In this document: positions 1-51,227 of the stretch, one piece after another
How the letters are laid out: each line of letters begins with the position of its first letter
Position numbering within the stretch: position 1 is the stretch's first letter
NCBI GenBank assembly: GCA_030537295.1
Contig: JAUNNU010000004.1
Coordinates: forward strand, 1 to 51,227
Direction: 5' to 3'
Origin: Bacteroidia bacterium
GTDB taxonomy: Bacteria > Bacteroidota > Bacteroidia > Bacteroidales > F082
DNA length: 51,227 bases
Notes under the pieces: generated by a model
Databases searched by the model: none
What the model saw: the letters and a program-made list of their open reading frames with translations, nothing else
Told to the model about the DNA's origin: nothing
Translations under genes and position numbers: made by a program

Positions 1-66
1 TTAAAAGTTTGTAAAGTTCATAAAGTTTAAAAGTCGGTCAGGTACTTTCTACTTTCTACTTTATAA
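1..66. repeat. 9-bp tandem array and left direct repeat
   Basis: The first 35 bases are built of degenerate 9-bp units of the type TAAAGTTYR. Bases 36-66 (GGTCAGGTACTTTCTACTTT and onward) recur almost exactly at 408-438, on the other side of the small gene between them. The repeat runs into that gene's stop codon. The same TAAAGTT/ACTTTA family appears near 9195 and 13523. Confidence 0.75.
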
Positions 67-405
67 ACTTTTTATCAGTCCTGATAACATTCTAGAGATT
101 TCTAATGATTTTGATACTGAATCCTTAAATTGTTCATCATTTATCATTTCCAATCTTTTTGCCACATATAACATTGATCTGACTTCTCCACATGATCCCT
201 TGGAAATAAACAAAAACATTTTAAATTCATTATTTGTTTTTCTTTCAAATCCTTCAGCTATATTATTTGAAATAGATATTACAGCTCTTTCAATCTGATT
301 TTTGAATCCAAAATCTTTTGTATCACCAAAAAGTTTATAAATCAATGTGGCAAAATCAACAGATTTCTGCCAGACAGCCAAATCCTCAAATCTATCAATC
401 TTCAT
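61..405 (-). CDS. Four-helix-bundle protein (S23/IVP family)
   Basis: This is a 114-residue all-helical protein that begins MKIDRFEDLAVWQKSVD and carries the family hallmark IAEGFERKTNNEF in the middle. The family is known from intervening sequences in 23S rRNA genes and as Avd-type accessory proteins of diversity-generating retroelements. Its biochemical role outside retroelements is unclear. Here it lies neither in an rRNA gene nor beside a visible reverse transcriptase. It sits directly behind sdhA and is bracketed by near-identical direct repeats (36-66 and 408-438), which suggests it arrived as a small cassette. Length and start fit the family. The family call is firm, the function is not. 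Confidence 0.85.
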   Translation of the reverse strand: MKIDRFEDLAVWQKSVDFATLIYKLFGDTKDFGFKNQIERAVISISNNIAEGFERKTNNEFKMFLFISKGSCGEVRSMLYVAKRLEMINDEQFKDSVSKSLEISRMLSGLIKSL

Positions 406-407
406 GT

Positions 408-428
408 GGCCAGGTACTTTATAACTTT

Positions 429-438
<10 letters not shown>
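408..438. repeat. Right direct repeat flanking the four-helix gene
   Basis: GGCCAGGTACTTTATAACTT and onward matches 36-66 with a few differences. It covers the last codons and the stop codon of sdhA (stop at 429-431), so the insertion point, if it is one, is exactly at the 3' end of sdhA. Confidence 0.7.
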
Positions 439-2363
<1,925 letters not shown>

Positions 2364-2367
2364 AATT

Positions 2368-3057
2368 TTAAACATTTAAATTTGGAAAAATCAACCAATA
2401 ATAAAGAACCACACTCGCGAACATGGCCACGATGACGATGGCGAAGAACTTGCCGAGCCATTCGATGCGGTGTTTCCAGACGTGGTTGCTCCAGCCGATC
2501 GACTGCATCACCGAGGCGATGCCGTGCGAGAGATGGAACCACAGGAAAGCGAGCCACAACAAATACATAATGCTGAAATATGTGTCGCCGAACACCAATT
2601 TGATGCGTCCGACGCCATCGACAGGTGTAAGGCCGTCGGACGGTGCGATGCCCTGAAGTTCAGCGAGTTGCATCTTCGCCCAGAAGTCATAGAGATGAAG
2701 TCCGAGGCCGAGGATGACGATGATGCCGATGACGAGCATGTTCTTCGACGCCCACGACACGCCATCCTGTCTTTCGGTCACGGCGTAACGTTGGTTGCCG
2801 CGTGCCCTGTAGTTCTGGAAAGAGAGGATGAAGGCATAGACGAAATGTACCGCGACCATGGCGGCGAGGCCGATGGTGCCGACGACGGCGTACCAGTTGG
2901 CGCCGAGGAACTCACAAATCCAGTTGTAACCGCTCTCAGAGATGATTGACACGACGTTCATCGAGCCGTGGAACAACAGGAAAAACACCAAACAACCGCC
3001 GGTAATCGCCATTATTAGTTTTTTCGTGATTGACGAAAGACCTTTTCTATTTTTCAT
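2368..3057 (-). CDS. sdhC: Fumarate reductase/succinate dehydrogenase cytochrome b subunit
   Basis: This 229-residue integral membrane protein has about five hydrophobic helices. It is the single-polypeptide di-haem anchor of the Bacteroides/Wolinella type, which passes electrons between menaquinone and the iron-sulfur subunit. Histidines at about residues 30, 71, 121 and 175/178 lie in or near the membrane segments and are the likely haem ligands. It is 26 bases downstream of the dicarboxylate transporter gene and 4 bases ahead of sdhA, so the three are almost certainly co-transcribed. The C-terminal sequence after the last helix is short (IFPNLNV). Confidence 0.93.
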
Positions 3058-3083
3058 TTTATAACTTATTTAATTTCAACAAA

Positions 3084-4544
3084 TTAAGCCCAGTATCCGG
3101 CTTTGCCGACGATGACGAGCATTCCGATTGCGAGGACAAGACCGAGGATGCCGATGATGACGCCGACTTTTTCCATATCCTTCACCCGAATCATGCCGGT
3201 GCTGAAAGCGATGGCGTTAGGCGGCGTGGAGATCGGGAGCGACATTCCCAATGAAGACGCGAGTGTCACGCTTAAGAGCAGCGTGCCTGGGCCGCCCATG
3301 CCGTTGAGGCTGTGACCCATGCCCGTCGCCATCGTCACCATGACAGGAAGAAGCAGGTTCGCCGCCGCCGTGTGCGAGATGATGTTGGAAATGATCCAGC
3401 AGATAAACGAAGCACCAATGATTATGACGAGTGGTGACATCGTATCGAACGGAAGTGCATCGACGAGGTCTTGTGCGAGGCCTGTCTCAAACAAGGCGGT
3501 GCCGAGTGCGAAGCCGCCGGCCACGAGCCAAAGCACGCTCCAGTTGATTTCCTTGAGGTCTTCTTTAGTGAAGATGCCTGTCACGCAGAACACCGCGACA
3601 GGTATCATCGCCACGACATACGAATTCAAACCCGTCAGTTTGTCAAGCATCCAGAGGATAATCGTGATGGCGATTGTGATGTACGTCACCGTGAGTTTCC
3701 AGCCTTTCTTCGTCTCCCCTTCGATGTGTAATTCAATGATTTTCTTTTTGAAAGGGAAGAAAAGCAGGAGCAGTCCCCAGGCCATGAGGAGCATCACTAT
3801 TGTGTAAGGCAGCATCACCAAGAACCAGTCCTGGAAATGGATGTCCATGTTAAGGCCGTTCGGGTCGTTGAGGAATCCCAATGCGATGGCGTTGGGCGGC
3901 GTTCCGATAGGTGTCGCGAGGCCGCCGATGTTGGCGCCGATAGGTATTGCCATGGCGAGGGCGATCTTACCCTTGCCGTCAACAGGCATCTGACGGAGCA
4001 CCGGCGCCATGAAAGTAAGCATCATAGCCGCCGTCGCGGTGTTGCTGATGAACATCGAGAACAAGCCGGTGACTAAAAGAAATCCGAGAAGCACGAACTC
4101 CGAGCGTTTCCCGAAGAGCTTAAGAAGACCTTTGGCGAGCTGCACGTCAACGCCCATCTTCGAGGCGATGGCTGCTATGACGAAACCGCCGAGGAAAAGC
4201 ATGATGGTACGGTCGGAGAAATCCTCCAGAAGATGCTGATATACGATAAGTTTGCCGACGTCACGCACGCCGTCCTCTTTCAGAAAGGCGATGGCGCCTG
4301 TAGAACAGGTGAGAAGCAAGATGACGACAATAAGCACCGATGTCGTCCACGACGGGATGGCTTCCGTCACCCACATCGCGAAAGCGAATGCGAACACGGC
4401 GACGACACGCTGCTCAACAACTGAAATGTCAGGAAGTCCGTACAGACTTGATGGGGCAATCCAAAAGAAAAGAAAGATGGCCACCGAGATGGCAATCTTT
4501 ACAACCTTTCCCCAATTCTTTGATTCTGTATTGTTTTCAGACAT
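3084..4544 (-). CDS. DASS-family dicarboxylate transporter (SLC13 type)
   Basis: This 486-residue carrier has about 11 hydrophobic segments and belongs to the divalent anion:sodium symporter family (VcINDY/SdcS/CitT relatives). The first substrate/Na+ motif SNTATAAM is at residues 167-174. The second repeat has SHTAAAN at 390-396, with His in place of the usual Asn. GTPPNAIA (about 214) and STPPNAIAFSTG (about 444) are the paired family signatures. Because it sits in an operon with sdhC and sdhA, import of fumarate, malate or aspartate, or export/exchange of succinate, is the likely role. Sodium coupling versus exchange cannot be decided from sequence. Confidence 0.9.
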   Translation of the reverse strand: MSENNTESKNWGKVVKIAISVAIFLFFWIAPSSLYGLPDISVVEQRVVAVFAFAFAMWVTEAIPSWTTSVLIVVILLLTCSTGAIAFLKEDGVRDVGKLIVYQHLLEDFSDRTIMLFLGGFVIAAIASKMGVDVQLAKGLLKLFGKRSEFVLLGFLLVTGLFSMFISNTATAAMMLTFMAPVLRQMPVDGKGKIALAMAIPIGANIGGLATPIGTPPNAIALGFLNDPNGLNMDIHFQDWFLVMLPYTIVMLLMAWGLLLLFFPFKKKIIELHIEGETKKGWKLTVTYITIAITIILWMLDKLTGLNSYVVAMIPVAVFCVTGIFTKEDLKEINWSVLWLVAGGFALGTALFETGLAQDLVDALPFDTMSPLVIIIGASFICWIISNIISHTAAANLLLPVMVTMATGMGHSLNGMGGPGTLLLSVTLASSLGMSLPISTPPNAIAFSTGMIRVKDMEKVGVIIGILGLVLAIGMLVIVGKAGYWA

Positions 4545-4569
4545 AAAAATTGGTTTGATATTAAGTGAA

Positions 4570-5289
4570 TCAATTCAATTTCTTTCCAATCTCGTATTCC
4601 TTGACCTTGCCAGAAACCTCGCCTTTTTTATAGTTCGTCTCAGACTTGATGCTGCCGTCTTCATAAAATTCAACGGACAATCCGTGCTGCACGTTGTCTT
4701 TGTACATCTTCCTCGTCTTGAGCGTGCCGTCGTCGTAATATGTCTCCTGAACGCCTTCAAATTGTCCTTCTTTATAGGTGTACATCGCCACTTTCGGGCC
4801 TTGTGACTTCTCGTTGTAGGCGTACCATATCGTCACGCCGTCGCGCTGGCCTTCCTTGTAATTGGATTCTTCCTGGACAGTGCCTTTGTCGTAGCATATC
4901 TTTGAAGGTCCGTCTTTCAGGCCGTTTTTGTAGCTCACGATGTCGCGCACCACCCCGCCTCTCAGCCATCTTATGACTTCGCCGTCGAGTTCGCCGTCCT
5001 TATATTCAGCCTGTTTCGTGATGATTCCCTGCTTGTCGATGTCAAAACACACACCTTCAAGTTTCCCATCGACATACTGTCTGATGAAATGAGGCAGTTC
5101 CGATTTTGAGTGGCATTCAATCCATGTGCCGGTTTTCTGGCCGTTCAACACCCAGCCGGTGATTTTCACATCAGATTCATCCGAATAACGTCCGTCAGGA
5201 TGGTTTGTAACATCAACATAATCTAATCTTTGCGCAAAGCCGGCAATACTCATTGCGGCAAGCAACATTGCAAATAACAATCTTTTCAT
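4570..5289 (-). CDS. Secreted YwqK/MORN-repeat protein
   Basis: The chosen start (MKRLLFAMLLAAMSIAGFAQ) gives a clean signal peptide. The rest is a run of short repeats of the type YKxGxxDGxxxxYxxxG (for example YKEGQRDGVTIWY and YKEGQFEGVQETYY), as in MORN-like YwqK family proteins. The family is often labelled as an antitoxin component, but no toxin gene is visible here. A longer frame to 5325 is open, but a -7 promoter element at 5323-5330 lies on that longer start and excludes it. Only 25 bases separate this gene from the transporter, so it looks like the first gene of the sdh operon. Role unknown; probably periplasmic or surface-located. Confidence 0.8.
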   Translation of the reverse strand: MKRLLFAMLLAAMSIAGFAQRLDYVDVTNHPDGRYSDESDVKITGWVLNGQKTGTWIECHSKSELPHFIRQYVDGKLEGVCFDIDKQGIITKQAEYKDGELDGEVIRWLRGGVVRDIVSYKNGLKDGPSKICYDKGTVQEESNYKEGQRDGVTIWYAYNEKSQGPKVAMYTYKEGQFEGVQETYYDDGTLKTRKMYKDNVQHGLSVEFYEDGSIKSETNYKKGEVSGKVKEYEIGKKLN

Positions 5290-5322
5290 ATACATTAATT
5301 TATAGTTTCGATTTATGAGCCG

Positions 5323-5330
5323 CAAAGATA
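5323..5330 (-). promoter_or_regulatory. TAnnTTTG -7 element (sdh operon)
   Basis: On the minus strand this reads TATCTTTG, a perfect match to the Bacteroidota -7 consensus, 34 bases from the start at 5289. No good -33 TTG is obvious. It is the only promoter-like site upstream of the four minus-strand genes reaching down to sdhA. Confidence 0.7.
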
Positions 5331-5515
5331 CAAAATTTAATCTAACGAAACCATTTTTACAAAAAAAAGGCGGGGGTTTTATTCCTCGCCAAAAAACACT
5401 ATTAGTAATTGTATATTATTCTCTTTGGTTAATGTGAAGTATTTCCGGATGCAAAAGTATAACAAATAAATCACGTGGACATCCCCCGAAAGGGTGAATT
5501 ATTCAGAAAAAAAAC

Positions 5516-5548
5516 TTTGACATTCTATCAAAGAAAAACATATCTTTG
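5516..5548 (+). promoter_or_regulatory. Promoter: TTTG at -33 and TATCTTTG at -7
   Basis: TTTG at 5516-5519 and TATCTTTG at 5541-5548 are 21 bases apart and lie just before the kinase start at 5564, leaving a leader of only about ten bases. Confidence 0.75.
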
Positions 5549-5563
5549 CGATAAAATATCTTT

Positions 5564-6983
5564 ATGAAGAGACTGTTTCATATAACATTGATTATCATAT
5601 TATTGACAAACGTCCAACTGAAAGGGCAGCAGAAAGATGTCGATAAGGAGATAGATTTTTTATTTGAAAAAATAGTAGAAACCGCTTCAACAAGCAGCGA
5701 TTCGACATTGTTTTTCGCCATGCGTGGAATAGAAATGTGCACTGGCATCAACGACCCGGACAGGGAGATTTATTTTCACGGAGCGATTGTGTTGTATCAC
5801 ATACGGCACGGTGAATACAGCCTCGCCCACAACGAACTCGACATTTTTGACAAGATCAGCGAAGAGCGTGACAACGACAAATACCGTCAGTTCGGCTCTC
5901 TGCTTCACGGCGACATTTTCAATTTGAAAGAGATGTATGTCAATGCGTTGAAGTACTATTATGCGGCTTTGGACCTGTACAACAACGGCAACTGGAAGAA
6001 CGCCGACAGCGGCATAAGCCCGTCATCATTCAATTTGTCATACAGTCCCAGAATCACCAACATCCGGGTTCTCACAAACATCGCGTTCATAATGAGAACC
6101 ACAGGAAGTTACGACAAGGCTGTTGAATACATCCAGAGGATTAAAGATGACATCGACATGTACGGCAGCGAAGGGGTTGAGCCGATCATCCCGAAATTCA
6201 TGAAAGAGCTGGCTTTCTCATACGCGGTGCTTGACGACGACAGAGCTGAAACCACATTTCTGGAGCTGAAGGAACTGCTGCAAGACCATATCTGGGAAGA
6301 CAGAGACATGCTTGCATTCGAATGCAACGAAGGGCTCGCAAAGATTTACGTCGAAAAAGGGAGATTCGACGAAGCCAAAGATCTGATAACGCAATGCAAG
6401 GTGTTTTCAGACGGTTCCGGCATTCCTCAATACAAAGCCAGGTATCACAATCTCGCAGGAAGACTTTACCGTGAGATGGGCGAATACGAGAAATGCATCG
6501 AAGAATGCACGGCGGCATACCTCATCGACTCAACGGCTTATTTCACAGCGGCTTCCGCAACGTACAACATCGGAAGAGCCTACGACAAACTCGGCGACAA
6601 GAAGATGGCCGTCACTGAAATACGGGCTGAAAAGCATGTTCGAGGACATCGCCTCCCATTACGGCGACGTGTCATTCCATTTCATCGGCACCGACATTAA
6701 CATCGACGAACTCACAAAACACGAGCTGTTCTGCATCACCAGCGAGCTGCTCAACAACGCACACCGGCACGCCAACGCCACACACATCGACCTGCGCGAC
6801 GACTTCCTCTCAATATGCATCCAAGACGACGGATGCGGCTTTGACACAAACACCACGGCGGAAGGCTTCGGCCTCAAGAGCATACGCAGCAGGATTGAGC
6901 CTTACAAAGGGACTATGTCAATCGACAGCGAACCCGGCTGCGGCACAGAAATCACAGTCACAATTAACGTACCAAACACATGA
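5564..6983 (+). pseudogene. TPR sensor histidine kinase, internal deletion and frameshift
   Basis: The 5' part encodes a signal-anchor start (MKRLFHITLIIILLTNVQ) and about 350 residues of TPR-like helices, as in Bacteroidota NarX/LytS-like kinases. At about 6611-6625 the frame ends within a few codons of nonsense. In the +1 frame the sequence resumes as YGLKSMFEDIA, followed by a GHKL ATPase domain: N-box ELLNNAHRHANA, G1 DDGCGFD, G2 EGFGLKSI. The transmembrane helix and the HisKA_3 dimerisation domain with the phosphorylated His, normally some 130-150 residues between these parts, are absent. So this is a deletion, not a single-base slip. A CTGAAA at 6615-6620 fits both sides and could be a microhomology joint. 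The ATPase part still overlaps the regulator start by ATGA. An assembly error is possible. Confidence 0.8.
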
Positions 6984-7597
6984 TCAGGGTTTATTTCACC
7001 GACGACCACAAAATCGTGGTTGACAGCCTCAGCAAAATCATCAACGACAGCACCGACGAAATAAAAATCGAGAAATGCTTCTATGACGGCGCATCGTGCG
7101 CCAACGGACTGAAGACCGAGCTGCCCGACGTGCTGCTTCTCGACATACAGTTGCAGGACTGCGACGGCATCGAGCTTTGCGCGAAGCTGATGTCAAAATA
7201 TCCCGACCTGAAAATCATCATGCTGACGTCATTCTCGGAGTCGAGCATCGTGAAGCGCGCACTTGAAAGCGGCGCCAAAGGATACATCCTGAAAAACGTC
7301 AACATCAAGGAGCTTTTAGACGGCATCAAGGTTGTAAACGACGGCAAGACATTCATATCCAAAGACATACGGGCAATCATCGACAAGACAAACGAAAGCT
7401 CGGTATGGCTCACCAACCGCGAGAAAGAGGTTCTGAAACTGCTGGCCGAAGGTCTCTCGACAAACGAAATCGCCGACAAGCTATCGCGCAACGAAGAGAC
7501 GATACGTTCTCACCGCAAGAACATCCTGCTGAAATTGGAGGCCAAGAACGTGGCCGAGGCCGTGAAGATCGGCATTGAGAAAAGAATCATCGTGTGA
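6980..7597 (+). CDS. NarL/FixJ-family response regulator
   Basis: This 205-residue regulator has an N-terminal receiver domain with acidic residues D8/D9, phospho-acceptor D55 in LLLDIQLQD, and KGYILKN with the conserved Lys near residue 104. It has a C-terminal LuxR-type helix-turn-helix beginning LTNREKEVLKLLAEGLSTNE. It is intact and full length. Its ATG overlaps the kinase stop by four bases, so it was translationally coupled to the now-broken kinase. With the kinase lacking its His domain, this regulator would need another phosphodonor or would be unphosphorylated. Target genes are not evident. Confidence 0.93.
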   Translation: MIRVYFTDDHKIVVDSLSKIINDSTDEIKIEKCFYDGASCANGLKTELPDVLLLDIQLQDCDGIELCAKLMSKYPDLKIIMLTSFSESSIVKRALESGAKGYILKNVNIKELLDGIKVVNDGKTFISKDIRAIIDKTNESSVWLTNREKEVLKLLAEGLSTNEIADKLSRNEETIRSHRKNILLKLEAKNVAEAVKIGIEKRIIV

Positions 7598-7651
7598 ACG
7601 CGGCGACTCCACATCATGTCGGTGCCATGAATTAATTCTGGTTCGATTTTT

Positions 7652-8953
7652 TCACAGGAAACGTCCATGGAACGCATAAAGCGGGACATTTTCCATCCAA
7701 TCCTGGTCAACGTATGGCAACATCGAGAGACGCATGCCTTTCAGATGTTTCCCGGCGTGGTCAACAGTCACGAAACCGTGCAGCGATTTGCTTTTCACGT
7801 TAGCTTCCGCTTTTACTTCAACAGGGATCACACGCTCATCGGTCTGAACCAAGAAGTCTATTTCCTGTGATGAATTGTCTTTACTGAAATAATAAATCGG
7901 CATGTCATCCACGCTCAACAACTGCTGCAACACATAATTTTCGGTAAATGCGCCCTTAAATTCGACAAAAACGCCATTTTCGGCGAGCATCAGCCGCGCA
8001 GGAGCATCAGACAATGCGCCTAAAAGTCCGATGTCGAGCAAATAAAGTTTAAATGAATTGACATCTTCGTAAAACGACAGCGGCATTGTAGGGTTCACAC
8101 AACGTGTCAGTCTATTTACCAGACCGGCATCGACGAGCCATTGTATCGCTTTTTCAAAATCCTTGGCCCGCGTCCCTTTTTTAATCGCCCCGTAAATGAA
8201 TTTCTTGTTTTCCTTGGCCAGCTGCCCCGGTATCGAGTTCCACACCATCCTGATTCGTGTCGTCTCATCTCCGGCATGTTTCGCAAAATCGCGGTCGTAG
8301 GTCTTCAGAATCGCTTTCTGAATCTTCCTGACTTTCGGTACGTCATTGTCCGTTATGAAACTTAAAACAGCTTCGGGCATTCCGCCGACATAAAAATACT
8401 GCCGTAGCATGTCTTGAAGCATCGTGTCAAGCGAATTTAAGATGTCCCATCTCTGTTCGTTTATCAATTCGCAAATGTCATCTGCACCTTTAGCCCATAG
8501 AAATTCCTCAAATGACATCGGATATAATTTGAGAATATCAACTTTCCCGACAGGATATGATTCATTCTCCCTATTTGCGATGCCCAAGAGGGAACCTGCG
8601 ACAACGACATGCTGTTCCCTTGCGTTTTCACAGAAATACTTCAACGCCGTCAATGCTTTCGGTGATTCTTGTATCTCATCGATAAAAACGAGTGTCTTTC
8701 CTGGTATAATGCTTTGAAAACTATAAGCAGATATGGCTCTCAATATGCGTTCCATGTCGAAATCCTGCTCAAAAAGAGTTTTCATGAAGTCGTTATTGTC
8801 GCAATTTATGTATATCAAATTCTCATATTCTGTCTTCCCGAACTCCTTTAATATATATGTCTTCCCGACCTGTCTGGCGCCTTCAAGCACCAATGGTTTG
8901 CGGTCGGGCGACGACTTCCATTCCTGCAAAGATGTGTAAATTTTTCGCTTCAT
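7652..8953 (-). CDS. AAA ATPase with DUF4143 domain
   Basis: The protein (about 433 residues from MKRKIYTSLQEW) has a Walker A motif GARQVGKTYIL near the N terminus, Walker B TLVFIDEIQESP, and a C-terminal DUF4143 region with a nuclease-like core (SSQEIDFLVQTDERVIPVEVKA). This AAA_14/DUF4143 family is widespread, often multicopy in Bacteroidota, and its function is unproven. An upstream in-frame ATG at 8989 is excluded by the -7 element at 8979-8986. Three exact 19-bp repeats at 33-bp spacing, plus a degenerate one, lie immediately upstream and may be its operator. It converges with the response regulator. Confidence 0.9.
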   Translation of the reverse strand: MKRKIYTSLQEWKSSPDRKPLVLEGARQVGKTYILKEFGKTEYENLIYINCDNNDFMKTLFEQDFDMERILRAISAYSFQSIIPGKTLVFIDEIQESPKALTALKYFCENAREQHVVVAGSLLGIANRENESYPVGKVDILKLYPMSFEEFLWAKGADDICELINEQRWDILNSLDTMLQDMLRQYFYVGGMPEAVLSFITDNDVPKVRKIQKAILKTYDRDFAKHAGDETTRIRMVWNSIPGQLAKENKKFIYGAIKKGTRAKDFEKAIQWLVDAGLVNRLTRCVNPTMPLSFYEDVNSFKLYLLDIGLLGALSDAPARLMLAENGVFVEFKGAFTENYVLQQLLSVDDMPIYYFSKDNSSQEIDFLVQTDERVIPVEVKAEANVKSKSLHGFVTVDHAGKHLKGMRLSMLPYVDQDWMENVPLYAFHGRFL

Positions 8954-8978
8954 TATGACAAATAATTTTAAAACGCTG

Positions 8979-8986
8979 CAAAGATA
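8979..8986 (-). promoter_or_regulatory. TAnnTTTG -7 element (DUF4143 gene)
   Basis: Minus-strand TATCTTTG lies 26 bases before the start at 8953. It directly abuts the degenerate first copy of the 33-bp repeat array. Confidence 0.65.
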
Positions 8987-8987
8987 C

Positions 8988-9102
8988 ACATTTTTAATGA
9001 ATTACGAGTAACATAATACATTTTTATTGGGGAATATTTTACGATTAACAACATTTTTATTGGGGAATAATTGGCGTTTTACAACATTTTTATTGGGGAA
9101 TA
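8988..9102. repeat. 33-bp-spaced direct repeats upstream of the DUF4143 gene
   Basis: ACATTTTTATTGGGGAATA occurs at 9018-9036, 9051-9069 and 9084-9102, each exactly 33 bp apart, with 14 bp of unrelated sequence between copies. A degenerate copy starts at 8988. The spacing of about three helical turns puts all copies on one face of the DNA, which suits a protein-binding array. It is not CRISPR-like, because the gaps are too short and there are no cas genes. Confidence 0.85.
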
Positions 9103-9104
9103 AA

Positions 9105-9129
9105 AGAGCCGCCACGTTGTGGCGGCTCT
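9105..9129 (-). terminator. GC-rich hairpin, REP-like
   Basis: A perfect 11-bp stem (AGAGCCGCCAC / GTGGCGGCTCT) encloses a 3-base loop. On the minus strand it is followed by a short TTTTATT run, so it could end transcription of the broken FISUMP gene. The stem sequence resembles the hairpin at 14864-14892. Confidence 0.55.
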
Positions 9130-9149
9130 ACCCTGTTCCGTTCTTTCAC

Positions 9150-9217
9150 CGGAATTTATCCTTTGAACATGGAATACAACCCCTCGTGCGCCAGTCACTT
9201 TCTACTTTATGAACTTT
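9150..9217. repeat. Composite dispersed repeat, copy 1
   Basis: Bases 9150-9186 match 12601-12637 at 35 of 37 positions (shared core TTTGAACATGGAATACAACC). Bases 9182-9217 (CCTCGTGCGCCAG, then ACTTTCTACTTTAT) match 13510-13545 closely. The two downstream copies therefore split what is continuous here. The sequences bracket the segment with the IS element, the lipoprotein and the FISUMP remnants. Confidence 0.7.
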
Positions 9218-9287
9218 CACCACGAATTATGCAAATCAAACGAATTACATGGCCGGCCTCGTCTCCTTCAAACGGGGCATTGATATA

Positions 9288-9321
9288 ACCCCCGAAAGTT
9301 TTTTGTCCAACTTTCGGGGGT
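9288..9321. other. Perfect 13-bp hairpin
   Basis: ACCCCCGAAAGTT and AACTTTCGGGGGT form a perfect 13-bp stem with an 8-base loop. There is no strong T tract on either side. It lies downstream of the FISUMP remnant (minus strand), so it may be part of that gene's 3' end. The rest of 9130-9404 has repeats only; I see no gene in it. Confidence 0.5.
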
Positions 9322-9404
9322 CACTTCACCTTAAGCAAGGCCTCCCCTTTTTGAAATATATCGTCTTTCCTCTTCTCGTGGGGAATATAAATCCTGCTAA
9401 AAAA

Positions 9405-9560
9405 TTACCGGACCAGACGGACACCGTACCCGTTGCTCCGACTTCCGGGCTCTATATTACCCCAACCAGTTCCATTCGAACTGAAGCCCAGTCGCCACGC
9501 TTTGTCCGACTCATTGGGATCACTCGACCAATAGTCACCATAATTAAGGGCATTTCTAAA
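9405..9560 (-). pseudogene. C-terminal fragment of a FISUMP-domain protein
   Basis: Minus-strand codons give YGDYWSSDPNESDKAWRLGF and end in GYGVRLVR, the typical end of the Fibrobacter succinogenes major paralogous (FISUMP) domain found in secreted Bacteroidota proteins. The homology stops near 9555-9560, where the left end of the IS element begins. No N-terminal part is present beyond the IS. It is therefore a remnant truncated by the insertion or by a later deletion. Confidence 0.7.
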
Positions 9561-9591
9561 TAAAACTCTTTGATAATCAAATAGATATTTG

Positions 9592-9599
9592 TATATTTG
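9592..9599 (+). promoter_or_regulatory. TATATTTG -7 element (transposase)
   Basis: It matches TAnnTTTG and lies 20 bases before the transposase ATG at 9619, inside the left end of the IS. Confidence 0.5.
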
Positions 9600-9618
9600 C
9601 CAAAAATTTGAAGAGAAA

Positions 9619-10412
9619 ATGGACACATACAAAAGGGCATACAGAAAACTTGGCAACCAAGGTTTATTTGATTCAGAAGAAAGAACTTCAATGTTGAACG
9701 CATTGGGAAATCCGCTGGAAAGACTTTCTGAAACGATTGATTTCGAGATGTTTCGTGAGACGTTGGAGATGGGCTTGTATAGAGAGCGTCTGACGAAGGC
9801 GGGGGCGAAGCCGTATGACTATGTTCTGATGTTCAAGATCCTCGTGCTTCAGCGGATGTACAATTTGAGCGACGAGCAGACTGAATATCAGATAGTTGAC
9901 CGCACAAGTTTCAGGGACTTCCTCGGTCTGGCGAGCGGAGACAGGGTGCCGGACGCCAGAACCATCTGGGCGTTCAAGGAGCAGCTGACAGTGAAAGCTC
10001 TCCATGACAAACTCTTTGCCGACTTCGACAGATTCCTGCGGGAGAAGAACCTGATAATGAGCCAGGGCGTGATAATAGACGGGAGTTTCGTGGAGATCCC
10101 CCGCCAGCGCAACACGCGCGAAGAGAACAAGGCCATAAAGGAGGGACGCGGCAACGAGCTTTGGAATGCGGAGGAAGACGATACCGAGGAGGACAGGAAG
10201 AAGAAGGCCAACAAGAGGAGTCACAAGGACACGGACGCCCGTTGGACGAAGAAGGGCGTGTGGAGCATGTGTTCGGCTACTGCGAGCTGAACCTGCACGG
10301 GATGTTCAGCCGCGTCATCGGTTTCGCCCGGAATGCCGCCAAGAACGCCCTGACCAATCTGGTTTACAACGTGTGCCGATATGAGCAGATTGTGAGATTA
10401 GGGATGAATTAG
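9619..10412 (+). pseudogene. IS5-family transposase, internal deletion
   Basis: From MDTYKRAYRKLGNQGLF the reading continues through the N-terminal helical region and the first catalytic Asp (GVIIDGSFVEIP) to DARWTKKG, then ends after a few out-of-frame codons at 10290. The C-terminal part (VEHVFGYCELNLHGMFSR, ending CRYEQIVRL) is in another frame from about 10250 to 10412. The middle of the DDE domain, with the second Asp, is missing between the two. So the element is internally deleted and inactive. The start at 9619 is preferred over an ATG at 9589, which lies on the -7 element. Confidence 0.85.
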
Positions 10413-10482
10413 TCTGTATAACATATTGATAAACAACAGTTTACCCCCCCCGAAATTTTAAAGAAAATTATCGCTGAATTGT

Positions 10483-10511
10483 TGGAAATAAGAAAGTAAT
10501 TTGTAACTTTG
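10483..10511 (+). promoter_or_regulatory. Promoter of the lipoprotein gene
   Basis: TTG at 10483-10485 and TAACTTTG at 10504-10511 are 18 bases apart. They leave a leader of about 110 bases before the ATG at 10630. I see no recognisable riboswitch in the leader. Confidence 0.65.
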
Positions 10512-10629
10512 CCGCGTCGTTTTCATTTTGCATTTCGTTCAACGGACTTCGCGAAATCCAGAAGGGCGGCGTGAAAAGAGTAAAAATAGAAGTCCCCAAT
10601 AATAATTTGACAAATAAAACCCACCAGAC

Positions 10630-12558
10630 ATGAACAGACGCCCCGTTAAAACAATGTTATTAGTGCTTGTCGTTTGCATTGTACTGCCATTTGCAACAGG
10701 CTGCAAAAAAAACGTCATCATCCCGACACTTGAGGTTTCGGCAGACACTCTCATTTTCAACGACAACGAGAGATATGACATTTACCTTTCCACCGAATCA
10801 GCAGCGGAATGCACCTACACAATCGGATCCATTCCTGATTGGATTTACGTTAGTCCGGCCTCCGGCAACTTCAGCAACGGCCATGCAAAAAGGATCAGCG
10901 TCACTTCAGACATCACTTTTTTGGAGTCAGGAACCACCGTTGAGCACATGATTGTCAAGTCAAATATCGGCGACCGCATCATAACCTTAATCGCACGAAA
11001 GGACTATCCGGCGCAATTCTCACTCCCCGACACACTTACATTCCCCGACGGAGTTGACACCAAGACATTGACATTTAAAAACACTGACGACAAGAGTCTC
11101 GACTACTGCATTTTAAAATCATCTTACTACATTAGCACATATCCATCCGAAGGCCGCCTTATGCCTGGCGAGCAAGTTGAAATCAAAGTCAACATCGAAA
11201 GAGATTACCTGAACGGCGACGAAAATCTTCATTTCCTCATAAACGGCCAGTCGTATTTTGTCACGATTATCTTGGAAAATTTAAGTTATTCAATCGACGA
11301 GGAGCTATTTGTCGGGCCTGACACTGAAAGCGCCACGCTGAACATCAGCAACACCGGCAACATCGGTTTCGCCTATTCCGTGGAAGCCGCGACAAATCAC
11401 ATCACCCTGCCGTCAAATACGTCAGGCAGTCTCGCCCCATATCAGGGAACCGACATCACCGTTTCCATCGACAAGGAAGCCATTCTCGCCGACCACACCG
11501 AACCGTCACTCAACGTGACCATCAACGGCACCGTTGTGAACGTCCCCATCGTCTTCGAGAAAAAACAAATGCTTTCGAAAGACATCATTGACGCCGAATA
11601 TTCAAAAGCGAAAGACATGATTGTTTTCATCGCTTCCGACCTCACCTTGAACATCTATGACGCCGCCACAAAAACCACCGATGAAGTGACTTTGCCGTAT
11701 GTCCCGACTTGCGTGAGCATTTCACCAGACGGGACAAAAGCCGTGGTCGGACATGACGCTCATTTGACCTACATCAATTTGGAAACGAAACAGATACTGA
11801 CAGAAAACGACATTTCATGCTACGCCTCGGATGTTGTTTTGGCTCCAAGCGGATGGGCTTACGCTTTCCCCAGAACAGACCAATGGGAACATATCAGATG
11901 CATTGACGTGACCGTTCAAAATTCAGCCGAACATTTACACACAGGCTATGAAATCCGCGGAGGAACCATGGCCAAGCTTCACCCTTCAGGGAAATACATC
12001 TATGGGATTTCAAATAACATATCGCCATCTGACATTGAAAAATACGACATCCGATCAGGGACTGCCAACTATCTGTACGACTCGCCGTATCATGGCGACT
12101 ATGCGATGGGCGGCAATCTTTGGTTTACTGAAGACGGAAACAGGATTATCTCACAATGTGGCACGGTATTCAAATCATCCGAAATTGAGGATTTAGACAT
12201 CATGTATAACGGCAAGATAACATTGGAATCAGGCTCTTATTATAACAAGCGCATCGAATTCATTGACCATTTGGAACTGAGCAAGAGTTTTTACATCATT
12301 CCCCAAGGCGAATATTATCAGGACCCCAACCCTCCTTTCCTCTACATTTACAACTCCGACAACCTGACCTTGAAATCAAAAAAGACCTTGGAGTCGTACT
12401 ATGTGACAGACAGTTACGGTGAGGTCACGGTATATCCCGCAGAGCCATATTTTGTATTTGCCAATTCAAATGGCGAAGAGGTTTACGTCCTCACCAAAGC
12501 CGTAGGTTCGGGATTGATTCACGAATGGGCAATACAGGAATTTCACATCGGGCAATAA
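10630..12558 (+). CDS. Lipoprotein with beta-sandwich and beta-propeller-like regions
   Basis: The 642-residue protein has a lipoprotein signal peptide with lipobox FATGC (Cys25), so it should be anchored in the outer membrane or periplasm. Residues about 30-310 hold three similar all-beta blocks, each ending in Ser/Gly-rich strands (such as IPDWIYVSPASGNFS), resembling BACON/Ig-like modules. Residues about 320-640 contain repeats typical of WD/YVTN-like propellers (SISPDGTKAVVGHD, LHPSGKYIYGISN). No catalytic motif is visible. The Lys-Lys after Cys25 does not match a classic surface-export signal. Its neighbours are mobile or decayed, so context gives no function. It might be an adhesin or a carbohydrate-binding surface protein. 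Confidence 0.75.
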   Translation: MNRRPVKTMLLVLVVCIVLPFATGCKKNVIIPTLEVSADTLIFNDNERYDIYLSTESAAECTYTIGSIPDWIYVSPASGNFSNGHAKRISVTSDITFLESGTTVEHMIVKSNIGDRIITLIARKDYPAQFSLPDTLTFPDGVDTKTLTFKNTDDKSLDYCILKSSYYISTYPSEGRLMPGEQVEIKVNIERDYLNGDENLHFLINGQSYFVTIILENLSYSIDEELFVGPDTESATLNISNTGNIGFAYSVEAATNHITLPSNTSGSLAPYQGTDITVSIDKEAILADHTEPSLNVTINGTVVNVPIVFEKKQMLSKDIIDAEYSKAKDMIVFIASDLTLNIYDAATKTTDEVTLPYVPTCVSISPDGTKAVVGHDAHLTYINLETKQILTENDISCYASDVVLAPSGWAYAFPRTDQWEHIRCIDVTVQNSAEHLHTGYEIRGGTMAKLHPSGKYIYGISNNISPSDIEKYDIRSGTANYLYDSPYHGDYAMGGNLWFTEDGNRIISQCGTVFKSSEIEDLDIMYNGKITLESGSYYNKRIEFIDHLELSKSFYIIPQGEYYQDPNPPFLYIYNSDNLTLKSKKTLESYYVTDSYGEVTVYPAEPYFVFANSNGEEVYVLTKAVGSGLIHEWAIQEFHIGQ

Positions 12559-12600
12559 GCGAATAATGGATTTTTACCGAAAGGCAGAAAAAGGCGGAGA

Positions 12601-12637
12601 CGGAATCTAACCTTTGAACATGGAATACAACCCCTCG
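12601..12637. repeat. Dispersed repeat, copy 2
   Basis: 35 of 37 bases match 9150-9186, including the exact 27-bp core beginning CCTTTGAACATGG. It lies between two convergent coding regions. Confidence 0.75.
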
Positions 12638-12648
12638 GCATAACAGAC

Positions 12649-12676
12649 GTAGAGACGGGGCATGCCCCGTCTCTAC
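12649..12676. repeat. Perfect 28-bp palindrome, REP-like
   Basis: The half-site GTAGAGACGGGGCA is followed by its exact reverse complement. The outer GTAGAG/CTCTAC ends are shared with the hairpin at 14864-14892. It sits between the convergent lipoprotein gene and FISUMP pseudogene and may act as a two-way terminator, although no T tract follows. Confidence 0.7.
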
Positions 12677-12720
12677 TATCTGACACAACGTCGGTTTTTC
12701 TCTCAACTCTAAACTCAATT

Positions 12721-13181
12721 CTAAGGAAGGCGCACAGGGCGCACCGGGAAACCGAAGAACCGATTGCCGAATTTGTCCGTTTGGATACTGGATGAATCGA
12801 ATTGCGCGCGGTACGCGCCGTCCGGTCCATCGGTGCGGAGCGAACTCAACCAGCAGTAGCCGTATTGACCCGCATATTGTTGCGAGGCTTCATAAAAGAG
12901 ACCGGAAGCCGGAAGGAACAACTCCTTCGTTGGTGCGGTCTTACTCCTGAAAAGATAGCCAGACACGCCATTGTAACTTGCAACCCAACCACCCGTCGTG
13001 TTGGCACACAACTCTTGCCAGTCGCCAATCGTAGGCATGCGCCAGTCGCCGTACCAGTTCGTGTTTCGACCTCGTCGCTGAAGAAGCCATCACTCTGAGC
13101 CTTGAGCAACGGAGGTGCGACCGTCACCGCCACAAACGCCAGCACAAAAGCAACCGCTTTCTTGATGTAAATTTTATTCAT
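12721..13181 (-). pseudogene. FISUMP-domain secreted protein, frameshifted
   Basis: The 5' part, starting MNKIYIKKAVAFVLAF, is a clear signal peptide ending near LLKAQSDGFFS. Around 13070 the frame changes. The other frame then reads GRNTNWYGDWRMPTIGDW and continues through YGYCWLSSLRTDG to FFGFPVRPVR, a full FISUMP C-terminal domain. Intact relatives have more sequence between signal peptide and domain, so an internal deletion with a frameshift is likelier than a single-base error. A promoter-like site lies at 13308-13337. This is a second decayed FISUMP gene in 4 kb. Confidence 0.75.
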
Positions 13182-13307
13182 AGTGATAACCATATTATTT
13201 ATTCAAAAATTCAATATTTAAAGACTCGAAGATTTTTTCTGTGGTTCGTAAACTAAAAACAGAAAAAACCACGGTGTATTTTGCTGATATACTTTTCATA
13301 TTGGCGG

Positions 13308-13337
13308 CAAAAATACGGAATTTTTCAACACCACAAA
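13308..13337 (-). promoter_or_regulatory. Promoter of the FISUMP pseudogene
   Basis: On the minus strand TTTG (13337-13334) and TATTTTTG (13315-13308) are 18 bases apart. The leader to the ATG at 13181 would be about 120 bases. Confidence 0.55.
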
Positions 13338-13358
13338 CATTCTTTTTGTTTTTCACCC

Positions 13359-13468
13359 TGCCGGACACACGTGTCTGGCATCATGCCGGGCGGCTCCAGA
13401 CACACGTGATGTGTATGCCGGGCACACGTGACGTGTACCCGGTTATTAAAATACTGCCCTGCGGGCAG
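13359..13468. repeat. Cluster of GC-rich palindromes
   Basis: At least three hairpins lie in a row: 13359-13380 (TGCCGGACAC with GTGTCTGGCA), 13418-13442 (CCGGGCACACGT with ACGTGTACCCGG), and 13454-13468 (CTGCCC with GGGCAG). A weaker one lies between the first two. CACACGTG recurs three times. This is REP/BIME-like and unlike the AT-rich DNA around it. Confidence 0.65.
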
Positions 13469-13509
13469 CCTGGATACGAACAGGCAGCTGGCACACAAGG
13501 AAGAGTCGT

Positions 13510-13560
13510 CCTCGTGCGCCAGCCACTTTCTACTTTATAAACTTTACGAACTTTATAACT
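13510..13560. repeat. Dispersed repeat, copy 3, with 9-bp array
   Basis: CCTCGTGCGCCAGCCACTTT and onward matches 9182-9217, then runs into 9-bp units (ACTTTATAA / ACTTTACGA / ACTTTATAA). The remaining bases to 13659 hold no feature I can support. Confidence 0.65.
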
Positions 13561-13659
13561 ACATGTTATTTCGCATTTCAGAACCCCGTCACCGTGCAAA
13601 TATAATAAAAATTTCACTATTTTTTCAAAATTTATGGAAAAGCGAAGCGAACAGACACA

Positions 13660-14745
13660 TCACATCAGTTCATAGTTGGTGCTTCTGCCTCCTTCCGCAT
13701 TTTTCTTCAAGACGCCCTTGCAAATCAAATCGTTTATGTCATTCAAGGCGGTGTCGCTTGAACATTTCGCTATTTTCGCCCATTTGCTCGTGTTGAGTTT
13801 TCCAAAGAATCCGTCAAAAAGCATGTTTATCAACTTCTTCTGACGCTCATTGAACCTCATTTCGGAATGTGTCTCCCAAAACTCGGCCTTTCGCAAGACC
13901 GACGATAACGTCTCACTTGTGGCTTTTATCGAATGTTCCAGACAATCCAGAAACCACAACAACCACTCCGTTACGTCGCCTTCACCTTTTTGAACAGATT
14001 CCAACACATTGTAATAACGGTTTTTATCAAGCTGTATCTGATTCGACATACTGTAAAACCGTCTCGGTGTCTCATCGGCCCTCGACAGCAGCATCTCCGT
14101 CAAAGCCCTGGCGATTCTGCCATTCCCATCATCAAACGGGTGAATTGTGACAAACCACAGATGCGCTATCGCCGCCTTCAACACCCGGTCGCAGGTATCG
14201 TCTTCGTTAAACCATTTTATAAACCGTTCCATCTCCATCGGGACTCTTTCAGGCTCAACAGCCTGATAATGAACGGTCTCAAAACCCATCGGACCAGAGA
14301 CGACCTGCATCACATGCGTTCGATACTTGGCCACATCTATCGTATAGAGACCACTCATCCCATTGGGAAACAACACATTATGCCAACCAAAAAGTCTTTC
14401 ATCCGTCAATGGTTTCAAATAATCATGTGTGGCATCGAGCATCATCTCCACCACTCCATCTACATATCTCGATGTCCTGACCATACCTGCCATTGAAATG
14501 CCAAGCCGTTGCGCCACCGACGACCTGACTTGCTCCATATTAAGCATCTCCCCTTCTATCTCTGAAGACTTCACAATCTCTATTGAAATGTTCGTCAACT
14601 GAGCCTCATTCTGCAATGAAAAACCCATCGACGACAACTCGCCAAGCAGACGTCCCTGCATCGCTCTGACCGCCGCCAATCTATTCATTATCTTTGATGT
14701 GTCGAATGTGAAATTCCACCAATTTTCATATTCATGCAAATACAT
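13660..14745 (-). CDS. Fic family protein with N-terminal DUF4172 and C-terminal winged helix
   Basis: The 361-residue protein has an N-terminal DUF4172-like region starting MYLHEYENWWNF. An inhibitory-helix motif SSEIEG (S/TxxxEG) lies at about residues 60-65, and the Fic core HPFDDGNGR has its catalytic His at about 202. The C-terminal segment (RQKKLINML, then AKCSSDTALNDINDL) looks like a winged helix. Fic enzymes transfer AMP from ATP to hydroxyl groups of target proteins. The inhibitory motif on the same chain, N-terminal to the core, makes this a class II enzyme that restrains itself. The start at 14745 is chosen because the -7 element at 14762-14769 overlaps a longer start at 14772. 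Four operator-like half-sites lie upstream. Confidence 0.93.
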   Translation of the reverse strand: MYLHEYENWWNFTFDTSKIMNRLAAVRAMQGRLLGELSSMGFSLQNEAQLTNISIEIVKSSEIEGEMLNMEQVRSSVAQRLGISMAGMVRTSRYVDGVVEMMLDATHDYLKPLTDERLFGWHNVLFPNGMSGLYTIDVAKYRTHVMQVVSGPMGFETVHYQAVEPERVPMEMERFIKWFNEDDTCDRVLKAAIAHLWFVTIHPFDDGNGRIARALTEMLLSRADETPRRFYSMSNQIQLDKNRYYNVLESVQKGEGDVTEWLLWFLDCLEHSIKATSETLSSVLRKAEFWETHSEMRFNERQKKLINMLFDGFFGKLNTSKWAKIAKCSSDTALNDINDLICKGVLKKNAEGGRSTNYELM

Positions 14746-14761
14746 AACTCGATTTTTTTTG

Positions 14762-14769
14762 CAAAAATA
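14762..14769 (-). promoter_or_regulatory. TATTTTTG -7 element (fic)
   Basis: A minus-strand match to TAnnTTTG, 17 bases before the ATG at 14745, so the leader is very short. Confidence 0.6.
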
Positions 14770-14773
14770 CACA

Positions 14774-14840
14774 TTTTCGATGAATAATCACTTTAATCAC
14801 CGAAAAATTTTCGGCGAATAGCGGGTTTATTCACCGAAAA
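14774..14840. promoter_or_regulatory. Four half-sites, likely fic operator
   Basis: Consensus TTTTCGGYGAATA appears at 14774-14786 and 14808-14820 (plus) and, inverted, at 14795-14806 and 14828-14840. The central pair forms a near-palindrome around AAAAATTTT. The sites start directly upstream of the -7 element, covering the -33 region. Binding by the protein's own winged helix is my inference. Confidence 0.6.
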
Positions 14841-14855
14841 AAAAATTATGGGAAC

Positions 14856-14892
14856 AAAAAAAAGTAGAGCCGTCACAATGTGGCGACTCTAC
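14856..14892 (-). terminator. Terminator of the hydrogenase operon
   Basis: A 14-bp stem with one mismatch and one wobble (GTAGAGCCGTCACA / TGTGGCGACTCTAC, 14864-14892) is followed on the minus strand by eight T residues (14863-14856). It lies just past the hydC stop. Confidence 0.8.
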
Positions 14893-14919
14893 GCGTATTA
14901 ATTAATAAGGTGTACCTTA

Positions 14920-15396
14920 TTATTTGTATTCAGCCAAAATCTCTTTGACTTTGTCAGGTGTCAGACGGCCATAGACCTTGTCGCCGATCATCATGACAGG
15001 TGCGAGACCGCAGGCGCCGACGCAACGGAGGACGTTCAACGAGAAGTTGCCGTCTTCTGTCGTGCCGCCAACCTCGACATTGAGCTGACGTTTCAGTTCA
15101 TCGAGAACCTTTTCAGCACCACGGACATAGCAAGCTGTGCCGAGACATACTGAAATCGGGTTCTTGCCTTTCGGAACCATCGTGAAGAATGAGTAGAACG
15201 ACACGATGCCATACACCCTTGATACCGGGATGTGGAGTTCCTCAGCGATGACCTGCTGGACTTCCGCTGAAAGGTAGCCGTATTCACCCTGTACTTTGTG
15301 AAGCACGTTGATGACTTCACCACCGTCATTACGGAACGATTTGCAAACGTCTTTGATGAAGTTTATCTTTGATTCTGATAATTTAATTGTTGCCAT
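14920..15396 (-). CDS. hydC: Hydrogenase NuoE-like [2Fe-2S] subunit
   Basis: This 158-residue thioredoxin-like ferredoxin subunit matches HydC/HndA of NAD-linked [FeFe]-hydrogenases and NuoE of complex I. The four cluster ligands are visible: C84 and C89 (CLGTAC), C125 and C129 (CVGAC). The N-terminal helical domain contains LHKVQGEYGYLS and VYGIVSFYSFF. It is the last gene of the four-gene operon, 29 bases after hydA, and is followed by a strong terminator. It passes electrons between the diaphorase subunit and the other clusters. Confidence 0.93.
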   Translation of the reverse strand: MATIKLSESKINFIKDVCKSFRNDGGEVINVLHKVQGEYGYLSAEVQQVIAEELHIPVSRVYGIVSFYSFFTMVPKGKNPISVCLGTACYVRGAEKVLDELKRQLNVEVGGTTEDGNFSLNVLRCVGACGLAPVMMIGDKVYGRLTPDKVKEILAEYK

Positions 15397-15425
15397 ATTT
15401 ATATCCTTTCTATTTATTTACAACA

Positions 15426-17213
15426 TTATTCACCACAAGCCTCAACGTGTTGTGATTTGTCAAAGTAATGTGTGTGGAGCTGTTCGTGGCTGAGGTGGCC
15501 GCATGGTTCACCGTAGTATTCCTTGTAGATCGCGATGATGTCAGGGTTCTCGTGTGACTTACGGATCGGTTTGCCGGCATCCTCACGGTATGTAGCTTCC
15601 ATACGTTTGCGGATGATGTCGCTGTTGCCATGGTGGTAAGGCTGACCTGCGCCGCCGATGCAACCGCCTGGGCAAGCCATGACTTCGATGAAGTGGAAAC
15701 CGCGCGGATTGCCGTTGCGAACTTCTTCCATCAACTTACGTGCGTTGGCGAGGCCGTAGCAAACGCCGACGTGTACCGGGAGACCGTTGAAGTCAACGGT
15801 GGCTTCCTTCGTGCCTTCGAGGCCGCGGACGACTTCGAGGTCGATGTTGGCGAGAGGTTTGCCTGTATAGACTTCGTAAGCTGTACGGACAGCTGCTTCC
15901 ATGACACCGCCTGTCGCGCCGAAGATGACTGCAGCACCTGTTGACTGACCGAGCGGGCTGTCGAAGTCGGCCTCTTCGAGGTTGTTGAGGTCGATGTTAT
16001 ACTGTTTGATCATGTGAGCAAGCTCGCGTGTTGTCAATGAGAAATCGACATCAGGATTGCCGTTCACCTTGAACTCGTCGCGTGCGCATTCGCTCTTCTT
16101 TGCCAAGCAAGGCATGATGGAGACGACGACCATGTCTTCTCTCTTCACGCCGATCTTCTGTGCGAAGAAGTTCTTTGCGACAGCGCCGAACATCTGTTGA
16201 GGTGACTTGGCTGTTGACGGGTAGTCGAGCATATCCGGGAAGTTCTTCTCGTAGAAGCTCACCCAGCCCGGGCAGCATGATGTGAACAGCGGCAGAGTTG
16301 CCTTTTCGCCGTTCAGGACTTTCTTCACGCGGCCGAGAAGCTCTGTGCCTTCTTCCATGATGGTGAGGTCAGCGCTCCAGTCGGTATCGAACACGTAGTC
16401 GAAGCCGAGCTGACGGAGAGCGGCTGCCATCTTGCCTGTGACGATTGTGCCTGGTTCCATGCCGAACTCTTCGCCGAGGGCGACGCGGACTGCCGGAGCT
16501 GTCTGCACGACGACGGTCTTGGTCGGGTCGTTGATGGCGTTCATCACGTCGGAGATGTTGTCAACCAATGTCAAGGCGCCGACAGGGCAAACCTGGACGC
16601 ACTGTCCGCAGTTGACGCAGCTTGAATCGCCGAGGTTCATCTCGAATGCAGGGGCGACGACGGCATTGAAGCCGCGGTTGACGGCTGACAAAGCGCCGAC
16701 GCTCTGGATGTTGTTACACATTGTCTCGCAACGGCGGCACATGACGCATTTGTCAACGTCGCGCATGACCGACAAGGTCTGGTCCTTACGGTATGTTGAC
16801 TGTGCACCTTTGAACGGGATGTTGCGGATGCCGAGCTTCTGGGCCAAGGCCTGAAGTTCGCAGTCGCCGCTCTTCTCGCACTGCAAGCAATCGTTCGGGT
16901 GGTCGCTGAGGATAAGCTCGACGACGGTGCGGCGTGCGTTGATGACGCGCGGGCTGTGTGTCAAGACTTCCATGCCCTCGACGCAGTCTGTGGCACATGC
17001 CGGGGCGAGGTTACGACGTGGCTTGCCGTTGAAATCCTTGGTGATTTCGACAACGCAAACACGGCATCCACCTGGTTTGTTCTCAAATTTCATTCCTGCC
17101 AACTCGAAATAGCAGAGGGTAGGAATATGAATACCGGCCTGACGGGCAGCTTTCAAAATTGTTGTGCCTTCTTCGACCTGAATCTTTTTGTTATCTATTG
17201 TTACGTTAATCAT
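15426..17213 (-). CDS. hydA: [FeFe]-hydrogenase catalytic subunit, group A3 type
   Basis: The 595-residue enzyme makes or consumes H2 in the cytoplasm. Domains in order: plant-type [2Fe-2S] (C34, C50, C53, C73); His-Cys3 [4Fe-4S] (H105, C109, C112, C118); two [4Fe-4S] ferredoxin clusters (C156/159/162/166 and C199/202/205/209); and the H-cluster domain with L1 TSCCPGW (C313, C314), L2 MPCLAKKSE (C369) and L3 MACPGGCIGGAGQP (C514, C518). L2 has Leu where Thr is common. With NuoF- and NuoE-like partners it fits the trimeric, possibly electron-bifurcating HydABC, which couples NADH and ferredoxin to H2. No maturation genes (hydE, F, G) are in the window. Bifurcation is inferred from subunit makeup only. 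Confidence 0.96.
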   Translation of the reverse strand: MINVTIDNKKIQVEEGTTILKAARQAGIHIPTLCYFELAGMKFENKPGGCRVCVVEITKDFNGKPRRNLAPACATDCVEGMEVLTHSPRVINARRTVVELILSDHPNDCLQCEKSGDCELQALAQKLGIRNIPFKGAQSTYRKDQTLSVMRDVDKCVMCRRCETMCNNIQSVGALSAVNRGFNAVVAPAFEMNLGDSSCVNCGQCVQVCPVGALTLVDNISDVMNAINDPTKTVVVQTAPAVRVALGEEFGMEPGTIVTGKMAAALRQLGFDYVFDTDWSADLTIMEEGTELLGRVKKVLNGEKATLPLFTSCCPGWVSFYEKNFPDMLDYPSTAKSPQQMFGAVAKNFFAQKIGVKREDMVVVSIMPCLAKKSECARDEFKVNGNPDVDFSLTTRELAHMIKQYNIDLNNLEEADFDSPLGQSTGAAVIFGATGGVMEAAVRTAYEVYTGKPLANIDLEVVRGLEGTKEATVDFNGLPVHVGVCYGLANARKLMEEVRNGNPRGFHFIEVMACPGGCIGGAGQPYHHGNSDIIRKRMEATYREDAGKPIRKSHENPDIIAIYKEYYGEPCGHLSHEQLHTHYFDKSQHVEACGE

Positions 17214-17234
17214 ATTATTATATCCTCCTCTATT

Positions 17235-19049
17235 TTATTTGATAGAAATGGCTTCAAATTTACAACCGCTTATGCAAGCGCCGCACTTGATGCACTTCGT
17301 TGTGTCGATAACCATCGACGGCAACTTGTGACCTTCGGCGATGTAGTTTGTCTTTGAGATTGCTTCCGCCGGGCAGTTCTTCGCGCACTTGCCACAGCCG
17401 ATACATTTATCTTTGTCGATGACGTAGCTCATGAGTTTCTTGCAGACACCGGCGCGGCACTTCTTATCGACGACGTGCTCAACGTATTCATCCCAGAAGT
17501 TGTCGAGTGTTGACAGAACCGGGTTCGGTGATGTCTGGCCGAGACCGCACAAAGCGGTGTCTTTGATGACTGCCGCGAGGTTGCGGAGTTCCTGGAGGTC
17601 GTCCATTGTTCCGTTGCCTTCGGTAATCTTGGTGAGGATTTCGAGCATTCTCTTGTTACCGATACGGCATGGTGAGCATTTGCCGCAGCTCTCTTCGCAT
17701 GTGAATTCGAGGTAGAACTTTGCGATGGCGACCATGCATGATGTGTCGTCCATGACGACCATACCGCCAGAGCCCATCATTGAGCCGGCTGCCATCAAGC
17801 TGTCGTAATCGATAGCTGTGTCGAGGTGTTTCTCTGTCAAGCAGCCGCCTGAAGGACCGCCTGTCTGAACGGCTTTGAACTTACGTCCGCCCTTGATGCC
17901 GCCGCCGATTTCGAAGATGATGTCGCGGAGTGTTGTTCCCATAGGCACTTCGATAAGACCGACGTTGTTGATCTGACCTGCCAATGCGAACACCTTTGTG
18001 CCCTTTGACTTCTCCGAGCCGATTGATGAGAACCATTCGGCGCCCTTTGTGATGATGATCGGGATGTTGGCGAATGTCTCGACGTTATTGACGTTAGACG
18101 GCTTGCCCATGTAACCTGAAACGGCCGGGAATGGTGGTTTCAATGTCGGTTCACCGCGTTTGCCTTCCATTGAGTGGATAAGAGCTGTCTCTTCACCGCA
18201 GACGAATGCGCCGGCGCCGTAGCGGAGCTCGATGTCGAAGTTGAATCCGCTTCCGAGGATGTCATCGCCGAGGAGACCGATTTCGCGGGCCTGTGCGATA
18301 GCGACTTGGAGACGGTGGATCGCCAAAGGATATTCAGCACGGATATAGACGAGACCCTTTGATGCGCCGATGGCGTAGCCGCAGATGGCCATTGCCTCGA
18401 TGATTGAGTTCGGGTCGCCTTCCATGATGGAACGGTCCATGAACGCGCCCGGGTCGCCTTCGTCAGCGTTGCAGATGACGTATTTCTGGTCGGCCTTGTT
18501 CTTCGCGCAGAGACCCCATTTCACGCCTGTCGGGAAGCCCGCGCCGCCACGGCCACGGAGCCCTGACTTGGTGACCAAGTCAATCACATCCTGTGGTGTC
18601 ATCTCTGACAACACCTTTGCGATAGCCTCATAACCACCGCGTGAGATGTATTCCTCAATGTTCTCCGGGTTGATGAAACCGCAGTTACGCAAAGCGATAC
18701 GGAGCTGTTTCTTGTAGAAGCCCATGTGCTTTGAGTCGGAGACATGCTGTTTGTTTTCTGGGTCAAGGTAAAGAAGGTCTGTGACCTTACGTCCTTTGAT
18801 GATGTGTTCGTTGACAATCTTCTCGACATCCTCAGGTTTCACCTGTGTGTAGAATGTGTTGTCAGGAAGCATCTTCACGATAGGTCCCTTTTCGCAGAAG
18901 CCGAAGCAGCCGGTTCTGATGACCTGTACTTCGTCCTGCAAACCTTTTTCCTTCAAGATTCTTTCAAAGTTTGCAATAATCTCATCACTTGCAGATGCCT
19001 TACAGCCGGTACCACCGCAGCAAAGCACGTGCGTTTTGATTTTTGTCAT
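17235..19049 (-). CDS. hydB: Hydrogenase NuoF-like NADH-binding subunit
   Basis: The 604-residue diaphorase subunit (HydB/HndC type) has an N-terminal thioredoxin-like [2Fe-2S] domain (C10/C11, C16, C48, C52). An FMN/NADH-binding NuoF core follows, with GLRGRGGAGFPTGVKW at about 163-178 and YGAGAFVCGEETALI. Next come the SLBB region and the [4Fe-4S] motif ESCGKCSPCRIG. At the C terminus is a 2x[4Fe-4S] ferredoxin domain (CIGCGKCAKNCP, CIKCGACISGCK). It binds NAD(H) and flavin and links them to HydA. The full length and extra ferredoxin domain match bifurcating hydrogenases. It lies 21 bases upstream of hydA. Confidence 0.95.
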   Translation of the reverse strand: MTKIKTHVLCCGGTGCKASASDEIIANFERILKEKGLQDEVQVIRTGCFGFCEKGPIVKMLPDNTFYTQVKPEDVEKIVNEHIIKGRKVTDLLYLDPENKQHVSDSKHMGFYKKQLRIALRNCGFINPENIEEYISRGGYEAIAKVLSEMTPQDVIDLVTKSGLRGRGGAGFPTGVKWGLCAKNKADQKYVICNADEGDPGAFMDRSIMEGDPNSIIEAMAICGYAIGASKGLVYIRAEYPLAIHRLQVAIAQAREIGLLGDDILGSGFNFDIELRYGAGAFVCGEETALIHSMEGKRGEPTLKPPFPAVSGYMGKPSNVNNVETFANIPIIITKGAEWFSSIGSEKSKGTKVFALAGQINNVGLIEVPMGTTLRDIIFEIGGGIKGGRKFKAVQTGGPSGGCLTEKHLDTAIDYDSLMAAGSMMGSGGMVVMDDTSCMVAIAKFYLEFTCEESCGKCSPCRIGNKRMLEILTKITEGNGTMDDLQELRNLAAVIKDTALCGLGQTSPNPVLSTLDNFWDEYVEHVVDKKCRAGVCKKLMSYVIDKDKCIGCGKCAKNCPAEAISKTNYIAEGHKLPSMVIDTTKCIKCGACISGCKFEAISIK

Positions 19050-19077
19050 ATAAAGTCCTCCAAATTAGAATGAATGA

Positions 19078-19467
19078 TTAGATTTTCTCATAATTCACCG
19101 GAATGATACCCTCGACGAGCTCGTTGTTCATGACGTACTTCTCGAGAATCTCATCGGCTTTCTTGTTGTCAACATGACCGAATACGATAGGATCTTTGCC
19201 CGGAACTTTGACTTCGATAGTCGGTTCTGCGTGGCAGTAGCCCATGCAGCCTGTCTGTGTGAAAACAACGCTCAGCTTAAGCTGGTCTGCTTTCTCCATC
19301 ATGTGTTCCATGACCTGTTTTGCGCCGGCGGCGATACCGCAGGTTGCCATAGCAACTTTCACCTGAACCATAGCGTCAGGGTTGTTGCTCTTTTCACGAA
19401 GGTCGAGATTTGACTGTAAATTCTCTCTCATGGCCTTCAGTTCTGCCAATGATTTTATTTTTGCCAT
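19078..19467 (-). CDS. hndB: HndB-like thioredoxin-fold [2Fe-2S] ferredoxin
   Basis: The first gene of the hydrogenase operon encodes a 129-residue protein related to HndB of Desulfovibrio NADP-reducing hydrogenase. The core ATCGIAAGAKQVM (C43) and QTGCMGYCHAEP (C74, C78) give only three visible candidate cysteine ligands; a fourth is not apparent. The N terminus is helical (MAKIKSLAELKAMREN). It likely serves as an accessory electron carrier for the complex. It is 28 bases upstream of hydB and preceded by a good promoter. Confidence 0.88.
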   Translation of the reverse strand: MAKIKSLAELKAMRENLQSNLDLREKSNNPDAMVQVKVAMATCGIAAGAKQVMEHMMEKADQLKLSVVFTQTGCMGYCHAEPTIEVKVPGKDPIVFGHVDNKKADEILEKYVMNNELVEGIIPVNYEKI

Positions 19468-19526
19468 ATTATAAAATATTGTTAATGAATAAATTAAATA
19501 AATTTACTTTTTTTTCAAACATACCG

Positions 19527-19555
19527 CAAATATACAATTCTTTTTTAATAAACAA
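19527..19555 (-). promoter_or_regulatory. Promoter of the hydrogenase operon
   Basis: Minus-strand TTG (19555-19553) and TATATTTG (19534-19527) are 18 bases apart, 60 bases before hndB. No repressor-like inverted repeat is obvious around them. Confidence 0.7.
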
Positions 19556-19593
19556 GAAAAAATTAACGTAAAAATTTTGTACGTATTTATTTC

Positions 19594-19633
19594 AAAAAAA
19601 ACGGAGAAGTGTTGAATGACTTCTCCGTTTTTT
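19594..19633 (-). terminator. Terminator after the nucleotidyltransferase gene
   Basis: ACGGAGAAGT (19601-19610) and ACTTCTCCGT (19619-19628) form a 10-bp stem flanked by A residues on the left and T residues on the right. It can work in both directions and separates the minus-strand queH pair from the hydrogenase promoter. Confidence 0.85.
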
Positions 19634-19642
19634 ACCGGTTCT

Positions 19643-20716
19643 TTAATAATCCTCTTTCTTCTTTATCTTAAAAGCATATCTGAAAAGCGTCCCCAGCAAC
19701 GAATCCGGGAAAGGTTCTTGATACACAATGAAATGCATCTTCTTGTGACGGTAATATTGGTCAATCTTCCGTTGAACCTTCTTGAACTTGTTTTTCGTAG
19801 CCGATGATTGCACCCAAGGATTCATAATATAATACATAACATACTGATAATCATCAGTTTTAATCATATTTTCAACATTCAAGTCGAACCATTTACAACC
19901 AAGAAGATTCTTGCAAATCTCCGAAAGGATGACGACGGCATTTAGAAGCCCCGACTCCTTCCAGATATTTCCAAGATAATTCCAATCAAGCCGCTCGTGA
20001 TTTTCCTTCAGGAAAAGCGTCCAGTCAACAAGATTCCTCATAGGTATCCCCGACCACGGCAAGTGATTGAGCGTATGCATCATCACATATAACGCATTGA
20101 TATTCAAGTTTGCAAAGAAAACATTCGGGATTCGTTCATCGGTAACAGGGTTCTCGTCGAAGTGAGCCATCAGCTCCCTGCTGACAATTTTATTTGCCCT
20201 ATTCAACTCGTAGTTGAACATTCTGTGATTCTCAACGGCAACATCTTTGAAAAAGAAATGAGCATGTTTGGAGTCTTCCTCATCAATTTCAATCCCTTCA
20301 TTTACAATAAGTTGGTTCACTTTGTCATAATCACCGAAACAATAAATGTCAATATCGCCGCATTCGCGGAGTTCGGGATGAGGGTAATACAGAGCGAGAC
20401 CATTGCCTTTCAGCAGCAGCATCTTGATGTCTTTTTCACCCAAAAACTCCGCAAGCTGTTGAGTCACAGCGAGTTGTTTCTCATGTCTTTCTTTTATATG
20501 GTTGACATGGAACGCCCACTCCATTTTGACAGCGAAGGGCATGTTGTTGTCATGTGCGATTATCTCTTCAAAAACGACAGCCGACAGACCTTGTTTTTTA
20601 GAAATATGGAAAATATCAACCCACTGTTTTTCAGCAAGTTGCAATGATTCGACAGTCTTGTCAGTTCCAATTGCCGACCTGATTATTGAAAAAAACACAT
20701 TTTCAAGCTCATTCAT
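19643..20716 (-). CDS. Nucleotidyltransferase-family protein
   Basis: The 357-residue protein carries a nucleotidyltransferase-like core: KDIKMLLLKGNGLALYY followed by RECGDIDIYCFGD, where GDIDIY supplies two metal-binding Asp residues. This matches the uncharacterised NTP_transf_5 family (PF14907), often found near capsule or exopolysaccharide genes. The C-terminal half is helical and unassigned. It starts 8 bases after queH and is followed by a strong terminator, so the two form a pair. Substrate unknown. Confidence 0.75.
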   Translation of the reverse strand: MNELENVFFSIIRSAIGTDKTVESLQLAEKQWVDIFHISKKQGLSAVVFEEIIAHDNNMPFAVKMEWAFHVNHIKERHEKQLAVTQQLAEFLGEKDIKMLLLKGNGLALYYPHPELRECGDIDIYCFGDYDKVNQLIVNEGIEIDEEDSKHAHFFFKDVAVENHRMFNYELNRANKIVSRELMAHFDENPVTDERIPNVFFANLNINALYVMMHTLNHLPWSGIPMRNLVDWTLFLKENHERLDWNYLGNIWKESGLLNAVVILSEICKNLLGCKWFDLNVENMIKTDDYQYVMYYIMNPWVQSSATKNKFKKVQRKIDQYYRHKKMHFIVYQEPFPDSLLGTLFRYAFKIKKKEDY

Positions 20717-20724
20717 GTTGAATA

Positions 20725-21333
20725 TTATTTTTCGTAATTAACACATTCATTTACAATATCTTTTCTCATCGAAAACTCACAGCCGCAGTATTGTTGGTTA
20801 TAAAACCCATATTCCTTTATTATTTGCGACCTGCGTTCCTGAAGTCCGCCTTTTCTCCAGTTTTGCGCCCAGAAAGTGACATCCGGAAACTGTGACATGG
20901 CGAAACTACCAGCTTCTTCAATCTGTTCAAGGCTTTTCCACCGGCTCGATGCCAATGTTGTTGCGATTACTGAAAAACCATTTTCATGAGCATATTTTGC
21001 GGTACGCAACAATCTGTATTTGAAGCATTTAAGACATCTGCCGCCGCGTTCCGGCTCGTTTTCTAGGCCTATCATCTCAACACGCCATTTTTCATGGTCG
21101 TAATCATCGTCAACTATTTGCAAACCAAGCGATTGCGCATAACGTGTACATTCATTCTTTCTGATTTCATATTCCTCAAAAGGGGAAATGTTCGGATTAC
21201 AATAGTATATATAAGGCGTGATGCCGTTTTTCATCATACATTCGATGATTGCCGACGAACATGGGGCGCAACATGTGTGAAGCAACACCTTTGAAGCACC
21301 TCCCGGAACTTTTATTTCAAATTCTTTTTTCAC
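20725..21333 (-). CDS. queH: Epoxyqueuosine reductase QueH
   Basis: This 202-residue member of the DUF208 family catalyses the last step of queuosine tRNA modification, reducing epoxyqueuosine in place of QueG. The cysteine motifs HTCCAPCS, RCLKCFKYR and QQYCGCEFS are visible and would bind the iron-sulfur cluster and metal. I choose a GTG start at 21333 (VKKEFEIKVPGG). No ATG lies between it and the HTCC motif, and the next upstream ATG (21480) would overlap the divergent DRTGG gene and its promoter. A -7 element ends only 5 bases upstream, suggesting a leaderless or near-leaderless message. Confidence 0.9.
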   Translation of the reverse strand: MKKEFEIKVPGGASKVLLHTCCAPCSSAIIECMMKNGITPYIYYCNPNISPFEEYEIRKNECTRYAQSLGLQIVDDDYDHEKWRVEMIGLENEPERGGRCLKCFKYRLLRTAKYAHENGFSVIATTLASSRWKSLEQIEEAGSFAMSQFPDVTFWAQNWRKGGLQERRSQIIKEYGFYNQQYCGCEFSMRKDIVNECVNYEK

Positions 21334-21337
21334 GGCG

Positions 21338-21345
21338 CAAAAATA
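21338..21345 (-). promoter_or_regulatory. TATTTTTG -7 element (queH)
   Basis: It matches TAnnTTTG on the minus strand and ends 5 bases before the GTG, so transcription would begin at or next to the start codon. Confidence 0.55.
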
Positions 21346-21396
21346 ATATTTTTTTCGTATTTCGAGATTGAGAATTTTATTAAAAAAATTTAAAAG

Positions 21397-21428
21397 TTTG
21401 TTAAATCGTAAATAAATTTGTATATTTG
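21397..21428 (+). promoter_or_regulatory. Promoter of the putative hydrogenase regulatory cluster
   Basis: TTTG (21397-21400) and TATATTTG (21421-21428) are 20 bases apart, an ideal Bacteroidota arrangement, about 40 bases before the first DRTGG gene. Confidence 0.8.
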
Positions 21429-21468
21429 CAGCCTTTAAATACGAATTTTTAACCTGAAAAAAAATAAA

Positions 21469-21804
21469 ATGAAAGTACAAGAATTAGTTGACAAATTAGG
21501 GCTTAAAGTCCTTGCAGGCGAAAACGGTCTCGACCGCGAAATAGACGGATGCTATATCTCCGACCTTCTCAGTGACGTGATGGGCAACGCCCAGGAAGGC
21601 AACATCTGGATTACTTTACAGACTCATAAAAACGTGATGGCGGTGGCTTCTCTGAAAGAGATGTCGTGTATCATTCTCGTCAAGGACCTCGGCGCCAACG
21701 AAGACACCATCAACCAGTCTAACGAAGAAGGGCTGCCGATTTTGCAAACGTCAATGCCGACGTTCGAGATCGCAGGATTGGTTTATAATCTGTTAAAAGA
21801 TTAG
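21469..21804 (+). CDS. DRTGG-domain protein 1
   Basis: The 111-residue protein is a stand-alone DRTGG domain, a fold first named from phosphotransacetylase-like and CBS-containing proteins, with presumed ligand-binding or regulatory function. Hallmarks are GLDREIDGCYISDLLSDVM and the later LPILQTSMPTFEIAGLVY. It is the first gene of the plus-strand cluster that ends with the hydrogenase-like iron-sulfur protein. A second stand-alone DRTGG gene lies at 23215. Clusters of this type adjoin [FeFe]-hydrogenase genes in Clostridia. Confidence 0.8.
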   Translation: MKVQELVDKLGLKVLAGENGLDREIDGCYISDLLSDVMGNAQEGNIWITLQTHKNVMAVASLKEMSCIILVKDLGANEDTINQSNEEGLPILQTSMPTFEIAGLVYNLLKD

Positions 21805-21859
21805 GGAGGAAAGTTAAGAGGGAAATCAAGATTCACTTTAGATTTCAAAACTCACGCTG

Positions 21860-22642
21860 ATGGAGACAGAACTGAAGCAATATCGGGCTGACTTGCACAT
21901 TCACACGGTGTTGTCGCCGTGCGGGGATATTTACATGTCGCCGACCGCCATCGTGGAACAGGCGAAGAAGCTGCATCTCGACATGATAGCCATCTGCGAC
22001 CACAACAGCACCCGTCAGGTGAAGGTGGCGCAGCAGATCGGCCGCGAGATGGGCGTGTTCGTAATCGGAGGCGTGGAGATAACCACACAGGAAGAGGCTC
22101 ACGCCTTGGCTTACTTCGAAACCGACGAGCAGCTCGACAAGTTTCAGGAATTCCTCGACGAGCATCTGCCGCACATCCCTTTGGACGAGGAGAAATTCGG
22201 ATACCAGCTCATCGTTGACAAAGACGAGGAGGTTGTCGGTGAAGAGGAATGGCTGCTGTGGTCGGCACTCGACTGCGACCTCGACACGCTTTACGACAAG
22301 GTGCATGAAATCGGCGGGATCTTCGTGCCGGCGCACGTCAACAAGCCGGCGTCAAGCCTGATGTCGCAGCTCGGTTTCATCCCGCCTGACCTCAAAGCCG
22401 ACGCATTGGAGATTTCGAAGCATGTCAAGAAACCCGATTTCCTGAAGAAATTCGCATATCTGAAGAAATTCATGTTCACGAAGAGCAGCGACGCACATTT
22501 CCTGCACATCATCGGAGAGGTGCATTGCGTGTTTCACATGTACGGTCTCACCTTTGACGAGTTCCGCAAGACGCTTCACGGCGAGGACGGAAGATATGTT
22601 GACACAGAACCACAAGAGAAACTACAACTTTTATACGGATGA
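21860..22642 (+). CDS. PHP-domain phosphoesterase
   Basis: The 260-residue protein has the N-terminal PHP signature (ADLHIHTVLSPCGD) with metal-binding His residues, AICDHNST, and later PAHVNKP and SSDAHFLHIIGE. The four PHP motifs are therefore all present and the protein should be an active metal-dependent phosphoesterase, as in the PHP/histidinol-phosphatase-like group. Substrate is unknown. It overlaps the next gene by ATGA (22639-22642), implying coupled translation. Confidence 0.88.
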   Translation: METELKQYRADLHIHTVLSPCGDIYMSPTAIVEQAKKLHLDMIAICDHNSTRQVKVAQQIGREMGVFVIGGVEITTQEEAHALAYFETDEQLDKFQEFLDEHLPHIPLDEEKFGYQLIVDKDEEVVGEEEWLLWSALDCDLDTLYDKVHEIGGIFVPAHVNKPASSLMSQLGFIPPDLKADALEISKHVKKPDFLKKFAYLKKFMFTKSSDAHFLHIIGEVHCVFHMYGLTFDEFRKTLHGEDGRYVDTEPQEKLQLLYG

Positions 22643-23187
22643 AAGAATTAGCATTACATGTATATGATCTGATGGAGAACTCCACCGCAGCCAACTCCAC
22701 GCTTGTCGAGCTGACCATCAAAGACAGCCTGAAAGACAACGTATATGCCTTCACCATCAAGGACAACGGCAAAGGCATGTCGCCGGAGTTCCTCGCCAAA
22801 GTCACCGACCCGTGGACTACTTCGAGGACGACGCGTAAGGTCGGGCTCGGATTGCCGCTCATCAAGATGAACACCGAGAACTGCGGAGGCGGCATGAAGA
22901 TTGAGAGCGAGGTCGGCAAAGGCACCACGCTCAACTTCTGGTTCCAGCACGACAACATCGACCGCCCGCCGATGGGCGACCTCGCCGGCACCCTCGTGAT
23001 GCTTTTCGCCGCACACGAAGACATACACTTCATCTACAGGCACATCACCGACGATGACGAGTTCGTGTTCGACACCGATGAGGTCAAGGAAGCCCTCGAC
23101 GGAATGTCAATGAACGACATCAACATCATGAAATACCTGAAAGAGATGATTCAAGAGAATCTGAAAGAAATTCATTATAACGAATAA
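22639..23187 (+). CDS. GHKL-type ATPase (histidine-kinase-like)
   Basis: The 182-residue protein is a stand-alone ATPase domain. The N-box begins DLMENSTAANSTLVEL, G1 is KDNGKGMSPEF, and G2 is KVGLGLPLIKMN. It lacks a dimerisation/His-phosphorylation domain and any sensor domain, so it is not a complete histidine kinase. The C-terminal 60 residues (DDDEFVFDTDEVKEAL and onward) are extra. In this neighbourhood it probably works as a protein kinase or ATP-dependent switch partner of the RsbW-like protein at 23574. Confidence 0.85.
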   Translation: MKELALHVYDLMENSTAANSTLVELTIKDSLKDNVYAFTIKDNGKGMSPEFLAKVTDPWTTSRTTRKVGLGLPLIKMNTENCGGGMKIESEVGKGTTLNFWFQHDNIDRPPMGDLAGTLVMLFAAHEDIHFIYRHITDDDEFVFDTDEVKEALDGMSMNDINIMKYLKEMIQENLKEIHYNE

Positions 23188-23214
23188 TCACAAACAACAT
23201 CAACATTATACAAA

Positions 23215-23559
23215 ATGAAACTATCTGAAATAGCCAAATTATTGAACGCCAGGGTTGTTTGCGGGCAGGAGCGTCTCAGCGAGGAGCAAGACATAGTGTT
23301 TGCCTCCGACCTCATGTCAGAGGTTCTGACATTGGACGACAACTTCCCGATAATCGTCACCGGACTATGCACCATGCAGACAATCCGCACGTGTGAGATG
23401 GGCAATCTTGACATCGTGGTGTTCGTAAGGAAGAAAAAACCGACTCCGGAAATGATCGAACTCGCGGAAGACAACAACATGGTCCTCTTGGAATGCGACT
23501 ACTCGATGTTCAAAGCGTGCGGCATACTCTGGGAAGCGGGTCTGAAATCTATTTATTAA
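23215..23559 (+). CDS. DRTGG-domain protein 2
   Basis: The 114-residue protein is a second stand-alone DRTGG domain (LNARVVCGQERLSEEQDIVF, then ASDLMSEVL). It ends KACGILWEAGLKSIY. It differs from the first copy in sequence, so this is an old duplication or separate origin. It sits 27 bases after the ATPase gene and 14 bases before the RsbW-like gene. Confidence 0.8.
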   Translation: MKLSEIAKLLNARVVCGQERLSEEQDIVFASDLMSEVLTLDDNFPIIVTGLCTMQTIRTCEMGNLDIVVFVRKKKPTPEMIELAEDNNMVLLECDYSMFKACGILWEAGLKSIY

Positions 23560-23573
23560 CTAAAATTACTGTT

Positions 23574-23987
23574 ATGCATTTAGAATACACAATAATAGAA
23601 GGAGATTTCGTCAATGCAGGTTCGGCTTCAAGCTCGATTAAGAAGACGCTCAAGCAGCTCAGCGTGAGTCCTTCGATAGTGAAACGCGTCGTCGTCGCCC
23701 TCTATGAAGCTGAAGTCAACGCCATCGCCCACGCCTACGGAGGTGTGGTCACCGCCGACATCGACGCCGGTAAGATATTGCTTCGAGTCATCGACAGAGG
23801 TCCCGGCATCCCCGACATCGACTGGGCGATGCAGGAAGGCAACAGCACCGCCTCGCCGGAAGTCCGCGACATGGGCTTCGGCGCCGGCATGGGACTCCCA
23901 AACATCAAGAAGAACGTTGACCGCCTCAACGTACAATCAACCGTCGGCGTCGGCACGACCGTCGAGATGGAAGTGAATTTAGCGTAG
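23574..23987 (+). CDS. RsbW-like anti-sigma/Ser-Thr kinase ATPase
   Basis: The 137-residue protein, starting MHLEYTIIEGDFVNAG, has the compact HATPase fold of anti-sigma regulatory factors: N-box EAEVNAIAHAYGG, DRGPGIPDIDW, and GFGAGMGLPNIKKN. Such proteins are serine kinases that switch partner proteins. No STAS anti-anti-sigma factor, SpoIIE-type phosphatase or sigma gene is in the window. An earlier start at 23493 would run through the preceding DRTGG gene and is rejected. Confidence 0.85.
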   Translation: MHLEYTIIEGDFVNAGSASSSIKKTLKQLSVSPSIVKRVVVALYEAEVNAIAHAYGGVVTADIDAGKILLRVIDRGPGIPDIDWAMQEGNSTASPEVRDMGFGAGMGLPNIKKNVDRLNVQSTVGVGTTVEMEVNLA

Positions 23988-23995
23988 ATTCCTTT

Positions 23996-24035
23996 GATTC
24001 AAAGATTCAAAGATTTAAAGATTTAAAAATTCGAG
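23996..24035. repeat. 8-bp tandem array before the hydrogenase-like gene
   Basis: Five 8-bp units: GATTCAAA twice, GATTTAAA twice, then AATTCGAG. The array ends 3 bases before the ATG at 24039, so slippage would change the distance to the start. Confidence 0.8.
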
Positions 24036-24038
24036 ATT

Positions 24039-25427
24039 ATGGCATTTTATCACGCTCTACAGATAAACGAAAACGTTTGCGAAGGCTGCTCACATTGCAT
24101 CAGGGTGTGCCCTACCGAGGCCATCCGCGTACACGGCGGGAAAGCATATATCGACGAAGCCCGCTGCCTCGACTGCGGCAACTGCTTCATCGCCTGCCCG
24201 CATAAAGCCATCTTCGTCAAACAAGACGACTTCGAGGAGATTTTCAAATACCCGTGCCGCGTGGCTCTCATCCCCGCGGTGTTCCTCGGACAGTTCAAAG
24301 ACGACATCAGCGTTTCACGTATATATGCCATACTCAACGAGATAGGATTCCAACACGTCATCGAAACAGAGATAACGGTGCCCATCTACACTGAAGCGAA
24401 AAACAGATTGGAACGTGCCGACAACACCAAGCCGCTCATCTCGACGTTCTGTCCGGCCATCGTGCGCCTCATACAAATAAAATTCCCAGGATTGGTGGAA
24501 AATCTCATCCCCATCAAGGCACCTCTCGACATCACTGCGATGTATATAAGGAGGAAACTCGAAAAAGACGGCTGGCGGCCGGAAGACATCGGCGTGTTTT
24601 ACGTCACACCGTGCGCCGCGAAAATAGCAGCCGTGAAAAGCCCTGTCGGAGAAGAAAAATCTCCCGTTGACGGCGTCATCAACATGGACTCACTCTACAA
24701 CCGCGTCTATAAGAAAATCAAGGAGCAAGGCCACGACTACAAAGAAGTGAAACTGCCTGTAGCACAACTCAACTCCGACAGCATCCTGACTTCTTTGACA
24801 AACGGCGAGAGACGACTGTCGGTGTCGGAACATTCCCTGTCGATAGACGGCATGGACAACTCCATCGAGTTTCTGGAAAAGGTTGAAAGCGAAGAGATTG
24901 AAGGTGTCGAATTCCTTGAACTGCGCGCCTGCGACCAAAGCTGCCCGGGCGGCATTTTGACATACAACAACAGATTCCTGACTTGTGAGAGGATGTTCGC
25001 AAGGGCGCGTTACGTGGCGGGAAAAGAACGCCGCGGAGAGATGACACGCGCCAAAGAAGTGGAGGAAGAACATGATTATCTGCTTGACAACATCGAGGTC
25101 GGGGAAATAGAGCCGCGCTCCATCAGCCTCGACAAGGACATCTCCAAGGCACTTGAAAAATTAGTCAAAATCAACAGACTGAAGAAAATGCTCCCGCAAG
25201 TTGACTGCGGAATGTGCGGTGCGCCGAGCTGCGACGCATTGGCGGAAGACATCATCTGCAACGGAGCCAAGGCCACAAGATGTGTGTTCATCCAACATCA
25301 TCTTGAAAAACAAAACGCCATGGATCTTGAGGAATCGTTGAAAATCATGGACGACATCTGGGGAGAAGATAAAATAAAGGTTAAACATAGAAAGAAAGAA
25401 GACAACCCATGCGAACATTTGAAATAA
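24039..25427 (+). CDS. Hydrogenase-like iron-sulfur regulatory protein
   Basis: The 462-residue protein starts with two [4Fe-4S] clusters (C14/17/20/24 and C43/46/49/53). An [FeFe]-hydrogenase-like domain follows: L1 region STFCPA (C138), L2 VTPCAAK (C192) and L3 ACDQSCPGG (C298, C302). All four cysteines that would hold the H-cluster are there. The neighbouring Cys of TSCCP, which relays protons, is Phe137, so normal H2 turnover is unlikely. Residues 390-415 add an RnfB-like [4Fe-4S] motif (CGMCGAPSC and C415). This matches sensory or non-catalytic hydrogenase relatives linked to GHKL and DRTGG genes. I infer a redox or H2 sensor. It overlaps the next gene by 19 bases. Confidence 0.88.
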   Translation: MAFYHALQINENVCEGCSHCIRVCPTEAIRVHGGKAYIDEARCLDCGNCFIACPHKAIFVKQDDFEEIFKYPCRVALIPAVFLGQFKDDISVSRIYAILNEIGFQHVIETEITVPIYTEAKNRLERADNTKPLISTFCPAIVRLIQIKFPGLVENLIPIKAPLDITAMYIRRKLEKDGWRPEDIGVFYVTPCAAKIAAVKSPVGEEKSPVDGVINMDSLYNRVYKKIKEQGHDYKEVKLPVAQLNSDSILTSLTNGERRLSVSEHSLSIDGMDNSIEFLEKVESEEIEGVEFLELRACDQSCPGGILTYNNRFLTCERMFARARYVAGKERRGEMTRAKEVEEEHDYLLDNIEVGEIEPRSISLDKDISKALEKLVKINRLKKMLPQVDCGMCGAPSCDALAEDIICNGAKATRCVFIQHHLEKQNAMDLEESLKIMDDIWGEDKIKVKHRKKEDNPCEHLK

Positions 25428-25879
25428 GAAAAGCGCAAGAGAACGAGGCGGGTTTGGTGCTTGAGTTCATCAAGAAACTCGCCGTTTACGAGAAAATGAT
25501 TGACGAGGTCGAAGCTGACGAGGCGACGATTTACGATTCGTTGTTTGTGAAAAAAGACGCCGAAGTCGTGTTCGGCTGCGAAGACGGCGTGCCGGTCGGA
25601 TTCGCCTTGTTCTTCCACAATTTCTCAACATTTGTCGGGAGGAAAGGCCTTTATCTTGAGGACTTATTCGTCATCCCTGAAAAAAGAGGCCTCGGTTACG
25701 GCAAGGCGCTCCTGCTCCACCTCGCGCACCTCGCGAAAGAACGTCACTGCGGCCGCATGGAATGGGTCTGCCTCGACTGGAACACGCCTTCGATAAAATT
25801 CTACAAGTCATTGGGAGCCAAGTCGATGGACGACTGGACAATTTACAGATTTGACGAAAGCACCATTAACAAGTTATAA
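25409..25879 (+). CDS. GNAT-family N-acetyltransferase
   Basis: The 156-residue protein is a single GNAT domain with the acetyl-CoA motif EKRGLGYGKALLLHLA and the C-terminal WNTPSIKFYKSLGAKSMDDW, close to the diamine/spermidine acetyltransferase group. It overlaps the hydrogenase-like gene by 19 bases in another frame, which suggests co-translation but not shared function. Substrate unknown. Confidence 0.88.
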   Translation: MRTFEIRKAQENEAGLVLEFIKKLAVYEKMIDEVEADEATIYDSLFVKKDAEVVFGCEDGVPVGFALFFHNFSTFVGRKGLYLEDLFVIPEKRGLGYGKALLLHLAHLAKERHCGRMEWVCLDWNTPSIKFYKSLGAKSMDDWTIYRFDESTINKL

Positions 25880-26002
25880 AGTTTTAAAGTTGAAGTTTCA
25901 AAAGAAAAACAAAAACATTTGTCAGCTTTTCTGAAATATTTCTTATTTTAGCAGATTGAATTTAAAAAAAGTAATTTTAATACAAATAAAAAAGATAATA
26001 CA

Positions 26003-27457
26003 ATGAGCATTAAAGACTTACAACCACAAGAAGTGTTTGAAAACTTCTACAGCCTGACACAGATTCCACGCCCTTCAAAGAAAGAGGCGAAAGTTATTGC
26101 ATTCATGAAGAAGTTCGGTGAAGACCTCGGACTCGAGACCATCGTTGACGAAGTCGGCAACGTCATCATTCGCAAACCTGCGACACCTGGTTACGAGAAC
26201 CGTCACGGCGTGATTCTTCAGGCTCACCTCGACATGGTCCCGCAGAAAAACGCCGACTGCGCCCACGATTTCGAGAACGACCCTATCGAGACTTACGTTG
26301 ACAACGGCTGGGTTCGCGCTAAAGGCACGACACTCGGTGCTGACAACGGCGTCGGTGCGGCGGCGGCGATGGGTGTCCTCGCGTCAAAGACACTCGAGCA
26401 CGGTCCTGTCGAAGCCCTCTTCACCATTGACGAAGAGACCGGCATGACAGGAGCCAACGCCCTCAAGGCTGACGTTCTTCACGGCGACATCCTTCTCAAC
26501 ATGGACTCGGAGACAGAAGGCGAGCTCTACGTCGGCTGCGCCGGCGGCATCGACACAACGGGAACTTTCTCACCGAAAATGGAGAAAGTCGCCGATGGCA
26601 TGAAAGCTTTCGAACTCGCAGTGAAAGGTCTTAAAGGCGGGCATTCAGGAATGGACATCAACCTTGGCAGAGGCAACGCAAACAAGATCATGAACACCTT
26701 ATTAATCATGGTGTCACAGAAATTTGACGTCCGTCTTGCCACAATCAACGGAGGCAGCCTGCGCAACGCAATACCACGCGAATCGTTCGCGACAATCGTC
26801 GTCCCAGCTGAAAAAGCCGAAGACCTAAAAGCCTATATCGCTGAATATGAATCTGTTGTAAAAGAACAGTTCAAAGAGACAGAGCCAGAGGCAATGGTCA
26901 CAATCGCCGAAGCTGAAATGCCGGCGGAAGTCATCGACAACAAGACATTCAAGAATTTGATGACAGCCATCGCAAAATATCCTAACGGCGTCATCGGCAT
27001 GTCGAAAGACTTTGAAGGCACTGTTGAGACATCATCGAACCTCGCCATCGTCAAGATGGAGAACGGCAAGATTGTCACATGCTCATTGCAGAGAGGCCTT
27101 GTCGATGACCTCAAAGACAGACTCGCAAGCGAAATCCGCAACGTATTGATTGACAATGGCGCATACGCCGAATCATCAGGCGAATATCACGGATGGCAGC
27201 CTAATATCAACAGCCCGATCCTCGCCACGATGAAGAAAGTGTATAAAGACAAGTTCGGCAAAGAACCGAAGGTCATGGTCGTACACGCCGGTCTCGAATG
27301 CGGCATCCTCGGCGCGAAATACCCGAACTGGGACATGATGTCATTCGGCCCGACACTCGTTCACCCGCACTCACCAGACGAAGCACTTCTCATCGAAACA
27401 GTACAACTTTTCTGGGATTTCTTGACAGAGACATTGAAAAATGTACCGGAAAAATAG
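26003..27457 (+). CDS. pepD: Aminoacyl-histidine dipeptidase (M20 family)
   Basis: The 484-residue zinc peptidase of the PepD/carnosinase type cleaves Xaa-His and other dipeptides. Metal-binding segments are visible: ILQAHLDMVPQK, GTTLGADNGVGAAAAMG, and TIDEETGMTGA with the catalytic Glu. The C-terminal metal His is in FGPTLVHPHSPDEALLI. The lid domain (GGHSGMDINLGRGNANK) is also typical. Normal length. A weak promoter (TTTG 25918-25921, TATTTTAG 25944-25951, 22-base spacing) lies upstream. The gap 25880-26002 also has a short TAAAGTT array. Confidence 0.95.
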   Translation: MSIKDLQPQEVFENFYSLTQIPRPSKKEAKVIAFMKKFGEDLGLETIVDEVGNVIIRKPATPGYENRHGVILQAHLDMVPQKNADCAHDFENDPIETYVDNGWVRAKGTTLGADNGVGAAAAMGVLASKTLEHGPVEALFTIDEETGMTGANALKADVLHGDILLNMDSETEGELYVGCAGGIDTTGTFSPKMEKVADGMKAFELAVKGLKGGHSGMDINLGRGNANKIMNTLLIMVSQKFDVRLATINGGSLRNAIPRESFATIVVPAEKAEDLKAYIAEYESVVKEQFKETEPEAMVTIAEAEMPAEVIDNKTFKNLMTAIAKYPNGVIGMSKDFEGTVETSSNLAIVKMENGKIVTCSLQRGLVDDLKDRLASEIRNVLIDNGAYAESSGEYHGWQPNINSPILATMKKVYKDKFGKEPKVMVVHAGLECGILGAKYPNWDMMSFGPTLVHPHSPDEALLIETVQLFWDFLTETLKNVPEK

Positions 27458-27579
27458 ATGTTTGCAGGGAGATTAGAGATTAAAAATTAGAAATCAGAGA
27501 TGCAACGTGCTAATAAACAACATGTTGCATCTAAAATAATTTTTTCAAAGAAAAATGTTTTTCGAATGAAAAAAATTAC

Positions 27580-27587
27580 TAATTTTG
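27580..27587 (+). promoter_or_regulatory. TAATTTTG -7 element (rpmH)
   Basis: It matches TAnnTTTG and lies 42 bases before the rpmH ATG. The -33 region is only T-rich. Confidence 0.6.
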
Positions 27588-27629
27588 CGCTCTGATTAAG
27601 AGGAATAATAAGAAAATAAAAATAAGACA

Positions 27630-27776
27630 ATGAAACGCACATTTCAACCATCGAACAGGAGACGCAAGAACAAACACGGTTTCAGAGAAAGAATGTCAAC
27701 AGCTAATGGCCGCAAGGTTTTGAAAGCCCGCCGCGCCAAAGGCAGAAAAAAACTCACAGTATCTGACGAGTATTGA
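27630..27776 (+). CDS. rpmH: Ribosomal protein bL34
   Basis: The 48-residue, very basic protein begins [18 protein letters not shown] and has [19 protein letters not shown], the diagnostic bL34 sequence. It ends KKLTVSDEY, typical of Bacteroidota. It belongs to the large ribosomal subunit. The usual rnpA/dnaA neighbours are not present. It is followed by a strong terminator. Confidence 0.97.
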
Positions 27777-27806
27777 TTCGGCGAAGCCGTACCTATAATT
27801 ATTTAA

Positions 27807-27850
27807 GGTTAAAAAAAAGAGGCAATCGGTATTGCCTCTTTTTTTTAACC
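27807..27850 (+). terminator. Strong bidirectional terminator after rpmH
   Basis: A perfect 20-bp stem (GGTT, eight A, GAGGCAAT) pairs around the loop CGGT with ATTGCCTC, eight T and AACC. It leaves only 13 bases before the next start at 27864. Confidence 0.95.
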
Positions 27851-27863
27851 AAAAGACAAAACG

Positions 27864-30152
27864 ATGAGAAACACGACAAAGAAACTACTGATGACACTGC
27901 TGGCCATCGCCATCAGCAACATTGTCTTTGCCGTCAACGACACCATAAAACTTAAAATATCGCCGGCAAAGTCTCCCCTTGGCGCAAATTTCATCACGGT
28001 GAACCAAGGCGAACCGAATATCAGATATATTTCAAAATACATAGCAATCCCGAAAGACGCCGACTTCAACATTTCGTTTCTCATCAAAGGAGAAAAAACA
28101 GCTGACAACACTTACATAGAACCGGCTCGAAAAATCGCGTCAGATTACGATTCAACTGACAATCAACCATTTGAAGATTCGCTGATATATTCAAAAGACG
28201 ATTTTTTCCCTTCAGAAATCATCAAAACCGAAAGAATCTCCATGCGCGACGCAGACCTCCTGCTGATTAGCGTCGCCGGCGAACAATATAATCCGGTGAA
28301 AAAGCAGGCCAAAATTTATGACGAAATAGAGATATGCATTTACGTCAAAGATAAGACCGACAGAGATTTCACCATTGAAAATGACAATCTGACAAAGATG
28401 CTGCAAGGCATCGTTGAGAATCCTGATTTCTTTGACAATGCAGAAACCACCGACCTTTCAGACAGGCGTGACGGATGTAACTATCTGATTGTCATTGCAG
28501 ACGAAGAATACAGGATTTGGGCTGACTCACTGAAGAATTTCCGCGAAGAGCAAGGCATAATAACAAAAATTATAACCATTGACGACATCGGTTACAACTG
28601 GCACGACACACTCAAGAAACGTTTCAAATACATTTGCGAGAACTGGCATCCGGCGCCGGAGGCCATACTCCTGATTGGTGACTACGACTTCGACCATCCG
28701 CGCGACGGAATCAGCACTTTTGTCGGGTTCGACCACCCTGAAGGCTCGGCATACGAGCCATATTTCTCTGACAACATGCTCGTTGATTTCGACGGCGACA
28801 ACATCTCCGACATCGTAATCGCCAGAATGCCCGCTTCCGATGCGGACGAAGCGAGACTGATGATTGAAAAAACCATCAATTACGAGCGACATCCGAGTGA
28901 CAACCCGTCATATTACAGCGGCCCGATAACGGCTATGGGCTACGACCAAAGCAGATGGTTCCAGCTTTGCACCGAGATTGTCGCCGGATACTGGGATTTG
29001 CATGGCAAACAATGCGTCCGCATCAATGCGATACATGAAGGCATCCCCGACTCCATCTGGTCAACGGCACAAAACACCGACTTGGTTTTAAATCAATTTG
29101 GTCCAGAAGGATCAGGGTATATACCGTCCACGATGTCGCATCTCACCGACTGGAGCGGCGACAACACGCAAATCACTGAAGCCGTGGAGACAGGCAGTTT
29201 CATGATTGTGCACCGCGACCACGGCACTTACGAGACATGGGGAGAACCTTATTTTTCAACGGGTTACATCAACGAACTCAACAATGAAGACCTGACATTT
29301 GTGGTTTCAGCGAATTGCCAGACGGGGCATTTCGGCTACGGAGGCGGTTACAGCGACTGTTTCGCCGAACGGTTTTTGAAGACAAGCAACGGAGCCGTGG
29401 CTGCAATTGCGGCTTCCGAACTTTCATATTCATTCGTCAACGACATATACGTCTGGGGACTTTTCGACTATCTTTATCCGGATTTCATGCCAGACTATGG
29501 TTCTCAAAACATTGACTTTCAATATCCTGCGTTTGCAAATCTTTACGGAAAACTGTTTCTGAAAAAATCATCGTTCCCGAACAACAGCAGTTACATTTCA
29601 ATAACAAACCGGCTTTTTCATTATTTCGGCGACGCTTATCTTCAACTCAATTCCGAATTTCCAGAAAATATCAGCATCAATCATCCTGCATCAATTCTGC
29701 CAGGACAAAGTCACATCACCATAGAGGCAGAAGACAACGCATGCATCGCTTTATCCATTGACAGTCAATTGATTGCAAAAGAAAAACCAGAAAATGGCAA
29801 AGTGACATTGCATTTCATGCCTCAATACGAAGGCACAAAAATAAAGGTTGTCGCGACCAAGCAGAATCATTTCAGGCATGAAAGTTTCGTGGCCGTCACC
29901 AACAACATCGGAATTGATGAAAACCATGAAACGTCATTTGAAATTTTCCCAAATCCCAGCAAGGGAAAAATCACAATTAACGGGATAAAAATCGACAACG
30001 TTAAGATTTACAACATTTTAGGCAAAGAGGTCAAATATATTGAATCTTTAGATTCCGAAAAGGTGGAAATTGACGTCAGCGATTTGGATGACGGAATTTA
30101 TCTTGTTTTGGTGAACAATCAGATTTCGAAGAAGATTCAAAAAACAGAATAA
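27864..30152 (+). CDS. C25 (gingipain-like) peptidase with T9SS sorting domain
   Basis: The 762-residue protein has a signal peptide (MRNTTKKLLMTLLAIAISN), a prodomain-like region, and a C25 caspase-fold domain. Likely catalytic residues are His453 in HRDHG and Cys485 in SANCQTG, with DCFAERFLKTSNGAVAAI downstream as in gingipains. The last 80 residues are a type A T9SS sorting domain (FEIFPNPSKGKI to GIYLVLVN). So it should be exported and attached outside by the machinery encoded next door. No promoter is clear between the rpmH terminator and the ATG, so expression may depend on read-through. Confidence 0.88.
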   Translation: MRNTTKKLLMTLLAIAISNIVFAVNDTIKLKISPAKSPLGANFITVNQGEPNIRYISKYIAIPKDADFNISFLIKGEKTADNTYIEPARKIASDYDSTDNQPFEDSLIYSKDDFFPSEIIKTERISMRDADLLLISVAGEQYNPVKKQAKIYDEIEICIYVKDKTDRDFTIENDNLTKMLQGIVENPDFFDNAETTDLSDRRDGCNYLIVIADEEYRIWADSLKNFREEQGIITKIITIDDIGYNWHDTLKKRFKYICENWHPAPEAILLIGDYDFDHPRDGISTFVGFDHPEGSAYEPYFSDNMLVDFDGDNISDIVIARMPASDADEARLMIEKTINYERHPSDNPSYYSGPITAMGYDQSRWFQLCTEIVAGYWDLHGKQCVRINAIHEGIPDSIWSTAQNTDLVLNQFGPEGSGYIPSTMSHLTDWSGDNTQITEAVETGSFMIVHRDHGTYETWGEPYFSTGYINELNNEDLTFVVSANCQTGHFGYGGGYSDCFAERFLKTSNGAVAAIAASELSYSFVNDIYVWGLFDYLYPDFMPDYGSQNIDFQYPAFANLYGKLFLKKSSFPNNSSYISITNRLFHYFGDAYLQLNSEFPENISINHPASILPGQSHITIEAEDNACIALSIDSQLIAKEKPENGKVTLHFMPQYEGTKIKVVATKQNHFRHESFVAVTNNIGIDENHETSFEIFPNPSKGKITINGIKIDNVKIYNILGKEVKYIESLDSEKVEIDVSDLDDGIYLVLVNNQISKKIQKTE

Positions 30153-30187
30153 AAAACGCGCCGTTGCAAGCAACGGCGCGAAAAAAA
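30151..30187 (-). terminator. Terminator of porV
   Basis: CGCGCCGTTG (30157-30166) and CAACGGCGCG (30171-30180) form a perfect 10-bp stem with a 4-base loop, followed on the minus strand by T residues (30156-30151). The tail overlaps the stop of the convergent protease gene. Confidence 0.9.
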
Positions 30188-30208
30188 TGTAAAACATTAA
30201 AAAACCTC

Positions 30209-31471
30209 TTAATTTCTTTCTTTTGTTCTCTCAAGCTTTGTGCTGTCTTTCTTCCACTTGTTGATGTTGAACACCAAGTCGAAGCGCAAGGTGTTTTCCA
30301 ACGGGTTCACGCCTGAATTTGAGGTGTTGTTGACAGGGACGAGGTATGAAATATCAAGTTCGAAGATGTTGTAACGGATGCCGGCACCGAATGTGAGATA
30401 ACGGCGGTTACCTTTTGTCTTGTCCTCATGGAAGAAACCTGCGCGTGCCGAGAACACCTTGTCATACCAATATTCGACACCGATTCCGATTGTAAATTCC
30501 CTAAGTTCCTCCGAGAAGCCATCTGGTGCATCGTAGAATGACTGGAAGATACCTGTTACCATTGACACATCGTTATCTTTACCTTTGTAAATCACCGGCT
30601 TGCCATCGACACCGATAGAGTCTCTGCCGTCAGCTGTTTTGTAATAGATAGGCGGGGTCGGGACGAGAAGTTTGTTGAGGTCGATAGACACAGCCACCTC
30701 ATTATAATCATCAAGATGCATATTCATTGTCGCACCCAAACGAAGGTTTGTCGGGATGAAGTCTTTCTTCGTGTTCGCGTCGCTGTAAGCCATCTTGCTG
30801 CCGATGTTGGTGATTGCAACGCCCCAGTTGAAATCAGCGGCCATGTTTCTGAACCAGTTCACCGGTCTCTGATAATATACGCCGAGGTCGGCGGCGACTG
30901 AATAAGCCGGTTTTGAATAGTTCACGATGCCTTGCGTGAGGTCGGAATAGATGAAACGGGCGGCAATTGCGCCGGAGATGTAGTCACCGAGTTTTCTCGA
31001 ATAGCAGGCGTCAATTGCAAATTCGTTAGGTGAGTATGTTCCGAGAGAATGGTTGTCTTCATCAGTGAAATTAATGTCACCGAGGCTGAAATAACGCAGT
31101 GACATTGCGACTGTTGACATCGGGCTGACACGTTTTGCGACACCGAGATAGGCGATGTTCATGTCGGAAACCAATTTTCTCAACCACGGGCTGTACGCCA
31201 AACCGACGCTGAAATCATCTTCCAAAAATGCGTATTTACCTGCATTCCAATACATTGAATAGACATCAGGAGACGTGGAGACACCGACATCACCCATACC
31301 GGCGGCACGGGCGTCAGGTGCGATAATCATAAACGGAACTGCTGTTGAAATCACATTGCCGGTCTGTCCAATGCGACCCTGTACTTCTCCACTGTTACCA
31401 CCTTGTGCATTGGCAGCAAAACCCGCCACAACAAGGCAAAGAAGGACTAAAAAAGACTTAATTCTTGTCAT
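30209..31471 (-). CDS. porV: Type IX secretion outer-membrane protein PorV
   Basis: The 420-residue protein has a signal peptide ending in NAQ and an outer-membrane beta-barrel of the FadL-like PorV/PorQ group. The N-terminal IIAPDARAAGMGDVGVSTSP and MYWNAGKYAF are strong PorV signatures. PorV carries substrates from the translocon to the PorU sortase in the attachment complex. It is downstream of two porU-like genes with 122 bases between, including its own -7 element. Confidence 0.93.
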   Translation of the reverse strand: MTRIKSFLVLLCLVVAGFAANAQGGNSGEVQGRIGQTGNVISTAVPFMIIAPDARAAGMGDVGVSTSPDVYSMYWNAGKYAFLEDDFSVGLAYSPWLRKLVSDMNIAYLGVAKRVSPMSTVAMSLRYFSLGDINFTDEDNHSLGTYSPNEFAIDACYSRKLGDYISGAIAARFIYSDLTQGIVNYSKPAYSVAADLGVYYQRPVNWFRNMAADFNWGVAITNIGSKMAYSDANTKKDFIPTNLRLGATMNMHLDDYNEVAVSIDLNKLLVPTPPIYYKTADGRDSIGVDGKPVIYKGKDNDVSMVTGIFQSFYDAPDGFSEELREFTIGIGVEYWYDKVFSARAGFFHEDKTKGNRRYLTFGAGIRYNIFELDISYLVPVNNTSNSGVNPLENTLRFDLVFNINKWKKDSTKLERTKERN

Positions 31472-31508
31472 ATTTTAAATTCAATTTAATTTCTTTTAAA
31501 AAACGCTG

Positions 31509-31516
31509 CAAAAATA
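31509..31516 (-). promoter_or_regulatory. TATTTTTG -7 element (porV)
   Basis: It matches TAnnTTTG on the minus strand, 37 bases before the porV start. Confidence 0.55.
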
Positions 31517-31593
31517 AACAAATTTTTCAATATATGCAGCATTAACTTTCACTAAACGAAAGACATTTCAAATTATTGTATGGATTTTATTTT

Positions 31594-34500
31594 TTATCGT
31601 GTTATTATCATTTTCTGATTCGTGGAATAGACATCGCCGTCAATATCTTTCACAAAGACGTTGTAAACATACACTCCAGAGATGAGCTTGCGTCCGTAAA
31701 AATCGGTGCCATCCCACTCCACCTCGTTACAATCGCTTGTCAAGTTATTGTATTGCAATTCATTAACGAGTCTTCCAGATATGTCGTAAATTTTTATTGT
31801 CATGTCGAACGCCACACCATGCTTGTCGCATCTGAACGAGAAGCTTGTCTTGTCGCTGAAAGGATTCGGCGTATTCACGACATTCGCCAACGACATAAAA
31901 TCGTTATTTCCATAAACGTTTACAATGATGGACTCTGTATTGTTGTTATCGTGTGTGTCCCAGGCACTTATGATGAATTCATGAGTTCCTGATTTCAAAT
32001 CTTTGAAATCGATTTTCAGCGTTCCCTTTGTAAAGTCATCGATTGCGGTTTCAAACCTGCCATTGGCATTTTCAATTATGCTTTCACCTTTGAAAACATG
32101 CGTCAAGGTGACATTTCTGCCAATCACGTTGTTGTAATGATAAATGCCTTGCGGATCGCTGATGGTTGCCGAAAGCGTGCCGTCGCAGAAGACCGGGGTT
32201 TCATCTGGCACAACTCCATTCCAAAGCAATTGAATATCAGGACCTTCGTTATCTGTCGCAACATCCGCCACGCCGTCAATCTTAATATTTTTAAAACATC
32301 CGTTCGCATCGACCATCTGAATGGTATCAACGGCATAAAGACTCAGACGCGCCTTGCCTTTTTGCAGGTTTACATCTTTCGGAACTTTGTAAGTTATTGA
32401 AAATACGCCATTTTCAACCGATGCTCTGCCTTCGAACAGGACATCAACATGACATGTGAAAGTATGGACATTGCCCTCGAAGCCGTAATTATTCAAGGTT
32501 GAATATTGCGATTTGTTGTCGAACATCTTCACATTCACATAGCCATTGAACGTTGTATCGACATCACCTTTGATGTCAGCGACATATCCGCATACCGTCA
32601 CCGTCCCCATCGCCCCGATGATATGGTCTTTATTGACTTCGCGTCCGTCAATGGAAGTTATCCTGATGTCTTTCAACGGATAAGCGAGTTTCAGAGCCGG
32701 GTCGCCGAAGAACACGTAAGACACATAATTTGAGGTATTTGCCGAGTTGTCTTTTTTCGTTTCCATTATGATTTCGCCCAACGTCCTTGACCGCGGTCTG
32801 TCGGCCATGAAAGCGTTTCTGTAGAGATTTTTCATAATGGTGAGGTTTTCCGGTGCGTGCGTCGGGCGTGTGGACGTGTACATCGCTATCGCGCCGCCTT
32901 CATTCATCTTGAAGAGTCTTTCGCCGGCCGAGACAAACGTCGGGTCATCGAATGCGCTGAACTCACAAGTGCCCGTCGTCACAAACGGGAGCCGGTCATA
33001 ATTGTCGAGATTGATTATGTTATCTGTCTTAAAGAGATTCGATTTGCTGAGGCCTTTCACGCCGCCGTGACCCAAATACGTCATCATCAACGCACCTTGC
33101 GTGAACTTACTCATAATTTCAGCAGTTGCTTCCGGCGCGCAATAAGAGCCGTCGGAATTCTGCTTGCGGACGTACGCATCCGCATAAATCTTTGATACAT
33201 TTATCGAAGGCTGCACGGTATCAACGATTTTTTCAAGTGCGTCACAGCCCTTCGAATATGTCGTCCTCTCGTTATCCGCAATGAGAACCAAGTCGTTACG
33301 CCAGCTTTTCATTGACCTTGAAGCGTCGATGTAACGACGAATCTTATCAACCGCTGTTTCAGCTTCAGCGACGTCAAGAACCGGGATCCTGCCGACACCG
33401 AGATCGACCTTTCCGGCGAGCTGTTCGCCTTCGTTGTTATCCATAAGTCCGTAATAATCATCAGAGACGTATGCATTAAGCTGATATACAACATTTTCCG
33501 CTTCGTATGGCGGCACGAAATTATTTGAATAACCGAGGACATTCTTGTAATCGCAGCTGCCTCTTCCGAGTAGCAGCACATATTTCAGACCTTCAGAACG
33601 CTCGTAAACCATTCTGATAAAATTGCGAATGCCTGTAATATCAAGGCTTCCCGAAGAGAACTCATTGTAAATGTCATCAACGTATGCGATGTAAGTCACC
33701 ATGTTGTCGGCATCTTCGTGAATGGTCTTTATCTCCTCCGCCTGTTTCTCAAAAACTCGGTCGGTGACAATCAGCATCTCCGCATAATCCGCATCCGAAT
33801 GTCCATGAAGATTCTGATTTTCAATTCTTTTGCATGAATTGACTTTTTGAAAATCATCATGGCCTGCAAGGACATACGATTTCATTCCATTGCTCGCCAT
33901 ATACTGGATCGTATTATTAATTAATGTATAATTGAGATTTTCCGGCGAGAGCGGATCCGTCACATCAAGGAAAAGCATGTCATCTGATGAGTTTTCAATT
34001 TTCAAAAGATTTGCGGTCGTGTGTCCAGCATCGTCAGCAATAGTGAAGTTGAGTTGCTCATTTTCGTAACGCAATCTGCGCCAGACATTTACGTCAATAA
34101 AATCGAGACCGACCATTGTAGAAGCGTTTTCTGCAATCACTTCGACAGAAGCGTCAACATTTTCGCCGCTGACCAAGAAGTTCGTCTCTTTCAGCAATTC
34201 CCTGCCAAAATAATAATCCCCTACTTTATTAACGGAAATGTCATCCATGACAGGCTCACCATTTACCGCCAAACGCACCTTAAAATTCTCACTCGACGAC
34301 GCACCGATGAAACCAAACCTCACAAAACCATTTTTGCCGGCAACAGCATTTTTAAACACGAACGGAAAATTCATCACTTTCTGGGTCTGTCCAGAAATCG
34401 TCTCGCCATACCACTTACGCCCCATCTTGAAATGATTATCCATGTCAATTTCATGGTGTTGACGGTCACAGAAAGCCGTCACCTCATTGAAAGCGTCGCC

Positions 34501-34989
34501 TTCAGCCTGCTGTCCATTCGCAATTCTTTTCCCAAACTGTTGATTATCAATCTTTAAAAAATAATACATTGTGTCAGTATAATAATTTATCTGATGGCAG
34601 AATTTACCGTCTTTAAAATTCCATACGACAGGACTTTGCCCATAAAAAACGATTTCATCGCTTTGGTTGAAAACGCCGTCTTCCTCACCTTTCACAAAAA
34701 TCGCCATTTCCGTAAGGTCGTCATAATTTTCGGTTGAATTATTTTCAGGAAGCATTCCTGCAACATTTCCGAACAGACTGATTTTCTTAGGATTAAGCGT
34801 CGCAGGATTGATTCCCCAAGAAACCAAATCATCGTAAGTGATTTGATAAACCGCATCAGAAACGACACCTATTTTATATACAGTGCCATCAGCGAGGACC
34901 GACTTTTCGGAGTATCTTTGCGCTGACGCAATGTTGAAAGCAAGAATCAACGCACTGACTAATAATATTTTACGTAAACAATATTTCAT
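31594..34989 (-). CDS. porU: PorU-like T9SS sortase, second copy
   Basis: The 1131-residue protein has a signal peptide (MKYCLRKILLVSALILAF), a PorU N-terminal region (YQITYDDLVSWGINPATL, YDDLTEMAIFVKGEEDG), and a C25 domain. His641 in LGHGG and Cys675 in GTCEFSAFDD form the likely dyad. The C terminus (TPNPFSDKTSFSF, SGVYVYNVFV) is a sorting-type beta domain. PorU removes sorting domains and attaches cargo to lipid at the cell surface. Its start overlaps the stop of the first copy by 4 bases. The two copies are quite different in sequence, so the duplication is old. Confidence 0.85.
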   Translation of the reverse strand: MKYCLRKILLVSALILAFNIASAQRYSEKSVLADGTVYKIGVVSDAVYQITYDDLVSWGINPATLNPKKISLFGNVAGMLPENNSTENYDDLTEMAIFVKGEEDGVFNQSDEIVFYGQSPVVWNFKDGKFCHQINYYTDTMYYFLKIDNQQFGKRIANGQQAEGDAFNEVTAFCDRQHHEIDMDNHFKMGRKWYGETISGQTQKVMNFPFVFKNAVAGKNGFVRFGFIGASSSENFKVRLAVNGEPVMDDISVNKVGDYYFGRELLKETNFLVSGENVDASVEVIAENASTMVGLDFIDVNVWRRLRYENEQLNFTIADDAGHTTANLLKIENSSDDMLFLDVTDPLSPENLNYTLINNTIQYMASNGMKSYVLAGHDDFQKVNSCKRIENQNLHGHSDADYAEMLIVTDRVFEKQAEEIKTIHEDADNMVTYIAYVDDIYNEFSSGSLDITGIRNFIRMVYERSEGLKYVLLLGRGSCDYKNVLGYSNNFVPPYEAENVVYQLNAYVSDDYYGLMDNNEGEQLAGKVDLGVGRIPVLDVAEAETAVDKIRRYIDASRSMKSWRNDLVLIADNERTTYSKGCDALEKIVDTVQPSINVSKIYADAYVRKQNSDGSYCAPEATAEIMSKFTQGALMMTYLGHGGVKGLSKSNLFKTDNIINLDNYDRLPFVTTGTCEFSAFDDPTFVSAGERLFKMNEGGAIAMYTSTRPTHAPENLTIMKNLYRNAFMADRPRSRTLGEIIMETKKDNSANTSNYVSYVFFGDPALKLAYPLKDIRITSIDGREVNKDHIIGAMGTVTVCGYVADIKGDVDTTFNGYVNVKMFDNKSQYSTLNNYGFEGNVHTFTCHVDVLFEGRASVENGVFSITYKVPKDVNLQKGKARLSLYAVDTIQMVDANGCFKNIKIDGVADVATDNEGPDIQLLWNGVVPDETPVFCDGTLSATISDPQGIYHYNNVIGRNVTLTHVFKGESIIENANGRFETAIDDFTKGTLKIDFKDLKSGTHEFIISAWDTHDNNNTESIIVNVYGNNDFMSLANVVNTPNPFSDKTSFSFRCDKHGVAFDMTIKIYDISGRLVNELQYNNLTSDCNEVEWDGTDFYGRKLISGVYVYNVFVKDIDGDVYSTNQKMIITR

Positions 34990-37900
34990 CTTGCAATAAC
35001 GAGTTTTGAATATCCCGAAGCTTTTTCGTTTTCGCTATTGGATATTGTGACATTATAGACATAAATCCCTGATGGCAGCGGGCTTCCGTTGTCGTTGGTT
35101 CCGTTCCACACGATCGGTTCAATGCGCATAGAGTTTCCGTAGCGGTATTCCTCGATTGTCCTGACGAGTTGTCCGCTCACATTGAAGATTCTCACCAGCA
35201 CTTTGATTTCGCCGCTTTGGTTGTGGTCGAACATGATACGTGTCTCATCCGACATCGGGTTGGGGACATTAACGAGATTTTCGAGTGCGAAAGCATTGCT
35301 TTTCACTACTTTGAAATTCACCGTGACCGTTGTGGAGTTGTTGAAGATGTCCCAGACACGGAGGCGGAGGCTGTGTTCGCCTTCATTCAGATTGTAAAGC
35401 CGGTATGAAAGTTCGCCGAACTCATTGAGTTGCAACGGAGATTCGTAATAATTATTCAGGTTGTACGACTTGCTTGTCGCTCCCGACAGCACCGCCATGA
35501 TGTCATGTCCGATGCCCGCACCCGTGGTGTTGATTCCGGCGAGGTCACGGATTTTAGCGACTATCAACGGATTTTCGTTTGTTATCCCGCCGTCAACGAA
35601 AAGTGTATCGTCGATATACGCATAGACTTCCGGCCCGACGGTGTCGGGCTTTACCGTTTCATCATAGCCGCCGACAACAACATCTGCGAAAGAGCCGTTC
35701 GCATCGGTTTGATAATCAGTGGCGTACAAGCTAACCAGGCCTTTTCCGTAATCATATCTGATATCTTTAGGCACAGTGAAACCGACTTTGAAAATTCCGT
35801 TTTCCACTTTAGTCTTTCCATTGAAAATCATGCTGTTACGCACTTTAAAAGGTGCAGGTTCAAAGCCATGGTCGCCTTTTGTGTAAATAGTGTTTTCCTT
35901 ATCGTATGCCGAGACATAAACGACACCATTGAAATCGTTCATTACGCAGCCGAAATTGTCTCTCACCTCACCTTCCAACTCAATGTAACTCAACGCCTTA
36001 AGCGTATCTATAGATCCTTCATGCACATCAGTTCCGTTGAGTTTTGTAATGACCACATTGTTTTTTGGGTAAGCGATTCTCAAGGCCGGGTCTCCGAACA
36101 AGGCATAAACCTTTGTATTCTTTGTCGCATCTTGTTTTGCATCTTTAAAGACATCGCCAACGCATTGATATTCACCGTCATACATCTTAAAAACGCTGCG
36201 GAAGAAACGTTTGACGAGTTTCATGCTGGCAGGACCTTGTGTCGTCCTTGCTGTCGTAATCATGTTTATCGCGCCTCCTTTCGGATTAAGGAACACGTAT
36301 TCTCCTGCTGATGTCCTCGTATGGTCATCGAAGCGGCTGAATTCGCATGTAGCGGTGAGGAACACCGGAAGCATCGGGATGTTCTGCCACGACTTGATGT
36401 CTTCGTTTGTGAGGATTCGTTCTTCTGCGAGTCCGACTTCACCGCCGTGACCGGTGTAGAAAAACAGCAACGTCCCGTTTTCCACTCTGTTGGTTATCGC
36501 CTCGTTAGCCTCCGGACAACGTTGTCCGCTCGCCGTTGCAATCTGGTTATATGCGTCGAGATAGATTTTGTCAACTACCATGTCTCCGCCCCATCCTTCG
36601 ATGGAGTCAGCAACGGACTCGGCATTTTTCAAGAAAGAGCCGCCGTCTTTTTCGTCATCGCAGACTAACGTCACCACATTTCTCCATTTGTTCATTGATT
36701 TCTCGTTGCGAGCGATAAATTCCTCTATCTTGTCAAGCATAGCGGTGGCCTGCTCTTCCGTGGAGACCGGCATTCTCCCGATAGGGAGATCAATTATTGA
36801 GCCGTTTTCCATCACGCCTTCATCAGGCCCGAAACATACGAAAAAGTCATCTGTCACAATGCATTCTGTAATCGAGCATGAAGCCACTGACTCATACGAC
36901 GGGATAAGGCAGACCTCCGCATTTTTGTAGGCGTATGAAGCGTCACCGAAAAGCAGCACATACTTCAGTTTGTTGTCGCCATCACCCTTTTCATAAAGCA
37001 TCTTGATGAAATTGCGGATGCCGGCGATGTCCAACGCTCCGCATGAGAACTCGTTGTAGATCTGTTGAGGCTCGACTATTTCTATTTTCAGGTCATCAAG
37101 ACTGGAATGTATTTCTTTCAGGCGTTTTGCGTGAGGAACGAACTTCGGATGCGCAATTATCAGATAATCAACATCTTTCATTGCATGAAGATTTTGGTTC
37201 TTCACGATTTCAACGAATGTGGTCTTTTCAAAGGAGTTCCCGTTGAAAGCAACGAACTCGTTGTTCATGTCGCCTTTCGCGGTGAAAGAGAGTTTCGACG
37301 CATTGAATATTGCATCCATTTTCTTAGGTTCCACGGGATTTTTCACATCCCACACCTGCGTTGACGATGTCGCATTTGAAAGTTGAAATTCATATACTTT
37401 CGACACATCGTCGCATTCCGGATTACGGAACGCCATCACGTCATCCGACATGTTGAGTTTTCTCCACGCATTCATCTCTATATAATCGAGCCAACCCACT
37501 GAAGATGAGCCGCTTCTGCTGAAAGTGACCGTCATCTCAAGATTGTCGGATTTCGGCTCGAATGACTTCACGTATGTCGAAGCGGTTTTTGCGTAAACAT
37601 ACTGTGTGCTGCCCATAGCGTTGAGCGAGAGGTTAGCGACAATGTCTCCGCCGACGACGTATTTGAATGATACGGGGGCTGGGTTTCTCGTTGCGATTTC
37701 CGAGCGCATCTTTGCCTTGCGGTCTTTCACAACATTTTTAAAATCAAAAGGATACGTCCTTGAAAGTGTGATGTCGAACTTGTCAAAATACCAAGTCGCA
37801 CCCATATTGTTGACGTTGACCTCATCGATTTCGTGCAGCTGTCCGTCAAGGAACACACTGACTGTTTCCGTCGAGCCGGATTGTTTCTGTTCCGTTTCAA

Positions 37901-38363
37901 TACGTTTGCCAGGGGCATCCCCTATCGTCATAAAGACATACGAATAATCTGAATACGGATTATTCACATGTTCATAAAAAAAATTGCTTTTGTCATATCT
38001 CCACGTGACAGGTCCGCGTGCATAAAAGATGATTCTGTCGTTTTCATCGAAACGTCCGTCGTTTTCACCATTAATAGTAATAGGTATTTCAACGAGGTCG
38101 TCGTATTTTGTTTCCATGTTGACCAAAGGCAAGACTCCGCCGCCGTTGTGGTATAATTTTATGTTCCGTGGATTAATTGATGCAACGTCAACTCCCATTG
38201 CGACAAGTTCCTGATACGTAATGCTGTACATCCCTGTTTTTGCGACGGACATTTTGTACCAGACACCGGATGACAACGCCGAATCTGATGCTACCACATT
38301 GTTAATCAGCGAAATATTTATAAACAAAGAGGCAATTAAAGCCTTAATAATTACATTTTTCAT
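34986..38363 (-). CDS. porU: PorU-like T9SS sortase, first copy
   Basis: The 1125-residue protein has a signal peptide, the PorU N-terminal signature (WYKMSVAKTGMYSITYQEL; RIIFYARGPVTWRY), a C25 domain with His639 in TGHGG and Cys673 in ATCEFSRFDD, and a C-terminal sorting-like domain (NVPNPMSDETRIMF, PSGIYVYNVTI). The His-to-Cys spacing is 34 residues in both copies. Having two intact PorU-like genes in tandem is unusual, since described systems have one. It begins the porU-porU-porV unit, divergent from gldJ. Confidence 0.85.
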   Translation of the reverse strand: MKNVIIKALIASLFINISLINNVVASDSALSSGVWYKMSVAKTGMYSITYQELVAMGVDVASINPRNIKLYHNGGGVLPLVNMETKYDDLVEIPITINGENDGRFDENDRIIFYARGPVTWRYDKSNFFYEHVNNPYSDYSYVFMTIGDAPGKRIETEQKQSGSTETVSVFLDGQLHEIDEVNVNNMGATWYFDKFDITLSRTYPFDFKNVVKDRKAKMRSEIATRNPAPVSFKYVVGGDIVANLSLNAMGSTQYVYAKTASTYVKSFEPKSDNLEMTVTFSRSGSSSVGWLDYIEMNAWRKLNMSDDVMAFRNPECDDVSKVYEFQLSNATSSTQVWDVKNPVEPKKMDAIFNASKLSFTAKGDMNNEFVAFNGNSFEKTTFVEIVKNQNLHAMKDVDYLIIAHPKFVPHAKRLKEIHSSLDDLKIEIVEPQQIYNEFSCGALDIAGIRNFIKMLYEKGDGDNKLKYVLLFGDASYAYKNAEVCLIPSYESVASCSITECIVTDDFFVCFGPDEGVMENGSIIDLPIGRMPVSTEEQATAMLDKIEEFIARNEKSMNKWRNVVTLVCDDEKDGGSFLKNAESVADSIEGWGGDMVVDKIYLDAYNQIATASGQRCPEANEAITNRVENGTLLFFYTGHGGEVGLAEERILTNEDIKSWQNIPMLPVFLTATCEFSRFDDHTRTSAGEYVFLNPKGGAINMITTARTTQGPASMKLVKRFFRSVFKMYDGEYQCVGDVFKDAKQDATKNTKVYALFGDPALRIAYPKNNVVITKLNGTDVHEGSIDTLKALSYIELEGEVRDNFGCVMNDFNGVVYVSAYDKENTIYTKGDHGFEPAPFKVRNSMIFNGKTKVENGIFKVGFTVPKDIRYDYGKGLVSLYATDYQTDANGSFADVVVGGYDETVKPDTVGPEVYAYIDDTLFVDGGITNENPLIVAKIRDLAGINTTGAGIGHDIMAVLSGATSKSYNLNNYYESPLQLNEFGELSYRLYNLNEGEHSLRLRVWDIFNNSTTVTVNFKVVKSNAFALENLVNVPNPMSDETRIMFDHNQSGEIKVLVRIFNVSGQLVRTIEEYRYGNSMRIEPIVWNGTNDNGSPLPSGIYVYNVTISNSENEKASGYSKLVIAR

Positions 38364-38381
38364 ATAAAAAACTTAAGGTTG

Positions 38382-38389
38382 CAAAGATA
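38382..38389 (-). promoter_or_regulatory. TATCTTTG -7 element (porU operon)
   Basis: A perfect minus-strand match, 18 bases before the porU start. Confidence 0.65.
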
Positions 38390-38603
38390 GCAAATTAATT
38401 ACATTTAAAACGAGCGTTGTCAATAAATATTACACAATCCGAACGCAAAAAAAAATTTAAAAAAAAGTTAGCGTCATTCAATTTTTTGTCGTAAAATTGC
38501 AACTTCAAATTCTTGTGAATTGTCGGAGTGCATTTTTTATGGCAGAAGCACAATAACACAAGCAATTTCAAGTTATTAGGAGAAAAATATAAACACGAGA
38601 ATA

Positions 38604-40070
38604 ATGCGTAAAAATTTCAGATTCATTGCGATTTCAGCGATTTTGTGTGTAGGATTCCTTTTGGTTTCTTGCGGAAATACGGATAAGGCGTCCAAAACGA
38701 CAGGTTGGTACTACAACGACCCTGACTATGGTGGATTTTTTGTGGCGGACGTGCCGACTGAAAAAATTGGTCCAGGTCTTGTCCCGATCGAAGGCGGTGC
38801 TTTCACAATGGGAAACACACAGGATAATGTGTATCATACATGGGACAACTCATCGAGAAATGTCACTGTTTCATCATTTTACATGGACGAAACGGAAGTG
38901 AGCAACATCGACTATCTTGAATACCTTTATTGGTTAGATAGGATTTATGGAGCGGATTATCCGATGATAGTCAAAAACGCGTTGCCAGACACATTGGTAT
39001 GGCGCAGCTCATTGGCATATAACGAGCCTATGGTTGAGGTTTATCTGCGTCACCCTGCATACCATGAATATCCAGTTGTCGGCGTGTCATGGCTTCAGGC
39101 TGCCGACTATGCGAAATGGCGTTCTGACCGTGTCAACGAACACATTCTCATAAGCGAAGGCATTCTCAGCTTCGACCCGGACCAAACTCCAGACTCACAC
39201 TTCAGCACTGACGCATATCTTGCAGGACAATACAACGGCATCATCGATGAAGGTATAGAAGACTATTCCGGGAGAAGCGAGACAGGTTACCGCAATGCCA
39301 AGATGGAAGATGGCATACTCCTCCCTCAATACAGACTTCCAACGGAAGCCGAGTGGGAATATGCGGCACTCGCATTAATCGGCAACACGACGGAAGAACG
39401 CATCGTTGAACGCAGGGTTTACCCTTGGAACACTGACGGTCTGCGCACAGATGACAAAGACTATTACGGGAACTTCACCGCCAACTACAAGAGAGGCAAC
39501 GGTGACTATATGGGTATCGCCGGAAACCTCAACGACGGCGCAGCATTCCCGGCACCTGTCGCGTCATACTGGCCCAACGACTACGGTCTTTACAACATGG
39601 CCGGCAATGTCTCAGAATGGGTGATGGACGCCTATCGTCCCCTTTCATTCGAAGATGTCGCTGACCACAACCCTTATCGTGGTAACGTATTCAAAAACAG
39701 AGTCATTGACTCTCTCGGAAACATCACCTATCAGGAGGCCTCCCCAGAGTCAGTCTCAGCACGCAGAAATTATCGTAACAGCTACAATATCAACTATAAC
39801 GATGGTGATGTTCAGTCAACCATACAGAATGATTGGGCAAGTGCCGGCGGTGATCAGAAGAACTTCACAGATCAGATGTACGAATACGGCGTAACGACTT
39901 TGATTTCCGACAGGTCACGCGTTTACAAAGGCGGCTCGTGGGCGGACGGCCCTTACTTCCTCAGCCCCTCAACAAGACGCTTCCTCGATGAAGATCAGTC
40001 AACAGCCACCATCGGTTTCAGATGCGCCATGAACAAAATCGGAAGCGCACTGACAAAAAGAAAGAGATAA
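38604..40070 (+). CDS. gldJ: GldJ-like T9SS/gliding lipoprotein
   Basis: The 488-residue protein has a lipobox LLVSCG (Cys23) and an FGE-sulfatase/C-type-lectin-like fold, seen in VPIEGGAFTMGNTQDN, FYMDETEVSNIDYLEY, YRLPTEAEWEYAALAL, NMAGNVSEWVMDAYRP and SRVYKGGSWADGP. The active cysteines of formylglycine-generating enzymes are not evident, as in GldJ/GldK. Synteny with porU/porV on one side and murF on the other favours GldJ over GldK/PorK. It has a leader of about 100 bases with a weak -7 (TAAAATTG, 38492-38499). Confidence 0.85.
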   Translation: MRKNFRFIAISAILCVGFLLVSCGNTDKASKTTGWYYNDPDYGGFFVADVPTEKIGPGLVPIEGGAFTMGNTQDNVYHTWDNSSRNVTVSSFYMDETEVSNIDYLEYLYWLDRIYGADYPMIVKNALPDTLVWRSSLAYNEPMVEVYLRHPAYHEYPVVGVSWLQAADYAKWRSDRVNEHILISEGILSFDPDQTPDSHFSTDAYLAGQYNGIIDEGIEDYSGRSETGYRNAKMEDGILLPQYRLPTEAEWEYAALALIGNTTEERIVERRVYPWNTDGLRTDDKDYYGNFTANYKRGNGDYMGIAGNLNDGAAFPAPVASYWPNDYGLYNMAGNVSEWVMDAYRPLSFEDVADHNPYRGNVFKNRVIDSLGNITYQEASPESVSARRNYRNSYNINYNDGDVQSTIQNDWASAGGDQKNFTDQMYEYGVTTLISDRSRVYKGGSWADGPYFLSPSTRRFLDEDQSTATIGFRCAMNKIGSALTKRKR

Positions 40071-40092
40071 CTAATTAATTCAAAGATATAAC

Positions 40093-40118
40093 AGCCGTCA
40101 GATTTGGCGGCTTTTTTT
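40093..40118 (+). terminator. Terminator of gldJ
   Basis: AGCCGTC and GGCGGCT form a 7-bp stem with one wobble, followed by seven T residues. Confidence 0.8.
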
Positions 40119-40133
40119 ATAAATCATCAAATC

Positions 40134-41417
40134 ATGGACAACATTGAAAAAATATATGACCTTTACAAAAAGGCTTATACCGTTACGACAGACAGCAGGT
40201 GCATCACCAAAGACTGCGTTTTCGTGGCACTCAAAGGCGAGCATTTCGACGGAAACGATTTCGCATTGAAAGTCGCGGAAGAAGGTATCGCCGCATGTGT
40301 CATCTCCGACAGACAAAATCTTCCCGAAAACGACAGGCTTTTCATCGTTGAAGACAGCCTGAAAGCCCTTCAGGAACTCGCTAAAATACACAGAGAACAT
40401 CTCAACATACCTGTCATCGGGATAACAGGCACAAACGGGAAAACGACAACAAAGGAACTCATTGCGGCGGTATTGTCGAAAAAATACAATATCGTTTACA
40501 CCCAAGGAAACTTCAACAACCACCTCGGTGTCCCGCTCACGTTGTTGAGAATCAAGCCGGAAACTGAAATCGCAGTCGTTGAGATGGGCGCGAATCACCC
40601 TGGCGAAATCAAGCAACTCACCGAAATCGGGCAACCGACATACGGCATCATAACCAATATCGGGAGAGCGCATCTCGAAGGCTTCGGCGGCTTTGAAGGC
40701 GTAATCAGAACGAAAAACGAGATGTATCAATACATTCACGAACACGACGGTATGCTGTTCGTGAACAAAGACAACCCGCTCCTCATGAATCTTGCCGCAG
40801 ACATGGGCAAAATCACTTACGGCAGCGATAACGACTCAGACATCATCGGAGCTTTAGTTTCAGCAAATCCGTTCCTGAAAGTCTCACACTGCTGGTATGA
40901 ATTTGACACACAACTCGTTGGCGACTACAACTTCGAAAATGTGATGGCGGCAATAGCAGTCGGATGGAAATTCGGCATCAGAAACAATGACATTTATGAT
41001 GCCATTTCAAACTACACCCCGACAAACAGCCGCTCACAAGTAATTGAAACACAGAAGAATCGTGTCATCCTTGACGCATATAACGCCAATCCTACAAGCA
41101 TGGGACACGCTGTGAGAAACTTCCGCAACATCTGCAAAGATGACAATCTGCTAATTCTCGGCGACATGCGAGAACTCGGCACTGAATCGCAAAAAGAACA
41201 CGAAATCATCTTCAATCTCCTTAACGAATTGAATTTCAAGAATGCTTTCCTCGTCGGAAACGAATTCAAAAAAGTTTGTACGAACAGCAACTTCCAAACT
41301 TTTGAAAACACCGACGAATTGATACAATACATTGAAAATCATCCCGTTGAAGGTAAAGACATCCTTGTAAAAGGTTCAAACAGCATGAAGTTGGGAAAAG
41401 TGGTGGAAGTTATTTAG
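40134..41417 (+). CDS. murF: UDP-N-acetylmuramoyl-tripeptide--D-Ala-D-Ala ligase
   Basis: The 427-residue cytoplasmic ligase adds D-Ala-D-Ala to the peptidoglycan precursor. The ATP loop GITGTNGKTTTKEL, NFNNHLGVPLTLL, EMGANHPGEI, and the C-terminal ILDAYNANPTSM are all MurF hallmarks. A longer start at 40104 lies inside the gldJ terminator and is rejected. Position next to gldJ fits Bacteroidota synteny. Confidence 0.95.
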   Translation: MDNIEKIYDLYKKAYTVTTDSRCITKDCVFVALKGEHFDGNDFALKVAEEGIAACVISDRQNLPENDRLFIVEDSLKALQELAKIHREHLNIPVIGITGTNGKTTTKELIAAVLSKKYNIVYTQGNFNNHLGVPLTLLRIKPETEIAVVEMGANHPGEIKQLTEIGQPTYGIITNIGRAHLEGFGGFEGVIRTKNEMYQYIHEHDGMLFVNKDNPLLMNLAADMGKITYGSDNDSDIIGALVSANPFLKVSHCWYEFDTQLVGDYNFENVMAAIAVGWKFGIRNNDIYDAISNYTPTNSRSQVIETQKNRVILDAYNANPTSMGHAVRNFRNICKDDNLLILGDMRELGTESQKEHEIIFNLLNELNFKNAFLVGNEFKKVCTNSNFQTFENTDELIQYIENHPVEGKDILVKGSNSMKLGKVVEVI

Positions 41418-41420
41418 GTG

Positions 41421-41460
41421 ATTAGGTGTTTGAGGAATTTAGGTTGTTAGGTGTTTAGGA
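41421..41460. repeat. 8-bp tandem array between murF and anmK
   Basis: Five degenerate 8-bp units (ATTAGGTG, TTTGAGGA, ATTTAGGT, TGTTAGGT, GTTTAGGA). It starts just after the murF stop and ends 2 bases before the anmK ATG. Confidence 0.75.
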
Positions 41461-41462
41461 AT

Positions 41463-42518
41463 ATGTATAATGTAATCGGGTTGATGTCCGGCAGTTCCCT
41501 TGATGGAATTGACTTGGTTGACGCCAACTTCTGGCACGACGGAGGATGGCATTTTGAAATTGTCGCGAAAGACAATTTCGAATACGACCATGCATGGAAA
41601 AAACGTCTGTCGGATGCTTTTTACATGTCGCCCGATGAATTGAAAGACCTTGATATTCAATACAGAAAGTTGCTTGGTAAAGTAACGAAATCGTTCATTG
41701 ACAAATTCGGTCTGAAACCTGAAATCGTGGCGTCGCACGGACACACCATCTTCCATCGTCCGCAGGAGCGTTACACATTGCAAATCGGTGACGGCCAATC
41801 TATTGCCGACATCTGCGGAGTGAAAGTCATAAACGATTTCAGAACCGAAGACGTGCTGAAAGGCGGTCAAGGTGCGCCGTTGGTGCCGGTCGGCGACAAA
41901 TTCCTTTTCGCAGAATTTCAAATCTGCCTCAACATCGGCGGAATTGCCAATGTCTCATACGACATTGGCAGTCAACGAATTGCATACGACATCTGCATAG
42001 CAAACCAAGCTCTCAATTTTCTCGCGAACCTCAAAAACATGGATTACGACAGAGACGGCTTGCTGGCACGAAACGGAATCGTTGACAATCAATTACTTGA
42101 AAAACTAAATTCACATCCGTATCATTCACGGAAATTCCCGAAATCTCTTGGAAGGGAATTCTTTGAAGACAACGTGAAACCGCTTTTCAAGCAGGAATCA
42201 AACCCTTGTCCATTAGAAGATTTGATGGCGACATTTGTCGAGCACATCGCAATTCAAGTCGGGAAATCCGTTGAGAACCAGCCTTTTGGAAAGATGTTAA
42301 TAACCGGTGGCGGCGCAAAAAACAAATTCCTGACTGAACGGATTCAAGCCAACACAAAACACGAAGTCATCATTCCAGACAACGACATTATCGATTACAA
42401 GGAGGCACTTGTCTTCGCTTTCCTCGGACTTCTGCGCAACCGCAACGAAATCAACGTGTTCAAATCGGTCACAGGTGCGGAAAGCGACTCATGTTCCGGC
42501 AAAATTTTTCTTCCTTGA
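41463..42518 (+). CDS. anmK: Anhydro-N-acetylmuramic acid kinase
   Basis: The roughly 351-residue kinase converts anhydroMurNAc to MurNAc-6-phosphate in cell-wall recycling. Signatures include NVIGLMSGSSLDGIDLV, ASHGHTIFHRP, NDFRTEDVLKGGQGAPLVP, NIGGIANVSY and ITGGGAKNKFL. I start at the ATG at 41463; a GTG at 41451 lies in the 8-bp array. No etherase (murQ) gene is adjacent. Confidence 0.93.
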   Translation: MYNVIGLMSGSSLDGIDLVDANFWHDGGWHFEIVAKDNFEYDHAWKKRLSDAFYMSPDELKDLDIQYRKLLGKVTKSFIDKFGLKPEIVASHGHTIFHRPQERYTLQIGDGQSIADICGVKVINDFRTEDVLKGGQGAPLVPVGDKFLFAEFQICLNIGGIANVSYDIGSQRIAYDICIANQALNFLANLKNMDYDRDGLLARNGIVDNQLLEKLNSHPYHSRKFPKSLGREFFEDNVKPLFKQESNPCPLEDLMATFVEHIAIQVGKSVENQPFGKMLITGGGAKNKFLTERIQANTKHEVIIPDNDIIDYKEALVFAFLGLLRNRNEINVFKSVTGAESDSCSGKIFLP

Positions 42519-42567
42519 AATAATATTTTCAAAAGTTAAAAGTTAAGTTAAAAATTAAAGTAGTTTT

Positions 42568-43254
42568 ATGAATATTTTGAGCATCTTATTACAAATCACT
42601 GATTTAGAACAAGTTGTTGAACCAACAGAAATCAGGATGTCACTTTGGGAACTTGCCGTTCAGGGCGGTTGGATCATGTTGATTTTAGGAATTTTCTCGA
42701 TGATAGCCGTTTACATTTTCATCGAAAGATTCGCCACCATCAGCAAGGCGGCGAAGAAAGACGATTTCTTCATGGATACAATTCGTAACTATATGATTGA
42801 CGGCAAGTTAAACGAGGCGAAGATATTATGCCAGAAGTCTGGCACGCCGCTTTCCAGAATGATTGAGAAAGGCATTTCGAGAATCGGGAAGCCGTTGAAC
42901 GACATTCAGACGGCCATCGAAAATGTAGGAAATCTTGAGGTCAGCAACCTTGAGAAAGGTGTCGCACTCCTCGCGATGATTTCTGGAGCCGGCCCGATGT
43001 TAGGATTCCTCGGCACCGTCATCGGCATGATTCGCGCGTTTTACGACATGTCAATGGCTGGTAACAACATCGACATCGAACTTTTATCGACCGGAATTTA
43101 TCAAGCTATGGTGACAACCGTCGGCGGACTTATCGTTGGCATAATAGCTTTTATTTTCTACAATGTGCTTGTTTCTCAAATAGATAAGGTCGTCAATCTG
43201 CTTGAGTCGAAAAGCATTGAGTTCATGGATGTTCTTAACGAACCTTCAAAATAA
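42568..43254 (+). CDS. exbB: ExbB/TolQ/MotA-family proton channel subunit
   Basis: The 228-residue inner-membrane protein has three membrane spans and the family segments GGWIMLILGIFSMIAVYIFI, GPMLGFLGTVIGMIRAF and QAMVTTVGGLIVGIIAFIF. With ExbD/TolR it uses the proton gradient to drive TonB- or Tol-type energy transfer to the outer membrane. ExbB and TolQ cannot be told apart here. A short 7-bp AGTTAAA-type array precedes it. Confidence 0.9.
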   Translation: MNILSILLQITDLEQVVEPTEIRMSLWELAVQGGWIMLILGIFSMIAVYIFIERFATISKAAKKDDFFMDTIRNYMIDGKLNEAKILCQKSGTPLSRMIEKGISRIGKPLNDIQTAIENVGNLEVSNLEKGVALLAMISGAGPMLGFLGTVIGMIRAFYDMSMAGNNIDIELLSTGIYQAMVTTVGGLIVGIIAFIFYNVLVSQIDKVVNLLESKSIEFMDVLNEPSK

Positions 43255-43260
43255 GCGGAC

Positions 43261-43689
43261 ATGGCACTGAAAAGACGAAACCAGAGAAGAGTGGATTTCA
43301 ACTCCTCGTCGATGTCAGACTTGGTGTTTCTGCTCTTGATTTTCTTCATGCTGACTTCTACGTTAGTCGCGCCGAACGCCATCAAGATGTTGCTTCCGCA
43401 GAGCAGCAGCCGCACTATGGCGAAACAGACCGTGACTGTGTATATCGACGAGAACAACGGTTATCACATCGGGATGAAGAAAGGCAATGCGAAGCCCGTT
43501 GACGAGGACATGCTTCAGTCGGAGATCGCTGTCGCGCTCAACGGCACGGAAGAAGGCACCGTCGTAGTGCGTTCCGACAAGACTGTCGAGGTGCAATATG
43601 TTGTAAATGTGATAGATGCCGTAAACAATATAAACAACGAGACGCATCAGAACCATAAAGTTCTGCTTGCGACATCGGCGAAGAAATGA
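43261..43689 (+). CDS. exbD: ExbD/TolR-family subunit
   Basis: The 142-residue protein has one membrane helix with the key Asp in SMSDLVFLLLIFFMLTS. The periplasmic part (VTVYIDENNGYHIG, GTVVVRSDKTVEVQYVV) is typical. It lies 6 bases after exbB and 1 base before the TonB-like start. Confidence 0.9.
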   Translation: MALKRRNQRRVDFNSSSMSDLVFLLLIFFMLTSTLVAPNAIKMLLPQSSSRTMAKQTVTVYIDENNGYHIGMKKGNAKPVDEDMLQSEIAVALNGTEEGTVVVRSDKTVEVQYVVNVIDAVNNINNETHQNHKVLLATSAKK

Positions 43690-43690
43690 C

Positions 43691-44419
43691 ATGACGAGAG
43701 AGAAAAAAAATAAGGCAACCGCATTGGGCGTGACGATTTTTGTCCACGCTGTCGTCGTTGTGCTTCTCGTGCTGATGGCGTTCACCACTCCCCTGCCGCT
43801 TCCGGGTGAAGCCGGTGTCGAGGTGAACCTCGGCATGTACAACCAAGGCATGGGCAACGTCCAGCCGACGAAGCCGACGAAGGTCGAGGAAACGCCTCCG
43901 CCCGCGCCGAAACAAATAGTAAAAGACGATGTCGTAAGTCAAGACACCGAAGAGACACCGGCCATTGAGAAGCCGAAGGAAGTTGAGAAGCCGCAACAGA
44001 CTGTAAACCAACGCGCTTTGTTCAAGCCGAAACAGACTGACGACACTCCGAAATCTGAAGGCACGACCGGACAAGCCGGCGACCAAGGCAATCCCAACGG
44101 GACACCCGACTCCGGCAGCTACGAAGGTCAAGGCGGAAGCGGCGGCGGCACCTCCTACTCGCTCGGCGGACGCGGCGCGAAACATCTCCCGTCGCCAGGC
44201 AAGAACTTCAGCGAGGAAGGACGCGTCGTCGTTGACATCTATGTTGACCGTGACGGGAACGTCAAAAGAGCCGAGATCGGCAAAGGGACGACCACGACAG
44301 ACTCCGCAATGCGCGAGATGGCGAAGAACGCAGCCTTGGCAGCAAAGTTCTCGCCCGACCCAAACGCAGCTGAACTACAAAAAGGAACGATAACCTACAA
44401 TTTTATAATAAGACAATGA
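43691..44419 (+). CDS. TonB/TolA-like energy transducer
   Basis: The 242-residue protein has a short cytoplasmic start, one membrane helix (VTIFVHAVVVVLLVLMAF), and a Pro/Lys/Glu-rich linker (PTKPTKVEETPPPAPK). A Gly-rich stretch follows, then a C-terminal TonB-like domain (GRVVVDIYVDRDGNVKRAEI, ending TITYNFIIRQ). It completes an exbB-exbD-tonB unit. The start at 43691 is one base after the exbD stop. It overlaps folC by 4 bases. Confidence 0.85.
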   Translation: MTREKKNKATALGVTIFVHAVVVVLLVLMAFTTPLPLPGEAGVEVNLGMYNQGMGNVQPTKPTKVEETPPPAPKQIVKDDVVSQDTEETPAIEKPKEVEKPQQTVNQRALFKPKQTDDTPKSEGTTGQAGDQGNPNGTPDSGSYEGQGGSGGGTSYSLGGRGAKHLPSPGKNFSEEGRVVVDIYVDRDGNVKRAEIGKGTTTTDSAMREMAKNAALAAKFSPDPNAAELQKGTITYNFIIRQ

Positions 44420-45702
44420 ATTACGCTGATACTACAAATTGGATGTTCAACCAACTTCCAATGTATCAATTGGTTGGAGCGACAGCTTACAAAGCCGACC
44501 TTCACAACACAATCGAGCTGCTTAATATATTAGACAACCCGCAAGACAAATTCAGGACAATCCATGTGGCCGGCACCAACGGCAAGGGGACGACATCGCA
44601 CACCTTGGCGTCGATATTTCAGGAACACGGCTTCAAGACCGGGCTTTACACCTCGCCGCACCTCCACGACTACCGCGAACGCATCCGCATCAACGGCACG
44701 ATGATTCCAGAGCAGAACGTCATCGACTTCGTGGCAGAACACAAAGAACAGATGGAAAAGATGCAACTCTCATTCTTCGAGATGGCAACAGGCATGGCCT
44801 TCGACTACTTCGCGAAAGAAAAAGTTGACATCGCCATCATCGAAGTCGGGATGGGCGGACGCCTCGACTGCACCAACGTCATCAGACCTGAAATCAGCAT
44901 CATAACCCAGATTTCGATGGACCACACGCATTTCCTCGGCGACACGCTCGAGAAAATCGCCGCCGAGAAAGCCGGTATCATCAAAGCCGGAATACCTGTG
45001 GTGATCGGCGAGACACAGCCTGAAATCGAACACGTTTTCAAAAACAAAGCCGAAGAAGGCAACTCTCCTATCTTCTTCGCCGATCAGATTTTCGACTGCG
45101 ACAAGATTCACATCGACTCGCTTGAATATCAAGAGTTTGACATCTGGAAAAACAGCGAACTTTATATGGAAGCCGCAAAATATCCGCTTCTCGGCTATTA
45201 CCAAAAGAAAAACCTTGCCACGATAATATGTGCCATCGACCTTCTGAAAGACAGATTCAACATCACGAAGGAAGAGATTGCCGACGGACTTGAAAACGTC
45301 GTCAGAAACACCAATCTGATGGGAAGATGGCAGGTGATGAACAGATGTCCGCTCGTCATCGCCGACACCGGACATAACATCGGAGGCGTGAAAGAAATCG
45401 TCGCGCAGCTGAACGACATGAATTTCAACAAATTACATTTCATTTTAGGCTGCGTCAACGACAAAGACATCGACGGCATCCTGAATCTCCTGCCTCATTA
45501 CGCTGAATATTATTTCTGCAAGGCCGACATACCGAGAGGTCTCGACGCCAACATCCTTGCAGATAAGGCTTTCAAGGCCGGACTGCGCGGAAACGTTTAT
45601 GAATCAGTGCTAAACGCTTACAAATCAGCGTTGAACAACGCGAAATTTGACGATGTCGTTTTCATCGGCGGCAGCAACTTCACTGTAGCGGAAATTATTT
45701 AG
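44416..45702 (+). CDS. folC: Folylpolyglutamate/dihydrofolate synthase
   Basis: The 428-residue Mur-ligase-family enzyme adds glutamate to folates and may also make dihydrofolate. Hallmarks: the ATP loop VAGTNGKGTTSHTLAS, GLYTSPHLHDYRERI, IIEVGMGGRLDCTNVI, SMDHTHFLGDTLEKIAAEKAGIIK and IADTGHNIGG. Normal length. The start ATG overlaps the TonB-like stop. Confidence 0.95.
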   Translation: MNYADTTNWMFNQLPMYQLVGATAYKADLHNTIELLNILDNPQDKFRTIHVAGTNGKGTTSHTLASIFQEHGFKTGLYTSPHLHDYRERIRINGTMIPEQNVIDFVAEHKEQMEKMQLSFFEMATGMAFDYFAKEKVDIAIIEVGMGGRLDCTNVIRPEISIITQISMDHTHFLGDTLEKIAAEKAGIIKAGIPVVIGETQPEIEHVFKNKAEEGNSPIFFADQIFDCDKIHIDSLEYQEFDIWKNSELYMEAAKYPLLGYYQKKNLATIICAIDLLKDRFNITKEEIADGLENVVRNTNLMGRWQVMNRCPLVIADTGHNIGGVKEIVAQLNDMNFNKLHFILGCVNDKDIDGILNLLPHYAEYYFCKADIPRGLDANILADKAFKAGLRGNVYESVLNAYKSALNNAKFDDVVFIGGSNFTVAEII

Positions 45703-45754
45703 GCTCAACAAAATTAGAGTTTAAAAAACCGACTCTTCACATTGAAAAAAAAAC

Positions 45755-45762
45755 TATCTTTG
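45755..45762 (+). promoter_or_regulatory. TATCTTTG -7 element (tamL)
   Basis: A perfect match 11 bases before the ATG at 45774, so the leader is very short. No clear -33. Confidence 0.6.
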
Positions 45763-45773
45763 CAACCTTATTT

Positions 45774-48062
45774 ATGCGAAGATTTGTCGAGATACTTTTT
45801 ATTGCACTCATGGCGATTGCCGTAACAGGGTGTTCCGTCAGGAAACATGTTCCTGATGGTAACTCTTTGTTAATCAGCAACAAAGTTGTCATTGAGCCGT
45901 ACCACAAGAATATTGACAAATATGAAATTTACGAGAACATAAAGCAGAAGCCTATAAATCAGGTGTTCGGCTGGATGCCGCTTGTCAGCGTTTATTACCA
46001 AACGGCTGACAAAGAAAGTAAGGTCGGACAATGGATTAATAACAAAATCGGCAAGAAACCGGTTTATTACAGCGAATCTTTGACAGCTGATTCGAGGAAA
46101 GGCATCGTCACATATCTTAACAACTGCGGTTTTTTCAAGTCGAAGGTCACGTCTTCGCATAAGATAAAAAACAAGATGGCGAAGGTTACGTATCATGTCA
46201 CGCCGTCGGAGCCTTACGTCATCAAGAATCTGAGATACGACATCAGTGACACGACGCTTGCCAGACACATCAAAAGGATTGAACGGACGCTTCCCGTCAA
46301 GGCAGGCAAAATTTACAACGCATACGAGATGGACGACGAGCGCGACATAATCGTCGAATATCTAAGCAACCACGGATATTACACGTTCACCAAAGACTTC
46401 ATCATCTTTGAGGTTGACACGAATTTCAACCAAAGAAGAGCTGACGTGACAGTATGTATAAGAGGTGAGAAATTCGACAGATATGTCATCGACAAAGTCT
46501 TCGTGCATCCCGACTACAAGCCGGGCAGCGTCTTGCCAAGCGACACGACCGAATACACGTTTTCGTACTCATACGGGAAAAGGAAGAAAGATGCCACCTT
46601 TGACTTCGTGACCACAGAGGACCCGAAGATGAAATTCAAGACGTTCAACCAGATGATTCAGATACATCCCGGCGACGTTTTCAACCAGAGGAGAGTCAGC
46701 CAGACATATCATTCCTTGCACAATCTCAAGATTTATTCACGTTCAAACATACGTTTTGACACGGTTCCGTCTTCAGAAAATGACACCGTACGTCATTTGA
46801 ATTGCGAGATTCAGTTACACAAAGACAAGCTGAACTCTTACAACCTGCAATTGGAGGGCACCAATTCGGCGGGAAATTTCGGCGCATTAGGCAGTATCAC
46901 TTACAAGAACAACAACATTTTCCATGGTTCCGAAATACTGACGGTAAAGGTGAAAGGTGGTTATCAGCTGTTTTCCACAGACAAAGAGATCTCCAGTTCG
47001 GGGCGTTTCCAAGGCAACGAGTTCGGTGGTGAGATGAGCATCACATTCCCGCGCTTCCTCGGACCGTTCAAGATGAGGAACTTCGTTTTAGAATACCAGC
47101 CGAAAACCATTGTCACATTAGGTTACGACAGCCGCTTACGGCCGTTATACAGACGTCAGACCACACAAGCCAGTTTCGGTTATAACTGGATGGCCAGCAG
47201 GAGGTTACAACACATCCTCACCCCTATCAACCTCAACAGCGTCAAGGTTGACCAAAGCGAATATTTCAAAAAGAAACTTGAGGAAGAACAGAACCAACGT
47301 CTCAAAGACCAATACACGAGCCACCTCATCTTCGGTCTCAGTTACTCGATGATTTTCAGCAATCAGAACACTGTCATTCCGAGGAATTTCTTCTACATAA
47401 AAGCAGATATTGAGACTTCCGGAAATCTTCTTTCTCTGTTAAACAACACCAACTTGATGTCGGACGTTGACGATTACCATGAGATTTTCGGCATACGTTA
47501 CGCGCAGTATGTAAAACTCGGCCTCGACGTGAGATATTTCTGTTATGCTAACTACGGCAGTTTCGCTTTCAGGATGATGGGTGGTTACGGCATCCCGTAC
47601 GGCAACTCATACGACATGCCGTTTGAAAAGAGTTACAACGCCGGCGGCGCCAACGGCATGAGAGGCTGGGCGTTCCGCGAACTCGGACCTGGCGGATACA
47701 TCGCACCCGACGGCAACAAGACCGAACGCATCGGCAACATACAGTTGGAATTCAACGCCGAATACCGCTTCCCGATTTATCATTTCCTCCACGGCGCGGT
47801 GTTCACCGACATCGGCAACATCTGGAACTCAAAACCGATAGAAAGTTTCCCGAACAGTGAATTTAAATTCGACACATTCTACAAGCAACTCGCCATGGAC
47901 CTCGGCGTCGGTCTGCGTTTTGACTTCTCGTTTTTCCTAATCAGGTTCGACTTCGCAATACCTTACAGAGACCCGGCCTACGAAGAAAGCGAGATGTGGC
48001 GTTTCAGCCAATGGCAATGGAAAAATGTCGTGTTCAACTTCGGAATCGGATATCCTTTCTGA
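45774..48062 (+). CDS. tamL: TamL-type outer-membrane assembly lipoprotein (BamA family)
   Basis: The 762-residue protein has a lipobox AVTGC (Cys20), POTRA-like repeats in the N-terminal half (SRKGIVTYLNNCGFFKSKV, RDIIVEYLSNHGYYTFTK), and a C-terminal Omp85 barrel with NAGGANGMRGWAFRELGPGG (the conserved VRG/F-like loop). It ends in aromatic residues (GIGYPF). Lipidated BamA homologues of this kind are TamL in Bacteroidota and help insert outer-membrane proteins. Confidence 0.9.
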   Translation: MRRFVEILFIALMAIAVTGCSVRKHVPDGNSLLISNKVVIEPYHKNIDKYEIYENIKQKPINQVFGWMPLVSVYYQTADKESKVGQWINNKIGKKPVYYSESLTADSRKGIVTYLNNCGFFKSKVTSSHKIKNKMAKVTYHVTPSEPYVIKNLRYDISDTTLARHIKRIERTLPVKAGKIYNAYEMDDERDIIVEYLSNHGYYTFTKDFIIFEVDTNFNQRRADVTVCIRGEKFDRYVIDKVFVHPDYKPGSVLPSDTTEYTFSYSYGKRKKDATFDFVTTEDPKMKFKTFNQMIQIHPGDVFNQRRVSQTYHSLHNLKIYSRSNIRFDTVPSSENDTVRHLNCEIQLHKDKLNSYNLQLEGTNSAGNFGALGSITYKNNNIFHGSEILTVKVKGGYQLFSTDKEISSSGRFQGNEFGGEMSITFPRFLGPFKMRNFVLEYQPKTIVTLGYDSRLRPLYRRQTTQASFGYNWMASRRLQHILTPINLNSVKVDQSEYFKKKLEEEQNQRLKDQYTSHLIFGLSYSMIFSNQNTVIPRNFFYIKADIETSGNLLSLLNNTNLMSDVDDYHEIFGIRYAQYVKLGLDVRYFCYANYGSFAFRMMGGYGIPYGNSYDMPFEKSYNAGGANGMRGWAFRELGPGGYIAPDGNKTERIGNIQLEFNAEYRFPIYHFLHGAVFTDIGNIWNSKPIESFPNSEFKFDTFYKQLAMDLGVGLRFDFSFFLIRFDFAIPYRDPAYEESEMWRFSQWQWKNVVFNFGIGYPF

Positions 48063-48073
48063 GGATGAAAGGA

Positions 48074-48113
48074 GTGTAGGTGTGTAGGTGTGTAGGTATT
48101 TAGGTATTTAGGT
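48074..48113. repeat. 8-bp tandem array before the helicase gene
   Basis: GTGTAGGT three times, then ATTTAGGT twice, all perfect. It lies right after the tamL stop. A GTG inside it could start an in-frame extension of the helicase. Confidence 0.9.
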
Positions 48114-48156
48114 GTACGAAGAAGAACCGCATAGTGGTTTCATATCAGTAAGTAAT

Positions 48157-49608
48157 ATGACGAGAGGTGAGCTTTTCAACAGATTGGTGGCTTCGTTTGG
48201 TTTCATGCCGACCGAAGGTCAGAAGACCGTGCTGTATCATCTCGCGGCGTTTCTTCTTTCTGAAAAGCCGAATCCGACATATCTTCTGCAAGGTTACGCC
48301 GGAACAGGAAAGACAACCCTTGTGACGACATTAGTGAAGGTCCTTCCCCTTATCGGGATGCGATTCCAGCTTCTCGCCCCGACAGGACGCGCCGCAAAGG
48401 TCTTAAGTAGCTATACCAGTAAGACCGCCTCCACAATACACAGGAAAATATACCGTTTCATGGCATTCCCAAACGGCGGCTTCAGGATGGCGAGAGCCGA
48501 GAACAAATTCAAGAACACCGTTTTCATCGTCGATGAATGCTCGATGATCTCCGACGAGACTTCCGGAAACGGACGTTCGCTCCTCGACGACCTGATAGAA
48601 TTTGTGTTCAGCGGCGAGAACTGCCGGCTTCTTTTCATCGGCGACAAGGCACAGCTGCCGCCAGTCGGTATCGACATCAGCCCGGCAAACGACATCAACA
48701 TCTTGAAACACAGCTTCAGCCTCACCGTCGCATCCTTTGAGATGACAGAAGTGATGCGCCAGGCACTCGAATCGGGGATTTTGTATAACGCCACAGAAAT
48801 CCGCAAACGAATCTCCGACCAAAACTGGCTGTCGCAACAAAGCTTTGACGATGACAATGATCCGATACTGCCTCTTTTCAAGACCATCGGCTTCAATGAC
48901 ATCAACCGCATTGACCCTCAATATTTTGAGGAGCTGCTTCAGCAAAGTTTCAACGGAAGGTCAGACAACGAAGCCGTCGTGATATGCCGCAGCAACAAAC
49001 GCGCGAACATGTTCAATCAGGCGATCCGCGCCCGTGTCTTACAGGAAGACGGAGAGATTTCCACCGGCGACAAACTCATGGTTGTGAAAAACAATTACTT
49101 CTGGACTGACGAAAGCCAGAAAATAAGTTTCATCGCCAACGGCGACATGATCGAGCTGATGCGAATCAACAATACGGAGGAAATGTACGGTTTCCATTTC
49201 GCCGATGTTGACATTCAACTCACTGATTATCAAGAAGAGCCGAATCTTTCGGTGAAGATATTATTAGAAACGCTGACGAGCGACTCCCCCGCCCTCACGC
49301 AGGAAGAATCTGAAAGGCTGTATCGTTCTGTCGAAGAAGACTACATGGACATTCCCGACCGACGCGAACGTTACAAGGCCATGCGGCAGAATCCTTATTT
49401 CAACGCGCTTCAGGTGAAGTTCGGCTACGCCCTGACGTGCCACAAGACACAAGGCGGACAATGGCCGGTCGTCTTCCTCGACGCACCATATCTACCCGAA
49501 GGTGAAACATTGCAAATCAGCGACTTACGTTGGTTCTACACCGCCATGACCCGTGCGCAGGAGAAACTTTATTTCGTAAATTTCAAAGAAGAATATTTTT
49601 TCAGTTGA
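48157..49608 (+). CDS. RecD-like ATP-dependent DNA helicase
   Basis: The 483-residue superfamily 1 helicase has Walker A LQGYAGTGKTTLV, motif II VDECSMIS, motif III GDKAQLPPVG, and the C-terminal motifs ALTCHKTQGGQW and FYTAMTRAQEKLYF. It resembles small RecD2/exonuclease V alpha-type helicases of Bacteroidota without the N-terminal RecD2 extension. I choose the ATG at 48157 (MTRGELFNRLV). A GTG at 48112 in the 8-bp array would add 15 residues. Confidence 0.9.
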   Translation: MTRGELFNRLVASFGFMPTEGQKTVLYHLAAFLLSEKPNPTYLLQGYAGTGKTTLVTTLVKVLPLIGMRFQLLAPTGRAAKVLSSYTSKTASTIHRKIYRFMAFPNGGFRMARAENKFKNTVFIVDECSMISDETSGNGRSLLDDLIEFVFSGENCRLLFIGDKAQLPPVGIDISPANDINILKHSFSLTVASFEMTEVMRQALESGILYNATEIRKRISDQNWLSQQSFDDDNDPILPLFKTIGFNDINRIDPQYFEELLQQSFNGRSDNEAVVICRSNKRANMFNQAIRARVLQEDGEISTGDKLMVVKNNYFWTDESQKISFIANGDMIELMRINNTEEMYGFHFADVDIQLTDYQEEPNLSVKILLETLTSDSPALTQEESERLYRSVEEDYMDIPDRRERYKAMRQNPYFNALQVKFGYALTCHKTQGGQWPVVFLDAPYLPEGETLQISDLRWFYTAMTRAQEKLYFVNFKEEYFFS

Positions 49609-49630
49609 GAGAGTAAAGAGTAAAGTTAAA

Positions 49631-49672
49631 AGATGCTGGCGCACGATGGTTTAACCAACAGCGTCAGCATCT
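49631..49672 (-). terminator. Hairpin between convergent helicase and enolase
   Basis: AGATGCTGGCGC and GCGTCAGCATCT form a 12-bp stem with one wobble and an 18-base loop. On the minus strand it is followed by TTTTAACTTT, so it probably ends enolase transcription. Confidence 0.6.
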
Positions 49673-49683
49673 CTAATCTGAAA

Positions 49684-50982
<1,299 letters not shown>

Positions 50983-51006
50983 TTATTTAGCTAAAAATTC
51001 AAGCTG

Positions 51007-51014
51007 CAAAGATA
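51007..51014 (-). promoter_or_regulatory. TATCTTTG -7 element (eno)
   Basis: A perfect minus-strand match, 34 bases before the enolase start. Confidence 0.65.
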
Positions 51015-51072
51015 CTACTTTTAAACGTAATTGGCGCATTTTGAGTAAAATATTTTTCAACTCTCCCAACAC

Positions 51073-51227
51073 TTAACAAACTTTCCATTCAACGATGTTT
51101 TTCTTCTCGCTCGAGAACGCCACTCCAATCTTAAACAATTTTCTCGAATCCGCGGCGTAAGGCTCAGCGTAGCCTTTGTCTTCGATTTGTTTGAGGGCTT
51201 CGGCGGCGGTGCCGTCAAGTTTGAACT
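51073..51227 (-). CDS. C-terminal part of an AAA/PD-(D/E)XK ATPase (partial)
   Basis: The last 50 codons of a minus-strand gene that continues beyond the window. The peptide (ALKQIEDKGYAEPY, SRKLFKIGVAFSSEKK, ending EWKVC) matches the end of Bacteroidota AAA-ATPase-like proteins with a PD-(D/E)XK nuclease-like domain (DUF1703). The stop is at 51073-51075. It is the second ATPase of this broad kind in the window. Confidence 0.7.
   Translation of the reverse strand, partial: FKLDGTAAEALKQIEDKGYAEPYAADSRKLFKIGVAFSSEKKNIVEWKVC

Follow-up and report, generated by a model that had tools for sequence, protein, structure and literature searches.

A six-gene cassette (DRTGG1-PHP-GHKL1-DRTGG2-GHKL2-HydL), encoded 2.0 kb from an [FeFe]-hydrogenase operon and on the opposite strand, may be a redox-sensing control unit for NADH:ferredoxin electron-exchange enzymes, with HydL as the input and the GHKL, DRTGG, and PHP proteins as the relay; we give this reading a probability of about one half. 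It was built on gene content, gene order, neighbours, fusions, and conserved residues, all taken from the sequence of the window (the whole analyzed stretch of 51,227 nucleotides from a Bacteroidia bacterium) and of its relatives. The sequence-only reading of this region had proposed an intracellular H2/redox-sensing phospho-switch for the hydrogenase, and this was partly supported: the link with hydrogenase holds, but the specificity for H2 and for hydrogenase was not supported as stated, and the proposal was too narrow.

The hydrogenase operon (Table 1) consisted of four intact genes, located about where they had been placed previously, in the order HndB-like protein, HndC/HydB, HydA, and HndA/HydC from 5' to 3' on the minus strand. 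With four subunits, a HydA score above the family cut-off, and intact HydA motifs (TSCCPGW, MPCLAKK, and MACPGGC), the enzyme was assigned to the NADH-dependent [FeFe]-hydrogenases of the HndABCD/HydABC type. A Ser replacing the second Cys of TSCCP in HydA was considered as a marker of maturase-less genomes and rejected: the solved enzyme of A. woodii (7q4v) has Ser too, and so does L188, whose genome contains HydG. Two minus-strand genes (NTP_transf_5 and QueH) occupied the 2.0 kb between the operon and the cassette. The six cassette genes, with intergenic gaps of -4 to 55 bp, were also intact and close to the positions first described. The "ideal promoter" ascribed to them was retained in part: the pattern (TTTG-N20-TATATTTG, which we take to be the Bacteroidetes promoter consensus) and its placement before DRTGG1 fit, but since it occurred 6 times in the window versus 1.86 expected, the site is weak alone and only supportive. 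The GNAT gene overlapping HydL, which is probably co-transcribed with the cassette, was absent from the 25 commonest neighbour families of the relative loci, and was not counted as a conserved member. Neither this gene nor the M2e/group D features of HydL had been noticed in the sequence-only reading.

Table 1. Features of the hydrogenase operon and the six-gene cassette in the window.
Feature	Position	Strand	Basis or remark
hndB-hndC-hydA-hndA operon	14920..19467	-	all four genes intact
HndA/HydC, NuoE-type subunit	14920..15396	-	PF01257, 175 bits
HydA/HndD, catalytic [FeFe]-hydrogenase	15426..17213	-	NF040763, 878 bits (cut-off 765)
HndC/HydB (BfuB-like), NuoF-type FMN/NADH subunit	17235..19049	-	PF01512, 160 bits
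HndB-like thioredoxin-like [2Fe-2S] protein	19078..19467	-	PF01257, 25.0 bits (cut-off 24.8)
Promoter-like site, Bacteroidetes-type (TTTG-N20-TATATTTG)	21397..21428	+	40 bp before the DRTGG1 ATG
Six-gene cassette	21469..25427	+	2.0 kb from the hydrogenase operon
DRTGG1, stand-alone DRTGG domain protein (111 aa)	21469..21804	+	PF07085, 29.7 bits (cut-off 25.2)
PHP-family phosphoesterase (260 aa)	21860..22642	+	PF02811
GHKL1, ATPase domain protein (182 aa)	22639..23187	+	PF02518, 53 bits
DRTGG2, stand-alone DRTGG domain protein (114 aa)	23215..23559	+	PF07085, 26.7 bits (cut-off 25.2)
GHKL2, SpoIIAB/RsbW-like GHKL protein (~137 aa)	~23574..23987	+	PF13581, 50 bits
HydL, M2e/group D-type [FeFe]-hydrogenase homologue (462 aa)	24039..25427	+	PF02906 (98 bits), Fer4, PF04060
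GNAT acetyltransferase	25409..25879	+	PF00583; overlaps the HydL 3' end by 19 bp

The only two PF07085 (DRTGG) matches in the whole genome were those in the cassette, and DRTGG1 shared 33-64% identity with DRTGG1-type and 19-31% with DRTGG2-type proteins of relatives. PDB profile matches of the DRTGG proteins (including the regulatory region of C. perfringens pyrophosphatase and HPr kinase) were weak, and designed Pizza proteins scored equally or better. H13, H15, D47, H48, E73, H81, H159, D211, and H213 of PHP, presumably the metal ligands, were invariant in 43/43 rows. In GHKL1, D108 and G113, located C-terminal of the GHKL domain, were invariant in 35/35 rows, while this C-terminal region had no Pfam family match at E 0.1. 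A profile search of structures with GHKL2 returned SpoIIAB (1til and 1l0o) first, and N-box residues E45 and N49 were invariant in 17/17; the score against the SpoIIAB equivalog TIGR01925 was 56 bits (cut-off 135), by which GHKL2 is homologous to SpoIIAB and falls outside the equivalog.

Partner-switching modules of the SpoIIAB/RsbW type combine the GHKL kinase with a STAS antagonist, a PP2C phosphatase, and a sigma factor. The cassette resembles them in the homology and N-box of GHKL2 and in the small partner protein encoded alongside, but has DRTGG for STAS, PHP for PP2C, and no sigma factor; in agreement with the sequence-only reading, Pfam searches of 18 genes of the window found none of the three. 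Nor did the cassette contain, by Pfam, a regulator or DNA-binding gene, or a HisKA or receiver domain that would make it a two-component system. A transcriptional system, in which an unlinked DNA-binding output (sigma or another factor) is controlled by an anti-sigma-like GHKL2, appears very improbable: it fits the similarity of GHKL2 to the SpoIIAB profile (albeit below cut-off) and structures, and the AraC-type regulator gene flanking TamHydS (PMC8163306), but the absence of STAS, PP2C, sigma factor, and DNA-binding genes from the cassette argues against it, as do natural DRTGG-GHKL2 fusions (see below), which suggest a dedicated DRTGG partner.

HydL showed the sequence features given for M2e/group D hydrogenases in PMC8163306. 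The window protein has two N-terminal [4Fe-4S] motifs (eight cysteines, with Fer4 matches) and no match to a PAS domain. The H-domain cluster cysteines (C138, C192, C298, and C302; residues matched to CpI numbers by motif) and those of the C-terminal CX2CX4CX16C (C390, C393, C398, and C415; PF04060 in the window) were kept in 118/118 sequences, Cys299 was lost (F137), and Met353 was replaced (T190), with Ser or Thr at 190 in 118/118. The domain plan, CX2CX4CX16C, absence of PAS and Cys299, and Ser/Thr for Met353 are shared with M2e/group D enzymes, which likewise have a bifurcating hydrogenase and a histidine-kinase-like ATPase encoded nearby (PMC8163306, PMC13104023). HydL-like matches of 400 bits or less in our own HMM (L088-L090; 594-678 aa, longer, and perhaps PAS-type) were dropped. 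The first N-terminal motif varied: its Cys17 was missing in 7/7 HdrA-type and 8/11 formate dehydrogenase (Fdh)-type loci with a residue there.

Within the order of the window, the link between the cassette and hydrogenase is real. A strong HydA was found in 57/58 HydL genomes versus 69/140 without HydL (198 genomes, Fisher p 5.8e-13; these are related, so not independent, and 20 HydA matches weaker than 1e-100 were omitted from the count). The sequence-only reading had staked its case on such co-occurrence with hydABC, which was borne out in the order. Since those 69 genomes have hydA and no HydL match, HydL is dispensable. HydG was present in 48/58 HydL genomes of the order, and one (G198) had HydL and HydG with no group A HydA match at 1e-40. 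In G298, from the window's own genus, HydL lay ~28 kb from hydA; the cassette has drifted within this genus.

These data bear on an H2-specific sensor, in which HydL would sense H2 through an H-cluster and adjust the expression or activity of the hydrogenase. The authors who studied TamHydS, the one M2e enzyme to have been studied, likewise propose an H2 sensor role: TamHydS binds the H-cluster, has a raised H2 affinity, and is encoded upstream of a bifurcating hydrogenase (PMC8163306). The M2e features of HydL, its association with HydA and HydG in the order, and G198 agree with this. On the other hand, hydA, hydF, and hydG all had no match above cut-off in 14/49 HydL genomes, and the H-domain and C-terminal cysteines were retained there, as with every client type; H2 sensing is for these reasons unlikely as the general role of HydL, and H2 as the sensed input, as originally proposed, was not upheld. 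Lys358 was also replaced in 12/49 genomes, although this was not tied to maturase loss: with HydG or HydF present in 7/12 non-Lys versus 17/37 Lys genomes, the replacement was rejected as an indicator that the [2Fe] site is gone. Together with the non-hydrogenase clients (Fdh-type and Rnf) described below, these points leave the H2-specific sensor rather doubtful.

The cassette was compared in 115 loci, comprising 35 of the order (a non-random choice from its 58 HydL matches) and 80 others (the best 80 of 512 confirmed). Of these, 113 were distinct (L073/L110 and L074/L111 are same-contig pairs); L071 and L072, from the phylum draw, were left out (L072 is on the same contig as L091). Across this set, including the best 80 of 512, the order DRTGG2-GHKL2-HydL-DRTGG1-PHP-GHKL1 was found in 65 loci, 50 of which had client genes directly downstream, the DRTGG2-GHKL2-HydL triad occurred in 105, at least 12 named phyla were represented, and median gaps were 1-9 bp within the cassette and 45 bp from GHKL1 to HndB. 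Many relatives had the cassette directly upstream of hndB-hndC-hydA-hndA. DRTGG2 and GHKL2 were fused in 11 relative ORFs (9 distinct), HydL and DRTGG in one, and PHP and GHKL1 in one, which suggests partnership of the fused proteins. Exactly one cassette-type PHP was found in 18/18 genomes chosen for a HydL without a nearby hydrogenase or second triad: 4 in the HydL locus already seen and 14 elsewhere, of which 3 were upstream of an HndB/HndC-type operon, 3 were upstream of Rnf together with four further genes of the cassette, and 8 had no client in view (4 of these without GHKL1). Neither the labelled families nor the 25 commonest neighbour families included a conserved DNA-binding protein or phospho-acceptor.

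Next to Fdh-type, HdrA/[NiFe]-type, and Rnf operons, too, the complete cassette or parts of it were found, so that "for the hydrogenase" is too narrow. In the 115 loci, including the best 80 of 512, the clients were FeFe-HydABC (42), Fdh-type (13), Rnf (11), and HdrA-type (8), with no complete client in view in 41. A NuoF/RnfC-like NADH subunit is common to all these operons, and PF01512 is common to HndC and RnfC. Its gene was found within 8 kb in 27/35 loci of the order and 49/80 others (the best 80 of 512), and in 30/45 genome_contigs loci flanked on both sides by 5 kb or more; it was absent within 8 kb in 39/115 (including the same 80), some at contig ends. Chance neighbourhood, a coincidence of two operons, was rejected, since these frequencies far exceed the ~1.4% expected near HydL (order). 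On a HydL tree of 74 rows (those of the order thinned at random), the client type switched at least 6 times, the least possible being 3.

Several points count against a control unit: DRTGG domains also occur in metabolic enzymes, some GHKL proteins resemble chaperones or MutL, and co-operonic genes could serve assembly instead. The loci with no NuoF/RnfC-like gene nearby, the split cassettes with no client in view, the dispensability of HydL, the drift in the window's own genus, and the lack of a conserved DNA-binding protein or phospho-acceptor among the families considered likewise count against it. In such an assembly or repair factor, HydL would be an H-domain [4Fe-4S] scaffold, for which the eukaryotic Nar1/NARFL proteins offer a comparison, and the GHKL ATPases and PHP would aid Fe-S/FMN insertion into large NADH:ferredoxin enzymes. 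Retention of the H-domain cysteines where no [2Fe] maturase scored above cut-off, multi-cluster NADH:ferredoxin enzymes as the clients found, the operon-like layout, and a cassette without a regulator gene are consistent with this, but the 69 hydA genomes of the order with no HydL match, the proximity of GHKL2 to SpoIIAB (a kinase/anti-sigma protein), and the occurrence of DRTGG in regulated enzymes render it unlikely.

For the preferred reading, a redox-sensing control unit, we infer the signalling itself, its direction, phosphorylation, and the target from the sequence comparisons. The [4Fe-4S] cluster chain of HydL would report how far the ferredoxin/NADH pool is reduced, or H2 where an H-cluster is installed. 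The first relay may consist of GHKL2 and DRTGG2 with HydL, and the second of GHKL1, DRTGG1, and the PHP phosphoesterase: the GHKL proteins would bind and use ATP, the DRTGG proteins would be their partners or substrates, and PHP would reverse the signal. The output may target the NuoF/RnfC-like NADH:FMN subunit common to the clients, or the expression of this subunit; the client in this genome would be the HndABCD/HydABC-type hydrogenase, with HndC/HydB as the proposed point of control. More tentatively, it is possible that the cassette is a cross-phylum device, in which a hydrogenase domain repurposed as an Fe-S redox sensor (in some lineages without the [2Fe] site), two GHKL-DRTGG relays, and PHP plug into bifurcating hydrogenase, Fdh-type, HdrA/[NiFe], and Rnf enzymes via the common NuoF/RnfC-like subunit.

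No description of the cassette was found in open-licence PMC papers; DRTGG and hydrogenase appeared together in one, a D. vulgaris fitness study, in which the DRTGG gene belongs to a lactate region. The word DRTGG and non-hydrogenase clients are both absent from the available portions of the M2e/group D papers (PMC8163306, PMC13104023), whereas the present cassette has two DRTGG proteins and Fdh-type, HdrA-type, and Rnf clients, and HydL is also encoded where no H-cluster maturase scored above cut-off. The group C (M2f) HydS is similarly a hydrogenase-like sensor that accompanies signalling proteins and a functional hydrogenase next to it, but has a PAS domain and a serine phosphatase in place of GHKL/DRTGG/PHP, and that of Thermoanaerobacterium is accompanied by the phosphatase-like HfsC (PMC11837493). 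The HydABC and Fdh-type clients are of kinds listed for the Bfu family, in one operon of which a hisK is drawn and said to be outside the holoenzyme; the main text contains no DRTGG or PHP, both of which are in the cassette (PMC9304861). The HdrA/[NiFe] client kind may also belong to this family.

The signal output of group D sensory hydrogenases was left open by the authors of the TamHydS study (PMC8163306). The cassette offers five candidate partners for this signalling, and the fusions point to the protein pairs that are the first candidates for partnership. The question is thereby widened from H2 to redox control of the enzymes on which the fermentation products and energy yield of anaerobes depend, and if HydL works without the [2Fe] site in some lineages, it would be a hydrogenase fold turned redox switch in bacteria.

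The intact four-gene hydrogenase operon proposed in the sequence-only reading, and the six-gene cluster on the other strand (the cassette), were both confirmed in the window, 2.0 kb apart and separated by NTP_transf_5 and QueH genes on the minus strand. HydA carried the standard motifs and scored 878 bits against a cut-off of 765 for the NADH-dependent [FeFe]-hydrogenase family. The DRTGG family had two matches in the window's genome (G000), both inside the cassette.

Coordinates of the two operons and of other features in the window
Feature	Position	Strand	Remarks
Hydrogenase operon (HndB-like, HndC/HydB, HydA, HndA/HydC)	14920-19467	minus	intact, four genes
Cassette (DRTGG1, PHP, GHKL1, DRTGG2, GHKL2, HydL)	21469-25427	plus	six compact genes
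Fic/DOC-family protein with DUF4172	13660-14772		immediately downstream of hydrogenase operon
Peptidase C25 (gingipain-family) protein	27864-30152		bears Por secretion tail
ORF with DUF772 transposase domain	9569-10290		start overlapped by TTTG-N19-TATATTTG site

The label "hydrogenase-like protein", given earlier to HydL, was too weak. HydL had a pair of [4Fe-4S] motifs near its N terminus, the four cluster cysteines of an H-domain and, towards the C terminus, a CX2CX4CX16C motif. Cys299 was replaced with Phe and Met353 with Thr (PMC8163306 numbering, assigned by motif matching), and no PAS domain was matched. These are the features of the M2e/group D class in PMC8163306, whose authors raised the question of onward signal transfer by such an enzyme; on its motifs, HydL was filed as M2e-like. 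All eight of the H-domain and C-terminal cysteines, four in each, were kept in 118 of 118 sequences (115 relative loci plus the window, L071 and L072) with every type of client, namely, the enzyme operon adjoining the cassette. Position 17 (a cysteine of the first [4Fe-4S] motif) was Asp, His or Arg in 7/7 HdrA-type and in 8 of the 11 Fdh-type sequences with a residue there, which suggests a putatively altered cluster linked to client type.

Among 198 genomes of the window's order, taken as Bacteroidales, to which the nearest named HydL sequences on the tree belonged, HydL was present in 58 (threshold of 1e-40), strong HydA in 126 (146 matches at 1e-40, less 20 weaker than 1e-100) and HydG in 116. 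Co-occurrence of HydL with HydA, whose lack in related genomes would have counted against the sequence-only reading, was found in 57 of the 58 HydL genomes (HydL alone, 1; HydA alone, 69; neither, 71); since the genomes are related, the Fisher p of 5.8e-13 is an indication only. In the 35 of these 58 loci that were fetched, the client in view was an [FeFe] operon in 25, an Fdh-type operon in two and neither in eight. The usual order on one strand was DRTGG2-GHKL2-HydL-DRTGG1-PHP-GHKL1-HndB-HndC-HydA-HndA, and the two triads were swapped in the window and two relatives (L052 and L134). A second hydrogenase operon also stood upstream of the cassette in at least 10 of the 115 loci. In L055-L057, L059-L061, L079, L086 and others of the order, two different hydrogenase operons flanked the cassette on one strand, as if it served both. 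A PP2C/SpoIIE-like gene shared the locus in five Bacteroidales-type cases (L054, L069, L083, L143 and L151), possibly as part of a neighboring group C-type sensory system.

A pattern scan of 84,980 species (one genome each) confirmed at least 512 relatives. The best 80 of these came from Bacteroidota, Bacillota, Ignavibacteriota, Chlorobiota, Sumerlaeota, Cloacimonadota, Aminicenantota, Acidobacteriota, Latescibacterota, Zixiibacteriota, Myxococcota and Nitrospirota, and made up 115 loci (113 distinct) with the 35 from the order. The DRTGG2-GHKL2-HydL triad was found in 105 loci; 65 had all six genes on a single strand in the canonical arrangement, and in 50 of these, client genes came directly after GHKL1. 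Median gaps were 1-9 bp within the cassette, and GHKL1 and HndB were separated by a median of 45 bp. The view of the cluster as a partner of hydrogenase only was not borne out: [FeFe] HydABC was the client in 42 loci, Fdh-type in 13, Rnf in 11 and HdrA-like in eight (six with a [NiFe] large subunit), while 41 had no complete client in view (six with a visible fragment). RnfC immediately followed the cassette in 9 of the 11 Rnf loci; in L132 and L133, where HydL lay apart from the cassette, the Rnf label came only from an RnfD-like match. Pfam confirmed RnfC (PF13375) and RnfD (PF03116), one Fdh-type subunit as carrying molybdopterin domains, and one [NiFe] large subunit. The NuoF-type domain PF01512, common to HndC and RnfC, had a density of 0.895 per Mb in 60 genomes of the order (approximately 1.4% per 16 kb), and lay within 8 kb of HydL in 27/35 loci of the order and 49/80 others. 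A quick-method HydL tree of 74 rows gave at least six changes of client type when rows with no client in view were disregarded.

Parts of the cassette persist where it is split. Exactly one cassette-type PHP was found in each of 18 genomes picked because HydL stood apart from the second triad or from hydrogenase: inside the HydL locus in four (G298, G200, G278 and G302) and elsewhere in 14. Three of these 14 had DRTGG-PHP-GHKL1 directly upstream of HndB/HndC-type operons (L213, L215 and L216; HydA in view in two), and three (L214, L219 and L220, from a Clostridiaceae MAG, an Alkaliphilus MAG and Anaerovirgula) had DRTGG-GHKL2-DRTGG-PHP-GHKL1 immediately upstream of Rnf genes matching RnfC, RnfD, two RnfE/A-type and RnfB; the remaining eight had no client in view, and GHKL1 was absent there in four. 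DRTGG2 and GHKL2 were fused in 11 loci (9 distinct), HydL and DRTGG in L122, and PHP and GHKL1 in L114 (one of each type verified with Pfam); such single-ORF fusions hint that the fused pairs may be physical partners.

The proposal of H2 sensing received mixed support. In favor of it, G198 had HydL and HydG and no group A HydA, which, with only group A considered, favors a putative H-cluster in HydL of the window's order. Against it, 14 of 49 HydL genomes from the best 80 (surveyed with the window's genome, 50 in total) had none of HydG, HydF and group A HydA over cut-off, with G440 scored HydA-positive from two adjacent partial matches; across the 50, these numbered 24, 21 and 32, respectively. 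The 14 included Cloacimonadota, Sumerlaeota, Chlorobiota, Aminicenantes, Latescibacterota, Zixiibacteriota, Acidobacteriota and Bacillota members, and one (G420) had a weaker hydrogenase-like match of 132 bits. Since MAGs with no completeness given make up the majority of records, single absences mean little; the overall pattern and the HdrA-type group (HydG or HydF in 0/8 genomes) mean more. Absence of HydG and HydF is not strict proof of H-cluster absence, because five Ignavibacteria (L176, L178, L179, L180 and L187; one a complete chromosome) had HydA, with motifs resembling the A. woodii enzyme, and neither maturase over cut-off. Within the order, HydG was missed in 18/126 HydA genomes, a frequency similar to that among HydL genomes (10/58). 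The window's genome, rated 96% complete, had neither HydG nor HydF over cut-off despite its intact HydA, probably an assembly gap, though both are absent; a congener (G298) has HydG.

The class of HydL is already known, and no description of the six genes as a defined cassette was found in the open literature searched. According to a figure legend in PMC12003927, a gene region of Sporomusa includes spoIIAB, rsxB and hndB as well as HydABC or Stn; this may be the same cassette, unremarked. We filed the cassette as a variant of a sensory-hydrogenase system, and a broader role, as a control unit for several NADH:ferredoxin enzymes, was retained as a candidate reading. The nearest solved structure to GHKL2 was SpoIIAB, and its N-box Glu and Asn were kept in 17/17 sequences. 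GHKL1 was nearest to histidine-kinase ATPase domains; it had no phospho-acceptor domain, and its C-terminal region matched no Pfam family. Nine His/Asp/Glu positions of PHP were kept in 43/43 sequences, as would be expected of an active enzyme, and DRTGG1 and DRTGG2 were distinct lines. We infer a putative signaling relay: HydL would sense the redox state of Fe-S clusters, and a modification (phosphate transfer being a candidate) or a bound state would be set and reset by the GHKL/DRTGG pairs together with PHP.
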